Part shown: positions 1 to 64,000 of the stretch, piece after piece
Layout: each line of letters starts with the position of its first letter
Position numbering within the stretch: position 1 is the first letter of the stretch
Assembly (NCBI RefSeq): GCF_036898465.1
Contig: NZ_JARUMJ010000001.1
Span: 372,001-436,000, forward strand
Source: Streptomyces sp. B21-105
GTDB taxonomy: Bacteria; Actinomycetota; Actinomycetes; Streptomycetales; Streptomycetaceae
DNA: 64,000 bases
Reading direction: 5' to 3'
Program-made: the position numbers and the translations under genes
The notes under the pieces: model-generated
What the model saw: only the letters and a program-made list of their open reading frames with translations
What the model was told of the DNA's origin: nothing
Database searches by the model: none

Positions 1-492
1 ACACCGCACGGTGAGCGGTCCGGCCGCTCAGGGTGTACTCGTGGACCGCCAGCCTGCCCCCGGGGCGAGCGCGTCGCGGACCGCCGCGAGCACGGCGTCG
101 GGATCGGCGACGTTGCGGAAGAGATAGGCGGCGAAGACCGCGTCGAAGGGGCCGTGCACGCCTGCCTCGGCCAGCCGCTCGGCAGGGGCCCGCACGAACG
201 TCACCCCGCTCCGCCACGGTTTGCCGGCGGCACGCTCCAGCATGCCCGCCGAGGCGTCCACGGCGGTGATCTCGGCGCCGGGCAGGACGGCGGCGAGGGC
301 TGCCGTGGAGGCGCCGGTGCCGCAGCCGAGGTCCAGCACACGAAGCCCGGCGCCGCCGCGGGGCAGGCCGAGACGGCGCGCCGAGCGGCGCAGTTGGCCG
401 TGGTAGCCGGGATTGGCGGCGACCAGGGCGTCGTAGCTGCGGGAAGCGTGGTCGAACGCGGCGGCCAGCTTCTCGTCGCGCAGCAGGGTCAT
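1..492 (-). CDS. crtT: SAM-dependent methyltransferase of the carotenoid locus, partial, apparent frameshift
   Basis: This class I methyltransferase gene reads leftward out of the window. The ATG at 492 is preceded by GAGGAG at good spacing. The SAM-binding motif VLDLGCGTG is at residues 52-60. Lying directly behind crtY on the same strand, it matches crtT of the Streptomyces crtY-crtT-crtU operon; the role of CrtT in isorenieratene metabolism is not settled in what I know. The reading frame is broken: after DALAPG (around base 66) the frame of the ATG ends at the TGA at 28-30, while a one-base shift gives GRLAVHEYTLSGRT, the expected family continuation. Either one base is missing from the C-run/G-run at 57-65 or the gene is damaged. 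The rest, and any crtU, would lie left of base 1. Confidence 0.75.
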
Positions 493-499
493 ACGGTCT

Positions 500-557
500 C
501 CTCGGTCATACGGTCTCGTCGGTCGTGCGGACTCGTCGGTCGTGCGGACTCGTCGGT
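500..557. repeat. 17-bp tandem repeat between crtY and crtT
   Basis: Two perfect copies of CGTCGGTCGTGCGGACT (517-533 and 534-550) are followed by a partial copy (551-557) and preceded by a diverged copy (500-516). The diverged copy also resembles bases just inside crtT. Read leftward the repeat creates a six-codon frame (MTEETV) whose stop overlaps the crtT ATG as ATGA, so it may couple translation to crtT. Confidence 0.8.
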
Positions 558-619
558 AGGGGGGCGCGGAACTGTGCGGAACCTTGTCGGGTGGGGGCAC
601 GGTCGGTGTCGGACCGGGG

Positions 620-1813
620 TCACGGGCCGGACCGGGCCGTGCGGGGAAGCCAGGGCAGCTCGGCCGCGCTGTGGAGCATCGGCAGGACGGGGGTGCGGAT
701 GCCGACGGAGAAGTCCTCGTGAAGTCGGGTCTCGCCGTCGAGGAAGCGCAGCAGCCGTCGCATCGGCACCTGGGCGAAGAGCCGGGCGAAGAAGGCGGCG
801 CCGTCGACGCGGCCGCTGTCCAGCGCCCGCAGCATCACCGCGTCCATGGCGCGCGAGCGGGCGGAGTGGGCGGGCGGGGGCAGCGGATGGCGCCCCGCGC
901 GCAGGGCTTCGGCGACGGCCCGCGTCTGACGCTGGACGGCGGAGAACGTGTATCCCGTGGACGGCCGGGTCGCGCCGCCCGCCGCACCGATGCGGAACAC
1001 CGACGGCGCCGCCCGGCGGGCGAAGCGGGCGTCGGTCATCGGGATGACGCCGGTCTCCGTGGCGGTGACCTCGAAGCCGCCGAGGCGCAGCACGTCGCCG
1101 GTGTAGTGGCGCAGCGCCTCGTCGTAGGCGTGTCGGGTCAGGACCGCGTGGGAGAACTGGGTGTACTCCACGAGTGCCCGGTGGCGGTCGGTGGGGAGCA
1201 GGTAGCCGAAGGCGAGTCCGCGGGACGGCTGCGGCACCCGGAAGTCCATGAGCATCGCCGTGCCGGGGTCGAACGCCGGGCGGTCGGTGCGCACGAACCA
1301 GCCGCGGAAGTGCTGCAGCAGGGTGGTGCGGGCCGCCGGGAGGCGGGCGAGCGGGCGGGAGTCGAACACCCAGCGGGCGTGCACGGCGACGGGCCGGCCC
1401 TCGTGGGTGCGCGCGAGGATCTCGGCTCCGTCGGCGTCGCCGCGCACCGTCTCGACGGCCGCCTCCAGCCGTCGGACGTCGTCGCTGTGGGCCAGGGCGT
1501 GGTCGACATGGCGGGCGAAGTCGTCGGAGCGGAGCATCTTGTAGCGCAGCGGGGCGATGTCGTCCTCGGTGGGCCGCCCGGTGGAGTCGTGTACGCGCAG
1601 CCGCCGCCATTCGGCGGTCACGGCGTCGTCGTAACGCCCGCCCCCCGCTTCCCAGAAGCACCATGTGCGGCGCGGCGGACGAAGGGGGCCGGGCGGGGCG
1701 TCCAGCAGCACGGTGGACACCCGCCGGCCTTGCGGGGCGGGGTGCGAGAGGCGGTGGGCCAGGGAGAGTCCGGCTGCTCCCGCGCCCAGGATGGCCACCT
1801 CTGCGTGCAGCAC
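620..1813 (-). CDS. crtY: lycopene beta-cyclase
   Basis: The product (397 aa) is a CrtY-type lycopene cyclase, which closes the end rings of lycopene to give beta-carotene, the precursor of isorenieratene. The N-terminal dinucleotide-binding motif GAGAAGLSLAHRL starts at about residue 10, followed by the cyclase-typical RTWCFWE segment and, in the second half, the IPMTDARF and STGYTFSAVQRQ segments. I chose the GTG at 1813 because AAGGGAG lies six bases upstream; the frame stays open much further upstream without any recognisable protein. It is divergent from crtE across a shared control region and followed by crtT, the standard crtYTU order. Confidence 0.9.
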   Translation of the reverse strand: MLHAEVAILGAGAAGLSLAHRLSHPAPQGRRVSTVLLDAPPGPLRPPRRTWCFWEAGGGRYDDAVTAEWRRLRVHDSTGRPTEDDIAPLRYKMLRSDDFARHVDHALAHSDDVRRLEAAVETVRGDADGAEILARTHEGRPVAVHARWVFDSRPLARLPAARTTLLQHFRGWFVRTDRPAFDPGTAMLMDFRVPQPSRGLAFGYLLPTDRHRALVEYTQFSHAVLTRHAYDEALRHYTGDVLRLGGFEVTATETGVIPMTDARFARRAAPSVFRIGAAGGATRPSTGYTFSAVQRQTRAVAEALRAGRHPLPPPAHSARSRAMDAVMLRALDSGRVDGAAFFARLFAQVPMRRLLRFLDGETRLHEDFSVGIRTPVLPMLHSAAELPWLPRTARSGP

Positions 1814-2058
1814 GAGCCGCTCCCTTCGTACGACGCTCCCGCCGGCGGCGCGTCTGCAGCAGCATTCACCCGGGGAGGCCTCGGCGGATGCAGGCTCCGC
1901 CGGTTGTCGGCCATCCGGGGCCGCCGAGTGCGTGACCGGCCCGTTCTCTCCCACCTCGCGTCGGTCGTGCGTCGGATCAGCCCGCGTGGTCGGGAACGCC
2001 GTCCTCCCGGAGGCAGCGGCCGAGCCGGTGCAGACCGCGTCTGGCGTGACTCTTGACT

Positions 2059-2090
2059 GCATGCCGTCTCGGACGCATGCCGTCTCGGAC
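2059..2090. repeat. 16-bp perfect tandem repeat in crt control region
   Basis: GCATGCCGTCTCGGAC occurs twice back to back (2059-2074, 2075-2090). Each copy begins with the palindrome GCATGC. A TTGACT hexamer lies just upstream at 2053-2058. Confidence 0.9.
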
Positions 2091-2196
2091 GGCTGTCGCG
2101 GCTCCCTCACCATGCGAAGCGCGTCAGTGGCGCGACAACTCGCATCGTCTGTGCGTCGTTTTGCGCCCGCTTCGGGTGGGCGGCGGCGTCGCCCGA

Positions 2197-2212
2197 TCGC
2201 CCGATCGGGCGA
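2197..2212. promoter_or_regulatory. 16-bp perfect palindrome, candidate crt operator
   Basis: TCGCCCGATCGGGCGA is a perfect palindrome about 100 bases before the crtE start. A further half-site, GCCCGATCG, lies immediately to its left (2191-2199). The position between divergent crt operons suggests a dimeric regulator site, but the protein is unknown. Confidence 0.45.
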
Positions 2213-2312
2213 AAACCGACCGCACGTTGTCCCCCGATGGCGCATCCGTGGCGGCCTCGGCCGCGGAAGGCATTACGTCAGACCCGAAGCGACCGTGGCG
2301 AGAGGAACCGGG

Positions 2313-3728
2313 ATGCGTCCCACCGAGGCGAAGGATCTTCCTGTGCCCGAGAAGGCACCCGACCCTCGGACCGAGCGCCCTCCGAGCGGCCGTCCCCGCC
2401 TCGGGGACGGCCCCCGCTCCTCCGGCGGCCGCGCATCGGACCCGCAGGACCCGCACGTCCGGCCGCCGTACCCGCACGTCCGACGCGACCCCCACGTCCG
2501 GCCCGACCCGCACGTCCACCCGGACCCGGATGTGAACCGGCTCGACGCCGTCGACGGCGATGTGCCCGCCGCCGTGGGGCGCGTCCTCGACGCCCTCCTG
2601 GCCGAACGGGTGGAGCAAGCCGCCGCGCTGGATCCGGTGTTCGGCCGTGACGTCGCCGAACGCGTCGCACAGTGCACCGTGGAGGGAGGCAAGCGCATGC
2701 GCTCCCAGTTCGTGTGGTGGGCGCTGCGTGCCTGTGGCGGCGGCGCCGCGGAGGCGGAGGCCGCCCTGCGGGTCGGTGCCGCCCTCGAACTGATCCAGAC
2801 CTGTGCGCTCGTCCACGACGACGTCATGGACGGCTCCCGGCTGCGCCGCGGACGGCTCGCCCTGCACGCGGACGTCACCGCCCAGTACGCCGACGCCGTG
2901 CCCGCCGACCGCGCCCGGCGCTTCGGCGAGGCCGCGGCGATCCTCGCCGGGGATCTGGCCCTGGCCTGGGCCGACGACACCGTCGCGACCGTCGTGGCGC
3001 CCCCGGACACGGACCGCGCCCTGCGCGATCTGTGGAGCACCATGCGCACGGAGATGGTGGCCGGGCAGTATCTCGACATCCAGGGCCAGGCGACCTCCTC
3101 GCTGTCCCTGGCCCGGGCCGTCCGCGCCGCCTGCCTCAAGAGCGCGCTGTACTCCGTCGAACGCCCGCTGGCGCTCGGAGCCGCCCTGGCCGGAGCGGAC
3201 GGTGCACAGAGCACGGCCCTGTGCTCGGCGGGCCGGTGCGTCGGCATCGCGTTCCAACTGCGCGACGACCTCGCCGACGCCTTCGGCGACCCACGGCGCA
3301 CCGGCAAACCCGTGGGCGGCGACATCCGGGCGGGCAAACCCACCTACCTGGCGGCCGTGGCGCGGGCCCGTGCGGAGACGACGGGCGACCGCCGCGCCCT
3401 CGCCGTGCTGCGGCGCTCCCTCGGCCGCACCGACCTCTGCGAGAGCCGTCTCGCCGAGGTCCGCGACGTCCTGGTGGCCACCGGCGCCCGTGACCTCGTC
3501 GAGGCGAAGATCGACCGGCTGGTCGCCCAGGGGATGCGCCACCTCGACTCCGCCGTCCTGGAGCCGCAGGCCCGAGGGCGCATTCGACGGCTGCTGCACG
3601 CCTCGGCCGGCACGACCCCCACCGCCATCCTCAGCCCAAGTCCCACACCCGGAGGGTGCGGAGCGGAGGACGGCGGCCCGCCGCTCTCCCTCCTCCCCTC
3701 CGCCGGCACCGACGGAGTCCCGCGATGA
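2313..3728 (+). CDS. crtE: geranylgeranyl diphosphate synthase with repetitive N-terminal extension
   Basis: This polyprenyl synthetase (471 aa) makes geranylgeranyl diphosphate, the C20 precursor of phytoene. The first aspartate-rich motif DDVMD is at residues 169-173 and the second, DDLAD, at 318-322. The catalytic domain begins only at about residue 75: the N-terminal part is a low-complexity Pro/Arg/His segment with PHV repeated four times, so the protein is longer than usual members of the family. The ATG at 2313 is chosen because AGAGGAA precedes it. A shorter true start is possible. The stop overlaps the crtI ATG (ATGA), so translation is probably coupled. Proline-rich, probably flexible sequence also follows residue 430. 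Confidence 0.9.
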
Positions 3729-5284
3729 CCAGAACCGTTCCCGGACGCACGGATCACGTCGTGGTGATCGGCGCCGGGCTCTCCGGCCTGGCGGCCACGC
3801 TGCACCTGCTCGGCGCGGGCCGCCGGGTCACCCTGGTCGAACGCGACCCGCTGCCCGGCGGCCGCGCCGGACGCCTGGAGCGCGGCGGCTACCGCATCGA
3901 CACCGGGCCCACCGTGCTGACCATGCCCGACCTGGCCGACGAGGCGTTCGCGGCGGTCGGCGAGAACCTGCGCGACCGCGTCGACCTCGTCCCGCTGCAC
4001 CCCGCCTACCGGGCGCTGTTCGCCGACGGCAGCGGCCTCGACGTGCACACCGACCCGCAGGCGATGGAGGCGGAGGTCGAGCGTTTCGCGGGTGCCGCCG
4101 AAGCCGCGGGCTACCGGCGGCTGCGCGCGTGGCTGGAGCAGCTGTACCGGGCGCAGCTGCGGCGGTTCATCGACGCGAACTTCGACTCCCCCTTCCAGTT
4201 GCTGACCCCGGACCTGGCCCGGCTCGCCGCCCTCGGCGGATTCGGCCGGCTGGACGCGAGGATCGGCCGTCACCTGCGCGACGAACGGCTGCGCCGCGTC
4301 TTCTCCTTCCAGGCGCTGTACGCCGGGGTCGCCCCGGCGCGAGCGCTGGCCGCGTACGCCGTGATCGCCTACATGGACACCGTCGCCGGCGTGTACTTCC
4401 CCCGCGGGGGCATGCACGCCCTTCCGCAGGCCATGGCGGACGCCGCCGCGAGGGCCGGCGCCGATCTCCGGTTCGGCCAGGACGTCACCCGGCTGGAACG
4501 CTCCGCCGGCCGGGTCACCGCCGTCGTCACCGTCCAGGACCGCATCGCGTGCGACGCCGTGGTCCTCACCCCGGAGCTGCCCGTCTCCTACGCGCTCCTC
4601 GGTCGCACACCGCGGCGTCCCGTGCGGATCCGGCACGCGCCGTCGGCCGTCGTCCTGCACGCCGGAACGGACCGTACCTGGCCCGGACTCGCCCATCACA
4701 CTCTGTCGTTCGGGGCGCGGTGGCACCGCACCTTCGACGAACTCACCCGCGAGGGGCGTCTGATGAGCGACCCGTCGCTGCTCATCACCCGGCCCACCGC
4801 CACCGACCCGACGCTCGCCCCGCCCGGCCGGCACCTCCACTACATCCTGGCCCCCTGCCCGAACACCGACATCGGTCCGGACGCCGCCGCCTGGAGCGAC
4901 CTCGCACCGCGCTGCCGCGACAGCGTCCTGCGGGAACTCCAGCGACGCGGACTCGACGGCATCGCCGAAGCCGTCGAGGAGGAGGTCCTCGTCACTCCCG
5001 CCGACTGGACGGCACAGGGGCACGCGGCCGGCACCCCCTTCTCGGCCGCCCACACCTTCGCGCAGACCGGCCCCTTCCGGCCGCGCAACCTCGTTCGCGG
5101 CACCGACAACGCCGTGCTCGCGGGCTGCGGCACCACACCGGGGGTCGGCGTTCCCACCGTACTGCTGTCCGGCAAGCTCGCCGCGGCGCGGATCACCGGC
5201 CGGCAGGCGCCTCCCGGGCGCGGCCCGTCGACGGTGGCGGCGGCACCGCTCATGTCGCCCGTGCAGGAAGGAGCGCGCCCGTGA
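3725..5284 (+). CDS. crtI: phytoene desaturase
   Basis: The product (519 aa) is a CrtI-type FAD-dependent desaturase, which turns phytoene into lycopene. The FAD-binding [17 protein letters not shown] is at about residues 16-32, followed by [13 protein letters not shown], and the carotenoid-desaturase C-terminal signature [16 protein letters not shown] is near the end. Length fits the family. It overlaps crtE by four bases at its start and crtB by four at its end (GTGA), so crtE-crtI-crtB is one tightly coupled operon. Confidence 0.94.
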
Positions 5285-6312
5285 CCGCCCGGGAACTCGA
5301 CGCGGCGGGCATCACCGAACCGGCGCTGCGCGCGGCCTACGCACAGTGCCGTCGGCTCAACGCCCGGCACGGCCGGACGTACTTCCTCGCCACCCGGCTG
5401 CTGCCCGTGGAACGCCGTCCCGCCGTCCACGCCCTCTACGGCTTCGCCCGCTGGGCCGACGACATCGTCGACTCCCCGGCAGCGGACGTCCCCGTCCATC
5501 GCCGGGCGGCCGACCTGACCCACCTCGAGCAGCGCCTGCACCGCGGGCTGCGGGACGGCCGCAGCACCGAGCCGGTGGTCCTCGCGCTCGCCGACACGGC
5601 CCGCCGCTACGCCATCGACCACCGGCACTTCCACGACTTCATGGCGTCCATGCGCAGCGACCTGGAGGTGACCGACTACCCGACCTACGCCGACCTGCGC
5701 GCCTACATGCACGGTTCGGCCGCGGTGATCGGGCTGCAGATGCTGCCGATCCTGGGCACCGTGGTCCCCCGTGAGGAAGCGGCCCCGCACGCCGCGGCCC
5801 TGGGGGTCGCCTTCCAGCTGAGCAACTTCCTGCGCGATGCGGGCGAGGACCTCGACCGCGGACGCGTCTACCTGCCCGCCGACCTGCTGTCCGCGCACGG
5901 CGTGGACCGCGAGCTGCTGCACTGGAGCCGGAGGACCGGCCGCCGCGACCCACGGATCCGCGCGGTACTCGAAGCCTTCGCGCACCTGACCCGGGGCGTC
6001 TACCGCGAAGCGGCGCCGGGCATCGCCATGCTCGACCCGGTGTCCCGTCCCTGCATCCGCACCGCGTTCGTGCTGTACGGCGGCATCCTGGACGCCGTCG
6101 CCGCCGACGGATACACGGTGCTGCACCGCCGTGCCGTGGTCCCGCGGCGACGGCGCGCCACGATGGCCGCCGACGGGCTGGTGCGCCTGCTGGCCGCCCG
6201 CACCGCGGCGCGCGCGGGCCGCCGGACCGTGCTTCCCACCGCGCCCGCCCGAGGACGGCCCACGGCGTCCGGGACCTCCGCGGCGGCGCCCCTGCACGAG
6301 GAGGCCGTGTGA
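5281..6312 (+). CDS. crtB: phytoene synthase
   Basis: The product (343 aa) is a squalene/phytoene synthase that condenses two geranylgeranyl diphosphates head to head. The two magnesium-binding aspartate-rich motifs are visible: DDIVD at residues 60-64 and DAGED at 186-190, the latter inside the family signature [17 protein letters not shown]. It starts at a GTG overlapping the crtI stop, and its own stop overlaps the start of the Rieske gene. The Arg/Ala-rich C-terminal tail (after about residue 290) is not part of the conserved fold. Confidence 0.94.
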
Positions 6313-7367
6313 GCCCTGACCGTTCCCTCCGCCGCGGACGCTTCCCGCTGTCGCTGCGCCGGCGCCCGGTCGCCTGGGAGCGACAGCGTCCGACCTGGCG
6401 CGAGGCCCGTCCGGCGGTGATCGCCGAGGCGCTCAAGCGCGCGCAGGCCCGCCCGTCGGGCAACTGGTACGTGGTGGGCGCGAGCCGGGACGTCCGCGAC
6501 GACCGGCCGCTGGCCCGCACGATCGCCGGGCAGGAGATCGTCGTCTGGCGCGACGCGTCGGGCCGGCTCGTCGCCGGACCCGGCATCTGCCCTCATCTGG
6601 GGGCGCCGCTGCGCGACAGCCCCGTGCGGTGCGGCGCCCTGGTCTGCCACTGGCACGGACTCGCCCTGCGCGGCGGTCCGTTCGCGGGCTGGGACCCCCT
6701 GCCCGCACACGACGACGGCGTGCTGGTGTGGGTGCGCCTGGACGACGTGGGCGGCGAGCCTCCTCTCGGGGCGCCGGTGGTGCCGGTCAGGCCCGCCCTG
6801 GCGGGCGCGGTGTCGGCCGTCTACGTCGGCGTCGGCACGTGCGAGCCGGAGGACGTCGTGGCCAACCGGCTGGATCCGTGGCACGGCGCCTGGTTCCACC
6901 CCTACTCCTTCGTCGACCTGACCGTCGTCGACGCTCCCGGAGCGAAGGCGCGGGCCACGGCGGAGGCATTCGGGACGGCGGCGGCGCACGACTCGGACAG
7001 GGAGGACGGTTTCACCGTCGACGTCTCCTTCAAGCTCGCCGGCCGGCTGGTGGTGCCCGTCCGCGCGGTGTTCACCGCGCCCGAGCCGCGCACGGTCGTC
7101 ATGCGCATCGTCGAGGGCGAGGGCCGGGGGTCGGTGGTGGAGACCCACGCGACACCGCTCGGGCACGACGACCGGGGCAGGCCGCGCACGGCGGTGGTGG
7201 AGGCGGTCGTGGCCGCGTCGGACCGCCCCGGCTTCGCCGTGGCGCGCACGCTGTCGCCGCTGCTGCGACCGCTCGTGCGGGCCGCCGCCGGACGCCTGTG
7301 GCGCGACGACCTGGCGTACGCGGAAAGGCGCCGGCACCTGCGCTCGACGGGGCGTTTCCCCGGCTGA
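6309..7367 (+). CDS. Rieske [2Fe-2S] protein of the carotenoid operon (DUF5914-type)
   Basis: The product (352 aa) has a Rieske domain in its first half: Cys94-x-His96 and Cys113-x2-His116 (CPH ... CHWH) are the cluster ligands. The second half, roughly residues 170-340, resembles the uncharacterised domain I know as DUF5914, found beside Streptomyces carotenoid genes. It starts at a GTG overlapping the crtB stop by four bases, so it is the fourth gene of the crtE-I-B unit. In S. griseus and S. coelicolor this slot is described as crtV. No transmembrane segment or export signal is evident. A role as oxygenase or electron donor for ring modification is inference only. Confidence 0.75.
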
Positions 7368-7478
7368 TCCGGTCCGGTCCTTGTCCTCGGCGTCGTCTGT
7401 CGCCGTCGTCATCGTTCTCCGGGAGCCACGAGCCCACGGGCGAGGCCGTCAGGCTGCCCGCCGTCCGCGCGTCCGCCG

Positions 7479-7703
7479 TCAGGCGGCCGACCACTGGTGC
7501 GGTCTGCCTCCCCGCCACTCGACCCATCGCGCGTCGTCGAGCACACGGTCCGGTTCGGCTACCCCGGCCGCTTCGAGGAACACGGTCAGATCATGGTCGG
7601 AGTAGGCCGTGCCGAGGATCTCGTCCCGCCCGCCGGTGTGCACGGTCACCCGCCGGCCGCCCGAGGGGGACGGCCGGTGGACGACGATCGGAGCACCCGC
7701 CAT
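7479..7703 (-). CDS. small conserved hypothetical protein
   Basis: A 74-residue acidic protein with no signal peptide or membrane segment. The middle (ILGTAYSDHDLTVFLEAAG) and the Trp-rich end (ARWVEWRGG) look like a folded, conserved small protein; I recall similar small Streptomyces proteins without known function. The ATG at 7703 has GGAGG only one base away, which is too close for normal initiation, so the start is uncertain. It stands alone, convergent with the carotenoid operon. Confidence 0.55.
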   Translation of the reverse strand: MAGAPIVVHRPSPSGGRRVTVHTGGRDEILGTAYSDHDLTVFLEAAGVAEPDRVLDDARWVEWRGGRPHQWSAA

Positions 7704-7805
7704 ACCTCCAGCGTGCGCCCCGGACGACGCCGGAGCCAGTCCGCGGCGGCCGGAGCCCGAGCGACGGTGCGACGGGGGCGGTCGGCACCCCGCGGGCCGT
7801 TCCGT

Positions 7806-7821
7806 TCAACCGTTCGGTTGA
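7806..7821. promoter_or_regulatory. TetR-like operator candidate
   Basis: TCAACCG-TT-CGGTTGA is an inverted repeat with perfect 7-bp arms and a 2-bp centre. It overlaps a TTGACA hexamer (7818-7823) pointing toward the gene at 7952; no convincing -10 follows. The architecture resembles TetR-family operators, but no TetR gene is nearby. The rest of 7704-7951 shows nothing else. Confidence 0.4.
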
Positions 7822-7951
7822 CATCGGGTTCCGTCTTTCGCCGCCCCGGTCGATGCGAACGGACGACGCGGGACGGCGTCGGGCCCGCCGACACTGACAG
7901 GGCCCAGGCGCCGGGCTTCCTACGCCACCCCCTCAGAAAGGCCCGATCAGC

Positions 7952-9112
7952 GTGTCCAGTTTTGTGAGCAGACGACATGTCCTCGCCACCGGCGCCGGCG
8001 CCGCTCTCGGTCTCGGCGCGGCCGGTGCGACCGGTGCGAACGCGGCCCCGGCGGCCGCCGCCCCCACCGCCTCCCGACACCCGGCCGGCGCCGGGGCCGA
8101 GGAGAGAAGGACGCTGGACGAGCTCTACCGGGACGCCGTCGCGGAAGGCGGCAGGCTCGTGGTCTACGCGGGCGGCGACACCCCCACCCAGCAGGACGCC
8201 ACGAAGGCCGCCTTCCGCAGCAGCTTCCCGGACATCGACCTGACGCTCGTCGTCGACTACAGCAAGTACCACGACGTCCGCCTCGACAACCAGTTCGCGA
8301 CCGCCAGCGTCGTGCCGGACGTCATACAGCTCCAGACCCTCCAGGACTTCACGCGCTGGAAGGACCAGGGCCGTCTGCTGCACTACCGGCCCGCCGGGTT
8401 CTCCCGGTTGTACGACGCCTTCAAGGACCCCGAAGGCGCGTGGGTGGCCGTCGGCGCGCTCGCCTTCAGCTTCATGTACGCCCCGGCGGCGGTCGGCTCC
8501 CGACCGCCCCTCACCCCGCTCGACCTCGTCGACCCCCGGTGGAAGGGGCAGATCGCCTCCTCGTACCCGCACGACGACGACGCGGTGCTGTACCTGTACT
8601 CCCTGTACGTGCGGAAGTACGGGTGGGAGTGGGCGGCGAAGCTCGCCGCGCAGGACGTGCGCTTCGCCCGGGGCAGCCACACGCCCAGGCAGGCCGTGAC
8701 CGCAGGCGAGAAGGCGATCGGCATCGGCGGCGGGGGATCGCTGACCGCCCCGCCCTCGTCGCCGGTCCGCTTCGTCGCCGCCGACGGCCACCCGTTCATG
8801 GCCTGGGGGCAGCGCGCGGCGATCCTCAAGCAGGCCGCCCACCCCACGGCCGCCAAACTCTTCCTCAACTGGCAGCTGTCGCCGGAGAGGCAGAACGGCT
8901 CTTCCAACGGCTGGTCCGTGCGCACCGACGTCACCCCGCCCAGCGGCCTCAAGCCGATCTGGGAGTACCCGAACGGCAACCTGGACGGGTTCCCCCGCTT
9001 CATGGCGGACCGGGCCCAGGTCGAACGCTGGAAGCAGACCTTCGCCCTGTACTTCGGCGAGGTCCAGGGCGAGCCGACGCCCGGCCGGCTGGGGCTGCAC
9101 CCGGGGGCGTAG
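7952..9112 (+). CDS. Tat-exported ABC-type solute-binding protein (FbpA-like)
   Basis: The product (386 aa) begins with a twin-arginine signal (SRRHVLATGAGAALGLG, cleavage near residue 32), and the mature part is a family 1/6-type periplasmic binding fold, starting with DELYRDAVAEGGRLVVYAGG. This class binds ferric iron, thiamine, putrescine or sugars in other bacteria; the ligand here cannot be read from sequence. No permease or ATPase accompanies it, so it may be an orphan or a sensor partner of the adjacent two-component system. GTG 7952 has GAAAGG about ten bases upstream. There is no lipobox. Confidence 0.75.
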   Translation: MSSFVSRRHVLATGAGAALGLGAAGATGANAAPAAAAPTASRHPAGAGAEERRTLDELYRDAVAEGGRLVVYAGGDTPTQQDATKAAFRSSFPDIDLTLVVDYSKYHDVRLDNQFATASVVPDVIQLQTLQDFTRWKDQGRLLHYRPAGFSRLYDAFKDPEGAWVAVGALAFSFMYAPAAVGSRPPLTPLDLVDPRWKGQIASSYPHDDDAVLYLYSLYVRKYGWEWAAKLAAQDVRFARGSHTPRQAVTAGEKAIGIGGGGSLTAPPSSPVRFVAADGHPFMAWGQRAAILKQAAHPTAAKLFLNWQLSPERQNGSSNGWSVRTDVTPPSGLKPIWEYPNGNLDGFPRFMADRAQVERWKQTFALYFGEVQGEPTPGRLGLHPGA

Positions 9113-9246
9113 CCGCGCGGCGGGGGCCGCCGGCGCGCCGGAGAGACGACCGGCGGCCGGCGGTCCTGGCCGCACGCGGCCGGTGCAGGCGGTGGATAGA
9201 CTCGGGCGGCCTGTCCGAGTGGATCATCCGTCCAGGGGAGTTCGCC

Positions 9247-10503
9247 GTGACCGACCACGCCTCCGTCCGCACCCCGTCGTCGGCCCGCCGCGCCCTGTCG
9301 ACGCTCGACCGCGTCCCGCATTTCGTCTTCTTCTGCGTCGTCGGCGCCGCGTCGGTCCGGCTCGTCCGTGAACCGAACCCGCTGTGCACGGAGATCGTGG
9401 CCGTCAGCGCAGTGCTCGCCGTGGGCTACGCGGCGGGCTTATGGCTGTGGAGCAGATTCGACGGACTCGCCCGCAGTCTGTGGGTGACCGCCCTGCTGCT
9501 GCTCTGGACCACGCTCATGGTCCGCAACCCGCCGTCCCTTGCCGCTGCCTACGCCTGGTGCGGTGTACCGCTGGCCTGCCTGGTCCTGCGTGCCCTCGAA
9601 CGGCGCGGCGCGACGATCGCCCTGGCCGGCGTCACCGTGGTGCTGCTCGGCGGCCTCACGCACCAACCGGGGGGATTCGACGCCGAGTTGGTGCTGATCC
9701 CCGTGGCGGCCGTCTGGGGCACCGTGACGTTGTACCGCACGCTGCAGCAGGACGCGACGGAGCGTCAGCGTCTGCTGGCGGAGCTGCGCGGGACGCGGCG
9801 CGTGCTGGCGGACGAACAGCGCAGGGCGGGTGCGCTGGCGGAGCGGGAGCGGATCGCCAGGGATCTGCACGACACCCTCGCGCAGGAGCTCGCCGGTCAT
9901 CTGATGCTGCTGCACGCCGCGGAACGGGATCTGGTGGAGCGTCCGGACGCCGCGCGCGACCGGGTCCGCGCGGCCGTCGACGGGCTGGACGCGGGCCTCG
10001 CGGAGACCCGACGGATCATTCACGACCTCACGCCCTCCGCCGTGGCCGAATGCGGTCTCGAGGACTCGTTGAGACTGCTGTGCGCCCGTGCGCAGCAGGA
10101 GGGGACGGCCGGGTGTGTGACGTTCCGTTCGGTGGGAGCCCACCCGGCGGAGGTGAGCGTGGGAGCCGCGGCCACGCTGTTCCGGGTCGCGCAGAGCTCA
10201 CTGGCCAACGTCAGGGAGCACGCGCGCGCCGGGAACGTGCTGGTGACGCTTCGTCAGCGGCAGGGCGCCCTCGAGCTGGAGCTGCTGGACGACGGGATCG
10301 GTTTCGTTCCGGCCGTCGCGGGCGCGACCGCGGCGCGGGACCGGGGACTCGGTCTGCGCGCGGCGCGGGCACGGCTGCGTGAGCTGGACGGTGACCTGCA
10401 CGTCGACAGTGAGCCCGGCCGGGGCACACGGATACGTGCCGTGGTGCCGGCCCGACGCGCGTCGGGCCGCGCGCTGCCCGCGGCCGCGGCCGTGAACCGG
10501 TGA
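9247..10503 (+). CDS. NarL-type sensor histidine kinase with a TTA codon
   Basis: A 418-residue histidine kinase: five to six membrane helices fill roughly residues 20-165, followed by a coiled linker, the dimerisation/phosphoacceptor motif RIARDLHDTLAQ with His208, and a HATPase domain (DDGIGF, RGLGLRAARARL). GTG 9247 follows GGGGAG at six bases. Codon 65 is TTA (9439-9441), a rare leucine codon read in Streptomyces by the developmentally regulated bldA tRNA. The stop overlaps the start of the response regulator by four bases. The stimulus is unknown; membrane-embedded sensor regions of this kind usually sense the envelope or a membrane-soluble signal. Confidence 0.9.
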   Translation: MTDHASVRTPSSARRALSTLDRVPHFVFFCVVGAASVRLVREPNPLCTEIVAVSAVLAVGYAAGLWLWSRFDGLARSLWVTALLLLWTTLMVRNPPSLAAAYAWCGVPLACLVLRALERRGATIALAGVTVVLLGGLTHQPGGFDAELVLIPVAAVWGTVTLYRTLQQDATERQRLLAELRGTRRVLADEQRRAGALAERERIARDLHDTLAQELAGHLMLLHAAERDLVERPDAARDRVRAAVDGLDAGLAETRRIIHDLTPSAVAECGLEDSLRLLCARAQQEGTAGCVTFRSVGAHPAEVSVGAAATLFRVAQSSLANVREHARAGNVLVTLRQRQGALELELLDDGIGFVPAVAGATAARDRGLGLRAARARLRELDGDLHVDSEPGRGTRIRAVVPARRASGRALPAAAAVNR

Positions 10504-11144
10504 CGGCGACCGGCGTGCGGCTGCTGATCGCGGACGACCATGTAGTGGTCCGCGCGGGCCTGCGGGCGCTGCTGGAGGGCGAGCCGGACGTCGAGGTGAT
10601 CGGGGAGGCCGGCAGCGGCGAGGAGGCCGTGCGACTGGCCCGGGAGGTCGCGCCCGACGTGGTGCTGATGGATCTGCGGTTCGCCGGCGGGGGCATGGAC
10701 GGCGTCGAGGCGGTCCGGCGGTTGACGGCCGAGTCGCCGGGCCTGCCGGTGGTCATGCTGACCAGTTACGCGGGGCGGGCGGACGTCGTGCGCGCGCTGG
10801 AGGCCGGTGCGCGCGGGTATGTGCTGAAGGCGGGACCGCCCGAGGAGCTGTTCCGTGCCGTGCGCGGCGTCGCCGCCGGCGGCATGGGTCTGACGCCGGA
10901 GATCGTCGAGGGTCTCGTCGGCCGGGCGATCGGCGTCCGGACGGATCTGACGCAACGCGAGCTGGACGTCGTCCGGCTGATGGCCGAAGGACACGGCAAC
11001 CGCTCCATCGCGGAGGCCCTCTTCCTCAGCGAGGCGACGATCAAGACGCATCTGGTGCGCGTCTACCGCAAGCTCGGGGTCGACAACCGGGCGGCCGCCG
11101 TCTCGGAAGCGGCCCGCAGGGGACTGATCGACCTCTCGCCCTGA
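10500..11144 (+). CDS. NarL/LuxR-family response regulator
   Basis: The product (214 aa) has a receiver domain with the acidic pair in LLIADDHVVVRAGL, the phosphoacceptor Asp58 in VVLMDLRF, and a C-terminal LuxR helix-turn-helix (LTQRELDVVRLMAEGHGNRS then SEATIKTHLVRVYRKLGV). It is translationally coupled to the kinase through a GTGA overlap and is its obvious cognate partner. Targets cannot be read directly; the inverted repeat at 11361-11394 is the nearest candidate binding site downstream. Confidence 0.93.
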   Translation: MTATGVRLLIADDHVVVRAGLRALLEGEPDVEVIGEAGSGEEAVRLAREVAPDVVLMDLRFAGGGMDGVEAVRRLTAESPGLPVVMLTSYAGRADVVRALEAGARGYVLKAGPPEELFRAVRGVAAGGMGLTPEIVEGLVGRAIGVRTDLTQRELDVVRLMAEGHGNRSIAEALFLSEATIKTHLVRVYRKLGVDNRAAAVSEAARRGLIDLSP

Positions 11145-11835
11145 GCCCCCTGCCGTCGGCCCGCCCCCGGATCGCGTCATGATCCCGGCAGGCACCGCGC
11201 CGGGGACTCCTGCCCGACCTCGCCGGCACCCGACGAGATGCTCCGCCGGGCCGGTCGCCCGGGACCGGGTACCGGCCCGCTCCTGCCCGAGGGGCGTCGA
11301 CCGCCCCTCCCGCCGCACCGCCTGTACCGACGAATCCGGTCCAGAGTCTTGACGGCACCGGTATGACTGCGCTGACATGGCTGCGCAGTCATACGGAGCG
11401 TCGGACATGGACGACACCGGCTGCACCGGGTTCGGACGGCGATCGCCTGGAGACTTCATGACGCGAGCGGCAGGACGGGAGACGCGTCACGGCACACCGT
11501 GCGATGACGGCACGGCCCGGCAAGCCCGCGTCCCCGTCCGGCGACGTCCCCGGCGGTTACGCGGTAGCCCGGCACCCGACTGATCCGGGGCGCACGAGCC
11601 CGGACCACAGCCGGCTTCCACAGTTCCCGTCACCCCGGACGAGCCGCCGTACCGGCTGCCCGACCCTTCACGACTCCCCGGCCGGGCGCACCCCTGCCTG
11701 CCCCACCGGGGATGTGGAACCGGAACCCGAACCCGAGCCCTGGGCCGTCCGCGTCCTTGCCGCCGAACGGCCCCTCGACTCCCCACCCGCATCAGGGAAT
11801 CCGGCCGTCTTCACGGCCGTCCCCAAGGAGGAACC
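11145..11835. promoter_or_regulatory. 691-bp non-coding stretch upstream of the secreted sialidase-fold gene
   Basis: No convincing gene is present. The region carries the inverted repeat 11361-11394, a TTGACG hexamer at 11349-11354 just before it, and at its end an AAGGAGGA ribosome site (11825-11832) for the next gene. Short frames that start inside the inverted repeat have biased, repeat-like composition and no ribosome site. Confidence 0.5.
11361..11394. promoter_or_regulatory. perfect 12-bp inverted repeat with 10-bp spacer
   Basis: GTATGACTGCGC is followed after ten bases by its exact reverse complement GCGCAGTCATAC. There is no T-tract, and a -35-like TTGACG begins twelve bases upstream, so an operator is more likely than a terminator. 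Arm spacing places the two half-sites about two helical turns apart. Confidence 0.5.
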
Positions 11836-13638
11836 GTGCAGAGAAGAAAGCTGGGCAGAGCGCTCGGAACGTTCGCCGCGGCCTCGGCGTTGCTGGCGGT
11901 GCCGGCCGGAGCGCAGGCGTACAACCCGACGGGCGGCAATCTGTATCAGCTCGGCAGCGAGCCGTGTCTGAAGGGACGCGGCAACTGCGCGGTCTACCCC
12001 AAGTCGGCGCAGCTGCCGAGCGGGCGTCTGGTGGCCGCGTTCGAGAAGTCCACGGTCGTGACGGCGTCGGGCAGCGCCGACGGACAGACCCTCCCGGTCT
12101 ACAGGAGCGACGACAAGGGCACGTCCTGGCAGCCGCTGTCCGAGGTCAAGGCGCCCGCGTACATCTCCTCCGACCCTCAGTACGCGAAGTACACGAGCAA
12201 CTGGACCAACCCTTACCTGTACGTCCTCCCCCAGGACGTCGGGGACCTGAAGCAGGGCACGCTGCTCCTCGCGACGGTGGTGTCGGGCGACGACTACTAC
12301 TACAAGGAGCACAAGGCCGCCGACCCGAACTGGACGCCGTCCAACGACGGGGACCGCAAGGACCTGGCGATCGCCCTGTACTCCAGCAGCGACGAGGGTG
12401 CGACGTGGAAGATCGTCAACGTCGTCGCGACGGGTGGCTGGCAGGGCGGCAGCGCGGGCGCGGTCGGCCAGAACGTGGCGAACGCCAACGCGAACCGGCA
12501 GGTGGACCCGCTCTGGGAGCCGTACCTGATGGTCCACAAGGGCCGGCTCGTCTGCTACTACTCCGACGAGAACGACTACACCGGCTTCAACGCGACCACC
12601 GGCGTCCCGACCCTCGACCCCGCCAACGACACCGCCACGGATTCCCTCGGCCAGATCCTCGTGCACAAGACGTGGGACGGCCGCAGCGCGAACTGGAGCT
12701 CCCCCGTCGTCGACATCGCCGGCCTGACCCAGGCCATGGGCGGCGGCAAGACGGAGATCGGGGGCGGCCGACCGGGCATGACGAACGTCGTGCGCACCAC
12801 CGACGGCAAGTGGATGATCACCTACGAGTACTGGGGCGGCGGGGCCGACACCCGCTACCGGGTCGCCGACGACCCGCTGAAGTTCTTCACCGGGTCGGCC
12901 ACCGGCACAGGGATCGACTCGCTGCCGGTCGACACCGGTTCCCGTCCCCTCGCGAGGGGCGGCAGCCCGGTCCTGATCAGGCTCCCCGGCGGCCGCCTGG
13001 TCTACAACGCCGCCGGCGGCGGCAACGTCTGGGTGAACGAGAGCGGACGCAGCGACGGCACGTGGAAGGAGTACCAGACGACCTCGCCGGGCGCCTACAG
13101 CCGCAACCTGCAGTACGTCGACGGCACCGGCCGCATAGTGATCCTCAACAACCAGGGCACCTCGACGCTCAGGTTCGCCGAGGTCGACCTCGGTCACACC
13201 GACGGCGCCTACCACCAGCTGGTGAACCGTAAGACCGACCAGGTGATCGGGACCGGGAACAAGACCAACGACGCCAACCTCGGCAACGGGGACGTTCCCG
13301 ACGTCCGTCTGGAGGCCCCCGGTTCCGCGGCGAACGCGGACACCCAGTTCTGGCACGTGACGACCGAGCCCGGCGGCGGTGTGACCCTGCTGAACAAGGC
13401 CGGCGGGCGTGCCGCGGCCATCTGGACGGGCAACGCGACGGCCGGGCAGAAGATCGGCCAGTGGGTCGACAACAGCAGTGCCGGCAGCTGGAACCTGGTC
13501 AAGACCAGCGACGGCTTCTACCGGCTGCAGTCCGTCAAGAACACGAGCCTGTATCTCACCGGTGCGTCCGCAGGGGCGCAACTGACCCTGCAGAACTCGG
13601 TCACCGACGGCTCGCAGGACTGGGAGCTGGTCCAGTAG
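11836..13638 (+). CDS. secreted sialidase-superfamily glycoside hydrolase (GH93-like) with C-terminal ricin domain
   Basis: The product (600 aa) has a signal peptide (about residues 1-28, ending GAQA), a beta-propeller catalytic part with Asp-box motifs (YRSDDKGTSW and YSSSDEGATW) to about residue 450, and a C-terminal ricin-type beta-trefoil of about 140 residues (YHQLVNRKTDQVIG ... QDWELVQ). The early YPKSAQLPSGRLVAAFE segment and overall layout resemble exo-arabinanases of family GH93, but other sialidase-fold families cannot be excluded. The lectin domain probably anchors it to plant polysaccharide. AAGGAGGA three bases before the GTG at 11836 fixes the start. It stands alone upstream of a convergent oxidoreductase gene. 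Confidence 0.8.
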   Translation: MQRRKLGRALGTFAAASALLAVPAGAQAYNPTGGNLYQLGSEPCLKGRGNCAVYPKSAQLPSGRLVAAFEKSTVVTASGSADGQTLPVYRSDDKGTSWQPLSEVKAPAYISSDPQYAKYTSNWTNPYLYVLPQDVGDLKQGTLLLATVVSGDDYYYKEHKAADPNWTPSNDGDRKDLAIALYSSSDEGATWKIVNVVATGGWQGGSAGAVGQNVANANANRQVDPLWEPYLMVHKGRLVCYYSDENDYTGFNATTGVPTLDPANDTATDSLGQILVHKTWDGRSANWSSPVVDIAGLTQAMGGGKTEIGGGRPGMTNVVRTTDGKWMITYEYWGGGADTRYRVADDPLKFFTGSATGTGIDSLPVDTGSRPLARGGSPVLIRLPGGRLVYNAAGGGNVWVNESGRSDGTWKEYQTTSPGAYSRNLQYVDGTGRIVILNNQGTSTLRFAEVDLGHTDGAYHQLVNRKTDQVIGTGNKTNDANLGNGDVPDVRLEAPGSAANADTQFWHVTTEPGGGVTLLNKAGGRAAAIWTGNATAGQKIGQWVDNSSAGSWNLVKTSDGFYRLQSVKNTSLYLTGASAGAQLTLQNSVTDGSQDWELVQ

Positions 13639-13745
13639 GCCCCGCCTCACCGATCAAGGAACTCACGGCGTGCGGGCGGGGGCCTGGCGACGGCGGGCGG
13701 GGGCCTGCTTGCGGGGGCCGGAGGCCGAGTGGCTCCCGCTCGCTG

Positions 13746-14774
13746 TCAGGGACGCGGTTCCACCGTGATGTGCGGCGACAGCGCACGAAGGAAGTCCGGC
13801 GCGTCGAAGACCTCACCCGCGGAGACGACGCCCACCGCCTCCGTGCGTCCCGTGAGGATGCGGGCGACCGCCTCGACCACCAGGGGCGCGGTGACGGCGT
13901 AGATGTCCCGGCCGCGGGCCACGGTCCGCCGTTCGGCGTCGCCGGAGCGCACGACGACGTCGACGAGAAACGTCTGGTCGGAGCGCCCGCGCTCGTCGGC
14001 CGCGGCCGGCGTGGGAGTGTCCGGGGCCGCGATGTCCCGGGCCGCCTCGACCGTCATGTAGGTGCGCACGTCGGGGATGGACAGGTGGCTCGGTACGGTC
14101 ACGACGTCGGCCATGGTGAACTCCCCGATGACGGACCGAGGTCCCAGCGGCTCGGGGAACGGCCACTCCAGGATCGGCGAGGCGTCGTCGCGGTACTCCA
14201 GCCGCCCCTCGGCGTAGCGGACACGCCGGCCGTCGCGCCGCTGCCGGGAGACCGCGCCCGCCGTGCGCGTTCCGGCGGTGGGATGCCAGTTGCTCAGCCC
14301 GTACGCGATGTGGGCCTCGTCCGCCGTCGCCCAGCCCCGCGCAGCCGCGGTGACCAGCAGGTCGCCGAGGCCGCCGAAGAAGGCCATCGCCGGGACGACC
14401 AGCGCTCCCGCCTCCCGTGCCCGGTCGGCGAAGCGCGCGAAGGTGTCGACGTTGGCCTCGATCTCGGCCGCCACGTCGAGGTACGGGATCCCGGCCCGCA
14501 GCGCCGCCTCGATCACCGGGGCGGCCGTCGTGGCGAAGGGCCCGGCGCAGTTGATCACGGCCGCGGCGCCGGTCAGCGCCCGGTCAAGGGCGGCCGGGTC
14601 GTCGACGGACGCCGGGCGTGCCTCCCAGCCCGTCTCGTGCTCCAGCGCCTTCAGCTGATCGGCGTCGCGGCCGGAGAGGACGGGGCGAAACCCGCGCTCG
14701 CCGAGCTCCGTCACCACGAACCGCCCGGTGTGCCCGTAAGCGCCGAACACCGCTACCTGCTGTCCCGTTCCCAT
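13746..14774 (-). CDS. saccharopine dehydrogenase-like NAD(P)-binding oxidoreductase
   Basis: A 342-residue protein with an N-terminal Rossmann fold (VAVFGAYGHTGRFVVTEL, residues 7-24) and the trans-acting enoyl reductase/saccharopine dehydrogenase-like layout (VINCAGPFATTAAPVIEAAL). The substrate is unknown. The ATG at 14774 is preceded by GGGGGAG. It is divergent from the AraC-type activator at 14982 across a repeat-rich operator-like region, so that regulator is its likely controller. The distal part carries a family-typical GLSNWHPTAGT segment. Confidence 0.8.
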   Translation of the reverse strand: MGTGQQVAVFGAYGHTGRFVVTELGERGFRPVLSGRDADQLKALEHETGWEARPASVDDPAALDRALTGAAAVINCAGPFATTAAPVIEAALRAGIPYLDVAAEIEANVDTFARFADRAREAGALVVPAMAFFGGLGDLLVTAAARGWATADEAHIAYGLSNWHPTAGTRTAGAVSRQRRDGRRVRYAEGRLEYRDDASPILEWPFPEPLGPRSVIGEFTMADVVTVPSHLSIPDVRTYMTVEAARDIAAPDTPTPAAADERGRSDQTFLVDVVVRSGDAERRTVARGRDIYAVTAPLVVEAVARILTGRTEAVGVVSAGEVFDAPDFLRALSPHITVEPRP

Positions 14775-14811
14775 GGGTACTCCCCCGTACTCGATCGTTC
14801 CGCCGCACTCT

Positions 14812-14900
14812 GCATGCACTGTGCTCTCCATGCAGTGCGCACTGCGTTCACTGCGCTCCGCATGCACCGCGCACTGCGTTCTCTGCGCACTTCCTGCACC
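14812..14900. promoter_or_regulatory. repeat-dense divergent operator region
   Basis: This stretch is built from variants of GCACTGCG. A perfect 14-bp palindrome GCAGTGCGCACTGC lies at 14832-14845. A 20-bp direct repeat, GCGCACTGCGTTCACTGCGC (14837-14856), recurs with one mismatch at 14869-14888, 32 bp later, that is three helical turns on the same face. It sits between the divergent oxidoreductase and AraC/GlxA genes, typical for AraC-type binding to tandem sites. Confidence 0.65.
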
Positions 14901-14981
14901 GCGCTCTGTCATGGACATCTTGGCGAAAGTCCGCTCCCGGCCGCCACCGTCCGGAACGCCATGCCTCGTACACTTCCGGAC

Positions 14982-15962
14982 ATGACCACCGTCGCGCTGG
15001 CCGTCACCGACGGCATGCTGCACTTCGAACTGGCCCTGGCGTGCGAGGTGTTCGGCTCCGACCTGACCGGCGTGGCGGACCCCTGGTACCGCTTCTCGCT
15101 CTGCGGACCGACCGCCGTGCGGGTCGGCCACTTCCGACTGGAGCCCGATCACGGACTCGACCGGCTCGAGCACGCCGACACCGTGATCGTCCCGGGCTGG
15201 GCCGACATCGACCAGGATCCGCCGGCCGAACTGGTCGAGGCGGTGCGCGCGGCCCACGAGGCGGGCGCACGCGTGGCCTCCCTCTGCACAGGCGCCTTCG
15301 TGCTGGCCGCCGCCGGTCTGCTGGACGGCCGGCGCGCGACCACGCACTGGGCGCACGCCGACGTACTGGCCGCGCGCCATCCCCGGGTGACGGTCGACCC
15401 GGACGTTCTCTATGTGGACGACGGCAGCGTGCTCACCTCGGCCGGCAAGGCCGCCGCCATGGACCTCTGTCTGCATCTCGTCCGCCTCGACCACGGCTCG
15501 TCGGTCGCCAACACCCTCGCCCGCCGGCTGGTCGTGCCGCCGCACCGGGACGGGGGTCAGGCCCAGTTCGTGCGGACGCCGGTTCCCGCCCCGGGCAACC
15601 ACCCGCTCGCCGAGCTGTTCCCCTGGGCGTTGCGCCGGCTGGACCGTCCGCTCACCGTGGAGGACCTGGCCCGCCGGGCGCGGATGAGTTCGCGGCACCT
15701 GGGCCGCCACTTCAGGTCGGTCACCGGCACCACCCCACTGCAGTGGCTGCTCATCCAACGGATCCGCCGTGCGCAGGAGTTGCTGGAGACCACCGACGAC
15801 ACCGTCGACACCATCGCCACGGCCACCGGCATGGGGACCGCCACGACGCTGCGCCGGCACTTCAACCGGACGGTCGGCGTGGCGCCGGACGCCTACCGCC
15901 GTACCTTCCGCTCCCGGAGCCTTCCCCCGAAGCACCGGGAACTCCACAGCGCGACCGGATGA
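14982..15962 (+). CDS. GlxA-type AraC-family transcriptional regulator
   Basis: The product (326 aa) combines an N-terminal DJ-1/PfpI glutamine-amidotransferase-like domain (residues 1-180, with the nucleophile-elbow-like ASLCTGAFVLAAAGLL and TTHW) and a C-terminal AraC DNA-binding domain with two helix-turn-helix units (VEDLARRARMSSRHLGRHF; DTIATATGMGTATTLRRHF). An in-frame ATG at 14961 would add seven residues; neither has a strong ribosome site. It probably controls the divergent oxidoreductase gene, and perhaps itself, through the repeats at 14812-14900. Confidence 0.9.
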   Translation: MTTVALAVTDGMLHFELALACEVFGSDLTGVADPWYRFSLCGPTAVRVGHFRLEPDHGLDRLEHADTVIVPGWADIDQDPPAELVEAVRAAHEAGARVASLCTGAFVLAAAGLLDGRRATTHWAHADVLAARHPRVTVDPDVLYVDDGSVLTSAGKAAAMDLCLHLVRLDHGSSVANTLARRLVVPPHRDGGQAQFVRTPVPAPGNHPLAELFPWALRRLDRPLTVEDLARRARMSSRHLGRHFRSVTGTTPLQWLLIQRIRRAQELLETTDDTVDTIATATGMGTATTLRRHFNRTVGVAPDAYRRTFRSRSLPPKHRELHSATG

Positions 15963-15973
15963 AACCGGAGACG

Positions 15974-16002
15974 TTGACAGCGCGGCATATGCGCCTCAGG
16001 AT
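15974..16002 (+). promoter_or_regulatory. HrdB-type promoter for the GH78 gene
   Basis: TTGACA (15974-15979), 17 bases, then CAGGAT (15997-16002). This is close to the Streptomyces housekeeping consensus (TTGACN, TAGPuPuT). It begins only twelve bases after the stop of the AraC-type gene and would start transcription about 65 bases before the GH78 GTG. Confidence 0.7.
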
Positions 16003-16050
16003 GTCAGCCACTCACTCCGCCCCTGGTCAGGGAGACGTTGTCCCCGCTGA

Positions 16051-16064
16051 TTGAATCGTTTTAA
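16051..16064. promoter_or_regulatory. LacI-type operator candidate before the GH78 gene
   Basis: TTGAATCGTTTTAA is an AT-rich imperfect palindrome centred on CG, matching the general form TTnAAnCGnTTnAA of LacI-family operators. It lies downstream of the promoter and overlaps the AAGGA ribosome site, where a bound repressor would block elongation. No LacI gene is in the window. Confidence 0.45.
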
Positions 16065-16073
16065 GGACCCGCC

Positions 16074-19000
16074 GTGCCGCCTGTCGCCCCGCCGTCCCGC
16101 GCTGCCCGAAGACACCGCAGATCCCGCAGAGCCGGATCCCCCCGTTCTCTTCTGACCGTCCTGCTCACCGTCTGCTTCGCCGTCTTCGGCGGCGTGACCG
16201 GACAGCTGCCTCTGGCCAGTGCCGCCCAGGACAGCCCCGCGGCGCTGACCGTGAACAGCCTGACCGCCCCCGTCGACGTGGCCCCCGACTCCACCCCGCT
16301 GCTCGGCTGGCAGGTCGGCGGCGACCGGCAGACCGCCTACCGGATCCAGGTCGCCACGACCTCCGCCGCCCTGACCGGCACCCCCGACGTGTGGGACTCT
16401 GGCCAGGTCACCTCCGCGGCCGACGGCAACGTCTCCTACGGCGGCCCGGCCCTGACGGCCTCCGCCGGCTACTACTGGCGGGTCCGCACCTGGGACTCCT
16501 CGGGGGCGGCGTCCCCGTGGTCCGCAGCGGCGACCTTCGGCACCGGGCCGGGCACCACCTGGCCGGGAGCCACCCCGATCTGGAGCGGCGCCCCCACGGC
16601 GTGGACGAACTACACCTTCCAGGGCAGCTTCGTCATCGACGCCAAGTACGCCAGTGTCACCTTCCGCGCCCAGGACACCAGCAACTACTACCTGTGGCAG
16701 TTCAAGGGCAACGGCGAGAACGCCATCGCCCCGCAGATCCAGAAGAACGGCGCCTTCACCGCCCTCAAGACCGCCGCGGCCCTCCCCTTCGCGCTCACCA
16801 CCGGCTCCACCTACGACTTCCGCGTCGTCGCCTCCGGCTCCACCTTCACCACCTCCCTCAAAGCACACGCCGACACCACCTGGACCCAGGTCGACACCAC
16901 CACCGACTCCACCTTCACCTCAGGCGGCATCGGCTTCCGCACGGGTCTGACCGAGCAGGCCACCTTCGACGACCTCACCGTGACCGGCAGCGGTGGCCAG
17001 TCCCTCTACGCCAATGACTTCGGCGACGCCGACAACGCCGACTTCGCCTGCGGCACGGTGACGAACGGCGCCCTGTTCGTCGACAAGGCGAAGAACTGCG
17101 GCACCGGGTTCCCGACCGCCTGGACGAACTACACCTTCCAGGGCAGCTTCGTCATCGACGCCAAGTACGCCAGTGTCACCTTCCGCGCCCAGGACACCAG
17201 CAACTACTACCTGTGGCAGTTCAAGGGCAACGGCGAGAACACCATCGCCCCGCAGATCCAGAAGAACGGCGCCTTCACCGCCCTCAAGACCGCCGCGGCC
17301 CTCCCCTTCGCGCTCACCACCGGCTCCACCTACGACTTCCGCGTCGTCGCCTCCGGCTCCACCTTCACCACCTCCCTCAAAGCACACGCCGACACCACCT
17401 GGACCCAGGTCGACACCACCACCGACTCCACCTTCACCTCAGGCGGCATCGGCTTCCGCACCGGCAGCACGGAGCAGGCCACGTTCGACGACCTCACCGT
17501 CACCGGCGACAACAACCGGTCGCTCTACAGCAACGACTTCAGTGACGCCGCCAACGCCGACTTCGCCTGCGGCACCGTCACGAACGGGGCGCTGTCCCTC
17601 GGCACGGGCAAGAACTGCGGCACCGGGCTGCTGACGGTTCCCAGCTGGTCCTTCCTGCGCGGCAGCACCAAGCTCGCCGTCGGCAAGAGCATCGCCTGGG
17701 CCCACCTGTACGCCACCGGCGCCTCCACCACTCCGGCCCGCCAGTTCGTCTACAAGCTGTGGGTCAACGGCAGTTTCGTCGGCGTGGGCCCGACCCGGCC
17801 GGTCGGCTCCGAAGCGCGCTACGACGGCTACGACGTCACCTCGCTGCTGACCGCCGGCGCCGTCAACACCGTCGGCGCGCTCGGGTACACCACCAGCGAT
17901 CAGCGCTTCCTCGCCCAACTGGTGGTCCGCTACACCGACGGCACCACCAAGACCCTGAGCACCGGCGCCGGCTGGAAGTCCCTGGACGGCACCCGCATCC
18001 TGCCCAACGCCGGTTCCATCGGCACCAGTTACTACAGCGCACCCAAGGAGAACTTCGACGCCCGCCGCTACCCCTTCGGCTTCGCCACGTCCGCCTTCGA
18101 CGCCTCCGCGTGGCCCGCGGCCGTCCCCAAGGCCGTCTTCGGCAACCTCCAGCCGGCGCCCACCGCGAAGGTCCGGCAGTCGTTCAGGACGCCCGTGTCG
18201 GTCACCGAGTACTCCGCCGGCAACTACTTCGTCGACTACGGCCGCACCTGGATCGGCGGACTGTCCCTGAACCTGACGGGCACCGCCGGGCAGGTGGTCG
18301 ACATCCGCTACGGCGAGGTCACCTCCGGCACGAACACGGTCAAGTACCAGACCTCGGCCGGCAACACCTACCAGGACAAGTGGGTCCTGAAGTCCGGCAG
18401 TCAGCAGCTGGAGACCTGGGGCCTGCGCGTCTTCAGGTACGTCCAGGTCATCGGCGCCCCAACAGGGCTGACCTCGTCCGACTTCAAGGCCGAGGCCTAC
18501 CTCTACCCGTTCGACGAGTCGGCGGGCGCCTTCGCCTCCTCCGACACCTCGCTCAACGCGGTCTGGGCGCTGTCCCGCAACACCGTCGAGGCGACCAACC
18601 TCAACCTGTACGTCGACTCGTGGGAGCGTGAGCGCGACATCTACGAGGCCGACACCTACCTCCAGCTCATGGGCAACCTCTACACGGGCGGTGACACGGC
18701 GCTCGGCGACTACTCGCTGAACTTCCTCAGGTCCAACCGCACCTGGCCCACCGAATGGCCCATGTACGTGATCCTGGCGATGCACGACAGTTACGAGACG
18801 ACCGGCAACACCGCGCCGCTGTCCGCCGCGTACACCGCCCTGCAGGGCAAGCTGCCGGACAAGTGGTACGAGTCGGCGACGGGCCTGATCCACAAGACCA
18901 CCGGCAGCACGGGCGCCAGCAGTTGCACCGACTGCGACATCGTCGACTGGCCCACCTCCGAGCGCGACGGCTACGTCTTCACCTCCTACAACACCGTCGT

Positions 19001-19877
19001 CAACGCCCTCGCCCACCGCGCCTACACGAACATGGCGGACATCGCCACCGCGCTCGGCAAGAGCGCGGACGCGGCCGCCTACACGGCGAAGGCCACCGCC
19101 ATCAAGAACGCGGTAAACGCGCGGATGTGGGACTCCGCCAAGGGCGCCTACCGCGACGGCCTCAACAACGACGGCACGGTGATCAACCACTACGCCGTCC
19201 AGGCCGGCGCCTTCGCCACCGCCTTCGGCCTCGCCGACTCCTCGCAGGCCGCTCAGGTGGCCTCCTACCTGGGCAGCCGAGGCATGGCGTGCAGCGTGTA
19301 CTGCGCCCCGTTCGTCATCCAGGCCCTGTACGAGGGCAACCGGCCCGACCTCGCCCACAGCCTGCTGACGTCGACCGGGACCCGCAGCTGGATGAACATG
19401 ATCAACGACGGGGCAGGGGCCACCATGGAGGCCTGGGACCTGTCGCTGAAGTCCAACACCACCTACTCCCACCCGTGGGCGGCCTCTCCGTCCTACACGA
19501 TCGCCCGCAGCATGTTCGGCATCCAGCCCACCGCCCCGGGCTACCGGACCTTCCGGATCAAGCCACAGCCGACGTCGGTCACCTGGGCCAACGTCACGGT
19601 TCCCACCGCGCACGGCACCGTCGGGGCCGCCTACGACACCACCGGCGGCGGCCGCGTCGACGTCGGTGTGAAGGTGCCGGCCAATACGACCGCCTCGGTG
19701 TACCTGCCGGGCGGCACGGCGGGCACGACCAGCGTCTTCATGGACGGCAGCAGCGTCGCCGCCACGTACGACAACGGCTTCCTGCGCGTCGACGGCGTCC
19801 AGCCGGGCTGCCACATCCTCACCACGGCGTCCGACAGCAGCCCGTACAGCGACACCAGACTGACCGGCATCTGCTGA
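16074..19877 (+). CDS. secreted GH78 alpha-L-rhamnosidase with duplicated laminin-G-like insert
   Basis: The 1267-residue product starts with a long basic signal peptide (hydrophobic core about residues 26-46) and a fibronectin-like N-terminal rhamnosidase domain. Two almost identical copies of a jelly-roll-like module (each about 173 residues, residues 177-522) follow. Next come the GH78 concanavalin-like domain, the (alpha/alpha)6 catalytic barrel with DSWERERDIYEADTYLQ and the GATMEAWDLSL region, and a C-terminal beta domain (GYRTFRIKPQP). It should release L-rhamnose from rhamnogalacturonan, saponins or flavonoid glycosides outside the cell. The GTG at 16074 follows AAGGA. A strong promoter and LacI-like site precede it; a hairpin follows. 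Confidence 0.88.
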   Translation: MPPVAPPSRAARRHRRSRRAGSPRSLLTVLLTVCFAVFGGVTGQLPLASAAQDSPAALTVNSLTAPVDVAPDSTPLLGWQVGGDRQTAYRIQVATTSAALTGTPDVWDSGQVTSAADGNVSYGGPALTASAGYYWRVRTWDSSGAASPWSAAATFGTGPGTTWPGATPIWSGAPTAWTNYTFQGSFVIDAKYASVTFRAQDTSNYYLWQFKGNGENAIAPQIQKNGAFTALKTAAALPFALTTGSTYDFRVVASGSTFTTSLKAHADTTWTQVDTTTDSTFTSGGIGFRTGLTEQATFDDLTVTGSGGQSLYANDFGDADNADFACGTVTNGALFVDKAKNCGTGFPTAWTNYTFQGSFVIDAKYASVTFRAQDTSNYYLWQFKGNGENTIAPQIQKNGAFTALKTAAALPFALTTGSTYDFRVVASGSTFTTSLKAHADTTWTQVDTTTDSTFTSGGIGFRTGSTEQATFDDLTVTGDNNRSLYSNDFSDAANADFACGTVTNGALSLGTGKNCGTGLLTVPSWSFLRGSTKLAVGKSIAWAHLYATGASTTPARQFVYKLWVNGSFVGVGPTRPVGSEARYDGYDVTSLLTAGAVNTVGALGYTTSDQRFLAQLVVRYTDGTTKTLSTGAGWKSLDGTRILPNAGSIGTSYYSAPKENFDARRYPFGFATSAFDASAWPAAVPKAVFGNLQPAPTAKVRQSFRTPVSVTEYSAGNYFVDYGRTWIGGLSLNLTGTAGQVVDIRYGEVTSGTNTVKYQTSAGNTYQDKWVLKSGSQQLETWGLRVFRYVQVIGAPTGLTSSDFKAEAYLYPFDESAGAFASSDTSLNAVWALSRNTVEATNLNLYVDSWERERDIYEADTYLQLMGNLYTGGDTALGDYSLNFLRSNRTWPTEWPMYVILAMHDSYETTGNTAPLSAAYTALQGKLPDKWYESATGLIHKTTGSTGASSCTDCDIVDWPTSERDGYVFTSYNTVVNALAHRAYTNMADIATALGKSADAAAYTAKATAIKNAVNARMWDSAKGAYRDGLNNDGTVINHYAVQAGAFATAFGLADSSQAAQVASYLGSRGMACSVYCAPFVIQALYEGNRPDLAHSLLTSTGTRSWMNMINDGAGATMEAWDLSLKSNTTYSHPWAASPSYTIARSMFGIQPTAPGYRTFRIKPQPTSVTWANVTVPTAHGTVGAAYDTTGGGRVDVGVKVPANTTASVYLPGGTAGTTSVFMDGSSVAATYDNGFLRVDGVQPGCHILTTASDSSPYSDTRLTGIC
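16602..17461 (+). repeat. near-identical direct repeat with 519-bp period inside the GH78 gene
   Basis: Bases 16602-16942 recur at 17121-17461 with hardly any change (one seen: GAGAACGCC against GAGAACACC). The shared ends then diverge (TGLTEQAT against TGSTEQAT) so that the full period is 519 bp, exactly 173 codons. This is an in-frame duplication of a carbohydrate-binding-type module. Confidence 0.92.
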
Positions 19878-19896
19878 GAGCACCTGCCCGCCAGGC

Positions 19897-19929
19897 CCGA
19901 GGCGCCCCGGACGTTGCGGGGCGCCTCGG
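19897..19929 (+). terminator. hairpin after the GH78 gene
   Basis: A stem with perfect 12-bp arms (CCGAGGCGCCCC / GGGGCGCCTCGG) and a 9-base loop lies 20 bases after the rhamnosidase stop. There is no T-tract, as is usual for Streptomyces terminators. Confidence 0.75.
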
Positions 19930-20041
19930 TGCGTGACACGGACACGGGAAGCAGCCGAACGGCCACCTGCGCGTCGTGACACAGCGTGTCCGTCGGCCGG
20001 CACTCTCGCCCCGGCGGATCGCGCCCTTCGGACCACGCCCA

Positions 20042-20083
20042 AGTGTGCATAAATGTGAAAAAATCGCGCATAAGGCATAAGGA
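20042..20083 (+). promoter_or_regulatory. AT-rich promoter-like segment
   Basis: This is an unusually AT-rich patch for this genome, with an A6 run and GCATAA repeated three times, the last two as a tandem GCATAAG. It runs into the ribosome site of the methyltransferase at 20092. It probably contains the promoter, but I cannot assign hexamers safely. Confidence 0.4.
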
Positions 20084-20091
20084 GGGTCCTC

Positions 20092-20772
20092 GTGAGCGAT
20101 CCTGCCGACGAGCTCGGCTACGGGAGCATGGAACTCGACCGCGCGGGCCAGGCCGAGGCCTTCGACGCCATCGGCGACGACTACGACGAGGCCTTCCCCC
20201 ACAAGGAAGGGCAGGTCGCGTCCGCCGAGTGGCTCATCGGATCCCTGCCGGCCGGGTCCCGTGTCCTGGATCTGGGCTGCGGCACCGGGGTCCCGACCGC
20301 CCGCCGGCTGGCGGAGGCGGGGCTGCAGGTCGTCGGCGTCGACCTGGCGGACAGGATGGTCGCGCTCGCCCGCAGGAACGTGCCCACCGGGGTGTTCCAC
20401 CGGGCCGACATCGCGGATCTGCGGCCCGGCGGCCCACGGGACCTCGGCCGTTTCGACGCGGTGACGGCCTTCTTCGCCCTGCTCATGCTGCCGCGCGCGG
20501 AGATTCCCCTCGCCCTGCGGACCGTCCACCACCTGCTGCTTCCGCACGGACTGTTCGCGTTGTCGATGGTCGAGGCCGATGTGGACGACTTCACCATCCC
20601 CTTCATCGGCAGGACGATCCGGGTGTCCGGCTACCTCCGGGAGGAGCTGCGCGAGATCGTCGAGGAGACCGGCTTCGAGATCGTGGAGGAGACCGGGTAC
20701 TCGTACGCTCCGGCGACCGTGGACGTCCAGCCCGAGGTGCAGATCTTCCTGCGATGCAGGCGGCGCGCCTGA
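20092..20772 (+). CDS. class I SAM-dependent methyltransferase
   Basis: A 226-residue soluble methyltransferase. The SAM-binding motif VLDLGCGTGVPTARRL is at about residues 57-72, then VVGVDLADRMVALAR. The N-terminal AFDAIGDDYDEAFPHKEGQ segment is typical of small-molecule methyltransferases of unknown substrate. The GTG at 20092 is preceded by AAGGAGGG. It stands alone between the GH78 terminator and the phosphatase gene 50 bases downstream, which has its own ribosome site. No substrate can be inferred. Confidence 0.85.
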   Translation: MSDPADELGYGSMELDRAGQAEAFDAIGDDYDEAFPHKEGQVASAEWLIGSLPAGSRVLDLGCGTGVPTARRLAEAGLQVVGVDLADRMVALARRNVPTGVFHRADIADLRPGGPRDLGRFDAVTAFFALLMLPRAEIPLALRTVHHLLLPHGLFALSMVEADVDDFTIPFIGRTIRVSGYLREELREIVEETGFEIVEETGYSYAPATVDVQPEVQIFLRCRRRA

Positions 20773-20824
20773 CGACCCCTGGCCCACGCTCCCCGGGCGG
20801 GATTGCACGGCAGGAAGGACGCGC

Positions 20825-22774
20825 GTGACGAAACACCGCGGAGCCGACACAGGCGCCGGCGACCAGACAGCCGGCGTGCACGAACCCGCTGCTCGCAGGC
20901 ATGGACGGGAGCGCCCCGCGCCGTCACCGGAGGCCGGAGACCGCGCCGAGGCGGCGCCCGCGCGGCCGGACGAGGCTCCGTGTCCCCGAGGCGGCGGCCG
21001 GGCGGTGCGCCTGTCGGCCGCGGACGCTCCCGCAGGACGGGCGAAAGGCGCCGCGCGTGACGCCGGCGAGCCGCAGACCGACCGGCTGCGGTACCTCGAC
21101 GCGGCGACCCGGCAGATCGCCCGGGGCATGAACCTCGACGAGACGTTGCGGGAACTGTGCCGGGCGGCCGTGCCGGCCTTCGCCGACCTGGCCTTCGTCC
21201 ACCTGTACGCACCACTTCCGGTCGGTGACGAGATCACCCCCTCCCCCGGCGTCCTGCGGCTGCGCACCACGGACCGCGCGCCGGCGGGCCGGGCCGCCCC
21301 GTACGGGCCCCGGTCGATCCCACCGGCCGTCGGCACCGTCCAGGCGGCACAGGTCGTCCGGACGTCGGCCACCGGCTTGCTGGCCCGGCTGCTGCGGGCC
21401 GGGCGGCCCGTGTTCGGGGACCTGCCGGGCGTTCGTTCCGTGGTCGCCGAGCTGCTCGGGGTGGCGGGCAAGCCCGGTGCGGTGCCGCCCGGACGGCGGC
21501 TGATCCTCGCTCCGCTGCACGGCCGCAGCCACGCCATGGGCAGCGTCGTCCTCGTCCGCGGGCCCGGCCGGCCGGACTTCACCGGCGACGACCTGCTCGT
21601 CGCCTCCCAACTCGCCACGCACACCGCCCTCGGCATCCACAAGGCGGTGCTCTACGTCCGCGAGGCGTCCGTGGCGGACGCGCTCCAGCGCACCATGCTT
21701 CCGCCGTCGCTGCCGGAGCCGACCGGAGTCACGCTGGCCAGCCGCTATCTGCCGTCCTCGAGAACGGCACAGGTCGGCGGCGACTGGTACGACGCGATCC
21801 CGCTGCCCGGCAACCGTGTCGCGCTGGTCATCGGCGACGTGATGGGCCACTCCATGACCTCCGCCGCGATCATGGGGCAGTTGCGCACGATCGTGCAGAC
21901 GCTGGCCGGGCTGGACCTGCCGCCGGACGAGATCCTGCACCACCTCGACGAACAGGCGGAGCGGCTGGGCAGTGAGCACACGGCGACCTGTCTGTACGCC
22001 ATGTACGACCCCGTACAGCACCGGCTGCTGGTGTCCAACGCGGGCCATCTGCCACCGGTTCTGCTCCACCCCGACGGCAGCACGGAGGTCCTTCCGGTCC
22101 CGCCCGGGGCTCCGATCGGCGTCGGCGCCGGCGGATTCGAGTCCATCGAGATGCACGCCCCGGCCGGAGCGACCCTGGTGCTGTACACCGACGGCCTGGT
22201 CGAGTCCCGCGACTCCGACGTGCTGACCGGGGTGGACCGGCTGCGCGCCCGACTGCGGACGGCCCGCTCGGGATCCGCGCCTTCGGCGCTGGAGGAACTG
22301 TGCGATCGGGCGCTCGGACCGCTGGGGTCGGGAGACCGGGACGACGACATCGCGCTGCTCGCGGCCCGCTTCGAGGGCATCCCGCCGGAGACCGTCGCGT
22401 ACTGGTACATGGCCCCGCGTCCGCAGACCGCGCGGCAGGCTCGCCGGCTGACCCGCAGAACCCTGCACCACTGGGGTCTCGACTTCCTGACGGAGTCCAC
22501 CGAGCTCCTGGTCAGCGAGGTCGTGGCGAACGCCGTGCGCTACGCCACCCGTCCGATCACCCTGCGGCTGCTCCGCACGGACGTGCTGCGCTGCGAGGTG
22601 GCGGACGACTCGCCCCTGGTGCCCCGGTTGCGGCACGCCCGGCTGAGCGACGAGGGCGGACGGGGACTCTTCCTGGTGGACCGGTTGGCGCAGCGCTGGG
22701 GGGCGACGCGGGTGAGCGTGGGCAAGGTCGTCTGGTTCGAGCAGCCGCTCCCGGGCGGTCAGGACCCCGGCTGA
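20825..22774 (+). CDS. GAF-SpoIIE phosphatase with C-terminal HATPase (anti-sigma-like) domain
   Basis: The product (649 aa) has a disordered Arg/Ala-rich first 85 residues and a GAF sensor domain (about 90-275). A PP2C/SpoIIE phosphatase domain follows (about 280-510; PSSRTAQVGGDWYDAI, VIGDVMGHSM and GDRDDDIALL carry the metal-binding aspartates). A HATPase_c_2 domain ends the protein (about 520-645; ELLVSEVVANAVRYA, SDEGGRGLFLVDRL). This arrangement is abundant in Streptomyces and is thought to control partner-switching of anti-anti-sigma factors in stress and development. The GTG at 20825 has AGGAAGGA upstream. No anti-sigma antagonist gene is adjacent. Confidence 0.9.
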   Translation: MTKHRGADTGAGDQTAGVHEPAARRHGRERPAPSPEAGDRAEAAPARPDEAPCPRGGGRAVRLSAADAPAGRAKGAARDAGEPQTDRLRYLDAATRQIARGMNLDETLRELCRAAVPAFADLAFVHLYAPLPVGDEITPSPGVLRLRTTDRAPAGRAAPYGPRSIPPAVGTVQAAQVVRTSATGLLARLLRAGRPVFGDLPGVRSVVAELLGVAGKPGAVPPGRRLILAPLHGRSHAMGSVVLVRGPGRPDFTGDDLLVASQLATHTALGIHKAVLYVREASVADALQRTMLPPSLPEPTGVTLASRYLPSSRTAQVGGDWYDAIPLPGNRVALVIGDVMGHSMTSAAIMGQLRTIVQTLAGLDLPPDEILHHLDEQAERLGSEHTATCLYAMYDPVQHRLLVSNAGHLPPVLLHPDGSTEVLPVPPGAPIGVGAGGFESIEMHAPAGATLVLYTDGLVESRDSDVLTGVDRLRARLRTARSGSAPSALEELCDRALGPLGSGDRDDDIALLAARFEGIPPETVAYWYMAPRPQTARQARRLTRRTLHHWGLDFLTESTELLVSEVVANAVRYATRPITLRLLRTDVLRCEVADDSPLVPRLRHARLSDEGGRGLFLVDRLAQRWGATRVSVGKVVWFEQPLPGGQDPG

Positions 22775-22917
22775 CGGGATGCGGCCGCTGGGGCCGCTCG
22801 CGATGTCGGACCGACACGCGGCCCGGCCGGGCCACCCGTGATTCCCGGTGGAGGGGCTGCTGCGGGGATGTGGGGGAGCACGCCCCCGTAGCCCAACCGG
22901 TCTGTCGTTCGGGGAGG

Positions 22918-23400
22918 TCAGAGCGCGGTGAAGGTCCACAGCAGGTCGGTGCTGGAGCCGTAGGTCCACTGCTTGGTGACCGCTCCTGAGGCGACGCTGC
23001 CGCCGCCGTCGAGCACCAGCCCGGTGGTGCGGTTGACGGTCGAGTAGCGGTCGCCGTCGCGCCGGGTGATCGTCCACTGCTGGTCGGGGCTGCCGTTCCA
23101 GGCGGCCTGTCGGGCCGGCGAGCCTTCGGCGGTGGCGCCCGAGCCGTCGGCGACCATGCCGCTGGTCCGGTTGACCAGGTTGTGGCAGCCGCCTCCCACG
23201 TCCACCGCCTGCCACTGCAGGTTGGGGGTCGCCGTCCCACGACCACTGCTCGAGGTTGGCGCCGGAGGCGACGTTGCCGCCGCTGTCGAGGGTGAGGCCG
23301 TCGGTGACGTTGGTGATCCGGAGGTATGTCGCCGGGTCGAACTGGACCTTCAGGGAGGCGATCTGGTCGTTGTTTGCCGGTGACCCGCAGGTCAGGGCTG
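22918..23400 (-). pseudogene. remnant of a secreted enzyme: frameshifted ricin-type lectin domain
   Basis: Read leftward, bases from about 23400 encode the first repeat of a ricin beta-trefoil (FDPATYLRITNVTDGLTLDS ... LEQWSWDG). A one-base slip near 23224-23232 shifts the frame, and the second and third repeats continue in another frame (LVNRTSGMVADGSG, NRTTGLVLDGGGS, ending WTFTAL and TGA at 22918-22920). No catalytic domain precedes it; the sequence loses meaning near 23400. It is therefore the C-terminal tail of a lost glycoside hydrolase or protease. A methionine-started fragment (22918-23205) could be expressed but would be an incomplete trefoil. Confidence 0.75.
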
Positions 23401-23432
23401 TCGACGGTGGTCCGCTGCGCGCCCGCATCTGA

Positions 23433-23615
23433 CGCGGCCGGACGGACGACCGGTCCGCGGGCCGCGCCCTGGCCGAGCACGAGGCGATCCACCGGGCGCC
23501 GTCCACCCGCGACGCCGCCCTCAGTCAGGCCGCCGCGCTGCTGCACGTGAGCACCACCGAGCAGTGGCTGAAGAAGCACCTGCGTGCCAACGGGCCGCTG
23601 GTCTCCGCGTCGCCT
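23433..23615 (+). pseudogene. C-terminal remnant of a regulator (GntR/FCD-like)
   Basis: After a TGA at 23430, a rightward frame encodes LAEHEAIHRAPSTRDAALSQ then LLHVSTTEQWLKKHLRANG. This looks like the last helices of a GntR-family FCD ligand-binding domain (EHxAIHxAL motif); the DNA-binding half is absent. The frame then runs without a stop into low-complexity sequence and finally into nadE in the same frame, but nadE has its own ribosome site. Its left end abuts the lectin remnant, marking a deletion or rearrangement joint near 23400-23433. The GntR assignment is from recall of the motif. Confidence 0.45.
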
Positions 23616-23873
23616 CCGCGTCGCCTCGGCAGCGACAGCGGCCCGGCGGACGTCGACCCCGGTCGCCCGGGACGACGGGGAACCGGGCCGGGACGACGGG
23701 GCCCCGGCGCGGTGGTCATGGCATCCGTGTCACTCGGCGCCTCGCGTCCGATGTCCGACGCATGGCCGACAGTGATCCGGGGGACTCCTGGATCACGGTG
23801 TCCGCTGCGGGTCCCGCCGGACCCGCAGCCACGTGAACGAGCGCACCGAGAACAACGAGCACGAGGAGCAGTC

Positions 23874-24704
23874 GTGAACGAGCCCGAGCGCCTCGCCCTG
23901 CGGCAGGAGATCGCCAGGGAACTCCAGGTCGCCGAGAGCTTCGAGGTCGAGGCGGAGATCGAGCGCCGGGTGGCCTTCCTCGCGGAGCGGCTGACCTCCA
24001 CCGGCTTGTCCTCCTTCGTGCTCGGCATCAGCGGCGGCGTCGACTCCACCACCGCCGGCAGGCTGTGCCAGCTCGCGGTCGAGCGGGCCCGGGACGCCGG
24101 GCACTGCGCGCGGTTCTACGCGATGCGGCTGCCGTACGGAGTCCAGGCCGACGAGCACGACGCCCAGCTCGCCCTCTCCTTCATCCGACCCGACCGGGTG
24201 CTGACGGTGGACGTCAAGCCCGCGAGCGACGCCGCGCTCGAGGCCCTGCGCGCCACCGACGTCACCTTCCGGGACGCCGGTCACCAGGACTTCGTGCACG
24301 GCAACATCAAGGCCCGACAGCGTATGATCGCCCAGTACGCGGTGGCCGGCGCGCACCACGGCATGGTCGTCGGCACCGATCACGCCGCCGAGGCGGTCTC
24401 CGGCTTCTTCACCAAGTTCGGCGACGGCGCAGCCGATCTCGTCCCGCTGTCCGGCCTGACGAAACGACGGGTGCGAGCCGTGGCGGACGCGTTGGGGGCG
24501 CCCGCCGAGCTGGTGCGGAAGGTTCCCACGGCCGACCTGGAGACCCTCGACCCGGGCAAGGCCGACGAGGACGCGCTGGGCGTCGCCTACGACGACATCG
24601 ACGACTTCCTGGAGGGCAGGCCCGTCACGGAGCGCGTCTTCGCGACGATCGTCGACCGCTACCGCCTCACGGACCACAAGCGGCGCCCGCCCATCGCCCC
24701 GTGA
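23874..24704 (+). CDS. nadE: NH3-dependent NAD+ synthetase
   Basis: The product (276 aa) is the short, ammonia-dependent form of NAD synthetase, the last step of NAD biosynthesis (deamido-NAD + ATP + NH3). The ATP-pyrophosphatase loop SGGVDST is at about residues 48-54, with the family segments RLPYGVQADEHDAQ, HGNIKARQRM, GTDHAAEAVSGFFTKFGDG and the C-terminal KRRPPIAP. The GTG at 23874 with GAGGAG upstream gives the usual length; the same frame is open further left only because of the regulator remnant. It is followed by an intergenic region, not an operon. Confidence 0.94.
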   Translation: MNEPERLALRQEIARELQVAESFEVEAEIERRVAFLAERLTSTGLSSFVLGISGGVDSTTAGRLCQLAVERARDAGHCARFYAMRLPYGVQADEHDAQLALSFIRPDRVLTVDVKPASDAALEALRATDVTFRDAGHQDFVHGNIKARQRMIAQYAVAGAHHGMVVGTDHAAEAVSGFFTKFGDGAADLVPLSGLTKRRVRAVADALGAPAELVRKVPTADLETLDPGKADEDALGVAYDDIDDFLEGRPVTERVFATIVDRYRLTDHKRRPPIAP

Positions 24705-24775
24705 CCAGACGCGGGCTCCCCGCCCGTAGACCCCCGCCGCACTCACCGTCCTCGCGTCTTCTCCGGAAAAGATTC

Positions 24776-24803
24776 CCGATATTTCCTATCGGATAACTAG
24801 GGA
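24776..24803. promoter_or_regulatory. inverted repeat and ACTAGGGA motif before the desulfurisation gene
   Basis: CCGATA-TTTCC-TATCGG (24776-24792) is a perfect 6-5-6 inverted repeat in an AT-rich patch, immediately followed by GGATAACTAGGGAAC. A closely similar element, GGAATACTAGGGATC, precedes the leader peptide at 26295, so both parts of the sulfonate locus may share a regulator. Confidence 0.45.
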
Positions 24804-24904
24804 ACCATTGACGACCCGCTCGCCGGATGCGCAGGATGAAGCACGCGCGAGCCATGCACGGTGTGAGCCGCGTCCCTGCCCCGGATCCCGAGGAGACCGC
24901 CGTC

Positions 24905-26137
24905 ATGGGCGTTGCCGCCGCGCCGTCCGCACCCGCCTCGTCGCACCACCGGACCGCGCCCGGCGGCCGTGCGCACTGGTTGCGCGTGGCCCGGGAGGCG
25001 GCGGACGACCTGGCCACGGACGCGGCGGCCAGGGAGCAGGCGGGCAAGATCCCCTTCGACGAGGTGTCGCGGCTGCGCGAGGCGGGGCTGCTGACGCTGC
25101 TGGTGCCGGCCGGTCAGGGCGGTGGCGGCGCCGACTGGAGCACGGCCTACGCGGTGGTCCGGGAGATCGCCGCCGCCGACGGTGCGATCGCCCAACTCCT
25201 CGGTTGTCACTACTTCCTGGGGTGGAGCACCGGGTCTCTCGCCGAGCCGGGCCGGGGCGCCCAGGTCGAGCGGCAGTCCGTGACGGAGGGCTGGTGCTGG
25301 GGCGGCGGCCTCGCCCGCCGGGAACCGCCGGTGACGCTGACCAGGACGCCCCAGGGGTACGCGCTCGACGGCCGGCAGAGCTACGCCTCGGGGATCCTGG
25401 TCGCCGACCGCATCGCCGTGCGGGCGGTGCGGTCGGACACCGGCGAACCGCTCGCCGTCGTCGTGGACCCGGCCGACCACCGGGTGCGGACGGACGGCGA
25501 CGCCGGCGCCTTCGGCCAGCGGCTCGCGGCCGGCGGCGCCGTGGAGTTCGACGCCGTGCCGGTCGCCGCCCGTGACGTGCTCGGCTCCCTGTCCGCCGAC
25601 GAGGAGGTCCTGTCCCCCGCACTCGCGCTGGCCTCGCCGGTGGGACGCCTCCTCTCCGTCCAACTGCTGCTCGGCATCACGGAGGGAGTGCTCGCCGAGG
25701 CCCGGGAGTACCGCAGGGCGGGCCACGCACCCTGGCATCCCGCCCGGCCGGCGGACTCCTCCCGGGACCCGCACGTCCTGGCCGCGTACGGAGAGCTGAC
25801 GGTCCTCGCGCGCTCCGCCGCCGCGCTCGCCGGGCAGGCGGTCACGGCCGTGGAGGGCGCACTGGCGCGCGGCGCGGACCTCTCCTACGACGAGTACGCG
25901 GAGGCGTCCGTCCTGGTGGCCGTGGCCGAAGCCGCCGTCGCCAGGGCCGCGCAGGAGTCCACCACCCGCGCCCTCGACATCATCGGCGCCCGCTCCGCGT
26001 CCTCGCGGCTGGGCTTCGACCGCTTCTGGCGCAACGCGCGGGCCCACACGCTGGACGAGCCCGCGTCCCACCGCCTGCGCGACGTCGGGGACTACTTCCT
26101 CAACGGCGCCCATCCTCCGTTCACGCTGCCCGCCTGA
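24905..26137 (+). CDS. acyl-CoA dehydrogenase-fold flavin monooxygenase (SfnB/DszC-like)
   Basis: The product (410 aa) has the acyl-CoA dehydrogenase fold (N-terminal helices, beta domain, C-terminal four-helix bundle with RALDIIGARSASSRLGFDRF and HRLRDVGDYFLNG). In sulfur-scavenging loci such proteins are FMNH2-dependent monooxygenases or desulfurisation enzymes rather than true dehydrogenases; no catalytic glutamate of fatty-acid enzymes is evident. GAGGAG lies eight bases before the ATG at 24905; upstream in-frame starts (24827) lack a ribosome site. Directly upstream of the sulfonate leader peptide and transporter, it probably releases sulfite from an organosulfur compound. Confidence 0.8.
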   Translation: MGVAAAPSAPASSHHRTAPGGRAHWLRVAREAADDLATDAAAREQAGKIPFDEVSRLREAGLLTLLVPAGQGGGGADWSTAYAVVREIAAADGAIAQLLGCHYFLGWSTGSLAEPGRGAQVERQSVTEGWCWGGGLARREPPVTLTRTPQGYALDGRQSYASGILVADRIAVRAVRSDTGEPLAVVVDPADHRVRTDGDAGAFGQRLAAGGAVEFDAVPVAARDVLGSLSADEEVLSPALALASPVGRLLSVQLLLGITEGVLAEAREYRRAGHAPWHPARPADSSRDPHVLAAYGELTVLARSAAALAGQAVTAVEGALARGADLSYDEYAEASVLVAVAEAAVARAAQESTTRALDIIGARSASSRLGFDRFWRNARAHTLDEPASHRLRDVGDYFLNGAHPPFTLPA

Positions 26138-26250
26138 CCCGCGGACCCAGGCCGCCGGGCCGCGCCCCGGCAGTACGCCGTCTCGATGGACGATACGAAG
26201 CTGTCCATCATGCGAACACCCTCTTGGGAGAAGCGCGCACTTCTGCCACG

Positions 26251-26282
26251 ATCCCTATCAGCCAGGTAGGAATACTAGGGAT
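26251..26282. promoter_or_regulatory. inverted repeat ATCCCTA...TAGGGAT before the leader peptide
   Basis: ATCCCTA (26251-26257) and TAGGGAT (26276-26282) are exact inverted copies 18 bases apart; a nested CCTA-N9-TAGG pair lies at 26254-26270. The right half is part of the element shared with 24793-24803. It ends twelve bases before the leader-peptide ATG, so it may be an operator or overlap the promoter. Confidence 0.45.
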
Positions 26283-26294
26283 CAGGGGGTGGCC

Positions 26295-26432
26295 ATGAGT
26301 TCGTTCGACCGCACCGGCCGGGCGCTGCCCCTGCTGACCTCGCGCCGTCACATCGACTTCGGCCGCACCTCCAGCGCCTTCTGTCGGCCCGTCCGACACC
26401 ACAGCAGCTGCACTTCTCGCCACCAGCGCTGA
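26295..26432 (+). CDS. sulfur-operon leader peptide
   Basis: A 45-residue peptide starting at ATG 26295, with the core TSRRHIDFGRTSSAFCR at residues 15-31. I know this RRHxDxGRxSSAxC core from short leader peptides that precede sulfate, cysteine and sulfonate uptake operons in Streptomyces. It contains two cysteines (residues 30 and 39). It stands about 200 bases upstream of ssuA, long enough for attenuation structures. Likely role: ribosome stalling or pausing on the leader reports cysteine supply and sets expression of the transporter. The mechanism here is inference. Confidence 0.75.
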   Translation: MSSFDRTGRALPLLTSRRHIDFGRTSSAFCRPVRHHSSCTSRHQR

Positions 26433-26635
26433 ACTCCCGTCCGGCTCGCCGCACTCGGCGCGCCGGGCGCCCCCGGCTCGCCGCTCCCCCCACTCCCCCG
26501 CGCTCCGCCGCCCGGCCCGCCACGGCTCCTGTGCCGTCGAAGGCCGGGAGGCGGTGTGCCGGCGCACGCGGAAGGCCGTCGCCCCGACCCACCCGCAACG
26601 CTCCGCTCTCTCCGTTCCCCTGAAAGGACACCGCC

Positions 26636-27742
26636 GTGTCTGCCGCAAGACCGCTCGCCGCACTGCGCGCCCTCGCCGCCCTCGCCGCCCTGCCTCTCCT
26701 GCTCACCGCCTGCGGCTACGGGTCCGAGGCCACCGACGGTGACAAGCAGACCCCGGTGGCGGCGGGCGCCAAGAAGCTCTCCGCCGACGAGGTCAGCATC
26801 GGCTACTTCCCCAACCTGACGCATGCCACCGCCCTGGTGGGCGTCCAGGAAGGCCTGTTCCAGAAGGAGCTCGGCGGCACCACGATCAAGGCGTCCACCT
26901 TCAACGCCGGCCCCTCCGAGATCGAGGCGCTGAACGCCGGTTCCATCGACATCGGCTGGATCGGCCCCTCCCCGTCCATCAACGGGTACACCAAGTCCCA
27001 GGGCAAGAACCTGCGCATCATCAGCGGTTCGGCGTCCGGCGGGGTGAAGCTGGTGGTCGACCCCGAGAAGATCAAGACCCTGGACGACGTCAAGGGCAAG
27101 AAGATCGCCACCCCGCAGCTCGGCAACACCCAGGACGTCGCGTTCCTCAACTGGATCGCGGAGAAGGGCTGGAAGGTCGACGCACAGAGCGGCAAGGGCG
27201 ACGTCTCCGTCGTCCGCACCGACAACAAGATCACCCCGGACGCCTACAAGTCCGGCTCCATAGACGGTGCCTGGGTGCCCGAGCCCACCGCGTCCAAGCT
27301 GGTCAGCGAAGGCGCCAAGGTGCTGCTGGACGAGTCGACGCTGTGGCCGGACAACAAGTTCGTGATCACGAACATCATCGTGTCGCAGAAGTTCCTCAAG
27401 GAGCACCCCGACGTCGTCGAGGCCGTGCTGCGCGGCTCGGTGAAGACCAACGAGTGGATCAACGCCAACCCCGACAAGGCGAAGGCGTCCGCCAACACGG
27501 CGCTGAAGAAGCTGTCGGGCAAGGCGCTGCCCGCCGACATCCTCGACCCGGCCTGGAAGTCCATCGCCTTCCTCGACGACCCGCTGGCCGCCACGCTCGA
27601 CACCGAGGCGCAGCACGCCGTCAAGGCCGGTCTGCTGGACAAGCCCGACCTGAAGGGCATCTACGACCTCAGGCCGCTCGACAAGGTCCTCAAGGCCGCG
27701 GGCAAGCCCGAGGTCAGCGACGCCGGGCTCGGCGTCGAGTAG
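26636..27742 (+). CDS. ssuA: aliphatic sulfonate ABC transporter, substrate-binding lipoprotein
   Basis: The product (368 aa) has a lipoprotein signal with lipobox LLTAC at about residue 24 and a type II periplasmic binding fold of the SsuA/TauA class (EVSIGYFPNLTHATALVGVQ, EIEALNAGSIDIGWIGPSPS, GAWVPEPTASKLV). It captures alkanesulfonates or taurine for import. The GTG at 26636 is preceded by GAAAGGA. It heads the ssuABC operon downstream of the leader peptide. The symbol follows the class; the exact sulfonate is unknown. Confidence 0.88.
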   Translation: MSAARPLAALRALAALAALPLLLTACGYGSEATDGDKQTPVAAGAKKLSADEVSIGYFPNLTHATALVGVQEGLFQKELGGTTIKASTFNAGPSEIEALNAGSIDIGWIGPSPSINGYTKSQGKNLRIISGSASGGVKLVVDPEKIKTLDDVKGKKIATPQLGNTQDVAFLNWIAEKGWKVDAQSGKGDVSVVRTDNKITPDAYKSGSIDGAWVPEPTASKLVSEGAKVLLDESTLWPDNKFVITNIIVSQKFLKEHPDVVEAVLRGSVKTNEWINANPDKAKASANTALKKLSGKALPADILDPAWKSIAFLDDPLAATLDTEAQHAVKAGLLDKPDLKGIYDLRPLDKVLKAAGKPEVSDAGLGVE

Positions 27743-27786
27743 CGGAAGAAACCACCCGCCCGTACAGCTCCCAGGAGGTGACGACC

Positions 27787-28584
27787 ATGGCCGCCACGAT
27801 CGCCCAGGCTGCCGAGAACGCCACGGCGGCGACCCACGCCGCCCGCATCGCGCACGTCTCGAAGTCCTTTCCCGTCCCCGGCGCTCCCGGCGGACAGCAG
27901 CTCGTGCTGGACGACATCACCCTCGATGTCGCACCCGGCGAGTTCGTCACCCTCCTGGGAGCCTCCGGCTGCGGCAAGTCCACGCTGCTCAACCTGGTCG
28001 CGGGCCTGGACCGGCCGACCGCCGGCTCGATCGCCACGGACGGCCGGCCCGCCCTGATGTTCCAGGAGCACGCCCTGTTCCCGTGGCTGACCGCGGGCAA
28101 GAACATCGAACTCGCCCTCAAACTGCGGGGGATCGCCGCACCCGAACGCCGTCAGGAGGCGGAACGGCTCCTGGACCTCGTCCGGCTTCGGGGCGCGCAC
28201 GGCAAGCGCGTGCACGAACTCTCAGGCGGGATGCGCCAGCGCGTGGCCCTGGCCCGTGCGCTGGCCCAGGACAGCCGGCTGCTGCTGATGGACGAACCGT
28301 TCGCGGCCCTCGACGCCATCACCCGTGACGTGCTGCACGACGAACTGACCCGTATCTGGCGCGAGACGGGACTGTCGGTGCTGTTCGTGACGCACAACGT
28401 GCGGGAGGCCGTGCGCCTCGCCCAGCGGGTGGTGCTCCTGTCCTCCCGGCCGGGGCGCATCGCCCGCGAGTGGACGATCGGCATTCCGCAGCCGCGCCGC
28501 ATCGAGGACAGCGCGGTCGCCGAGCTGTCCGTCGAGATCACCGAAGAACTGCGCAGGGAGATCCGCCGACATGGCCAGCACTGA
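27787..28584 (+). CDS. ssuB: aliphatic sulfonate ABC transporter, ATPase
   Basis: A 265-residue ABC ATPase: Walker A GASGCGKST, Q-loop MFQEHALFPWLT, signature LSGGMRQRVALARAL, Walker B LLLMDEPFAALD and switch His in LFVTHNVREA. These match the nitrate/sulfonate/taurine subfamily. CAGGAGG precedes the ATG at 27787, 44 bases after ssuA. Its end overlaps the permease start by 14 bases, implying coupled translation. Confidence 0.92.
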   Translation: MAATIAQAAENATAATHAARIAHVSKSFPVPGAPGGQQLVLDDITLDVAPGEFVTLLGASGCGKSTLLNLVAGLDRPTAGSIATDGRPALMFQEHALFPWLTAGKNIELALKLRGIAAPERRQEAERLLDLVRLRGAHGKRVHELSGGMRQRVALARALAQDSRLLLMDEPFAALDAITRDVLHDELTRIWRETGLSVLFVTHNVREAVRLAQRVVLLSSRPGRIAREWTIGIPQPRRIEDSAVAELSVEITEELRREIRRHGQH

Positions 28585-29506
28585 CACCGGCGCCACCGGC
28601 TCCACCGTCGGCGACGACGGCCGCCCGGCGACCGGGGAACCCCGTGACCCGCACGACCTGACGGGGCTCGAGGCCGGACTCGACGCGCTGGAGACGGTGC
28701 AGACCTCTCGTACGCCGCTGCGCGAGACCCTGCTGCGCAAGGTGCTGCCGCCCGTCACCGCCGTCGTGCTGGTCCTGGCCCTCTGGCAGTTGCTGGTGTG
28801 GTTCGAGGTCGCCCCCGACTACAAGCTGCCCTCGCCGGCCGACGTGGGCAGCGAGATCCGCGACGCCTGGTTGCAGGGCACCCTGCTCGACTACATCTGG
28901 ACCAGCGTCTCGCGGGGGCTGCTCGGCTTCCTCCTGGCGCTCGTCATCGGCACCCCGCTGGGCCTGCTGGTCGCCCGGGTGCGGTTCGTCCGGGCGGCCA
29001 TCGGCCCCGTCCTGTCGGGACTGCAGTCCCTGCCGTCGGTGGCCTGGGTGCCGCCCGCCGTGATCTGGCTCGGCCTGGACGACTCGATGATGTACGCCGT
29101 GATCCTGCTCGGCGCGGTGCCGTCCATCGCCAACGGTCTGGTGGCGGGCGTCGACCAGATCCCGCCGCTGTTCCTGCGGGCCGGACGCACCCTGGGCGCG
29201 ACCGGGCTGCGCGGAGCCTGGCACATCGTGATGCCGGCGGCGCTCCCCGGCTATCTGGCGGGTCTGAAGCAGGGCTGGGCGTTCGCCTGGCGGTCGCTGA
29301 TGGCCGCCGAGATCATCGCCTCGTCGCCCGATCTGGGCGTCGGTCTCGGTCAGCTGCTGGAGAACGGACGCAGCAACTCGAGCATGCCGCAGGTGTTCCT
29401 GGCCATCTTCCTGATCCTGCTCGTCGGTGTCGCCATCGACCTGCTGATCTTCAGCCCGCTGGAGCGACGGGTCCTGCGCGGCCGGGGTCTGCTGGTCTCC
29501 CGTTGA
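28571..29506 (+). CDS. ssuC: aliphatic sulfonate ABC transporter, permease
   Basis: The product (311 aa) is a BinPDT1-type permease with about six membrane helices and the cytoplasmic EAA loop (FLRAGRTLGATGLRGAWHIV then LPGYLAGLKQGWAFAW). The first 60 residues are a soluble Thr/Asp-rich extension. It overlaps ssuB by 14 bases. The gene ends only 17 bases from the stop of the convergent lipoprotein gene at 29524, with no obvious terminator between them. Confidence 0.92.
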   Translation: MASTDTGATGSTVGDDGRPATGEPRDPHDLTGLEAGLDALETVQTSRTPLRETLLRKVLPPVTAVVLVLALWQLLVWFEVAPDYKLPSPADVGSEIRDAWLQGTLLDYIWTSVSRGLLGFLLALVIGTPLGLLVARVRFVRAAIGPVLSGLQSLPSVAWVPPAVIWLGLDDSMMYAVILLGAVPSIANGLVAGVDQIPPLFLRAGRTLGATGLRGAWHIVMPAALPGYLAGLKQGWAFAWRSLMAAEIIASSPDLGVGLGQLLENGRSNSSMPQVFLAIFLILLVGVAIDLLIFSPLERRVLRGRGLLVSR

Positions 29507-29523
29507 CCGGAAGGACGTCCACG

Positions 29524-30759
29524 TCACCCCGGGCCGGCGCAGAGCTTGTCACGGGGAACGGGGGAACTGCCCAGCTGCTCCTGGACCTGGTCGAGATCCC
29601 CTAGGTACCGGTCCGGGTCCGTCGTCGTGGCGGTCGCGTAGTCGAGGACCGCCCGGTAGAAGGCGGCCGACACGTCGGGCGTCATCGCGTCGGCGGCGCC
29701 GAAGCACAGGGTGTAGCCGGAGCTCGGTCGGAGCATCTGGGCTATCCGCTGCTGCACCGAGGTGGCGTAGCGGGTGACGTGACTGTCGGCGGAGAAGGCC
29801 GCGCCCGCCGCCTGGTCCACCCACAGCTGCTGGGCTTTCGTCCCGGCGAGGAAGGCGATGAACGCCTCGGCGCTCGGGTTGTCGTCGGTGAACATGCCGA
29901 CGAAGTCCGCCGAGACCTCCAGTCGGCGGGTACGGGAGGAGGTCACGAAGTCGTGGGCGTGTCCCTTGTCGAACCCCATGGCGGACAGCGCGCCGTGCGC
30001 GAGGGAGCACCTGGGGGGCGTCGTGGTCATTCCCGCGGCCGCCTCGCCGAAGTTGCGGACGGCCGCGCCCTTCACGCCGGCGCCCATGAGAGCACGCCAG
30101 GTGGTCCACGCCTCGTCGACCTGGGGCGTTCTCCATTTCTCGGTGCCGGCCAGCCACTTCGTGTAGAAGTCGGATCCGGTCCGGGCGAGGAGGATGTCCG
30201 CGATCCAGTCCGCGCCCGGCCAGCCGGAGGTGGGTCCGGACTCCAGTCCCAGACACCAGATCCCGGGCGTGCCGAGATCGGGCGGCGCGGACCGTCCGGT
30301 CGTCGCCTTCGCGAACCAGGCGAGGCTCTTGACGTCCACCTTGACGGGCACCGCGTAGACCTTGCCCCGCACGGTGGCCAGCCCGCGGAACGGCTCCAGA
30401 TAGGCGCCGGTGGGCACGTCGAGCGGCTGCAGTGTCCGTTCCTTCCCGTTCCCCCGCTGCGCGTAGCCGTGGACGGCTCCCACGCTCGGCAGCATGGCGA
30501 GGTCGGGCGGCGCCCCGGCCGTCACGGCGGCGTCGAGCTGCTGGGTCAGGGCTCGGGTGACCTGGACGTCCACCTGGATGCCGGTCTCCTTCTCGAACGC
30601 CGTGAGAACCGCGTAGAAGGCCTGGAACTCGTCACCCGACCAGGGGATCATGATCGTCACGCGGTCGGGCCGGGACGCGTCGCCGCAGCCGGCCGCGGCC
30701 AGCAGCAGGCCGAGGACCAGGACCCAGCGCGTGAGCCGCGCCGTCAGCGTCTGCTTCAT
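29524..30759 (-). CDS. solute-binding lipoprotein of the kinase-sensor operon (GlnH-like role)
   Basis: The product (411 aa) has a lipoprotein signal (LVLGLLLAAAGC, Cys at about residue 25) and an extracellular solute-binding family 1 fold (VTIMIPWSGDEFQAFYAVLT, TAGAPPDLAMLPSVG, RGKVYAVPVKVD, SAEAFIAFLAGTKAQQLWV). That fold usually binds sugars or oligosaccharides. No permease gene accompanies it; instead it is the last gene of an operon with a membrane protein, VWA protein, PknG-like kinase and protease. Its ATG overlaps the preceding stop (ATGA). By analogy with mycobacterial GlnH, it probably acts as the external ligand receptor of the sensor. Confidence 0.85.
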   Translation of the reverse strand: MKQTLTARLTRWVLVLGLLLAAAGCGDASRPDRVTIMIPWSGDEFQAFYAVLTAFEKETGIQVDVQVTRALTQQLDAAVTAGAPPDLAMLPSVGAVHGYAQRGNGKERTLQPLDVPTGAYLEPFRGLATVRGKVYAVPVKVDVKSLAWFAKATTGRSAPPDLGTPGIWCLGLESGPTSGWPGADWIADILLARTGSDFYTKWLAGTEKWRTPQVDEAWTTWRALMGAGVKGAAVRNFGEAAAGMTTTPPRCSLAHGALSAMGFDKGHAHDFVTSSRTRRLEVSADFVGMFTDDNPSAEAFIAFLAGTKAQQLWVDQAAGAAFSADSHVTRYATSVQQRIAQMLRPSSGYTLCFGAADAMTPDVSAAFYRAVLDYATATTTDPDRYLGDLDQVQEQLGSSPVPRDKLCAGPG

Positions 30760-31718
30760 GGGCGCGGGAACCTGTACTCGGAGAGACGGGGACGGTAGCC
30801 GAGGTAGGCGAGCACCGCGGCGACGGCGAGCAGGCCCAGGGTGAGCGTGGTGGTCAGCCAGTGTCCGAGCAGCGGGGTCTGGTGCAGGGCCAGGGTGTCG
30901 CGTCGGCCGAGCCGGCTGGCGGTGATCCCGACCGCCGCGGTGGCGGCCAGGGCGGCGACCAGGCGCAGGCCGACGAAGCGCCGGAAGCGCCGGGCGAGTA
31001 CGTACCCGGTCGCGAGGACGCACCCGAGCATGACGGCCGTCGGCCCGACGAGCAGGGAGCGGACGTAGACCGGGTTCAGCCAGCGCGACCGCTTCTGCGC
31101 GTCGAGGGCCTCGTTCTGCAGGTCCTTCAGGTCGGTGAGGGACGCCGTGAGTCCGCCCGTGCCGGGGATCCATTTCCCCGTCCGCGGGTCCTTCGCCCGG
31201 GGAGCGGTCAGCGCCAGCCGGGCGGAGTCGAGGACGCCGGGGCCGCTGCGCGCGTAGTCGCGCACCGCCGTGTTGGCCAGCTGCAGACAGGTGGTCAACT
31301 GGCTCTGGACGTACTCGAACTGGGTGCGTCCCCGGTTGCCCGCCGCGTTGCCCGCGGCCGCCGACGTGACGAGGGTGTTCACCCGTGCGGTGTCGTTGGC
31401 GAACTCGGTGCCCGTGCCGATGAGCGTGACCTGCCGGGTGGCGGCGACCTCGGCGAGCGCCGCCTCCGCCGCCACTGCCGTACCGCGGGCCTGCTCGATG
31501 TCCGCGACGGCGGCCTCGGTGCGTCGGGCGGCGGCCATCTGGTCTCCGGCCTGCGCCGACACCAGCAAATAGAGCAGCGCCGTGGCCGCCACCATGGCGA
31601 GTACGCCCGCTCTGAGCCACCGCAGCACTGCGACGGGGTGGACAGCCCGCACCCGTCGGCGCCCGTCGGACGCCCTCTCACGCAGGGACCGCCGGGACCG
31701 GCCGGCCGTGGCGCTCAC
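30756..31718 (-). CDS. four-helix membrane signal transducer (GlnX-like)
   Basis: A 320-residue membrane protein. A basic cytoplasmic N-terminus is followed by a helix at about residues 38-55, then an extracytoplasmic, mostly alpha-helical domain of about 150 residues with Ala/Glu/Thr heptad-like stretches (resembling a chemoreceptor sensor domain). Three further helices (about 205-225, 232-252, 280-300) end in a short cytoplasmic tail. This layout is that of mycobacterial GlnX, which links the lipoprotein GlnH to PknG. It starts at a GTG overlapping the VWA stop and overlaps the lipoprotein start by four bases. I identify it by architecture and context, not by strong sequence recall. Confidence 0.7.
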   Translation of the reverse strand: MSATAGRSRRSLRERASDGRRRVRAVHPVAVLRWLRAGVLAMVAATALLYLLVSAQAGDQMAAARRTEAAVADIEQARGTAVAAEAALAEVAATRQVTLIGTGTEFANDTARVNTLVTSAAAGNAAGNRGRTQFEYVQSQLTTCLQLANTAVRDYARSGPGVLDSARLALTAPRAKDPRTGKWIPGTGGLTASLTDLKDLQNEALDAQKRSRWLNPVYVRSLLVGPTAVMLGCVLATGYVLARRFRRFVGLRLVAALAATAAVGITASRLGRRDTLALHQTPLLGHWLTTTLTLGLLAVAAVLAYLGYRPRLSEYRFPRP

Positions 31719-33193
31719 GAGGCGTCCGCCGGTCCGCCGCCCGGCGCGTCCACTCTCGCGTCGAGGCTGTGGCCGCACGCCTCGCAGAACCGCGCCGAGC
31801 GGGTGGACGGCGTAGTGCCGCACCGGGGGCAGCGGCGGACGGCGTCGTGGCCGTCGGCCGTCGGCAGGTGCACCGCGTCGACGGGCGGGGCCACGGTCCT
31901 GGTCGAGTCGAGTCCCAGTCGTTGCACCTGACCGCGGGAGACGTCGCGGCGCATCTGCGGCAGGCCGTCGGGGCCGTCGACCGACACCGAGCGCAGCAGT
32001 CGCAGGCGCGCGGTGTCGCGGAGTTCCTCGGCCAGCCGTATCGCGATGCGCAGTTCCCGGTCGGCGCGTTCGCGTAGCCCCTTCTGGTGGGCGTCGGCGC
32101 AGGCCCGCATCGCCATGCCCAGTTCGTGCTCGTTCTCCACGCGGGTGAGGTCGGCGGACGGCGGGATGTCGAACCCGGGTGTCCCGCGCCGCCGCACCAC
32201 CATGGCCCGCGGCTCGCTGCACGGCGCGCGGGTCCCGTCGCTCTGCTCGCAGTGCAGCGTGATGCTGGCGGCGCGCAGGTCCTCCTCGACGGTCAGCGCG
32301 TCGGGGTCGTAGCGCAGGGACACCTGGTACTGGCGGGTTTCCGGCGGCCAGGCGCCGAGCGGGACGTGGATCTCGTCGCCGTGCTGCCGACGGGCCGTCA
32401 GCTCCGACTCCACGGGGCGTGTCTGGCGTACGAAGCCAAGCCGGAACCGGCTGTTGAGGCGCAGGCCGAGGTAGACACGGGGTACGACGATGCGCTGGGC
32501 GTGCCGCATGGTCCGGGTGAAGTCCCCTGCGAGGTCGGAGGCGGTAACGACGGCTTCGGCGTTGCCGTGCAGAGCCTGGGTGATCCTCAGCAGCTCCGCG
32601 TAGTTCCAGTCGTCGCCGAGCCCCCGGGCGTCGCAGACGAACCGGTCGGCGCACGACTCCAGGACGCTGCCCAGTTGTTCGGGTGTCTCGTGTTCGTCCT
32701 TGCCGTCCGTGTAGAGCACCGCGTGGCGGACGACGCCGGGCGAGGCCGCCGCCGCGAAGAGGCGGTCCGCGCAGGCCAGCCACCGGCCGATCGCCGTGCC
32801 GCCCTCGGCCAGCTGGCCGATGATCCGGCTCTTGGCCTCCTGCCGGGCGCCGGCGTCCACCGTCGCGAGGCCGCCGGTGGCGGGGAAGACGACCTCGGCC
32901 TCGTGATGGCCCGCGACGATGCCGACGAGGGTCCCGTCCCGCAGGGCGTCTACGGCCGCGCACAGGGCGCGTTTGGCCTCGTCCAGCTTGCCGTGCCCGG
33001 CCATGGACAGCGACTTGTCCATGATGAGGACCACGGCGGTCTGCGTCCGCGACGCCTGCCCGTCGACCGGGCGGGCCCGGACGGTGACGAGGGCGTCGGC
33101 GCGCGTCCCGTCGTGGGCCAGGTCGGCAGGTGCGTCCACGTCCACGTCGAAGCTGAGCCCTGTCAACGGCGGCCTGTCCCCCACCGGCACCAC
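31715..33193 (-). CDS. von Willebrand factor A protein with C-terminal zinc ribbon
   Basis: The product (492 aa) has a VWA domain with an intact MIDAS metal site (DKSLS, Asp59-x-Ser61-x-Ser63) in the first 230 residues. A beta-rich middle region follows (about 240-340), then a helical region with ENEHELGMAMRACADAHQKG, and a C-terminal zinc ribbon (Cys455, Cys458, Cys470, Cys473). It is cytoplasmic by appearance and probably a scaffold or an interaction partner of the kinase or protease. Two adjacent GTG codons (33193, 33190) could start it; neither has a strong ribosome site. A 100-bp gap with CGTATGCC repeats separates it from the kinase gene. Confidence 0.85.
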   Translation of the reverse strand: MVPVGDRPPLTGLSFDVDVDAPADLAHDGTRADALVTVRARPVDGQASRTQTAVVLIMDKSLSMAGHGKLDEAKRALCAAVDALRDGTLVGIVAGHHEAEVVFPATGGLATVDAGARQEAKSRIIGQLAEGGTAIGRWLACADRLFAAAASPGVVRHAVLYTDGKDEHETPEQLGSVLESCADRFVCDARGLGDDWNYAELLRITQALHGNAEAVVTASDLAGDFTRTMRHAQRIVVPRVYLGLRLNSRFRLGFVRQTRPVESELTARRQHGDEIHVPLGAWPPETRQYQVSLRYDPDALTVEEDLRAASITLHCEQSDGTRAPCSEPRAMVVRRRGTPGFDIPPSADLTRVENEHELGMAMRACADAHQKGLRERADRELRIAIRLAEELRDTARLRLLRSVSVDGPDGLPQMRRDVSRGQVQRLGLDSTRTVAPPVDAVHLPTADGHDAVRRCPRCGTTPSTRSARFCEACGHSLDARVDAPGGGPADAS

Positions 33194-33293
33194 CCGACTG
33201 TGTCCCCTGTGTCCCCGTGATCCGGGCTTCCCGTGCGTCTCCGTATGCCGGTGCGTATGCCCGTGGGCATCCCCGTATGCCGTGCGTAGCGAC

Positions 33294-35486
33294 TCAGGAG
33301 CTTAGCGTGTCGGGTCCCGCTCCGACACGGGAACGACCGGTTCGCCTGCGAAGCGCCGGCCACCGCCAGTCGAGCGGCGGGCGCAGCCGGTTCGCGAGGT
33401 CCACCAGGGCCACGTAGGCGCGTTCGGTGGCAGCGTGCGCACCGAGCCCGCGGACGGCTTCCGACAGCCGCAGCCGGTCGTGGGCGCGCAGGAACTCGGC
33501 GTACTGGATCTCCGCCTCGAGGCCGGCGGCCGCGGCGTCGTCCACGTGGAGGCCGTCCAGCGCCCCGCGAGCGCCCGCCAGGTCGTCGGGCGCAGGCGGG
33601 GCGGACGGGGTCTGTCGGGCGGGGACGGTGACGAGCAGGCGGATGACCGCGACCCGCGCCTCGCGCTCGTAGCGGAACTCCTGGGTGAGCCGTTCGGCGA
33701 CGGCCACGGCTTCCGCGCGCCGGCCGGACAGCAGGTGCACCCGGGCCAGCCCGAAGCCGGCCGCGCCGAGCGCGGGCGTGGTGTCGAAGACGGTGCCGTA
33801 GTGCGAGCGGGCGACCTCACGGTCGTCGCGGAACTCGGCGCACAGGCCGAGCGCGAGCTGCGGGATCAGCTCCCCCGGCAGGGCCCGGCGCACCTCGGTG
33901 AAGTGGCCGGCGGCTCTGGGCACGTCCTCGCGGGCGAGCGCGATCAGGCCGCGGTACCAGGCATGCAGCCAGTGCCAGTCGGGCAGTCCCGCGCGCGTGA
34001 GCGCCCGTGCGGCCCGGGTGACGTCACCGCGCCGCAGCGCGAGCCGGCTCTCGGCCAGCGCGTTCGTGGCCGGGTCGCCGATGTTCGGATCGTCGGGGTC
34101 GGACAGGGGTGTGGGGAGGGCGCCCGCCATGTCGCGGGGGCCCGGGCAGGAGAACGGCGCGGGCAGGGTCAGCAGGGCGTCCCCGGTCACGGTCGCCCGG
34201 ACCCAGTGGTCGAGAGGACGCGCCGCGCCCAGCCCGCCGTGCAGGGGCTCGGTCATCGAGCCGAACAGCGCCGAGGGCCGGGCGACCTGCCGGCCGGCCG
34301 GCGGCGCGGCCACGATCTGCCGGACCACTCCGCTGAGCTGCTCGCCGAACTGGCGTGCCGAAACGAATCTCCGCTCGGGCACGTCGATGTCCGTGGCACG
34401 GTCCAACAGCAGCATCAGCGAGTCCGCTCCCGGCGCCGCCCGGTCGGCGCCGTGTGCGCGGCACACCTCCCGCAGGGTCATGCCGAGGCCGTACAGGTCG
34501 AATCCGGGCGTGGGCTTCACATGCTCGGGGTCGTCCTCGGGGGGCGCGTACGCCTTGGTGTAGGCGACGATCGGCCCGGCCTCCTCCTGGGAGCGCACCG
34601 CGCCGAAGTCGATGAGCCGCACCCGGTCCAGCGGTCGGGCGGAGCCCGCGGAGCCCTCCTCCCGGAACCTGATGACGTTCAGGGGTTTGACGTCGCAGTG
34701 CAGCAGCCCCCTGGCGTGCAGGTAGTCGAGTGCCTGGAGGATGCGGACGCCGTGCGCGAGCAGCGTCTCGAGGCGGTCTCCGTCGCGCGCCGACAGGGCG
34801 ACGCCCGGCACGTACTCGAGCACGAGGTGGGGTCCCTCGGGTTCGTAGCCGAGGATGCGGACGATGCTGTCGTGCCGGAGCCCGACCAGCACGTCCCGCT
34901 CGTGCTCGGCCGTCCTGGCCACCGACCGGTTCAGCGCCTTGAGGACCACCTGAGTCTCGAGGTTGCGGTCGTGTGCGAGGTACGCGGCGCCGTAGGCCCC
35001 GGAGCCGAGGACCCGCTCGACGTCGTAGCGGCCGGCGATGGTGAGGCCCTGCGGCTGGGCGAAGTCGAAGCGGGTTCCGCAGTGCGCGCAGAAGCCCGCG
35101 GTGCGGCCGGGCTCCTCGCCGTGCCCTCGGCCCACCGGCTGCCCGCAGACGGGGTTCGCGCAGAACCGGTGCTCCTCGGCGACCGGACCCGCCGCGGGGA
35201 GCGGCGGGTCGGGGAGATCGGCGGCGAGGCCGGAATCGATCAGGCCGAGGCCGTACCAGGGGTCCGGGCGCACCGGCGCCACACCGACGCCGACGCCCCG
35301 TACCTGTTCGGCGCCCCCCGCTGAGCCGGCGCCGACGCTCCCCGCCGCGCCGGCGCGCTGTTCCGGAGCCGCACCGGCGGGCGAGGCGGCGTGCTCCCGC
35401 GGCAGCGGGCGCCGGTCGCACACCGGGCAGAAACCCTCGCCGTCGATCTCGCCCAGGCCGCAGTCGGGGCGGTTGCACCTCAGCAC
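33294..35486 (-). CDS. PknG-like serine/threonine protein kinase with zinc fingers and TPR domain
   Basis: The 730-residue product has the PknG layout. A zinc-binding N-terminus carries two four-cysteine sites (Cys4/Cys9/Cys20/Cys23 and Cys109/Cys114/Cys133/Cys136). The kinase domain follows (glycine loop GSGAYGAAY from 161, Lys183, catalytic HCDVKPLN with Asp265, DFG 293-295), then a helical TPR-type C-terminal half from about residue 430. The catalytic loop has HCD rather than HRD, a non-RD kinase like PknG. It starts at GTG 35486, four bases after the protease stop. In mycobacteria PknG is soluble, senses amino-acid supply via GlnH/GlnX and controls 2-oxoglutarate metabolism through GarA/OdhI. 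Confidence 0.88.
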   Translation of the reverse strand: MLRCNRPDCGLGEIDGEGFCPVCDRRPLPREHAASPAGAAPEQRAGAAGSVGAGSAGGAEQVRGVGVGVAPVRPDPWYGLGLIDSGLAADLPDPPLPAAGPVAEEHRFCANPVCGQPVGRGHGEEPGRTAGFCAHCGTRFDFAQPQGLTIAGRYDVERVLGSGAYGAAYLAHDRNLETQVVLKALNRSVARTAEHERDVLVGLRHDSIVRILGYEPEGPHLVLEYVPGVALSARDGDRLETLLAHGVRILQALDYLHARGLLHCDVKPLNVIRFREEGSAGSARPLDRVRLIDFGAVRSQEEAGPIVAYTKAYAPPEDDPEHVKPTPGFDLYGLGMTLREVCRAHGADRAAPGADSLMLLLDRATDIDVPERRFVSARQFGEQLSGVVRQIVAAPPAGRQVARPSALFGSMTEPLHGGLGAARPLDHWVRATVTGDALLTLPAPFSCPGPRDMAGALPTPLSDPDDPNIGDPATNALAESRLALRRGDVTRAARALTRAGLPDWHWLHAWYRGLIALAREDVPRAAGHFTEVRRALPGELIPQLALGLCAEFRDDREVARSHYGTVFDTTPALGAAGFGLARVHLLSGRRAEAVAVAERLTQEFRYEREARVAVIRLLVTVPARQTPSAPPAPDDLAGARGALDGLHVDDAAAAGLEAEIQYAEFLRAHDRLRLSEAVRGLGAHAATERAYVALVDLANRLRPPLDWRWPALRRRTGRSRVGAGPDTLSS

Positions 35487-35490
35487 GGCG

Positions 35491-37194
35491 TCACCCTTCG
35501 TCGATCCGGCGGTTGACCTCGTCGGCGTGGAGCCGGACCAGTCTGCGGGCGGCCGCGAGGTCGATCGGCACGGTCTGCAGCGCGCGGGCCGCGGGGGCGT
35601 GCAGCTCGGCGAGCCGCCGGTCCTCCTCGCCGAAGAACCGCGCCGCGCGCACCCGGTGCAGTTCGAGGCTGGTGCCGAGGTCCGCGTGGTCCTCGACCAG
35701 CCGCCGCAGCGCCCGGTCGAACGCGGCGACCTCGGCGCGGGCTTCGTGGGCGCGGTCGCGGACGGCGGTGAGCTCGGGGTTGGGCTCGGTGGTCCGGGCG
35801 ACGGCCAGCCGGATCCGCAGGCGGGGTGCGGCGCTGCGCGGCGGGCGGGGCGCGCCGAAGAACTTCCCGCCCCACCGCGCCCACAGCCGCGCCGCGGCCT
35901 CCTCCTCGGCGGCGAGCTGTCCGACCGCCGTCTGCGCCTGGCCCGAGGTCACGTTCGCGGTGGCGGCCGGTCCGACGACGGGCGCGGGGTCGAGGGACAC
36001 GTCATGGGCGAGGTCCGCCGGGGGCCGGTCCTCGAAACCGAGCACGAGACGCAGGCCGCTCGAGCGGGCCCGGCGAGCCAGCGGCCCCAGCAGATCCCGT
36101 AACAGTGCGTCCGGGTCCGCCGCCCGGTCGACGCGGCCCACCACCAGGCACGCGGGAGGCCGACGGCGCGCCAGCCGGCGGACCGCCTCCCGGTCGCCGT
36201 CCGCGCGGAGCCCGAACCGGCCCGTCAGGTACCGGCGCACCTCGGCGACCGACCTGCCGCCGGCGTCGTACGCCGCGTCGATGGAGCCGAGTCCCAGCAC
36301 GGTGTCCCCGGGGGCCCCGGTCAGCTCGGCGTCGGACACGGTCACGCGGGCCGCCGGGTCGGCCGTGCGCACCAGCCGCACCAGCCACGAGGAGCCCGCG
36401 CCGACGGAGGCGTCGGTGCCGACGACGACGGTGCCCGACCAGTCGCCGTCGAGCAGTCGCGTGAGTTCCTGGGTGAGCGCGAGACGCAGCGGGTCGTGCA
36501 GCACGTCCTGGGGCAACTCGCCGCCGGCCGGCCCCAGTTCGTCGGTGCGGTGGCCGCCGGTGAACTCCTTGATGCTCGGCAGGTACGTCAGCAGCGTCTC
36601 GGTCGGCAGCATCCAGGCCGCGCGGGCGTCGCCGTTGACGTAGTCGGCCACCACGATGCCGATGACGCTGCCCTTGAACTCGCCGTCCAGCGCGATGACT
36701 CCGGCGCCGGAGTAGCCCGCCTCGATCCACGGGTCACCGGCGCGGATCTGCCTCAGCAGTCCCCATTCGCCCTCCCGGCCGCCGGAACCGGCCAGCTCGG
36801 CGTCGGTCGCGATGCCGTAGGGCTCGGCCTGCGGGAAGCCGTACACCCGCACCCTGCCGCCGGAGATCGGCACCTTCCACAGGGTGGTCCTGGTCGCGCA
36901 GTCGACCGGCTCGTCGAGTGCGAGCAGCGCCACGTCGCCGCGCCGTGTGCCGTGCTCGTGCACCCACGATCCGGGGACCACGCGCGCGCTGCGCGTCCAC
37001 TCCGGACTGCACGCCACGCTCCTGATGCGTACGCAGGACGCCGTGCCCTCCGGTTGCGCTCCCGCGTACCGGACGACATGCGCGCAGGTCAGCACATGCC
37101 GGTCGTCGAGGAGCACCCCGGCACCGCACGGAGCCCCACCCTCGTCGTCCACCCTCACCCGCCACGCGTTCTCGCTGTGGTGATGCAGCGCCAT
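35491..37194 (-). CDS. trypsin-like serine protease fused to an NTPase-like and coiled-coil region
   Basis: The first gene of the operon (567 aa) starts with a chymotrypsin-fold protease without signal peptide: His39 (LTCAHVV), Asp87 (RGDVALL) and Ser162 (GYSGAG) form a complete catalytic triad. Residues 230-410 resemble a degenerate P-loop NTPase (VVVGTDASVGAGSSWLVRLV, later ACLVVGRVDRA). The last 150 residues are strongly helical and charged. Codon 365 is TTA (36102-36100), so translation probably needs the bldA tRNA. Cytoplasmic trypsin-like proteases fused to NTPase-like modules occur in bacterial signalling and conflict systems. The substrate is unknown; the neighbouring kinase or VWA protein are candidates. 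Confidence 0.82.
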   Translation of the reverse strand: MALHHHSENAWRVRVDDEGGAPCGAGVLLDDRHVLTCAHVVRYAGAQPEGTASCVRIRSVACSPEWTRSARVVPGSWVHEHGTRRGDVALLALDEPVDCATRTTLWKVPISGGRVRVYGFPQAEPYGIATDAELAGSGGREGEWGLLRQIRAGDPWIEAGYSGAGVIALDGEFKGSVIGIVVADYVNGDARAAWMLPTETLLTYLPSIKEFTGGHRTDELGPAGGELPQDVLHDPLRLALTQELTRLLDGDWSGTVVVGTDASVGAGSSWLVRLVRTADPAARVTVSDAELTGAPGDTVLGLGSIDAAYDAGGRSVAEVRRYLTGRFGLRADGDREAVRRLARRRPPACLVVGRVDRAADPDALLRDLLGPLARRARSSGLRLVLGFEDRPPADLAHDVSLDPAPVVGPAATANVTSGQAQTAVGQLAAEEEAAARLWARWGGKFFGAPRPPRSAAPRLRIRLAVARTTEPNPELTAVRDRAHEARAEVAAFDRALRRLVEDHADLGTSLELHRVRAARFFGEEDRRLAELHAPAARALQTVPIDLAAARRLVRLHADEVNRRIDEG

Positions 37195-37305
37195 CCCTCA
37201 ACAGTATGGCAACTCCCGCCCCAGGGGCCCGAGATGGCACGATCGCGGTGGCCGCCCCGGGAAACGCGGGCCGCGGCGAGGCGGGACAGGCGCCGGACCG
37301 GTCCT

Positions 37306-37381
37306 CATCCGCCGTCCGCACTCGCATCCGCCGTCCGCACTCGCATCCGACGTCCGTGGCCTCATCCGACGTCCGTGGCCT
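37306..37381. repeat. four 19-bp tandem repeats
   Basis: CATCCGCCGTCCGCACTCG occurs at 37306-37324 and 37325-37343, then the variant CATCCGACGTCCGTGGCCT at 37344-37362 and 37363-37381. The fourth copy contains the stop codon of the Rieske gene. The array lies between the convergent-looking 3' end of that gene and the start of the protease operon, whose promoter must be in or beside it. Confidence 0.9.
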
Positions 37382-38288
37382 CGTCCTCGTGCCGTGTTCC
37401 GTCCCGCAGACGGATCTCCACGTGGCCGTCGACGACGCGGGTGTCGAAGGCGGGCTGGGGCGCGGTCGCGGGGCCGCGCACGTTCAAGCCGTCCGACAGC
37501 CGGAAGACGCTGCCGTGCCAGGGGCACGTGACGCAGCCGTCCGCGACGGCGCCCTCGGACAGGGGTCCCGAGAGGTGGCTGCACCGCTCGGTCAGCGCGT
37601 GGATCGTCCCGCCCGGCTCCCGCACCACCACGACCGGGACGTCGTCCACGGCGCGCCGTACGGGCCGTCCGGCCGGAAAGTCGGCCACCGCGCCGACGCG
37701 GTGCCAGCCCGGGGTGACGACGTGCGGCACCTCTTCCGCGTGGTTGGCGCCCGAGGCCTGGCGGTAGGCCAGGTGACCGCCCAGCATGCCGCCCAGCCCG
37801 GCCGCCGTCAGGCCGAGGAACCCGAGGGTCCGGCCCCGCGCCGTGCGTCCGGTGACGCGGCACACGAGCGAGGCGCTGTACAGGCCGACAGCGGCCGTGT
37901 TGGTCAGGGCGTGCACCAGCCCGACGCGTTGCTGCTGTCGGTGCAGTTCCGCCCAGTCGACCGCGCCGGTGAGCACGGCGGGAGCGGCGGCGGCCAGCCC
38001 GACGCCGACGAGGAGCCCCGCCCCGCGGGTGTGGCCGGGGCTCAGGTCCAGCACCGCCGCGGACACCCAGCTGCCGATCGGCACCTGCACCGCGAGCGGA
38101 TGCACGGGGTGCCCCAGCCACAGGCCGTGCAGGATGTCACGGCCCTGCCCCAGGGGCAGGGACCGGACGCCCTTGCCGAGCACGTCGATGACCCCGTCCG
38201 CCCAGGTCGCACGCTCGAGGCCGTCCAGCAGCCGCAGGGCCCGGTTCTGCCGCATACGGCGATGAGAAGGCATGGTGCTCATGCGCAC
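37362..38288 (-). CDS. membrane protein with DUF2231 region and C-terminal Rieske [2Fe-2S] domain
   Basis: The product (308 aa) has a DUF2231-type membrane part (HPVHPLAVQVPIGSWVSAAV, about four helices to residue 180) and then a Rieske domain with CSHLSGPLSEGAV ... CPWHGSVF as cluster ligands, ending in an acidic tail. Such fusions are common in Streptomyces and presumably pass electrons at the membrane; partners are unknown. I chose GTG 38288 because AGGAGGGAG lies about seven bases upstream; ATG 38282 is the alternative. Its 3' end lies in a tandem repeat. Confidence 0.85.
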   Translation of the reverse strand: MRMSTMPSHRRMRQNRALRLLDGLERATWADGVIDVLGKGVRSLPLGQGRDILHGLWLGHPVHPLAVQVPIGSWVSAAVLDLSPGHTRGAGLLVGVGLAAAAPAVLTGAVDWAELHRQQQRVGLVHALTNTAAVGLYSASLVCRVTGRTARGRTLGFLGLTAAGLGGMLGGHLAYRQASGANHAEEVPHVVTPGWHRVGAVADFPAGRPVRRAVDDVPVVVVREPGGTIHALTERCSHLSGPLSEGAVADGCVTCPWHGSVFRLSDGLNVRGPATAPQPAFDTRVVDGHVEIRLRDGTRHEDEATDVG

Positions 38289-38422
38289 CGGGTCTCCCTC
38301 CTGACCCACGGCAAACACCTCGCCGGCGAACCCGTCAGTGTGCCCGCGGCGGGATATAAGAAACAGATAAAGATCGTGGGCATGCGGGGCGTACGGCGGG
38401 GCACACGGCGGAACGGAGGTTG

Positions 38423-38599
38423 ATGACGATGGTTCCCTTGCTGCTGGTTCTTCTGCTCGCCCTGATCCTCTTCGGCGCCGGGTTCGCCCTCAAGGCGCTG
38501 TGGTGGATCGCCGTGATCGTCCTCGTGGTCTGGCTGGTCGGCTTCTTCGCCCGCTCGACCGGAGCGGGCGGGACACGGGGCCGCTGGTACCGCTGGTAG
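38423..38599 (+). CDS. small hydrophobic protein (58 aa)
   Basis: A 58-residue protein with two membrane helices (about residues 4-22 and 26-44) and a short basic, Trp/Arg-rich tail ending RGRWYRW. It starts at ATG 38423 after a GGAGG ribosome site. Small proteins of this type are annotated simply as hydrophobic protein in Streptomyces and are often stress-induced. It is divergent from the Rieske gene; the AT-rich patch near 38352-38370 between them may hold a promoter. Confidence 0.75.
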   Translation: MTMVPLLLVLLLALILFGAGFALKALWWIAVIVLVVWLVGFFARSTGAGGTRGRWYRW

Positions 38600-38651
38600 A
38601 GCGGGTCGGCACGGTCGGAACGACAGGTCGACAAGCACGACATGACATACG

Positions 38652-38689
38652 GGTGGGGCGCACCGGACAGGACACCGGTGCGCCCCACC
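38652..38689 (+). terminator. strong hairpin after the small hydrophobic gene
   Basis: Perfect 15-bp arms (GGTGGGGCGCACCGG / CCGGTGCGCCCCACC) with an 8-base loop, 52 bases past the stop. It should end transcription of the small hydrophobic gene and could work in both directions. Confidence 0.85.
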
Positions 38690-38769
38690 GGTATGTGCGC
38701 AGCAACCTCACCCGACGCTCACACACCTGTCCGTATCGCCGGCCGGACCGCGGGTAGGCGGCTGAGCAG

Positions 38770-38831
38770 CTCGGGGCCGGCGCCTGTGCCGGCAGGGAAC
38801 CCCGGCGCCTCCAACAGGCGCCGGCCCCGAG
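38770..38831. terminator. second strong hairpin, between convergent genes
   Basis: Perfect 18-bp arms (CTCGGGGCCGGCGCCTGT and its complement) enclose a 26-base loop. It lies just beyond the stop of the leftward gene at 38853 and serves as its terminator, insulating it from the hydrophobic gene. Confidence 0.85.
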
Positions 38832-38852
38832 TCATCGGCGTCGTCCCGTGGT

Positions 38853-39149
38853 TCAGGCGTTGACGTGACGGCGCACGGCCGTCGCCTTGCGCGGCGCGGC
38901 ATGGTGCGCCCGCTCGCTCGTCCGGGAAGGCCGCTGCCGGCCCAGCCACAGTGACGTCAGGGACAGCAGCCCCGCGAAGACCACCAGGAAGAACACCGAC
39001 ACCCACATCTGACGGCTCCCCGGGTCCTCCCTCCCCGTCCAGCCGGCCGACACGGCCCACAGGACGGCGCCGCCCGCGTAGACGGGGCGGATGCGCCGCA
39101 ACTGCCGCACGGCACGCACGGATTCAGCGTGATCGATTTTCGAAGCCAT
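38853..39149 (-). CDS. small membrane protein, unknown function
   Basis: A 98-residue protein with two hydrophobic segments (about residues 22-37 and 49-69) and a basic, Arg/His-rich C-terminus (RKATAVRRHVNA). The start at ATG 39149 (MASKIDHAES) has only a weak ribosome site. I do not recognise the family. It is bounded by a strong terminator on its 3' side and by a transposase relic beyond its promoter region. Bases 39150-39387 hold no recognisable gene. Confidence 0.6.
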   Translation of the reverse strand: MASKIDHAESVRAVRQLRRIRPVYAGGAVLWAVSAGWTGREDPGSRQMWVSVFFLVVFAGLLSLTSLWLGRQRPSRTSERAHHAAPRKATAVRRHVNA

Positions 39150-39387
39150 GTCCGCCCTGGTACCCCGATCCGCGCCCTCCACCGCGAGGACGCGGACGGG
39201 GTTTCGCCACACGCCCGGGCCGGCACCCGGGCGCGCGCCCGCCTCGCCGTGCCGTGCGGCCGCGGACGGGGCCCGGGACGGGGTGCCGACCCTGGGACGG
39301 GCACGCGTCTGCGGGAGCCGGGGGTCGGAGCTGCTCGGCTTGGAGTGTGCTCGAGAGCGTTCTGGTGAGTGGGAGTGAGTGTGGGTG

Positions 39388-39847
39388 GTCTGTGCGCACC
39401 GGCGCCTACGGTGCCGAGATCGCCCGTTTCCTGACCACACAGGGTGTCCCCGTCATCTCACCACGGCTGATCGCCCTGCCCGGCGTCGGCCCCGAGAGCG
39501 CGGGCCAGCTGCTGACCACCGTCGGCGACAACCCGGACCGCCTGCGCTCGGAAGCGTCCTTCGCCCACCTGTGCGGCGCCGCCCCGCTGCCGGCCTCCTC
39601 CGGCCGCACCAACCGGCACCGCCTCAACCGGGGCGGCGACCGCCAAGCCAACCGGGCCCTGCACACGATCGTGCTGGTCCGCATGCGCCACGACCAGCGC
39701 ACCCGCGAGTACGTCGCCAGACGCACCGCCGAAGGCATGACCAAGAAGGACATCATGCGCTGCTTGAAACGGTTCGTCGCCCGCGAGGTCTACCAGCATC
39801 TGCTCCGCCCGCACATCACCGCCGAACAGTTCAAGCAAGCCGCTTGA
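39388..39847 (+). pseudogene. IS110-family transposase relic with internal deletion
   Basis: The frame ending at TGA 39845-39847 matches the C-terminal Transposase_20 part of IS110-type transposases (LIALPGVGPESAGQLL, GDNPDRLRSEASFAHLCGAA, SSGRTNRHRLNRGGDRQANR, LKRFVAREVYQHL). Just before it, TGAYGAEIARFLTTQGVPV resembles the N-terminal DEDD-domain segment that is normally followed by about 150 more residues. So both the beginning and the middle of the transposase are missing and the pieces are fused in frame. No terminal repeats were found, as expected for IS110. Confidence 0.8.
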
Positions 39848-39887
39848 CGATCTATAGGAGCTTCTCCCGCTCAGTCTCTAGGAACGG

Positions 39888-40520
39888 TCAGAACCCCCGG
39901 TCGATCCAGTCCTGCAGATGCGGGGCCTCCGCCGCGACGGTCGTCGTCCCGCCGTGGCCGGTGTACACGGTCGTGTCGCCCGGCAGGGTCAGCAGCCGGT
40001 CCCGGATGGAGTCGACGATGGTCGGGAAGTCGCTGTACGACCTTCCGGTCGCTCCCGGCCCGCCGGCGAAGAGCGTGTCGCCGCTGAAGAGGGCCCCGAG
40101 GGCGGGTGCGTGCAGGCAGACCGCGCCCGGGGCGTGGCCCGGGGTGTGCAGCACGGTCAGCTCGACGCCGCCCACGGTGACGACCTGGCCGTCGACCAGC
40201 TCGCCGTCGGGGGACCGGTCGGGGTGGGTCTGCTTCCACAGCGGCAGGTCGTCGCCGTGCAGCAGGATCGGGGCGCCGGTGCGGTCCGCGAGTGCGGGCG
40301 CGGCGTCGATGTGGTCGTTGTGGGCATGGGTGCACACGATGGCCCGCAGGGTGCGCCCGCCGAGGGCGTCGGCGATGGCCTCGGCGTCGTGCGCGGCGTC
40401 GATGACCACCGCCTCCTCGGCGTCGCCGACGATCCACACGTTGTTGTCCACGTCCCAGACCCCGCCGTCCAGCGCGAACGTTCCCGAGGTGACGAGCCGT
40501 TCGATCGTGACGCCGGCCAT
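39888..40520 (-). CDS. metallo-beta-lactamase-fold hydrolase paired with mycothiol dehydrogenase
   Basis: A 210-residue metallo-hydrolase with the metal motif THAHNDHID (about residues 64-72), further ligands in HTPGHAPG and the FSGDTLF segment, and a late TGHGG. It belongs to the glyoxalase II-like group. It overlaps the end of the mscR gene by one base and is co-transcribed. The same pair occurs in mycobacteria (Rv2259-Rv2260), so it probably hydrolyses S-formylmycothiol to formate and mycothiol; that step is inferred. Confidence 0.87.
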   Translation of the reverse strand: MAGVTIERLVTSGTFALDGGVWDVDNNVWIVGDAEEAVVIDAAHDAEAIADALGGRTLRAIVCTHAHNDHIDAAPALADRTGAPILLHGDDLPLWKQTHPDRSPDGELVDGQVVTVGGVELTVLHTPGHAPGAVCLHAPALGALFSGDTLFAGGPGATGRSYSDFPTIVDSIRDRLLTLPGDTTVYTGHGGTTTVAAEAPHLQDWIDRGF

Positions 40521-41605
40521 CAGAAGACCACCACCGAGCGCAGCACGTCGCCGCGGTGCATCCGCTCGAAGGCCTTCTCGACCTCGTCCAGGGCGATGGT
40601 CTCGGTGACGAAGGCGTCCAGGTCCAGACGGCCCTGGAGATACAGGTCGATGAGCATCGGGAAGTCCCGGCTGGGCAGACAGTCGCCGTACCAGGAGGAC
40701 TTGAGGGCGCCGCCGCGGCCGAAGACGTCCAGCAGCGGCAGTTCCAGCTTCATCTCGGGCGTCGGCACCCCGACGAGGACGACCGTGCCGGCCAGGTCGC
40801 GGGCGTGGAACGCCTGCACGTACGTCTCCGGACGGCCCACGGCCTCGATCACCACGTCCGCGCCGAAGCCGCCGGTCAGCTCGCGGATCGCCTCGACCGG
40901 GTCGGTCTCCCTGGCGTTCACGGTGTGGGTCGCGCCCAGCTTCCGCGCGGTCTCCAGCTTGTGGTCGTCGATGTCCACCGCGACGATCCTCGACGCGCCC
41001 GCCAGGTTCGACCCGACGACGGCCGCCGCTCCCACCCCGCCGCAGCCGATGACCGCCACGCTGTCACCGCGCCCGACCTGTCCGGTGTTGATGGCCGCGC
41101 CGATGCCCGCCATCACCCCGCAGCCGAGCAGTCCGGCCGCGGCCGCGGAGGCGGCGGGGTCGACCTTGGTGCACTGCCCGGCCGCCACCAGCGTCTTCTC
41201 CGCGAACGCGCCGATGCCGAGGGCCGGCGAGAGCTCGGTGCCGTCCAGGAGGGTCATCTTCTGCTTCGCGTTGTGGGTGGCGAAGCAGTACCAGGGCCGG
41301 CCGCGCAGACAGGCCCGGCACTGCCCGCACACGGCACGCCAGTTGAGGATGACGAAGTCGCCGGGGGCGACGTCGGTGACGCCCTCCCCCACGGACTCCA
41401 CCACTCCGGCGGCCTCGTGACCGAGCAGGAAGGGGAAGTCGTCGTTGATGCCGCCTTCGCGGTAGTGCAGATCGGTGTGGCAGACCCCGCAGGCCTCGAC
41501 CTTCACCAGCGCCTCACCCGGGCCCGGGTCCGGCACCAGAATCGTTTCCAGGCTGACGGGGGCGCCCTTGCCCCGCGCGACGACGGCACGGACCTGGTGC
41601 GTCAT
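40520..41605 (-). CDS. mscR: S-(hydroxymethyl)mycothiol dehydrogenase
   Basis: The product (361 aa) is a zinc-dependent class III-type alcohol dehydrogenase. It shows the catalytic [28 protein letters not shown], four structural-zinc cysteines in [15 protein letters not shown], and the NAD-binding [12 protein letters not shown]. The [18 protein letters not shown] segment is typical of the mycothiol-dependent formaldehyde dehydrogenase. It oxidises the adduct of formaldehyde and mycothiol. I prefer ATG 41605 (after GAGGAG) to the in-frame start two codons earlier. It heads a two-gene operon with the hydrolase at 39888. Confidence 0.92.
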
Positions 41606-41916
41606 GGCCACTCCTCGACTGATACGACAAATATGACAACTGCGACAAGCTCGTGGATGCTTGCGGGAAACGGCGACTGATGTTGCTTATTACGGCACGC
41701 ATCTCACGGGTCGCAACAAGCATCGTGGAGGGCCGACCAGCGGTCAAGGCGTCGCACCCCGCGGAAGTCGCCGACGCGGCATCCGCGGACACGGCCGGAG
41801 CCGCCGGAGCGGCATCCGCGCACACGAAGGGGCGCCGCCCGCTCGGTGAGCGTGGCGGCGCCCGGGGGTGGAGCGGCGCCCGGGGTGGAGCGGCGCGCCC
41901 GGGGGTGTCGTCGGGA
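41606..41916. promoter_or_regulatory. 311-bp region upstream of mscR
   Basis: No gene is evident. The part near mscR (41630-41720) is relatively AT-rich and must contain its promoter. The left-hand genes on the same strand end at 41917, and a strong hairpin (41830-41863) lies between. Two near-copies of GCGCCCGGGGTGGAGCG sit at 41860-41895. Confidence 0.6.
41830..41863 (-). terminator. long GC-rich terminator hairpin
   Basis: Ten-base outer arms (GGGCGCCGCC / GGCGGCGCCC) plus an inner CGCTC-ggt-GAGCG stem make a 15-bp stem with one bulged T and a 3-base loop. It follows the stop of the DUF3618 gene on the minus strand and should end that operon. Confidence 0.85.
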
Positions 41917-42339
41917 CTACTTCCGGCCGTGCCGCAGGAGCAGGAAGGCGAGGGCGGCGGCCGCGGCAAGGCCGATGACCGCTGCGCGGTGGTCGCGGAC
42001 CGGCTCGGGCGCCTTGTCCTGCCACAGCCGTTCGGCCTGCCCCGCCCTGGTCCTGACCTGCCCCGCGGCCGCGGCCGCCTTGTCCTTCACCGGAGCGGGG
42101 ACCTTCTCCTCCAGGGCGTGGGCCGCCTCGGCGGCCTTCGCCCTGGCCTGTTCGGACAGATGCGTCGCCTTCGCGCCCGCGTGTTCCTTCAGCTCGGCCG
42201 CCTTCTCCTGGGTGCGGGCCTTCACATCCGTCTTCGCGGCCAGCGACTCGACCGTCGCGCCGAGCTCGTGGCGCGTCCGCTCGACCCGGCGGCGCAGCTC
42301 GTCGGGGCCCGTGGGCTCGTTCTGGGAGGGCTGGGTCAT
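41917..42339 (-). CDS. DUF3618-type membrane-anchored helical protein
   Basis: A 140-residue protein with an N-terminal GPDELRRRVERTRHELGATV segment typical of DUF3618, a long Ala/Lys/Glu-rich helical middle (residues 35-105, probably coiled coil), and one C-terminal membrane helix (AVIGLAAAAALAFLLL) followed by RHGRK. It is co-translated with the holin-like gene (ATGA overlap). Such pairs are found in many actinobacteria and are linked to the envelope, but the function is unknown. Confidence 0.8.
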   Translation of the reverse strand: MTQPSQNEPTGPDELRRRVERTRHELGATVESLAAKTDVKARTQEKAAELKEHAGAKATHLSEQARAKAAEAAHALEEKVPAPVKDKAAAAAGQVRTRAGQAERLWQDKAPEPVRDHRAAVIGLAAAAALAFLLLRHGRK

Positions 42340-42779
42340 CGTCGTGCACTCTCCTTGATCTCCGACACATCGGCCTTCACGCTCTGCACGGCGCGCTCGG
42401 GCACCGGCGGGGCGGCCCGGCCGACCTGCTTCTTGCCGGTCAGCGCCAGTACGGCGGTGATCACCGCCAGCACGCCGGTGACGATCAGGGCGGCGGCCCA
42501 CACCGGGAGCGGCACCGCGAGCCCGGCGATCGCGGCGGCGATCAGCGCCTGAAGGGTGAGGACGCCGAAGAGCCCGGCCCCGCCGAACAGTCCGCCGCCC
42601 TTGCCGTACCGCTTTCCTTTCTCGGCCATCTCCGCCTGCGCGAGCCGCATCTCGCCGCGCACCAGCTCGCTCAGCTGCTGCGAGGCGCGTTGCACCAGTG
42701 CGCCGACGGAGTCCCCGCCGTTCTCGGCGCTGCGTACGCCATGGCCGCCGCTCCTGCCGTACCGGCCCGTCTCAGCCAT
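42336..42779 (-). CDS. holin-superfamily-like membrane protein (DUF1469 type)
   Basis: The product (147 aa) has a helical N-terminal part (SVGALVQRASQQLSELVRGE) and two membrane helices (about residues 65-85 and 90-110), the pattern of actinobacterial Phage_holin_3_6/DUF1469 proteins. Despite the name these are chromosomal housekeeping proteins. ATG 42779 is chosen because AAGGGG lies eight bases before it; two more starts lie two and three codons upstream. It is first in the operon with the DUF3618 gene. Confidence 0.85.
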   Translation of the reverse strand: MAETGRYGRSGGHGVRSAENGGDSVGALVQRASQQLSELVRGEMRLAQAEMAEKGKRYGKGGGLFGGAGLFGVLTLQALIAAAIAGLAVPLPVWAAALIVTGVLAVITAVLALTGKKQVGRAAPPVPERAVQSVKADVSEIKESARR

Positions 42780-42991
42780 CCTCATCACCCCTTTTCAGCA
42801 TGCGATGCCCGCCGAGTACCCGCCGAACGGCAAGAAAGGCATACGGACCGCTCCTTTTCGGACCGGACACCCCGCGTGACGCCTGACCGCGGGCCGGGCG
42901 GGTGCACCCGGTTGGACCCCCGCCTCGCGCGGCGGCGCCGGTCGTTGCCTAGCGTCGAGGCGAAGGCCACCTCGGCCGGGAGGAGACGCCC

Positions 42992-43474
42992 ATGCCAAGC
43001 CGCGCCACCCTCGCAGGCATAGCCGCCACGATCCTGACCACCACGATCCTGACCGTCGCTCTCCTGAGCGGCGTCGCCCACGCCCAGGACCTGAACTGCA
43101 GCGACTTCACCTCCCAGGAAGACGCCCAGGCCGTCTTCGACCAGGACCGCAGCGACCCCAACCGGCTCGACGAGGACCGGGGACCGGACGACGGCATCGC
43201 CTGCGAGGTCCTCCCCCACCGGTCGCTGCCCACCCTGGCTCCCGCGACGAGCAGCCCCGCACCGCGGTCGATCAGCCCCGCACCGGTCGTGAGCGGTTCC
43301 GCGACCGCCTCGGGCAGCCCCGCGCCGCTGCCCGCCCTCGGCGTCCGGGGAGGCGTCGGCGGCGCCGTCACCGGCGGCCCGACCGGCTGGGACGTCGGCA
43401 TCGGCGCAACCCTCACCGCGGCGGGCCTGCTGGCCGCAGCCGGCTGTGTACGACGTCGCCGGCGCCGTCTGTAG
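42992..43474 (+). CDS. secreted excalibur calcium-binding domain protein with C-terminal anchor helix
   Basis: The product (160 aa) has a signal peptide (cleavage after AHA, about residue 31) and an excalibur domain (about 33-73). The latter contains two conserved cysteines and the acidic DEDRGPDDGIACE calcium loop. A Ser/Pro/Ala-rich linker, a C-terminal membrane helix and a terminal run of arginines (CVRRRRRRL) follow, as in LPXTG-free wall-anchored proteins. GGAGGAG precedes the ATG at 42992. It is likely cell-surface located; function unknown. Confidence 0.87.
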   Translation: MPSRATLAGIAATILTTTILTVALLSGVAHAQDLNCSDFTSQEDAQAVFDQDRSDPNRLDEDRGPDDGIACEVLPHRSLPTLAPATSSPAPRSISPAPVVSGSATASGSPAPLPALGVRGGVGGAVTGGPTGWDVGIGATLTAAGLLAAAGCVRRRRRRL

Positions 43475-43554
43475 TCGCGCACACCGCGGCCGCGAGCGTT
43501 CCCCTGCCCGCCCGATGTGCCGGGCCGCGGCAGTCGGGGTACGCGGAGCGGAAC

Positions 43555-44064
43555 ATGCAGACCTTCCTGCCGCATCCGGACTTCACCGCGTCGGCAGCCG
43601 CCCTGGACCCACGGCGGCTGGGCAAACAGCGCGTCGAGGCACTCCAGGTGCTGCGCGGCCTGACCGTCGCGGGCTACGGGTGGCGCCACCATCCGGCGGT
43701 GCGCATGTGGACCGGCTACGAGGAGGCGCTGGTGCGCTACGGCCTCGAGGTCTGCGGCGTCTGGACGGCGACCGGCCGCGCGGACACCTGCGCCGCCTCG
43801 CTGATGACCGCCTTCGCCGGCCGACGGCCCGGCGTCCGCACCCAGCAGGAGCTCGCCGAGGCGCGCGAGCTGCCGCCGTGGCTGGGTGACGCCGCCTTCC
43901 ACCGCAGTCACCGGTCGGCACTCGTGCGCAAGGATCCGGCGTTCTACACGGCACGGTTCCCGGACGTGCCCGACGATCTGCCGTACGTCTGGCCGGCGTC
44001 GGACCGGGATGACGACCGGCCGCCGCAGAGGCGGGCGCAGGGTCGGGCGCAGAGGCGGGCGTAG
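43555..44064 (+). CDS. MSMEG_6728-type protein (pyrimidine dimer glycosylase-like)
   Basis: A 169-residue soluble protein whose N-terminus (MQTFLPHPDFTASAAALD then RRLGKQRVEALQVL) and WRHHPAVRMWTGYEEAL segment identify the conserved family named after MSMEG_6728. The family shares the fold of T4 endonuclease V-type pyrimidine dimer DNA glycosylases, but enzymatic proof in actinobacteria is not known to me. The C-terminal 20 residues are Arg/Gln repeats. The ATG at 43555 follows GGAGCGG. Confidence 0.75.
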   Translation: MQTFLPHPDFTASAAALDPRRLGKQRVEALQVLRGLTVAGYGWRHHPAVRMWTGYEEALVRYGLEVCGVWTATGRADTCAASLMTAFAGRRPGVRTQQELAEARELPPWLGDAAFHRSHRSALVRKDPAFYTARFPDVPDDLPYVWPASDRDDDRPPQRRAQGRAQRRA

Positions 44065-44145
44065 GCCGCTGTCGGCGCGCCGACGGCGAGTCCGATTTAC
44101 GGAGAATGCACGCATGGGCCGGGTGAGGGCGGATACCCGAGCGGC

Positions 44146-45207
44146 ATGGTACGGACACTGAAGCGGCACGGACGGCACAACGGGCGCGGTACGGCCGCCC
44201 CGGAGGCGGAGCGCGGCCGGGCAGCCGCCGCGGGGCCGGACGAGCAGGTGGAGGAACGGGCCCCGGACAGTCCGACGGAGCTGCCCAGGCACTCCTGGAA
44301 AGCGGTGCTCAAAGGCACGCTCAAGGAGTTCAAGAAGGACGAGCTGACCGACCGGGCGGCGGCCCTGACCTACTACGGGATCCTGGCGCTGTTCCCGGCA
44401 CTCCTCGCACTCGTGTCCCTGCTGGGCATCATCGGGCAGTCGGCGACGCAGCAGGTGCTGGACAACATCCAGAAGCTCGCCCCCGGCCCGGCGCAGGACA
44501 TCCTGCGCAACGCCGTGCGGCAGATGCAGGGTGGCAGCGGGCTGGGCTCGGTCATGGCGATCGTGGGCCTGGTCCTCGCGGTGTGGTCGGCGTCCGGCTA
44601 CGTCGCCGCGTTCATCCGCAGCGCGAACGCGGTCTACGACGTCCCCGAGGGCCGTCCGGTGTGGAAGGTGCTGCCGGTCCGGGTCGGCGTCACCGTGGTC
44701 CTCATGGTGATGGCCGTGATCAGCGCGTTGATCGTGGTGTTCACCGGCGGCCTCGCGCGCCAGGCGGGCACCGCCCTCGGGGTCGGCGACGCTGGACTGA
44801 CGGCGTGGTCGATCGCCAAATGGCCGGTGCTGGTGGTTCTGGTCACGATCATGATCGCGCTGCTGTACTGGGCGACCCCTAACGCGAAGGTCCGCGGCTT
44901 CCGCTGGATCACGCCGGGGAGCTTCCTCGCGCTGCTGATCTGGATGATCGCCTCCGCCGGGTTCGCGCTCTACGTGGCGAACTTCGCGTCGTACAACAAG
45001 ACGTACGGCACGCTCGCGGGTGTGATCGTCTTCCTGGTGTGGCTGTGGATCACCAACCTGGCGATTCTGCTCGGTCTGGAGTTCGATGCCGAGCTGGCGC
45101 GCCAGCGCGCCGTCGCCGGGGGCCACCCGGCCGACGAGGAGCCGTACATCCAGCCGCGCGACACCCGTAAGTGGGACGAGGAGGACCATCGCCGCCTCGG
45201 TTCCTGA
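44146..45207 (+). CDS. YihY/BrkB-family membrane protein
   Basis: The product (353 aa) has a hydrophilic basic N-terminus of about 60 residues and then six membrane helices. Family segments include DRAAALTYYGILALFPALLA, GYVAAFIRSANAVYDVPEGRP and VFLVWLWITNLAILLGLEFD. It belongs to the BrkB/YihY group once mislabelled as ribonuclease BN; its role is probably transport or envelope maintenance. ATG 44146 is the first good start. A hairpin (45252-45285) follows. Confidence 0.9.
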   Translation: MVRTLKRHGRHNGRGTAAPEAERGRAAAAGPDEQVEERAPDSPTELPRHSWKAVLKGTLKEFKKDELTDRAAALTYYGILALFPALLALVSLLGIIGQSATQQVLDNIQKLAPGPAQDILRNAVRQMQGGSGLGSVMAIVGLVLAVWSASGYVAAFIRSANAVYDVPEGRPVWKVLPVRVGVTVVLMVMAVISALIVVFTGGLARQAGTALGVGDAGLTAWSIAKWPVLVVLVTIMIALLYWATPNAKVRGFRWITPGSFLALLIWMIASAGFALYVANFASYNKTYGTLAGVIVFLVWLWITNLAILLGLEFDAELARQRAVAGGHPADEEPYIQPRDTRKWDEEDHRRLGS

Positions 45208-45251
45208 CCTGCGGGCGCGGTCGCCCCTCGCGGGACCGGTCGCCTCCTTCG

Positions 45252-45285
45252 GGCCCCTCCGTCGTCATCCGTGACGGGAGGGGCC
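45252..45285 (+). terminator. terminator hairpin after the BrkB gene
   Basis: GGCCCCTCCGTC pairs with GACGGGAGGGGCC across a 9-base loop with a single bulge. It lies 45 bases after the stop of the YihY/BrkB gene. Confidence 0.75.
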
Positions 45286-45322
45286 TCCTCGGCCCGTCCT
45301 GCGCGACAGGAGCTTCGCGTCA

Positions 45323-45364
45323 GGCGGTTCGCTGCGGGCGGTTCGCGACGGGCGGTTCGCGACA
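45323..45364. repeat. three 14-bp tandem repeats
   Basis: GGCGGTTCGCTGCG, GGCGGTTCGCGACG and GGCGGTTCGCGACA follow one another upstream of the xylose transporter operon. Confidence 0.85.
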
Positions 45365-45496
45365 GGACCTGTCAAGAACGTCGTCGCGATAGGCCGTTCG
45401 CCGCCCGGAACGGGACAGGGCGGCAGACATGACTACGCTTGGCAGGAGTCGCTCATCACGGGATAAAATCTGACAAATTTCCCTAAGGAACCGAAG

Positions 45497-46618
45497 ATGG
45501 GTCTCCGCGTCAGCCTTTCGGCCGGGAAGGGCCGGTCCCTCGTCCGTGCGTCCATGGCGCTCACGGTCGCCGTCGTCCTGACCCTGTCCGGGGCCTGTGC
45601 CGGGGCCGGCGGGAGCGGTGGAAGCGGCGACGGGGAGGACAACCCCACCGTCGGCCTGCTGCTCCCGGGCGGCGGCGCCTCCCGATTCGGCCAGTTCGAC
45701 CGGCCGCTGATCGAGAAGAAGCTGAAGGAGCTGTGCCCGCACTGCCCCACGACCTTCGCCGCCACGCCCGACCCGGCCATCCAGCGGCAGCAGCTCGAGT
45801 CCATGATCACGAGGGGGGTGGACGTGCTGATCGTCGCCGCCGTCGACCCGGAGCTGCTGCGCCCGTCGGTCGAGGCCGCGCACCGGGCCGGCATTCCGGT
45901 CGTCGCCTACGACCGGCTCGCGCAGGGCCCGATCTCCGGTTACGTCACCTTCGACGGCGCGCAGGTCGGCAAGCTCCAGGGCGAGGCACTCCTCAAGGGC
46001 ATGGGGGCGAAGGCGCCCGGCGGGCAGATCGTCATGATGAACGGGGCCACCACCGATCCCAACGCCGCCTGGTTCAAGCAGGGGGCCCTCGACGTCCTCC
46101 GGGGCAAGGTGAAGATCGGCAAGTCGTACGACGTCGTCGGCTGGCGGCCGGAGAACGCCTTCGTCGACATGCGCAGCGCCATCGCCGCGCTGGGCGGGGG
46201 CGACATCGACGGCGTCCTGGCCGCCAACGACAGCCTGGCCGGCGCAGTGATCTCCGCCCTGCGGGCCGCGGGGGTGCGTTCGCTGCCGCCGATCACGGGC
46301 CAGGACGCCGACCTCGCGGCGGTGCGCCGCATCGTCCGGGGCGACCAGTACATGACCGTCTACAAGCCGTACAAGTCGGCGGCCGACGCGACGGCCGAGA
46401 TGGCCGTCGCGGCGGGACGCGGCGAGTCGGTCGGATCCATCGCCACCGGCACCGTCGACAGCGCCACCACGAAGGACATCCCGGCGGTCCTGCTTCCGCC
46501 GGTCTCCGTCACCGTGGGCACCGTCAAGGAGACCCTGGTAAAGGATGGTCTGTACACCATCAGTCAGATATGTCCACCGAGCCTCCGCGCCGCCTGTGCC
46601 GAAGCCGGACTCATCTGA
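45497..46618 (+). CDS. xylF: xylose-type ABC transporter, substrate-binding lipoprotein
   Basis: A 373-residue lipoprotein (lipobox LSGAC at about residue 34) with a type I periplasmic sugar-binding fold. Characteristic segments are VGLLLPGGGASRFGQFDRPL, RGVDVLIVAAVDPELL, VVAYDRLAQG, DGVLAANDSLAGAVISAL and ITGQDADLAAVRRIVRGDQ, as in D-xylose/ribose binding proteins. It starts at ATG 45497 after an AAGGAA site; an AT-rich GATAAAAT stretch with TTGGCA about 19 bases before it (45438-45468) may be the promoter. The ATPase and permease follow. Confidence 0.88.
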   Translation: MGLRVSLSAGKGRSLVRASMALTVAVVLTLSGACAGAGGSGGSGDGEDNPTVGLLLPGGGASRFGQFDRPLIEKKLKELCPHCPTTFAATPDPAIQRQQLESMITRGVDVLIVAAVDPELLRPSVEAAHRAGIPVVAYDRLAQGPISGYVTFDGAQVGKLQGEALLKGMGAKAPGGQIVMMNGATTDPNAAWFKQGALDVLRGKVKIGKSYDVVGWRPENAFVDMRSAIAALGGGDIDGVLAANDSLAGAVISALRAAGVRSLPPITGQDADLAAVRRIVRGDQYMTVYKPYKSAADATAEMAVAAGRGESVGSIATGTVDSATTKDIPAVLLPPVSVTVGTVKETLVKDGLYTISQICPPSLRAACAEAGLI

Positions 46619-46650
46619 CGGGCGTTCCCGGACACGACAGGAGGTGGCCC

Positions 46651-47430
46651 GTGGCGGTTCAGCCCTTGCTGGCGCTGCGCGGCGTCTCCAAGCGGTTCGC
46701 CGCAGTCCAGGCGCTGGTGGACGTGGAGCTGGAGATCCGGGGCGGGGAGGTGGTCGCCCTGGTGGGCGACAACGCCGCCGGCAAGTCCACGCTCGTCAAG
46801 GTGATCTCCGGCGTCGGGCCCGCCGACCGGGGCGTCATCGAGTGGCGCGGCGTCCCCATTCAGATCAAGCGCCCCCAGGACGCCCGGTTGCTGGGCATCG
46901 CGACCGTCTACCAGGACCTCGCGATGTGCGACAACCTCGATGTCGTCGGCAACCTCTTCCTCGGCCGGGAGATCCACCGGCTCGGGGTTCTCGACGAGGT
47001 CGAGATGGAGCGCCGCACCCGCGATCTGCTGCACACCCTGTCCATCCGCATCCCTGACGTGCGGGTGCCGGTCGCCGCCCTGTCCGGCGGTCAGCGGCAG
47101 GTCGTCGCGATCACCCGTTCGCTCCTCGGCGAGCCCCGGCTCCTGCTGCTGGACGAGCCCACCGCCTCCCTGGGCGTCGAGCAGACGACGCAGCTCCTGG
47201 ACCTCATCGAGCAACTGCGCGACCGGGGCCTCGGCGTTCTCCTCATCAGCCACAACATGGGCGACATCAAGGCCGTCGCCGACCGGATCGCCGTCCTGCG
47301 TCTCGGGCGCAACAACGGCGTGTTCGACGTGAACACCGCCTCCCAGGAGCAGATCATCTCCTCCATCACCGGCGCGTCGGACAACGCCGTCGGCCACCGC
47401 TCGACCCGTGCCGAGGAGACCTGGCCGTGA
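46651..47430 (+). CDS. xylG: xylose-type ABC transporter, ATPase
   Basis: The product (259 aa) is a sugar-type ABC ATPase with a single nucleotide-binding domain: Walker A GDNAAGKST, signature LSGGQRQVVAITRSL, Walker B LLLLDEPTASLG, switch His in LISHN. Enterobacterial XylG has two such domains; the single-domain form is usual in actinobacteria. GTG 46651 follows ACAGGAGG. It overlaps the permease gene by four bases (GTGA). Confidence 0.9.
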   Translation: MAVQPLLALRGVSKRFAAVQALVDVELEIRGGEVVALVGDNAAGKSTLVKVISGVGPADRGVIEWRGVPIQIKRPQDARLLGIATVYQDLAMCDNLDVVGNLFLGREIHRLGVLDEVEMERRTRDLLHTLSIRIPDVRVPVAALSGGQRQVVAITRSLLGEPRLLLLDEPTASLGVEQTTQLLDLIEQLRDRGLGVLLISHNMGDIKAVADRIAVLRLGRNNGVFDVNTASQEQIISSITGASDNAVGHRSTRAEETWP

Positions 47431-48686
47431 CGGGGAGGAAGAACGGGGCGCACGCCGACGAGGCCGCGCCCGACACGGGCCGCACGCAGAACCCGGCACG
47501 GCGGGGCGCCGGGGTTCTTCGGGCGGGCGCCGATGCGGTGGGCCGCCGGCTGCACACACACGACCTCGGACCGGTCCCCGTCCTGCTCGCTCTCGTCGTC
47601 ACCTGGACGATCTTCCAGATCCTCGACCACAACTTCCTCTCGCCGCGCAATCTGTCCGTGCTCAGCGTGGACATCGTCGGCACCGGCATGATCGCCGTCG
47701 GCATCGTCTTCGTGCTGCTGATCGGCGAGATCGACCTTTCGGTGGGCTCGCTCGCCGGCCTGGCGGGCGCCGTGTTCGCCTCGCTCAATGTGAACCTCGG
47801 GATGCCGGAATGGCTCGCCGTGATCATCGCGGTGCTCTGCGGCGCGGCCGCCGGGGCGGTGCACGGGTTCTCCTTCGCCCGGATCGGCGTTCCCGCGTTC
47901 GTCGTCACCCTCGCCGGCCTGCTCGCCTGGAACGGCCTGATGCTCTACCTGCTGGGGACCGAGACCGCCATCAACTTCGACGAGACCGGTCTGGTCGCCA
48001 CGCTGACCAGCCGCAACTTCAGCTCCGCCGCCGTCACCTACGGCCTGGCGACGCTCGCCCCGGCCGCCTACCTCCTCGCCTCGCTGCGGGAGCACGGACG
48101 CCGCGCCGCAGCCGGGATGCCGGGCCCGCCGGTGAGCGGGATCTGGGTGCGCGCGGCCCTGCTGGCGATCGTCGCGTTCGGCGCCGTCCTGGTCCTGAAC
48201 CGGTTCGAGGGAGTGCCGCTCGCCCTGCTGATCTTCCTCGCGGTCGTCGTCGCCTCGGACCTCTTCCTGCGCCGCACGCCGTACGGCCGGCAGGTCCTCG
48301 CCCTGGGCGGCGGCGTCGAGGCGGCCCGGCGATCCGGCCTGGACGTGACGCGCGTGCGGATCGCGGTGTTCGTGGCGTCGGGGACGCTGGCGGCGGTCGG
48401 CGGCCTGTTCGTCGCGTCGCGCCTCACCTCGGCGAGCCAGGTGCCGGGCTCCGGCATGCTGCTGATCAACGCCATCGCCGCAGCCGTCGTCGGCGGCACC
48501 AGCCTGTTCGGCGGGCGCGGCTCGCCCTGGTCGGCGCTGCTGGGCGTGCTCATGATCCAGTCGATCGCCTCCGGCATGGCGCTGCTGGGGGTCGAGCCCC
48601 CGGTGCAGTTCATGGTCACCGGCGGGGTGCTGTACACCGCGGTGGTCCTGGACTCCCTGGCCCGCCGCGCCGCACGCGCCCGGTGA
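47427..48686 (+). CDS. xylH: xylose-type ABC transporter, permease
   Basis: A 419-residue BPD_transp_2-type permease with about ten membrane helices. Family segments are GMIAVGIVFVLLIGEIDLSV, NFSSAAVTYG, the cytoplasmic ALGGGVEAARRSGLDV loop and AAAVVGGTSLFGGRGS near the end. The first 50 residues are soluble and Arg/Asp-rich. It overlaps the ATPase gene by four bases and ends the operon. Bases 48687-48932 hold no gene that I can support. Confidence 0.92.
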   Translation: MTGRKNGAHADEAAPDTGRTQNPARRGAGVLRAGADAVGRRLHTHDLGPVPVLLALVVTWTIFQILDHNFLSPRNLSVLSVDIVGTGMIAVGIVFVLLIGEIDLSVGSLAGLAGAVFASLNVNLGMPEWLAVIIAVLCGAAAGAVHGFSFARIGVPAFVVTLAGLLAWNGLMLYLLGTETAINFDETGLVATLTSRNFSSAAVTYGLATLAPAAYLLASLREHGRRAAAGMPGPPVSGIWVRAALLAIVAFGAVLVLNRFEGVPLALLIFLAVVVASDLFLRRTPYGRQVLALGGGVEAARRSGLDVTRVRIAVFVASGTLAAVGGLFVASRLTSASQVPGSGMLLINAIAAAVVGGTSLFGGRGSPWSALLGVLMIQSIASGMALLGVEPPVQFMVTGGVLYTAVVLDSLARRAARAR

Positions 48687-48932
48687 CGCCCCTGAACAAG
48701 CACCCCTGAAGACGCGGCACGCCATCAGGACGAGGCGTTGGCCTCGGGCGGAAAACTCCTGTGCGCCGGCTCGCACACCTCTGCGATCATCCCCGGATGG
48801 ACGACAGTCTCGTCTCGCTGGTCATCCGAAATCCGCGCGGCCTGATCCCGGGCTGAGTGCTGGCGTTGGCCGCGGCGAGGCCATGAAGGGGCCCGGTCGG
48901 CCGGGAGGTGCGTACGGGGCGCGGGGACGGCG

Positions 48933-50537
48933 CTATCGCAGCAGGTCGAACCGTACGTCCCGCCACATCGCGCGCGCTGGGGACCGGGCGTCGTCGGTCA
49001 GCTGGTCGTCGGGAACGGACCAGACCTTCACCGGAGTGGCGCCGGCCGTGAGCGCCGGCCAGCCCGGGTCCCCGTCGGCGGCGAAGCCGACCCATGCGCG
49101 CATCATTCGCCGGGACAGGGCGCGGTCCGGGTCGTCGGGGGCGCCGCCGATGAGGAAGGCGGCGCCGGGCGCGTCCAGGTTGCCGAAGGCGAACGGAATG
49201 TCGGCGGTGTGCCAGGGCCGTGCCTCGCCGTCCGGCGTCCGGCGGCGGCGGGCGAAGCGGGACGCGTGGGCCCGGCCGCCCGCCCGCGCGTGGTGCTCGG
49301 CGAGCCGACTGCCGTACTCCCCGAATCGGGCGTCGCCGAAGAGGGCGAGGTACCGGTCGAGCAGCGGGGCGTCGGGCATGAGGGCGCGGTAGCCGTCGAG
49401 CAGGCGGGCGGGCAGACCGAGAACGCGGGCGAAGTCCGCGAGTTCGGCCTCCGACGAGATCTCCCGTACACCGCCGACGGCGTGCAGGAACCAGCACTCC
49501 TCGACCGTGTGGCACACCAGGAGGTCCACGTCGCGGGCGACGCCCGTGTCCAGTGCACAGAGCGGGTCGGTGGGCAGTACGTCGCCGTCCACGACCGGCT
49601 GGAAGACCACCGGGTCGTAGGCCTGCGGCGCCGCCACCGGGTCGTCCCGGAGCTGACCGGCGACCCTGTCGGACGCGGCCACCAGCCGGTGCGGGGAGGC
49701 GGAGAGCAGCCCTTCGCCCGTCGGGGCGACTTCGGCCTCGGCCGCGATCCGCCGGGCGACGGCGGCCGCCGTCGCCACGGGGTAGAACGCGTTGGGCACG
49801 CTGTGGGCGATCGCTCTGCGGAACAGTCCTCGCGTCTCCTCCCTCGCCATCAGGCACGCGATCGATCCGGCTCCGGCGGAGTGCCCTGCCACCGTGACGC
49901 GGTCGGGGTCGCCGCCGAACGCGGCGATGTTGTCGCGGACCCAGCGCAGCGCGGCCGTCTGGTCCAGCAGCCCCCGGTTGTCGGGGAAGCCCGGCACATG
50001 ACCGAACCCCTCGAATCCGACACGGTAGTTGCAGCCGACCACGACCGCGCCGGCACGGGCGAGCGCGCCGCCGTCGAAGTCGGGCTGGGCGGAGGAGCCG
50101 AAGGTGTAGGCGCCTCCGTGAATCCAGAACAGCACCGGCAGGGGGCCGGCGTCCGAAAGCGCCGACGTCGGCGCCCAGACGTTGACGCTGAGAACGTCCT
50201 CGTCGCCCTCCTGCCACACCGGTGAGCCGGGCAGCCGCGCCGACTGCGGCGCGATGGGTCCGAAACGGCGGCAGTCCCGCGCGGCGCCCGGGTCCACGAG
50301 GGGCTGCGGCGCGCGGAAGCGGTTCGGCCCGAAGGGCGGGGCGGCGTACGGGATGCCGAGGACGGCCGTCACGCCGTCGGGTGACCGTTCGCCGCGCAGC
50401 ACGCCGCTCGTCGTCCGGAATCTCGCAGCCCCGGGCTCGGCGCCCGGGGCGTCTGCCGTGCGGCGCCCTGCTCTCCTCCCGTGGCCTCTCCGGTCGGTGG
50501 GACGCGCACGGTGCGGTCGTCCTCGGGGCTCAGGCAT
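48933..50537 (-). CDS. type B carboxylesterase
   Basis: The product (534 aa) is a para-nitrobenzyl-esterase-like alpha/beta hydrolase. The nucleophile lies in GHSAGAG, the oxyanion region in PVLFWIHGGAYTFGSS, and the DVLSVNVWAP and VVVGCNYRVGFEGFG segments are typical. No signal peptide is visible: the first 40 residues are Arg/Pro/Ala-rich. The ATG at 50537 overlaps the RidA gene by eight bases, suggesting coupling, but a start further inside is possible. Substrate unknown. Confidence 0.85.
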   Translation of the reverse strand: MPEPRGRPHRARPTDRRGHGRRAGRRTADAPGAEPGAARFRTTSGVLRGERSPDGVTAVLGIPYAAPPFGPNRFRAPQPLVDPGAARDCRRFGPIAPQSARLPGSPVWQEGDEDVLSVNVWAPTSALSDAGPLPVLFWIHGGAYTFGSSAQPDFDGGALARAGAVVVGCNYRVGFEGFGHVPGFPDNRGLLDQTAALRWVRDNIAAFGGDPDRVTVAGHSAGAGSIACLMAREETRGLFRRAIAHSVPNAFYPVATAAAVARRIAAEAEVAPTGEGLLSASPHRLVAASDRVAGQLRDDPVAAPQAYDPVVFQPVVDGDVLPTDPLCALDTGVARDVDLLVCHTVEECWFLHAVGGVREISSEAELADFARVLGLPARLLDGYRALMPDAPLLDRYLALFGDARFGEYGSRLAEHHARAGGRAHASRFARRRRTPDGEARPWHTADIPFAFGNLDAPGAAFLIGGAPDDPDRALSRRMMRAWVGFAADGDPGWPALTAGATPVKVWSVPDDQLTDDARSPARAMWRDVRFDLLR

Positions 50538-50940
50538 CGAGGACTGCGGCGACGGCCTCGATCTCGACGAGCTGGTCGGTGTAGCCGAGGACGGTGACGC
50601 CCATCAAGGTGCTGGGGACGTCGTGGTCGGCGAACGCGTCCCGGACCACCTTCCAGGCCGTCACGAGGTCCTCCTGCCGGGACGACGCGACGAGCACCCG
50701 GGTGCTGATGACGTCGTGGAGGGACGCGCCCGAAGCGGCTAGCGCGGTCCGCATGTTCTCGACGGCCTTGCTCGCCTGGCCCGCGTAGTCCCCGACCGCC
50801 GCCGTGGAGCCGTCCTCGTTCAGGGGGCACGCCCCGGCGAGGAAGATCAGACGGGATTCGGCGGGCGCCGTGGCCGCATACGCGTACTCGGCGACGTCGG
50901 ACAGGGCGGCGGAGCGGATCAGGGTGACGGCACGAGGCAC
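50530..50940 (-). CDS. RidA-family enamine/imine deaminase-like protein
   Basis: A 136-residue YjgF/YER057c/UK114-type protein: residues such as PAESRLIFLAGACPLNEDG, QASKAVENMRTALAASGASL and STRVLVASS fit the trimeric fold with its active-site arginine. It probably scavenges reactive enamines or takes part in a catabolic step. GTG 50940 is preceded by AAAGGA at about ten bases; an ATG at 50979 would add 13 poorly conserved residues. The esterase gene follows with a short overlap. Confidence 0.85.
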   Translation of the reverse strand: MPRAVTLIRSAALSDVAEYAYAATAPAESRLIFLAGACPLNEDGSTAAVGDYAGQASKAVENMRTALAASGASLHDVISTRVLVASSRQEDLVTAWKVVRDAFADHDVPSTLMGVTVLGYTDQLVEIEAVAAVLDA

Positions 50941-51042
50941 GGTCTGCGGGTCCTTTCCCGGGACGAGGAGCCCGGACATCCTCGCAAAGGCCCGGGGCCC
51001 GCCGCCTCTCCTTTTTCGAACGGCCTTACCGGGGGCCGGTGT

Positions 51043-53874
51043 TCAGCCGGCGCGAGGGGCGAGGCCCAGGCCGGTGAGCGCCGCCTCGCCGGCGGCCGCG
51101 TGCGCGTCCCCGGCGAGCAGCAGGGTCCGGGCCGCCTGATAGCGGCAGCCCGCCGCGTCGAACGCCGCCGCGACGGCGAGCAGTCGCGCCCGGTCGCCGT
51201 CCAGCAGCGCTTCGGAACGGTCCAGTTGGGCAGTGGCGACCAGGTTGCCCGCGACCGTGCCGCGTGCTGCCCCGATCCGCTCGCGGGCGTCCGGGTGTCC
51301 GGCCAGCGCCGACGCCTCGGCCCGCACCGCCGCGTACCAGTGCAGCCAGACCCAGGTGACCCACTTCCACACCCGGTCCGGCGGCGGCGCCACCCGTTGC
51401 AGCGCCGCGTCGGGTTCCCCGCGGTGGAGCAGGACCGTCGCGTCGAAGACCGCGCCGTAGCCGTGGCGGTGCTCGGACTCATGGCCGGCGTCGTCGACGA
51501 TCGCGAGCCACGCCGCCCTGGCCTCGTGATCGGCGCGCAGCCCGTGGATCATCGCGACCGACGCGGCGGCCGGACCGAGCGAGAACGACCGCGGCCGGCC
51601 GCCGCGCTCCCACGCGTCGAGGAAGCGCACGCTGCCCGCGAGCACGTCGTCGGCGGCGCCCGCGAAGGCGTCCGCGACCAGCAGCCAGGAGACCCCGTGA
51701 TGACCCGCCTCCGCCAGCAGCGGGTGACCGGCGAGCTCCTCGCCCCACCGCCTGGCCTGCTTCAGCTCGCCCACCCCGAGCGCGGTCGCGGACGCCATGG
51801 CGAGGGCGTCCATGCGCTCGTGCGCGGCGGCGGGCGTGCGCGGCGCCGCGGCCAGCACGTCGATGCGGTGGCGGGCCGCGTCCGCCGCCGCGAACGGGCG
51901 GCCCGCCCAGCTGTGAGCGCCGGAGAGCGCGTCGAGGGCCGCCGACTCGGCCACCGGATCGCCCGCCCGCCGGGCCGCGTCCACGGCCCGCTCGGCGTGT
52001 CCGACCGTCTCGTGCGCGGAGTTGTCCGTGTCGCCCTGGACCGCGCCGAAAGCGTCCGCCACCACCGCCGCCTCGGCCAGCGCGACCGCCGCCCCGGCCG
52101 CCGGGCCGCCGTCGCGGGACAGCTCACGCGCCGCCGCGAGCAGGCTGGCCGCCTCCCGCGCGGTGGGGACCCGTTCGAACGTGCTGGAGAAGCGGTACGC
52201 GACGGCGGCGGCGGCCGCCAGGTCACGCCCGGCAGCCGCCGTGTCACCGGCCCGGCGGGCCGCGTCCGCGGCAGCACGGTGCAGGCGGAACATGTCGTCG
52301 CCGAGGCGGCGGCAGCCGGCCACCCCGGCGGCCCGGCGCAGCGCGGCAGCGGCGCCGGCCGGGTCGCCCGCGGCGTCGGCGAGCGCGGCCGCCTGTTCGA
52401 AGCGCTGCTGGGCCTCGCCGACCAGGGTGCGGGCGAAGGCAAGACCGGCCAGGGACAGTGCGAGGCGGCAAGCGTCCTCGCGCCGCTCCGGCCGGTCGGC
52501 CGCCCAGGCCAGGGCGGTCCGCAGGTCGTCGGCCGTCGCGTCGAACCGTGCCCGGCGGCCCTCGTCCACGAACTCCGCCGACAGGTCGGCCGGTCGGGCG
52601 TCCTCGAGGTCGGACGCGGCGGTCAGGCACCAGCCGAGGTGGCGGGCGCGGACGTCCGTCAGCTCGTCGGCGTCGGCCAGCCGCCGGGTCCCGTACTGGC
52701 GGACGGTCTCCAGCGCCCGGTACCGGACGCCCGACGGGGACGGCGTCGCGGTCAGCAGACTCTGCTCGGCGAGCCTTCCGAGGCCGTCGGCGACCGCGGC
52801 CGCGTCCAGCGGCGCGAAGGCGGCCACCACGGCCGCCGCCTCGGCCGTGAACGGCGCCGCGAACACCGAGATCCGGCGCAGCAACGCCCGGTCCCGCGGC
52901 TCGAGCAGGTCGTGGCTCCAGTCCAGCGCCGCCCCCACCGACCGGTGCCGGTCGTGCGCACGCGGCCCTCCGGCGAGCATGAGCAACTGGTCGGTGAGAC
53001 CGGCGGTGAGGCCCGGCAGCCCCAGGGCGGGATAGCGCGCCGCCGCCAGCTCGATGGCCAGCGCCATCCCGTCGAGGCCGGCACAGAGCGCCGCGACGTC
53101 CTCGCGCGCCGACGCGTCCGGAGCGCGGCCGGCCGCAGCCGCCCGCTCCACGAACAGCGCCACGGCGTCCGACTCCCCGCCGTCCGCCCAGGACAGCGGC
53201 GGCACCTCGAAGGCCCACTCGAACGGCACCAGCATCCGGGCCCGGCTCGTCGCGAGGACCTGTACCCCCGGACAGGCCGTCAGCAGCCGCTCCAGGAAGG
53301 GGGACACGCCGTCGATGACCTGCTCGCAGTTGTCCAGCACCAGCAGGGCCCGGTGGTCCGCCAGCGCGGCGAGCACCGTCTCGTCGACGCCACGACCCGG
53401 CTGCTCGCCCGTGCCCACCGTCGCCGCGACCGCCGCGCCCACCCGTCCCGGATCGGTGACCGGGGCCAGATCCACGAACCACACCCCGTCGGGGAAGTCC
53501 CCGGCGGCCTGTGCCGCGACCGCCAGCGCGAGCCGGGTCTTGCCCACGCCGCCCGGCCCGACTGCGGTCACCAGCCGGCGCGCCTTCACGGCTTCGGCGA
53601 GGTCGGCGCGCTCCCGCGTCCGGCCCACGAACGCCGTCAGCGGCGTCGGCAGTGCGGGCGCCGGGCACGCCCGACCGGCATGGGCGAGATCGGCCGCACG
53701 CCGGGACAGCGCGCGCCGGTCCAACGCCCCGAGCTTGCGCAGCAACGCGGAGACGTGCGACTCCACCGTGCGCACCGAGATGAACAACTGCGCGGAGATC
53801 TCCGCGTTGCTGAGGTGCTCGCCGAGCAACGCGAGCACTTCTGCTTCCCGGGCCGAGATCACTGGAGTGGACAC
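51043..53874 (-). CDS. large LuxR-type regulator with N-terminal HTH, STAND ATPase and TPR array
   Basis: The 943-residue product begins with a LuxR helix-turn-helix (residues 6-62: SAREAEVLALLGEHLSNAEI, VRTVESHVSALLRKLG). A signalling NTPase follows (Walker A GPGGVGKT at 106-113, then LLVLDNCEQVIDGV, LLATSRARMLVP-like segment and LDGMALAIELAAARYP), then about 550 residues of Ala-rich helical repeats. In MalT-type LAL regulators the DNA-binding domain is at the opposite end. Such ATPase regulators are normally switched by a ligand bound to the repeats. GTG 53874 is the start (VSTPVISARE). It is divergent from the flavin-binding gene at 54110 and may control it. Confidence 0.88.
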   Translation of the reverse strand: MSTPVISAREAEVLALLGEHLSNAEISAQLFISVRTVESHVSALLRKLGALDRRALSRRAADLAHAGRACPAPALPTPLTAFVGRTRERADLAEAVKARRLVTAVGPGGVGKTRLALAVAAQAAGDFPDGVWFVDLAPVTDPGRVGAAVAATVGTGEQPGRGVDETVLAALADHRALLVLDNCEQVIDGVSPFLERLLTACPGVQVLATSRARMLVPFEWAFEVPPLSWADGGESDAVALFVERAAAAGRAPDASAREDVAALCAGLDGMALAIELAAARYPALGLPGLTAGLTDQLLMLAGGPRAHDRHRSVGAALDWSHDLLEPRDRALLRRISVFAAPFTAEAAAVVAAFAPLDAAAVADGLGRLAEQSLLTATPSPSGVRYRALETVRQYGTRRLADADELTDVRARHLGWCLTAASDLEDARPADLSAEFVDEGRRARFDATADDLRTALAWAADRPERREDACRLALSLAGLAFARTLVGEAQQRFEQAAALADAAGDPAGAAAALRRAAGVAGCRRLGDDMFRLHRAAADAARRAGDTAAAGRDLAAAAAVAYRFSSTFERVPTAREAASLLAAARELSRDGGPAAGAAVALAEAAVVADAFGAVQGDTDNSAHETVGHAERAVDAARRAGDPVAESAALDALSGAHSWAGRPFAAADAARHRIDVLAAAPRTPAAAHERMDALAMASATALGVGELKQARRWGEELAGHPLLAEAGHHGVSWLLVADAFAGAADDVLAGSVRFLDAWERGGRPRSFSLGPAAASVAMIHGLRADHEARAAWLAIVDDAGHESEHRHGYGAVFDATVLLHRGEPDAALQRVAPPPDRVWKWVTWVWLHWYAAVRAEASALAGHPDARERIGAARGTVAGNLVATAQLDRSEALLDGDRARLLAVAAAFDAAGCRYQAARTLLLAGDAHAAAGEAALTGLGLAPRAG

Positions 53875-54109
53875 CGGGACATTATCCGGGGGGCGCCCTG
53901 GTGCGGCTCCGGGCGGTACGGGTCCTGTCCGTAGCCTCTCCGTAGTCCTCTCCGCATGCCGGTCCGTGGTGCTTTCCGTGGTGCTCTCCGTGGTGAGCAC
54001 GGACGCGGTGACCACTGCGGCCGGGAGAGGCTGTGACCACGGCGTTCGAGCCCCGGCAGGGACACCCCGGCGCCACTCGTCACCCCACCCACCGACCGCA
54101 GGAGCGACC

Positions 54110-54661
54110 ATGACCGGATCGTCCGCCCCGGCGTCCGAGACCACAAAGACCACGGAGTCCCGGGAGACCACGGAGACCACAAAGACCACGGACCCGCTGC
54201 CCGGGACCACGGGCGCCGGCCCTCGCCCCCGTGCGGTGCGCCGCCGCGACACCGAGCACCGGCTCGCCCACGACGTCGACGTCTGGGTGGCCAGCGCCTC
54301 TGCCGACGGCGTGCCCCACCTCGTGCCGCTCTCCTTCGACTGGGACGGCCGCACACTGCTCATGGCCACCCCGGCGGACAGCCCGACCGGCCGGAACCTG
54401 ACAGCCTCCCGGACCGCCCGGCTGGCACTCGGCCACACCCGGGACGTCTGCATGATCGAGGGCGAGACCGAGGTCCTCGGCATCGACGCCCTGCCACCCC
54501 GGCAGGCCGACCGGTTCGCCGAACGCACCGGCTTCGACCCGCGCACGCTCACCACGCCCTACCGCTGGTTCCGCGTCACCCCCCGCCGCATCCAGAGCTG
54601 GCGCGAGGCGGACGAGCTGTCCAGCCGCGAGCTCATGCGCGACGGCCACTGGCTCGCCTGA
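54110..54661 (+). CDS. pyridoxamine 5'-phosphate oxidase-fold flavin protein
   Basis: The product (183 aa) has the split-barrel FMN/F420-binding fold (DVDVWVASASADGVPHLVPL, SFDWDGRTLLMATPADSPTG, RTARLALGHTRD, YRWFRVTPRRIQSWRE). The first 45 residues are a low-complexity Thr/Glu/Lys segment from duplicated GAGACCACAAAGACCACGG units (54139-54190). GCAGGAG precedes ATG 54110. The gene is divergent from the LuxR-type regulator. Confidence 0.8.
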   Translation: MTGSSAPASETTKTTESRETTETTKTTDPLPGTTGAGPRPRAVRRRDTEHRLAHDVDVWVASASADGVPHLVPLSFDWDGRTLLMATPADSPTGRNLTASRTARLALGHTRDVCMIEGETEVLGIDALPPRQADRFAERTGFDPRTLTTPYRWFRVTPRRIQSWREADELSSRELMRDGHWLA

Positions 54662-54743
54662 CCGCGCCGTGCCGCCGTTCAGCCGCCCCGAAGTGCCCAT
54701 CTGTGCATACGATCTGATGGACCGTCCAACAAGGAGATCCGCG

Positions 54744-55217
54744 ATGACGAACACCCAGCAGCCCGCCGCCGGCAGCGCCGCGCCCGAGCGGTTCGACGGG
54801 TTCTCGGCCGAGGAACGCGAAGCGATGAAGGAACACGCCCGGGACCTCAAGACGACCGCGCGCCGCAGCCCGCGCAGCGCCAAGGCGGACGGCGAGAAGG
54901 ACGTGCTGGCGAAGATCGCCGACATGGCGGACGCCGACCGCGTCCTCGCCGAACGACTGCACACGATCATCAGGACGGCCGCGCCGGACCTCGCGCCCAA
55001 GCTCTGGTACGGCATGCCCGCCTACGCCAGGGACGGCAAGGTCGTGTGCTTCTTCCAGAGCGCGCAGAAGTTCAAGACCCGGTACGCCACCCTCGGCTTC
55101 AGCGACCAGGCGCGCCTCGACGACGACACCATGTGGCCCACGACGTACGCCCTGACGAAGCTGGACGCCGCCACCGAGACCCGCGTCACCGAGCTCGTCG
55201 TGAGGGCGGCGGGCTGA
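54744..55217 (+). CDS. DUF1801-type protein
   Basis: A 157-residue soluble protein with a helical, charged first half (SAEEREAMKEHARDLKTTAR) and a DUF1801/YdhG-like domain (LHTIIRTAAPDLAPKLWYGM, ARDGKVVCFFQSAQKF, RYATLGFSD). AAGGAGATCC precedes ATG 54744. The family is widespread and of unknown biochemical role. The gene appears monocistronic. Confidence 0.85.
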   Translation: MTNTQQPAAGSAAPERFDGFSAEEREAMKEHARDLKTTARRSPRSAKADGEKDVLAKIADMADADRVLAERLHTIIRTAAPDLAPKLWYGMPAYARDGKVVCFFQSAQKFKTRYATLGFSDQARLDDDTMWPTTYALTKLDAATETRVTELVVRAAG

Positions 55218-55344
55218 ACCGAAGCGGCGGCCCTGCCGCAGCCGAGCCGGGGTTCGCGGTGGGCGTTCGGGTGCTGCTGAACACCCTCGGTCTTCCTCTG
55301 ATGCTCCTCAAGTCGCTTGGCAGGAGCGGGACACGGCGGCCACG

Positions 55345-55689
55345 ATGATCGACATGACGGCAATCGCGGGACTCACCAGGAAACAGGACGTCGTACTGCT
55401 CGTCCGGGACGCGGATTTGGTCTGTGCCGCCCTTCGGCAGGCGTTGGCCGAGGCCTCGCCCGAGGAGCGCCCCGGTCTGGAACGCGCCGCCGCCCTGGTC
55501 GAGTCCACCGCCGCCGCCACCGACGGTCAGCTGCGTGCCCGTTGGGTCCGCTCCCGGCTGGCCTCGGCCGGTTTCACCGGCGACATCGGCTCGATCTCGG
55601 CGGTGAGGGCGCTGCGCAAGGCGGAACCGGGCCTGAGCCTGCTGGCGGTCGTGCGTCTGCAGAAGGACGCGGTGGCGTTCCCGGAGTGA
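55345..55689 (+). CDS. hypothetical protein (114 aa)
   Basis: A small soluble protein with an acidic helical first half (LTRKQDVVLLVRDADLVCAA then LAEASPEERPGLERAAALVE) and a second half with RWVRSRLASAGFTGDIGSI. Codon use fits a real gene. An in-frame ATG at 55354 is an equally good start; the ribosome site is weak. I do not recognise the family, though length and composition fit conserved Streptomyces hypotheticals. Confidence 0.6.
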   Translation: MIDMTAIAGLTRKQDVVLLVRDADLVCAALRQALAEASPEERPGLERAAALVESTAAATDGQLRARWVRSRLASAGFTGDIGSISAVRALRKAEPGLSLLAVVRLQKDAVAFPE

Positions 55690-55746
55690 ACCGGACGTGC
55701 CCGGGCACTGTGCGCGCGGCCCGCCGCCCACCGTTCGCCGGCCGGG

Positions 55747-56580
55747 TCAGCGGGGTGTCCGCCAGGTCATGACCTCGGTGGGCGGAAGGCGCTCGGCGAA
55801 GCGGTCGTCGGGCGCTTCCTCCCGCAGCAGCGCGCGCAGCTCCCGCTCGAAGTCCCCCAGCCGGTCGCCGAACAGATGCGGCGCGGAGTCGGAGCGGGAG
55901 AACGCCCACGCCACGAGGTCGTCCGCGGTGCGCTCGACCACTCCCCCGGCCGGCACGACATGTCGCCGGAAGTCCACGAACCCGGCCCGGGCCATGACGA
56001 GGTCCTCCCGGCCCGGCGTTCCGTTCACGAGCACTCCGCGTCCCGCGCGGCGCACGGGGCCCACATAGCGGCGCACGAGGGCGCCGATGCGGTCGTACGG
56101 GGGCGCGGGCGACGGCAGCGGCCTCGGATCGGGAGGCGGGTTCTGGTGGTCGCTGACGTGGACGAAGACGCCTCCCGGCTCCAGCATCCGCAGCACCGTG
56201 GCGGCGACACTGTCCCGGTCGGTCCAGTGGAAGGACTGGGCGAACACCACCGCCCGGAACTCCCCCAGCCCCGCCGGCAGATCTTCGGCGCGGGCTGCCG
56301 TCCAGCGGGCGGCGACGCCGTGACGTACGGCCCGGCGTCGGGCCGCGGCCAGCATGGCCTCGTCCGGGTCGACGCCCACGGCCTCGGCGAAGTAGGGCGC
56401 GAGGGCGATCAGCACGATGCCCGGGCCGCAGCCCACGTCGAGGAGTCTGCCCCGGCCGTCCAGACCGAGGGCGTCGGCGACGGTCTCGGCGAAGCCCGGA
56501 GCGTACGGGAGCCGGCCCCGCTCGTAGTAGGCCGCGCTTCCCCGGAACAGGGAGCTGTCCCACTCCCACCCGTCAGGCAT
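55747..56580 (-). CDS. class I SAM-dependent methyltransferase
   Basis: The product (277 aa) is a soluble methyltransferase with DVGCGPGIVLIALAPYF (SAM loop, about residues 48-64), AVGVDPDEAMLAAARR and VFAQSFHWTDRD; the FHW segment is typical of UbiE-like trans-aconitate or small-molecule methyltransferases. GGAGGG precedes ATG 56580. The substrate is unknown. It is convergent with the hypothetical gene at 55345. Confidence 0.85.
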   Translation of the reverse strand: MPDGWEWDSSLFRGSAAYYERGRLPYAPGFAETVADALGLDGRGRLLDVGCGPGIVLIALAPYFAEAVGVDPDEAMLAAARRRAVRHGVAARWTAARAEDLPAGLGEFRAVVFAQSFHWTDRDSVAATVLRMLEPGGVFVHVSDHQNPPPDPRPLPSPAPPYDRIGALVRRYVGPVRRAGRGVLVNGTPGREDLVMARAGFVDFRRHVVPAGGVVERTADDLVAWAFSRSDSAPHLFGDRLGDFERELRALLREEAPDDRFAERLPPTEVMTWRTPR

Positions 56581-56734
56581 CGCATCCCTCCATCGGACCG
56601 TAGTCGCCTTCTGCCGCCGTCGGCGGCAGTTCCCGCGTGCACGGGCGTCCGCCGCGCGCCGTCGGGCGGTCACCGCGGGGCGCGGGGGCTTCGGGGTAGG
56701 GAGTGACGTCGTCCGGCCCGGCCATGAGGGGGCT

Positions 56735-56878
56735 TCAGCGGCGGCCGCGCAGCCGGGCCAGGAGGCCGCGTGCCTGGGCGCGGCGGCGCGGGTCGGCCGC
56801 GGCACGCCGTGCCTGCTCGATCGTGCGCTGCCCCTGAGGGCTGCGCGCGAACGTCTTGATGCGCTGGATGAGGCTCAT
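56735..56878 (-). CDS. small basic protein (47 aa)
   Basis: A 47-residue, highly basic protein (MSLIQRIKTFARSPQGQRT, then Ala/Arg-rich helix ending LLARLRGRR). A GGGAG site lies about seven bases before ATG 56878. Similar very short basic proteins that start with MSLIxRIxxFxRSPQG are common in Streptomyces; no function is known to me. A 13-bp repeat array lies just upstream. Confidence 0.65.
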   Translation of the reverse strand: MSLIQRIKTFARSPQGQRTIEQARRAAADPRRRAQARGLLARLRGRR

Positions 56879-56918
56879 CGCTGTGCTCCCGTGGGGTCCG
56901 TCGACGTCGTCACGTCTT

Positions 56919-57009
56919 CTCGGCTCGGTCTCTCGGCTCGGTCTCTCGGCTCGGTCTCTCGGCTCGGTCTCTCGGCTCGGTCTCTCGGCTCGGTCTCTCG
57001 GCTCAGTCC
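56919..57009. repeat. seven 13-bp tandem repeats
   Basis: CTCGGCTCGGTCT is repeated six times without change from 56919 and a seventh time with changes (56997-57009). It lies in the 170-bp gap between two leftward small genes, upstream of the 47-aa gene and downstream of the one ending at 57049. Confidence 0.95.
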
Positions 57010-57048
57010 TACCCCCGAACGGGTCGAACAGGCCGGCCGGTCGCGGGT

Positions 57049-57516
57049 TCACGCACACCGCGCCGCGGGCGCCACGCTCAGGCCTCGCGTCACCTTGCCG
57101 GCCGGGGTGCGGGCGGGCGCGGACGGGGTCCGTGCGGTCGCGGGGGCGGTGCGGGCCGGCCGGACCCGGTAGGTCGTCTTCGCCGGGTCGGCGACGGGCT
57201 CGCCGAGGATGATGCGTCCGGCGGCGTGCAGCGCGTCGCATTCGGCGCGGGACAGGGCGACATAGCAGCCTCCCCGGCCGCTTCCGGCGTCCAGCGGCCG
57301 CCAGTAGCCGTAGGTGCGCCGGCCGTTCGCGTGCTCTGTGACGAAGACGGGGGTGCGGGGATCGGCGACGATGCGCAGGACGTCGGCTCCGGCGCGGCTC
57401 AGCGGCTCCGCGGGGCGGGAGGGAGCCTTCCGTACGACGGACCCCGTACTGCGCTCGTCCGGGAGGGGCAGAGGTCGTGCCGCGGCTGGCCCGCGATCGG
57501 CGGTGGTCGACATCAT
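57049..57516 (-). CDS. hypothetical protein (155 aa)
   Basis: The conserved-looking core (about residues 45-105) is SRAGADVLRIVADPRTPVFV, HANGRRTYGYWRPLDAGSG and GGCYVALSRAECDALHAAGR; the flanks are Ala/Pro/Arg/Thr-rich and probably disordered. No membrane segment or signal peptide. Start at ATG 57516 (a double ATG) with AGGAAAGG upstream. Function unknown; the core resembles small cytoplasmic proteins found in many Streptomyces. Confidence 0.6.
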   Translation of the reverse strand: MMSTTADRGPAAARPLPLPDERSTGSVVRKAPSRPAEPLSRAGADVLRIVADPRTPVFVTEHANGRRTYGYWRPLDAGSGRGGCYVALSRAECDALHAAGRIILGEPVADPAKTTYRVRPARTAPATARTPSAPARTPAGKVTRGLSVAPAARCA

Positions 57517-57666
57517 CGGTGACCTTTCCTGGACGGGGACTGGAGACCGCCTACCCGGCCGAGCCGGAGTTGATCTCTCTGCGGAGGCATCCTTCATCAC
57601 ACCACTGACAACGGGCCGTTCCTCAAGCGCCGTCGCCTTCCTGGCGTCTGACGGATCCTCACGGCG

Positions 57667-57843
57667 TCAGGAGAAGAACCCCCGCGGCGCGGGCAGGCCC
57701 GGCGTGAAGGAGGACGGCGCGCTCATGACCCGGTCGAGGTCGCGGCGGATGCGTTCGGCCTCGCCGCGCACCTGCGCGGGCACATCACCTCGTTCGCTGA
57801 CGAGACGGTGGTAGATCGGGGTGTCTTCGAAAAGGGGGGTCAC
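57667..57843 (-). CDS. small conserved-looking protein (58 aa)
   Basis: A 58-residue protein starting at GTG 57843: TPLFEDTPIYHRLVSERG then AQVRGEAERIRRDLDRVM, a helical, charged pattern unlike shadow frames. The C-terminus is Pro/Ser-rich. The ribosome site is weak (AAGAG). It stands alone; function unknown. Confidence 0.5.
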   Translation of the reverse strand: MTPLFEDTPIYHRLVSERGDVPAQVRGEAERIRRDLDRVMSAPSSFTPGLPAPRGFFS

Positions 57844-58015
57844 CGAGGAGGCTCTTCTTTCGGGTCGAACCGGCGCTTGGGGGCAATCGCCTGACGGCCC
57901 GGCAGCGGAACCGCCGAACGGCGACATCATCGTATTGTCCCCGACGCGACGCGGTGCGCGCGACACGGGGCCTGTGGTGGGCGGTGCGGCTCGGGGCGCG
58001 ACGGAGCGTCCGGCG

Positions 58016-58876
58016 TCACCAGAGCAGGGGGTCCCGCGCCGCGCAGGCCCGGCCGGCGAGGCCTGCCGGGGAGCCGGGCGCCGACTGCGCCCGCAGCAGT
58101 TGCGCGACGACGGCAGCCGTGGCGCGGTGCCAGTGGCCGCCGCGCCGGAGCATCGCGTGGTCACCCCCGCGGACGAGGACGAGACCGGCCTGCGCGTCGG
58201 CCTGCCGGGCGCGCCGCACGTACTCCGCGGACGCCGCGGGGTCGGTGACCCGGTCACGGTCGCCGTGCAGGACGACGACGCGCGTCTCGGCGAGGTGGGC
58301 GGCGGGTTCGCCGGGTGGACACCACGGCGCCAGGGCCAGCACACCGCGCACCGCCGGGTCGGCTGCCGCGCGCAGCGCGGCCCGGCCCCCCATCGAGTGA
58401 CCGACCAGGATCACGGGCACCTCACCGGCGAGGCGCCGCAGCTCGTCGAGGGCCCGTGCGGCGTCGTCCACCGGGTCCGCGGTGGCGTTCCACCCCTGAT
58501 AGCGGTAGCGCACCTCGCCGACGAGGACGTCCCGGCGGTCCGTCGAGGCGACCGCGGCCCGCACGAGCGGGCGCATGCGCAGGGCGGCCGGGTGCCAGGC
58601 CCTCGAGGCCCTGCGGCTGTGCTCCCGGCCGCCGTGCAGGACCAGGACCGCGGCCCCGGCCGGCGCCGTCGGCCGGCGCCGCACCACCAGCGCGGCCCCG
58701 GCCGCCACAGCCGTCTCCCTGGCGCCCGCTCCTCTTGCGCCCGCTCCTCTTGCGCCCGCTCCTCTTGCGCCCGCTCCCCTGTCGCCCACTGCCACGCCGC
58801 CTCCCGCAGCTCGCCCCGGACCGTCCCGGACCGTCGCGGACGGCCCGGGACACCTCCCGGCCGGTCCGGCGGCCAC
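58016..58876 (-). CDS. alpha/beta hydrolase with repetitive N-terminus
   Basis: The product (286 aa) is a dienelactone-hydrolase-like alpha/beta hydrolase: VLVLHGGREHSRR (oxyanion), VGHSMGGRAALRAA (nucleophile Ser), LHGDRDRVTDP (Asp) and RGGDHAML (His). The first 60 residues contain GAGAR repeated four times, encoded by a 15-bp tandem repeat, and are unlikely to be part of the fold. GTG 58876 is the longest start; a start after the repeat cannot be excluded. Substrate unknown. Bases 58877-59111 show no gene. Confidence 0.78.
   Translation of the reverse strand: MAAGPAGRCPGPSATVRDGPGRAAGGGVAVGDRGAGARGAGARGAGARGAGARETAVAAGAALVVRRRPTAPAGAAVLVLHGGREHSRRASRAWHPAALRMRPLVRAAVASTDRRDVLVGEVRYRYQGWNATADPVDDAARALDELRRLAGEVPVILVGHSMGGRAALRAAADPAVRGVLALAPWCPPGEPAAHLAETRVVVLHGDRDRVTDPAASAEYVRRARQADAQAGLVLVRGGDHAMLRRGGHWHRATAAVVAQLLRAQSAPGSPAGLAGRACAARDPLLW
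58722..58781. repeat. 15-bp tandem repeat inside the hydrolase gene
   Basis: GCGCCCGCTCCTCTT occurs three times from 58722 and a fourth time with changes (58767-58781). The unit is a multiple of three, so copy changes would lengthen or shorten the GAGAR tract without breaking the frame. Confidence 0.9.
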
Positions 58877-59111
58877 GGCCGAGGATGTCAGAGACAGCCC
58901 GGGTCCGCAGGCGCGCGGCTCACCCCGACGGACGGAGGGCTGCCCGGCCCCGGATGTCCCGCTCCCGCCGAGAGCGCCGCCGGCCCTGGCCCGCTCCCGG
59001 GTGCGGGCCGCCGCGGCGCGTCACGGGGCGGATCCCGTCGGGCGGGCGACCGCCGTCCGCCCGGCGCAGCACAAGCCGGGCGACGACCGGGCCCGGCCGT
59101 CGCGGGTCGGG

Positions 59112-60110
59112 TCAGCGGGCGGCGAGGAGTTCGAGGGTGTCGATGACGCGGTTCGAGAACCCCCACTCGTTGTCGTACCAGGCGACCACCTTGACGTGCC
59201 GGCCGTCGACGCGGGTGAGGGCCGAGTCGAAGATCGACGACGCCGGGTTGCCGGTGATGTCGGACGACACCAGCGCGTCCTCGGAGTACTCGAGGACGCC
59301 GGCGAGCGGACCCTCGGCCGCCGTGCGGTAGGCGGCCAGCACCTCGTCGCGCGTCACCTCGCGGGCGACGGTCGTGTTCAGCTCGACGATCGATCCCACC
59401 GGGACCGGCACCCGGATCGAGTCGCCGGACAGCCTGCCGTCGAGGTTCGGCAGCACGAGGCCGATCGCCTTGGCGGCGCCCGTCGTGGTCGGGACGATGT
59501 TGACGCCGGCGGCACGGGCCCGGCGCGGGTCGCGGTGCGGGCCGTCCTGGAGGTTCTGCTCCTGCGTGTAGGCGTGCACGGTCGTCATGAAGCCGTGCTC
59601 GATCCCGGCGAGACCGTCGAGGACGGCGGCCAGCGGCGCGAGCGCGTTGGTGGTGCAGGACGCGTTCGAGACGATGGTGTGCAGCTCGGGGTCGTAGGCG
59701 TCGGTGTTGACGCCGTAGGCGAGGGTGACGTCGGCACCGTCGGAGGGCGCGCTGACGAGCACCTTGCGGGCGCCCGCGTCGAGGTGGGCGCGGGCGGCCT
59801 TGGCGGAGGTGAAGCGGCCGGTCGCCTCCAGCACGATGTCGACGTCGAGCTCGGCCCACGGCAGCTGCGCCGGCTCGCGTTCGGCGAGCACCTTGATGCG
59901 GCGGCCGTCGACGACGAGGGCGCCGTCCTCGACGGTGACCGGGCGGCCGAGCCGGCCGGACGTGGAGTCGAAGGCCAGCAGCCGCGCGAGGGCGGTGGGC
60001 TCGGTGAGGTCGTTGACGGCGACGATCTCGAGGTCGCTGTCGCGTTCGAGGAGCGCACGCAGCACGTTGCGTCCGATGCGGCCGAATCCGTTGACGGCGA
60101 TGCGAGTCAT
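59112..60110 (-). CDS. gap: glyceraldehyde-3-phosphate dehydrogenase, type I
   Basis: The product (332 aa) interconverts glyceraldehyde 3-phosphate and 1,3-bisphosphoglycerate with NAD. The NAD motif GFGRIGRNVLRAL is at residues 8-20, the catalytic Cys152 in SNASCTTN, His179 in TVHAYTQ, and WYDNEWGFSNR near the end. Length is standard. It is not next to pgk or tpi, so it is probably a second, non-operon isoenzyme. ATG 60110. The AraC/GlxA-type gene upstream reads the same way. Confidence 0.93.
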   Translation of the reverse strand: MTRIAVNGFGRIGRNVLRALLERDSDLEIVAVNDLTEPTALARLLAFDSTSGRLGRPVTVEDGALVVDGRRIKVLAEREPAQLPWAELDVDIVLEATGRFTSAKAARAHLDAGARKVLVSAPSDGADVTLAYGVNTDAYDPELHTIVSNASCTTNALAPLAAVLDGLAGIEHGFMTTVHAYTQEQNLQDGPHRDPRRARAAGVNIVPTTTGAAKAIGLVLPNLDGRLSGDSIRVPVPVGSIVELNTTVAREVTRDEVLAAYRTAAEGPLAGVLEYSEDALVSSDITGNPASSIFDSALTRVDGRHVKVVAWYDNEWGFSNRVIDTLELLAAR

Positions 60111-60240
60111 GAGTGGTGTCCCTTCGGTTCGTCACCCAGCCTCGCGCGGGGCGGGCGGGGTCGGCCACGGCGTGCGCGCCATGGTTCGAAAGGATCCCGC
60201 CACCCTACGGCACCGTGCGGACGGACGGCTCGGCTCACGG

Positions 60241-61197
60241 TCACTCGCCCCGGGTGAAGGTGCGCCGGTACTCGCTCGGCGTGGTGCCGAGGATCTGCTG
60301 GAAGTGCGTCCGCAGGTTCGCGCCGGTGCCGAGCCCGACGTCGTTCGCGATCTGCTCGACGCCGCGCTCGGAGCGCTCGAGCAGCTCGCGGGCGGCGTCG
60401 ATACGGGCGCGCATGATCCACTGCATGGGCGTGTATCCGGTGTCCTCGACGAAGCGCCGCGAGAAGGTGCGCTCGGAGACCGCCGCGTGCCGGGCCATCG
60501 CCGCCAGGGTCAGGGGTTCGTCCAGCCGGTGCAGGGCCCACTCGCGGGTGGCGGCGAACCGCTCCCCCAGCGGCTCCGGCACGCTGCGCGGCACGTACTG
60601 CGCCTGGCCGCCGCTGCGGTAGGGGGCCGCGACCAGGCGGCGGGCCGCGTGGTTGGCGGCGGCCACCCCGAGGTCGCGGCGCAGGACGTGCAGGCAGAGG
60701 TCGATGCCGGAGGCGGCGCCGGCCGAGGTGAGCACACTGCCCTCGTCGACGAAGAGGACGTTCTCGTCGACCCGGACCCGCGGGTGCCTCGCCGCGAGGG
60801 CCCGGGCGTAGTGCCAGTGCGTCGTGGCGCGCCGGCCGTCGAGCAGGCCGGTGGCGGCGAGCGCGAAGGCGCCGGTGGAGATGGCGGCGAGCCGGGCGCC
60901 CCGGGCATGGGCGGCGATCAGGGCGCGCACGACGGCCTGCGGCGGGTCCTCGCGGTCCGGAAAGCGGTAGCCGGGGAGGAAGACGACGTCGGCCCACTGC
61001 AGCGCCTCCAGGCCGTGGGCGACGTGGTACGACAGTCCGTCGCCGCCGCTCACCGGGCCGGGCGCGGCGCCGCAGACCCGGACCTCGTACGGCATGCTCG
61101 CGCGGGTCGTGAACACCTGCGCCGGGATGCCGACGTCGAGGGGCTTCGCTCCGTCGAGCACGAGGACGGCGACGCGCCGGAGGCGGGAGGACGACAT
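60241..61197 (-). CDS. GlxA/FtrA-type AraC-family regulator
   Basis: A 318-residue regulator with an N-terminal DJ-1/PfpI domain (VAVLVLDGAKPLDVGIPAQV, LAAISTGAFALAATGLLDGR, ATTHWHYARAL) and a C-terminal AraC DNA-binding domain (LAAMARHAAVSERTFSRRF; EQIANDVGLGTGANLRTHFQ). The start at ATG 61197 is chosen over an upstream in-frame codon lacking a ribosome site. It might regulate the gap gene 130 bases downstream, but that is only positional. It resembles the regulator at 14982. Confidence 0.9.
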   Translation of the reverse strand: MSSSRLRRVAVLVLDGAKPLDVGIPAQVFTTRASMPYEVRVCGAAPGPVSGGDGLSYHVAHGLEALQWADVVFLPGYRFPDREDPPQAVVRALIAAHARGARLAAISTGAFALAATGLLDGRRATTHWHYARALAARHPRVRVDENVLFVDEGSVLTSAGAASGIDLCLHVLRRDLGVAAANHAARRLVAAPYRSGGQAQYVPRSVPEPLGERFAATREWALHRLDEPLTLAAMARHAAVSERTFSRRFVEDTGYTPMQWIMRARIDAARELLERSERGVEQIANDVGLGTGANLRTHFQQILGTTPSEYRRTFTRGE

Positions 61198-61418
61198 TCG
61201 GCCCAGGGTACGGGGCGGGCGCACGCGCGCGTCCGTCGCGCCGCCCGGGGTGTCGGACGGCCTCACGGGGCGTCGCGGGGGTGTCACGGCGGGCGTCGCG
61301 GTGGGCGTCGCGGTGGGCTCCGCGGTGGGGCGAGCGGTGGCGGACCGGGGGGGGTGAACACGCTCACGGCCGTGCGCGTATGCCTCTTTGACGGTTCGTG
61401 GAAAGGCGCGGTGCTCAC

Positions 61419-62267
61419 GTGACAGTTCATTCTCCCCACTCCGGTCACCGCAGGCGTCAGAACCGGACCCCGCTGATCGTCGGCGCGGCGGCCGGCGTCC
61501 TCGCGGTCACGCTGGCGGCCCAGGTCGCCCTCGCGGGCGGAGAGCAGGGGACGGCGACCGGTGGGGCGGGCGCCCACGTCCTCGCCGTTCCGCGGGCCGC
61601 GGGCGAGGTGCGGCTGACGGCGACCCGGCGGGTCACCGGCGTCCTCGACGGTGCGCGGACCCGGTTCACCGGGGCGGGCGCGCTGGGCGGCGGGGGTCGA
61701 CAGGCGGGCCGGGCACCGCTGTTCGAACTGGCGGACGGCGCCGTCCTGAAGAACGTCATCCTGGGCGCTCCCGCCGCCGACGGTGTCCGCTGCCTGGGCA
61801 GCTGCACCCTGGAGAACGTGTTCTGGGAGGACGTCGGCGAGGGCGCGGCCGCCTTCCTCGGCAGGTCCGCGGACGCCGTGTACACCGTCAGCGGCGGCGG
61901 TGCCGCGGACGCGGCGGGCACGGTGTTCCGGTTCGACGGGGCGGGCACGTTGACCGTGCGCGACTTCGCCGTGGCCGGCTTCGGGGAACTGGTGCGCTCC
62001 TGCGGCGACTGCGGTGAGCGGTTCCGGCGGGACGTGGTGCTGGAGAACGTCACGGCCACCGCCCCCGGCGGCCAACTCGTGGGCATCAACAGCGACTTCG
62101 GTGACACCGCCCGGCTGAGCGGCGTCACCGTGGTCGGCGACCCGGGCCGGGACGTCGTGCCCTGCCAGAAGTTCGCGGGGGCGACCGGCGGCGAGCCGGT
62201 GAGGCTCGGTGCCGGGCCCGACGGGGTGAACTGCCTCTTCGAGGAGTCCGACGTCACCTTCCGGTGA
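61419..62267 (+). CDS. secreted pectate lyase, family PL3
   Basis: The product (282 aa) has a basic N-terminus, a signal/anchor helix (LIVGAAAGVLAVTLAAQVAL) and a parallel beta-helix lyase domain. Diagnostic PL3 segments are FELADGAVLKNVILGAPAAD, RCLGSCTLENVFWEDVGEGA, and the later RDVVLENVTATAPGGQLVGI. It cleaves polygalacturonate by beta-elimination outside the cell. The start is uncertain: GTG 61419 (VTVHSPHS) has AAAGG twelve bases upstream, GTG 61398 would add seven residues. Short GGCGTCGCGGTG repeats precede it (61285-61330). Confidence 0.85.
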   Translation: MTVHSPHSGHRRRQNRTPLIVGAAAGVLAVTLAAQVALAGGEQGTATGGAGAHVLAVPRAAGEVRLTATRRVTGVLDGARTRFTGAGALGGGGRQAGRAPLFELADGAVLKNVILGAPAADGVRCLGSCTLENVFWEDVGEGAAAFLGRSADAVYTVSGGGAADAAGTVFRFDGAGTLTVRDFAVAGFGELVRSCGDCGERFRRDVVLENVTATAPGGQLVGINSDFGDTARLSGVTVVGDPGRDVVPCQKFAGATGGEPVRLGAGPDGVNCLFEESDVTFR

Positions 62268-62304
62268 GCACGCGGTCACGGCCCGCCGGACACCCGGACA
62301 CCCC

Positions 62305-62376
62305 GTCACCGGGTCACCGGGTCACCGGGTCACCGGGTCACCGGGTCACCGGGTCACCGGGTCACCGGGTCACCGC
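62305..62376. repeat. nine 8-bp tandem repeats
   Basis: GTCACCGG is repeated eight times without change from 62305, the ninth copy ending GC. The TCA that is the stop of the leftward sigma-factor gene (62370-62372) lies in the last copy. It sits between that gene and the convergent pectate lyase gene. Confidence 0.95.
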
Positions 62377-64000
62377 TTGGCGCCGAAGTTCTGCGTCCAC
62401 CACGGGCCGCCGGCGCCGTCGTGGATGCCCACGCCGATGTTCTTGAAGTCGCAGTTGAGGATGTTGGCGCGGTGGCCGGGACTGTTCATCCAGGACGTCA
62501 TCACCGACTCGGCCGTCTGCTGCCCCATGGCGATGTTCTCGCCGTAGGTGGACCAGCGGTAGCCGGCGGCCGTGATGCGCACGCCGGGGTCGGCGCCGTC
62601 GGGGTTGGTGTGGTCGAAGAAGTCGCGGGCGGCCATGTCGTCGGAGTGCCCCTGGGCGGACTTGCGCAGCAGCGGGTCGCCCGTGAGGGGACCGCAGCCC
62701 GCGGCCGCCCGTTCCTTGTTGACCAGGGCGATCACCTGACTCTCGCGGTCGGACGGCCCCGACTGCGGGAGTGGCGCCTTCGAGGCGGACCGCCGCGCGC
62801 CGGCGGCCGGCTTCGCCGGCGTCTTGGCCGGGGCGCTGCGGGAGGCCCTGGCGCTCGGCGAGGTGCTCGCGGTCGGTGACTTCGACGCCGACGGCGAGGC
62901 CGAGACCGACGGGGACGGCGAAGGCGACGCACTCGCGGCGCCGGCGTCCGGGGAGGGCCGGTCGGCGGCGAGGGCGTCGTTCGCGGGCTGCACCGCGGTG
63001 CTCTCCCCCGACCCCGGGTCCGTTTGCGCCCCGAAGTAGTAGAGCCCGCCGCCCGCCACGCACGCGGCCACCACCGCTCCGCCGACCACGCGCCGCCGTG
63101 TGCGCCGGCGGCGGCGAGCCGCCGTGCGGGAGACGGTGCGATCCCCGGCGCGGCGCCCCGTCCGCGTGATCACGGTGGGGTCCCCGTCCCCGTCCCCGCC
63201 CCCGTTCGCGGACGGGGAGGTGGCCGAGACGGCCAGGGCGACGGTGTCGGCGGCGCCGGGCGTCCTCGCCAGGAGCGCGGACGACACCGCGACCAGCGCC
63301 AGCCCGGCCAGCAGGCCCTCCGCGGGCAGCAGTCCGCTCCACAGGCCCGAGCACCGGGCGCAGCCGCGGGCGTGGCGGGCTATGCGCTTGCGCCACAGCG
63401 CCGAGGGCCGGCCGTCGAAGCCCGCGAGCGCGTCCCGCAGCTCCGGGCACGGCGGCTGCGCGTCCAGCGCCCGCACCACGACCCGTGCCGCCTCCAGCTG
63501 CGCCTTCATCCGCTGCACGCGCACGGCCGTGTGCTGCGGTGTCAGTGTCAGGGCGTCGGCGATCTCGGCGCGGGTCAGCTCGCCCGCGCACTCCAGCCAC
63601 CACAGGGACAGCAGGCCGCGGTCGTCGGGCTCCAGCCAGCGTGTGGCGCGCGCGGTCTCCTGCCGCTGGCCGGACAACTGCAGCTGGACGATGGTCAGGT
63701 CCACGAAGTCGGCGCCCGGATCGGCCACCTCGTCGGCCTCCTCCATGCCGCCCTGCGCGGGCTGGAGACGGTTGAAGTGCGCGCGGACCTGGTTCATCGC
63801 GATGGCCACCAGCCAGGAGCGGAAGCTCTCGGGCGACCTGAGCGTGCTCAGCGAGTCGAGGGCGCGCAGCATGGTGTCCTGCACGACGTCGTCCACGTCC
63901 ACCGACCCGTTCAACGCCCGGCCCACGATGTTGTAGACCAGCGGGAGGTAGGCGCCGACGAGCGCGTCCTGAGCCGCCTGGTCGCCCGCCCGGGCGGCCC
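62370..64000 (-). CDS. ECF-type sigma factor fused to zinc motif, membrane helix and CAP domain, 5' end outside the window
   Basis: The visible 540 or so residues begin inside sigma region 2 (LPLVYNIVGRALNGSVDVDD then VVQDTMLRALDSL; the frame is open to the window edge). Region 4 follows (ELTRAEIADALTLTPQHTAV), then a ZAS-like HARGCARC motif (His-x3-Cys-x2-Cys) as in zinc-binding anti-sigma factors. Next are a hydrophobic stretch, an Arg-rich patch, a clear membrane helix (VVGGAVVAACVAGGGLYYF) and a long Ser/Pro/Ala linker. A C-terminal CAP/SCP domain closes it, with HSDDMAARDFFDHTNPDG, YGENIAMGQ and SPGHRANIL. So sigma factor, regulator, anchor and an extracellular domain appear in one chain. 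Topology of the first hydrophobic stretch is uncertain. Confidence 0.85.
   Translation of the reverse strand, partial: AARAGDQAAQDALVGAYLPLVYNIVGRALNGSVDVDDVVQDTMLRALDSLSTLRSPESFRSWLVAIAMNQVRAHFNRLQPAQGGMEEADEVADPGADFVDLTIVQLQLSGQRQETARATRWLEPDDRGLLSLWWLECAGELTRAEIADALTLTPQHTAVRVQRMKAQLEAARVVVRALDAQPPCPELRDALAGFDGRPSALWRKRIARHARGCARCSGLWSGLLPAEGLLAGLALVAVSSALLARTPGAADTVALAVSATSPSANGGGDGDGDPTVITRTGRRAGDRTVSRTAARRRRRTRRRVVGGAVVAACVAGGGLYYFGAQTDPGSGESTAVQPANDALAADRPSPDAGAASASPSPSPSVSASPSASKSPTASTSPSARASRSAPAKTPAKPAAGARRSASKAPLPQSGPSDRESQVIALVNKERAAAGCGPLTGDPLLRKSAQGHSDDMAARDFFDHTNPDGADPGVRITAAGYRWSTYGENIAMGQQTAESVMTSWMNSPGHRANILNCDFKNIGVGIHDGAGGPWWTQNFGAKR

Follow-up and report, generated by a model that had tools for sequence, protein, structure and literature searches.

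The GlnH-GlnX-PknG pathway has been described in mycobacteria and corynebacteria (PMC6069109, PMC9769921, PMC8546545). A five-gene operon of Streptomyces sp. B21-105 resembles it in having a binding lipoprotein, a four-helix-bundle membrane protein, a kinase of the PknG type that includes rubredoxin and TPR parts, and an RLxEYR tail. It differs in that its binding protein belongs to family 1 (sugar type) and GlnH to family 3, its membrane protein has one predicted bundle where GlnX has two, genes for a trypsin protein and a VWA protein are present and an FHA gene is absent, and the N-terminus of its kinase is devoid of threonine. The XylFII-LytS D-xylose sensor (PDB 5xsj) likewise pairs a sugar-type binding protein with a four-helix-bundle sensor; LytS, however, is a histidine kinase (PMC9769921), whereas the bundle protein of the operon lacks an enzyme domain and has a Ser/Thr kinase as its partner. 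Finally, among the predicted conflict systems described by Kaur et al. 2020, Trypco1 is a frequent neighbor of trypsin domains, and another class has actinobacterial kinase-PP2C-vWA gene sets (PMC7159879).

Operon layout and the canonical pknG locus

The operon occupies bp 29524-37194 of the window (the whole 64,000-nucleotide stretch that was analyzed), and its five leftward ORFs were found at the coordinates originally assigned to them:

35491..37194, minus strand: TRY, a cytosolic trypsin-like protein of 567 aa (trypsin domain, alpha/beta segment and helical tail)
33294..35486, minus strand: KIN, a PknG-like non-RD Ser/Thr kinase of 730 aa
31715..33193, minus strand: VWA protein of 492 aa, with a MIDAS and a C-terminal zinc ribbon
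30756..31718, minus strand: MEM, a GlnX-like membrane protein predicted to have four TM helices and a single four-helix bundle in the periplasm
29524..30759, minus strand: SBP, a family 1 solute-binding lipoprotein

The ORF coordinates confirm the spacing given in the original prediction, with a 4-nt gap between TRY and KIN, a 100-nt gap between KIN and the VWA gene, and 4-bp overlaps at both the VWA/MEM and MEM/SBP junctions. A scan for promoters and terminators gave signals not above chance, and no Rfam family reaches its gathering score within bp 26000-40000. No description of the operon was found in titles and abstracts of the open-license literature; it may have been published elsewhere. 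Homologs of the five genes are neighbors in other genomes as well, as had been supposed when they were proposed to act together: 27 of 30 named loci have the same gene order, and a protease gene is adjacent in 25 of the 28 neighborhoods of MEM relatives readable for it (29 were read). Such conservation of order means that the neighborhood of the five genes is not due to chance. The distribution is patchy; 34 of 101 Streptomyces genomes carry a close relative of MEM (at least 114 bits). SCO1468 and SGR_4432 are candidate members of the wider group.

A canonical glnX-glnH-CC-pknG-PP2C-VWA-FHA locus lies elsewhere in the same genome, and the operon is therefore, as judged from sequence, an accessory and diverged paralog of the GlnH-GlnX-PknG pathway. 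The original idea of an enlarged chain of this type thus holds for the relatedness of the parts, although the genome retains its real glnX-glnH-pknG locus in addition to the paralog. The canonical Streptomyces locus (L048 and four others) contains homologs of the kinase, the VWA protein, the membrane protein and the tail of TRY, and in both arrangements the CC or TRY gene precedes the kinase gene; in contrast, the canonical locus has no trypsin domain, its binding protein is of family 3 (SBP_bac_3 in the GlnH of this genome), and PP2C and FHA genes are present. The protease and the VWA protein had both been regarded as additions to the chain. This is correct for the trypsin domain but not for the VWA protein, since CC, PP2C, VWA and FHA genes all belong to the canonical locus in each of the five Streptomyces loci read, and the two VWA proteins are 32% identical. 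Relative to the canonical pathway, the novelties are the trypsin domain, the carbohydrate-type lipoprotein and a GlnX-like protein that is, by prediction, reduced to a single bundle.

Binding lipoprotein and membrane protein

SBP matches SBP_bac_1 (1.2e-07, Pfam) and, among solved sugar-binding proteins, AcbH (1.3e-10, profile positions 44-382 of 414); its lipobox cysteine, Cys25, is found in all 31 clade-A rows, window included. As predicted, no permease gene is present in the operon (the flank was also checked). The external sensor is thus a carbohydrate-type lipoprotein by sequence, and its ligand may be of that class. Family 1 binding proteins usually serve sugar importers, and an ABC transporter is encoded next door (bp 26636-29506), so that SBP could be seen as an orphan transporter part or the five genes as chance neighbors. 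That transporter was rejected as a partner of SBP because it has its own NMT1-type binding protein and lies in the opposite orientation; among the gene clusters compared (heuristic gene calls), no transporter gene recurs next to the operon. Together with the conserved five-gene order, these observations make such an explanation extremely improbable.

MEM has no Pfam match. Its score against the GlnX family NF058618 (15.4 bits, E 0.0078) is under the curated cut-off of 250 bits, and a direct MEM-GlnX comparison is too weak alone; homology was shown through bridging loci. The likeness to GlnX that had been seen in its four helices is upheld by the profiles of these bridging relatives and by the predicted fold, which indicate that MEM is a relative of GlnX and not a GlnX proper. 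In its predicted structure a single long helical part extends beyond the membrane, and the final two long helices are separated by only ∼10 residues; MEM thus appears to be shortened to one four-helix bundle and to lack the second periplasmic bundle of GlnX. At its C-terminus it carries a motif in common with canonical GlnX:

30771..30788, minus strand: MEM C-terminal motif RLSEYR

This RLxEYR tail is present in the 12 aligned GlnX sequences, one of which has IGEYR.

Kinase, VWA protein and protease

Pfam recognizes three parts in KIN:

35058..35195, minus strand: PknG_rubred zinc domain (PF16919, residues 98-143)
34461..35027, minus strand: kinase domain (PF00069, residues 154-342)
33618..34064, minus strand: PknG_TPR part (PF16918, residues 475-623)

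The matches have E-values of 7.1e-14, 6.1e-22 and 3.9e-26, respectively, and the two PknG-type parts are well above their cut-offs (rubredoxin 52 bits, cut-off 28.5; TPR 92 bits, cut-off 27). Residues K183, D265 and D293 are present in 29/29 clade-A rows that reach there, window included and the fragment L014 left out, as are the rubredoxin cysteines (29/29). The kinase is of the non-RD type (HCD in clade A, HID in L037), in agreement with the original reading of a non-RD kinase with zinc cysteines and a TPR half.

The homology of KIN to PknG, and of the operon to the canonical locus of the same genome, could mean that it is a second metabolic switch, in which KIN phosphorylates a GarA/OdhI-type FHA protein and so sets 2-oxoglutarate dehydrogenase for another nutrient. 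The FHA substrate of PknG is stabilized by phosphorylation of threonines in the N-terminal region of the kinase (PMC9769921), and some clade-A kinases do keep several threonines there (up to 12, in L038). However, the window KIN has no threonine in the 108-residue segment ahead of its rubredoxin cysteines, eight of 29 clade-A kinases have none, and the mean is 2.7 in clade A versus 9.7 in 11 canonical kinases; the segments were delimited by a simple rule based on the cysteines. Moreover, the operon has no FHA gene and the protease would be left unexplained, and we consider this role unlikely.

The VWA protein matches VWA_3 (5.3e-13, Pfam), and its MIDAS (D59/S61/S63/T133/D163) is complete in 29/29 clade-A rows, window included, so that the intact MIDAS reported beside its zinc ribbon is found throughout the clade. 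TRY contains two segments of known relationship:

36676..37125, minus strand: Trypsin_2 domain (Pfam PF13365, residues 24-173), with His39 and Ser162 inside and Asp87 between them
35503..35691, minus strand: C-terminal module that hhalign and profile comparisons relate to the coiled-coil (CC) protein encoded ahead of pknG in the canonical locus

The Trypsin_2 match is 9e-12 (Pfam), and the predicted His39/Asp87/Ser162 triad is aligned in 28/28 clade-A rows, window included, and is also invariant in 12 rows of lineage B, six of lineage D and five of fused proteins. The NTPase-like tail once proposed for TRY survives as a predicted alpha/beta segment (residues 235-401); a working NTPase was rejected because none of the 28 clade-A rows has a Walker-A lysine at that place. 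When the whole TRY model was used for fold searches, the trypsin domain accounted for the matches. Pairwise hhalign relates the C-terminal module to the CC protein (1.5e-4), and the TRY profile finds this protein at 46-60 bits in 6/6 canonical loci that have it; the window TRY alone gives no significant match (E 0.77). By these profile comparisons, the true addition relative to the canonical locus is a trypsin domain ahead of a CC-protein relative.

The protease and kinase form a single open frame in six genomes. The five such fusions that were aligned retain the protease triad, but their kinase lacks two catalytic residues. With 16 more B and D loci added, lineages B and D form one group (100/98); lineage B as a single clade had held with 10 rows and was then lost. 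The P0004 profile matches G239 at 20.5 bits.

It is conceivable, though rather unlikely, that TRY is a brake that resets or tunes the sensor by trimming the kinase, the VWA protein or MEM, the output being the kinase targets. The protease is dispensable to the core in L011, L091, L119 and L120, which keep kinase, MEM and SBP without it, and a proteolytic reset would make sense in an operon whose five genes include no phosphatase by Pfam. Against this, the protease is retained in most readable loci and shares one frame with the kinase in six genomes, and a mere brake predicts the opposite of the pattern of intact and missing catalytic residues in the fusions.

Trypco1 and the proposed sensor pathway

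In 26 of 30 clade-A relatives a sixth gene, Trypco1, directly follows SBP. This trypsin-Trypco1 adjacency, the VWA protein, the kinase-PP2C-vWA sets of the other conflict class and the patchy distribution would all fit a conflict (defense) system in which SBP detects a competitor or an invader and a damaging response is set off by the protease. On the other hand, Trypco1 is absent from the window (tblastn; the two Trypco1 genes of the genome are both elsewhere) and from L009, L011, L017, L021 and ten other loci, and Trypco2 (PF19631) has no match in the whole genome. The sensor is an external lipoprotein, no MoxR ATPase, VMAP or GTPase is encoded among the five operon genes and eight nearby ORFs scanned, and the PADLOC matches of the operon reflect generic kinase or protease similarity. 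A defense role is accordingly improbable.

We give an even chance to an accessory sensor pathway in which both sensor and output have been changed, running from ligand to SBP, MEM, KIN and TRY. What we infer in this scheme is the ligand class, every contact, whether gating works by phosphorylation or by contact, which way control runs and what the substrate is. An external ligand would be bound by the carbohydrate-type SBP, which would press on the single four-helix bundle of MEM; MEM would relay the change across the membrane to those of its parts that lie in the cytoplasm, among them the conserved RLxEYR tail, and this tail would meet the TPR half of KIN. KIN would then gate the adjoining TRY (the two are fused in some relatives), and intracellular proteolysis would thereby be switched by an external ligand; the VWA protein would perhaps serve as an adaptor, bringing together kinase, protease or substrate. 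Because the fused kinases lack two catalytic residues, this pathway was weighted lower and the second metabolic switch slightly higher. It is quite possible, if somewhat short of probable, that an extracellular ligand, detected by a sugar-type lipoprotein and a four-helix-bundle transducer, controls intracellular proteolysis by way of a PknG-family kinase, that this kinase and trypsin have evolved into one physical unit, and that in some species the kinase part of the fused protein may have turned into a receiver without catalytic function, gating the protease through contact.

The activation of bacterial Ser/Thr kinases has been called "an outstanding question" (PMC6069109). PknG is a soluble kinase with a known external sensor, and the operon family provides many natural variants of this arrangement in which sensor and output have been exchanged. 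For the contact between GlnX and PknG, the common RLxEYR tail offers a concrete candidate, and the single-frame protease-kinase proteins make the link between kinase and protease directly testable. Through this family, the trypsin/Trypco1 module of predicted conflict systems is also connected with an external sensor.

The five-gene operon and its conservation

The five leftward open reading frames at window 29524-37194 encode a trypsin-like protease (TRY), a PknG-like kinase (KIN), a VWA protein, a GlnX-like membrane protein (MEM) and a family-1 binding lipoprotein (SBP), and match the original prediction in their coordinates, in the gaps of 4 and 100 nt and in the two overlaps of 4 bp. Four of the proteins could be assigned to known Pfam families; MEM carries no Pfam name, and its match to GlnX is sub-threshold (15.4 bits against an NCBIfam cut-off of 250). 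Its closest named relatives are Streptomyces proteins (best 94% identity), and 67 of 7997 candidates scored belong to its family at E ≤ 0.001. The window occupies positions 372001-436000 of a contig of 9.15 Mb, the genome totalling 9.21 Mb, and is treated as Streptomyces DNA because of these relatives.

The co-occurrence search suggested with the original prediction, run in the named genomes, found the five families to be neighbours. The scan of this collection gave 30 loci (28 in Streptomyces, one in Actinacidiphila and one in a Nocardiopsis MAG), and the single-strand order TRY-KIN-VWA-MEM-SBP is present in 27 of them; L014 and L022 are incomplete because the contig edge falls within the operon, and only KIN-MEM-SBP is present in L011. 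Active-site residues are invariant throughout this clade (lineage A; window included in each count): the protease triad in 28/28 rows, the kinase K/D/D residues in 29/29, the VWA MIDAS in 29/29 and the SBP lipobox cysteine in 31/31.

A short same-strand gene lies directly behind SBP in 26 of the 30 loci and is a Pfam Trypco1 gene (7.5e-23 and 1.7e-21 for the two tested), a family named for adjoining trypsin domains in predicted conflict systems, according to Kaur et al. (2020; PMC7159879). No Trypco1 gene follows SBP in the window, L009, L011, L017 or L021; the kinase tree groups the window with L009 as sisters (100/99), and a single loss in their common ancestor would account for its absence from both. 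Two Trypco1 genes lie elsewhere in the window's genome (G000:C1:3135241-3135531 and 6197575-6197877), and Trypco2 has no match anywhere in that genome.

The canonical pknG locus and the accessory lineages

The window's genome also encodes a full-score GlnX (506 bits), in a canonical pknG locus, L048:

L048 8450-19888 (G000:C1:3420449-3431887): glnX - glnH - CC - pknG - PP2C - VWA - FHA, where CC is a coiled-coil-type protein of 445 aa that has no Pfam match

This full seven-gene set, including the four further genes CC, PP2C, VWA and FHA, is present in all five Streptomyces loci read; in another family (f3), five loci carry just glnX-glnH-pknG out of the seven, and in one more distant genome both halves of the set are present and face each other. 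The window operon is a diverged paralogue of this locus. The two VWA proteins are 32% identical, and lineages A, B (a further accessory lineage) and C (the canonical locus) separate in the kinase and VWA trees with 98-100% bootstrap support. In one genome (L116 7843-18999) the accessory operon directly adjoins canonical-type FHA, VWA and PP2C genes, as if it had arisen through tandem duplication.

Intermediate VWA scores, and in one case a GlnX piece, led to ten loci of other genomes; nine have the same five-gene order, and the tenth, L091, is KIN-MEM-SBP. A profile (A4) built from the MEM proteins of lineages A and B, scored on 101 Streptomyces genomes, matches 57 at E ≤ 0.001, 34 of these at 114 bits or more, after which scores fall to 50 bits or less. 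The weaker rows number 34, four being end pieces of strong matches; 24 of the other 30 sit 7.0-9.1 kb from a canonical-type VWA match, like glnX in L048, the weaker row of G171 overlaps that genome's GlnX position, and six are without placement (G380, G334, G310 and three in G360). The gene neighbourhood was read for 29 of these 34 genomes, the window's and 28 others. All 29 have kinase, MEM and SBP (the L121 kinase truncated by a contig end), 25 of the 28 readable ones have TRY and 21/29 have VWA. In each of the other five strong genomes a lineage-A VWA scores high (692-956 bits). Lineage A itself is found in 7/101 Streptomyces genomes (VWA score ≥ 450 bits). In the class-wide sample A4 matches 47/296 genomes at E ≤ 0.001, mostly weakly, with five genomes outside the window's genus at 83-107 bits; one such locus (L128) has all five genes, a second (L132) lacks a full trypsin match, and three of family f85 (L129-L131; L129 cut by a contig end) carry just the MEM and SBP pair and no related kinase within the sequence read.

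Origin and fusion of the protease gene

TRY is a trypsin domain joined to a relative of the canonical CC protein. A 63-residue part of its tail matches CC at 1.5e-4 (hhalign), and a CC profile finds 20 of 28 single clade-A TRY sequences past threshold (best 1.4e-6, L037), the window's own being the weakest of the 28 (E 0.77). In lineage B, tblastn places CC on the TRY region in 2/10 loci (L088, 9.9e-10; L093, 3.4e-8). With the TRY profile of both lineages, the CC protein scores 46-60 bits in all six canonical loci having one, and there is no match in the five canonical loci lacking it. In another family, L132 (4337-11656) carries a short CC-like gene ahead of KIN-VWA-MEM-SBP (TRY 40 bits, CC 30 bits) that has no full trypsin-type match; this arrangement probably resembles the one that preceded acquisition of the trypsin domain.

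At five loci (L107, L108, L109, L111 and L112) a single open frame covers the TRY match and, after it, the KIN match, and no VWA gene was found there; a sixth such locus, L133, came from the class sample. The five fusions form one clade (100/100) and all keep the protease triad, but in each the kinase part has K267 (the catalytic-loop lysine) changed to S and G295 (the DFG glycine) to A, residues kept in 6 D (an accessory lineage grouped with B), 15 B, 11 canonical and 6 A rows of the same alignment. With these changes the fusion kinase may be weak or non-catalytic, which does not apply to the window kinase, and the fusions may mark a stage on the way to a kinase that acts as a non-catalytic receiver.

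Ligand and proposed signalling

The sugar-like ligand originally proposed is a reasonable guess and should be read as nothing firmer. Among the best 60 of 345 matches to the SBP family profile, solved sugar-binding proteins rank highest, led by AcbH (1.3e-10, covering most of its length). Next come maltose- and chitin-oligosaccharide-binding proteins, whose matches are mostly shorter, then iron-binding proteins at lower ranks; the NCBIfam matches, to carbohydrate-binding proteins, are far under cut-off. In the SBP alignment (A5), conservation is striking over residues 168-191 (gene 29524-30759), around the sequence TSGWPG.DW, perhaps at the ligand cleft. As originally noted, no permease belongs to the operon. 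A neighbouring transporter was rejected as a part of it, having its own NMT1-type binding protein:

Window 26636-29506, + strand: ABC transporter made up of an NMT1-type binding protein, an ATPase and a permease, transcribed towards the operon

The open-licence literature searched yielded no description of a trypsin-PknG-VWA-GlnX-SBP cassette. Actinobacterial kinase-PP2C-vWA gene sets are described by Kaur et al. (PMC7159879), and one sentence in PMC6069109 ties other kinases to solute-binding proteins, with SGR_4432 and SCO1468 named; beyond that paper, the open-licence literature searched gave no mention of SCO1467, SCO1468, SCO1469 or SGR_4432.

On the output side the window operon differs from the GlnH-GlnX-PknG pathway: it has no FHA gene and has a protease beside the kinase. 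Its kinase has no threonine in its 108-residue N-terminal segment; eight of 29 clade-A kinases have none there, with a mean of 2.7 against a canonical mean of 9.7 (n=11). A protease gated by the kinase is favoured because the operon lacks an FHA gene, the kinase lacks N-terminal threonines and the protease is encoded next to the kinase or in one frame with it. Against it, L011, L091, L119 and L120 retain the sensor core but have neither protease nor VWA, and the fusions carry degenerate kinase residues, so that gating may or may not depend on phosphorylation. By homology, the first three steps of GlnH-GlnX-PknG-type signalling should work alike in the window operon, with a different ligand, and the output would be changed relative to the canonical pathway, the kinase gating a protease.
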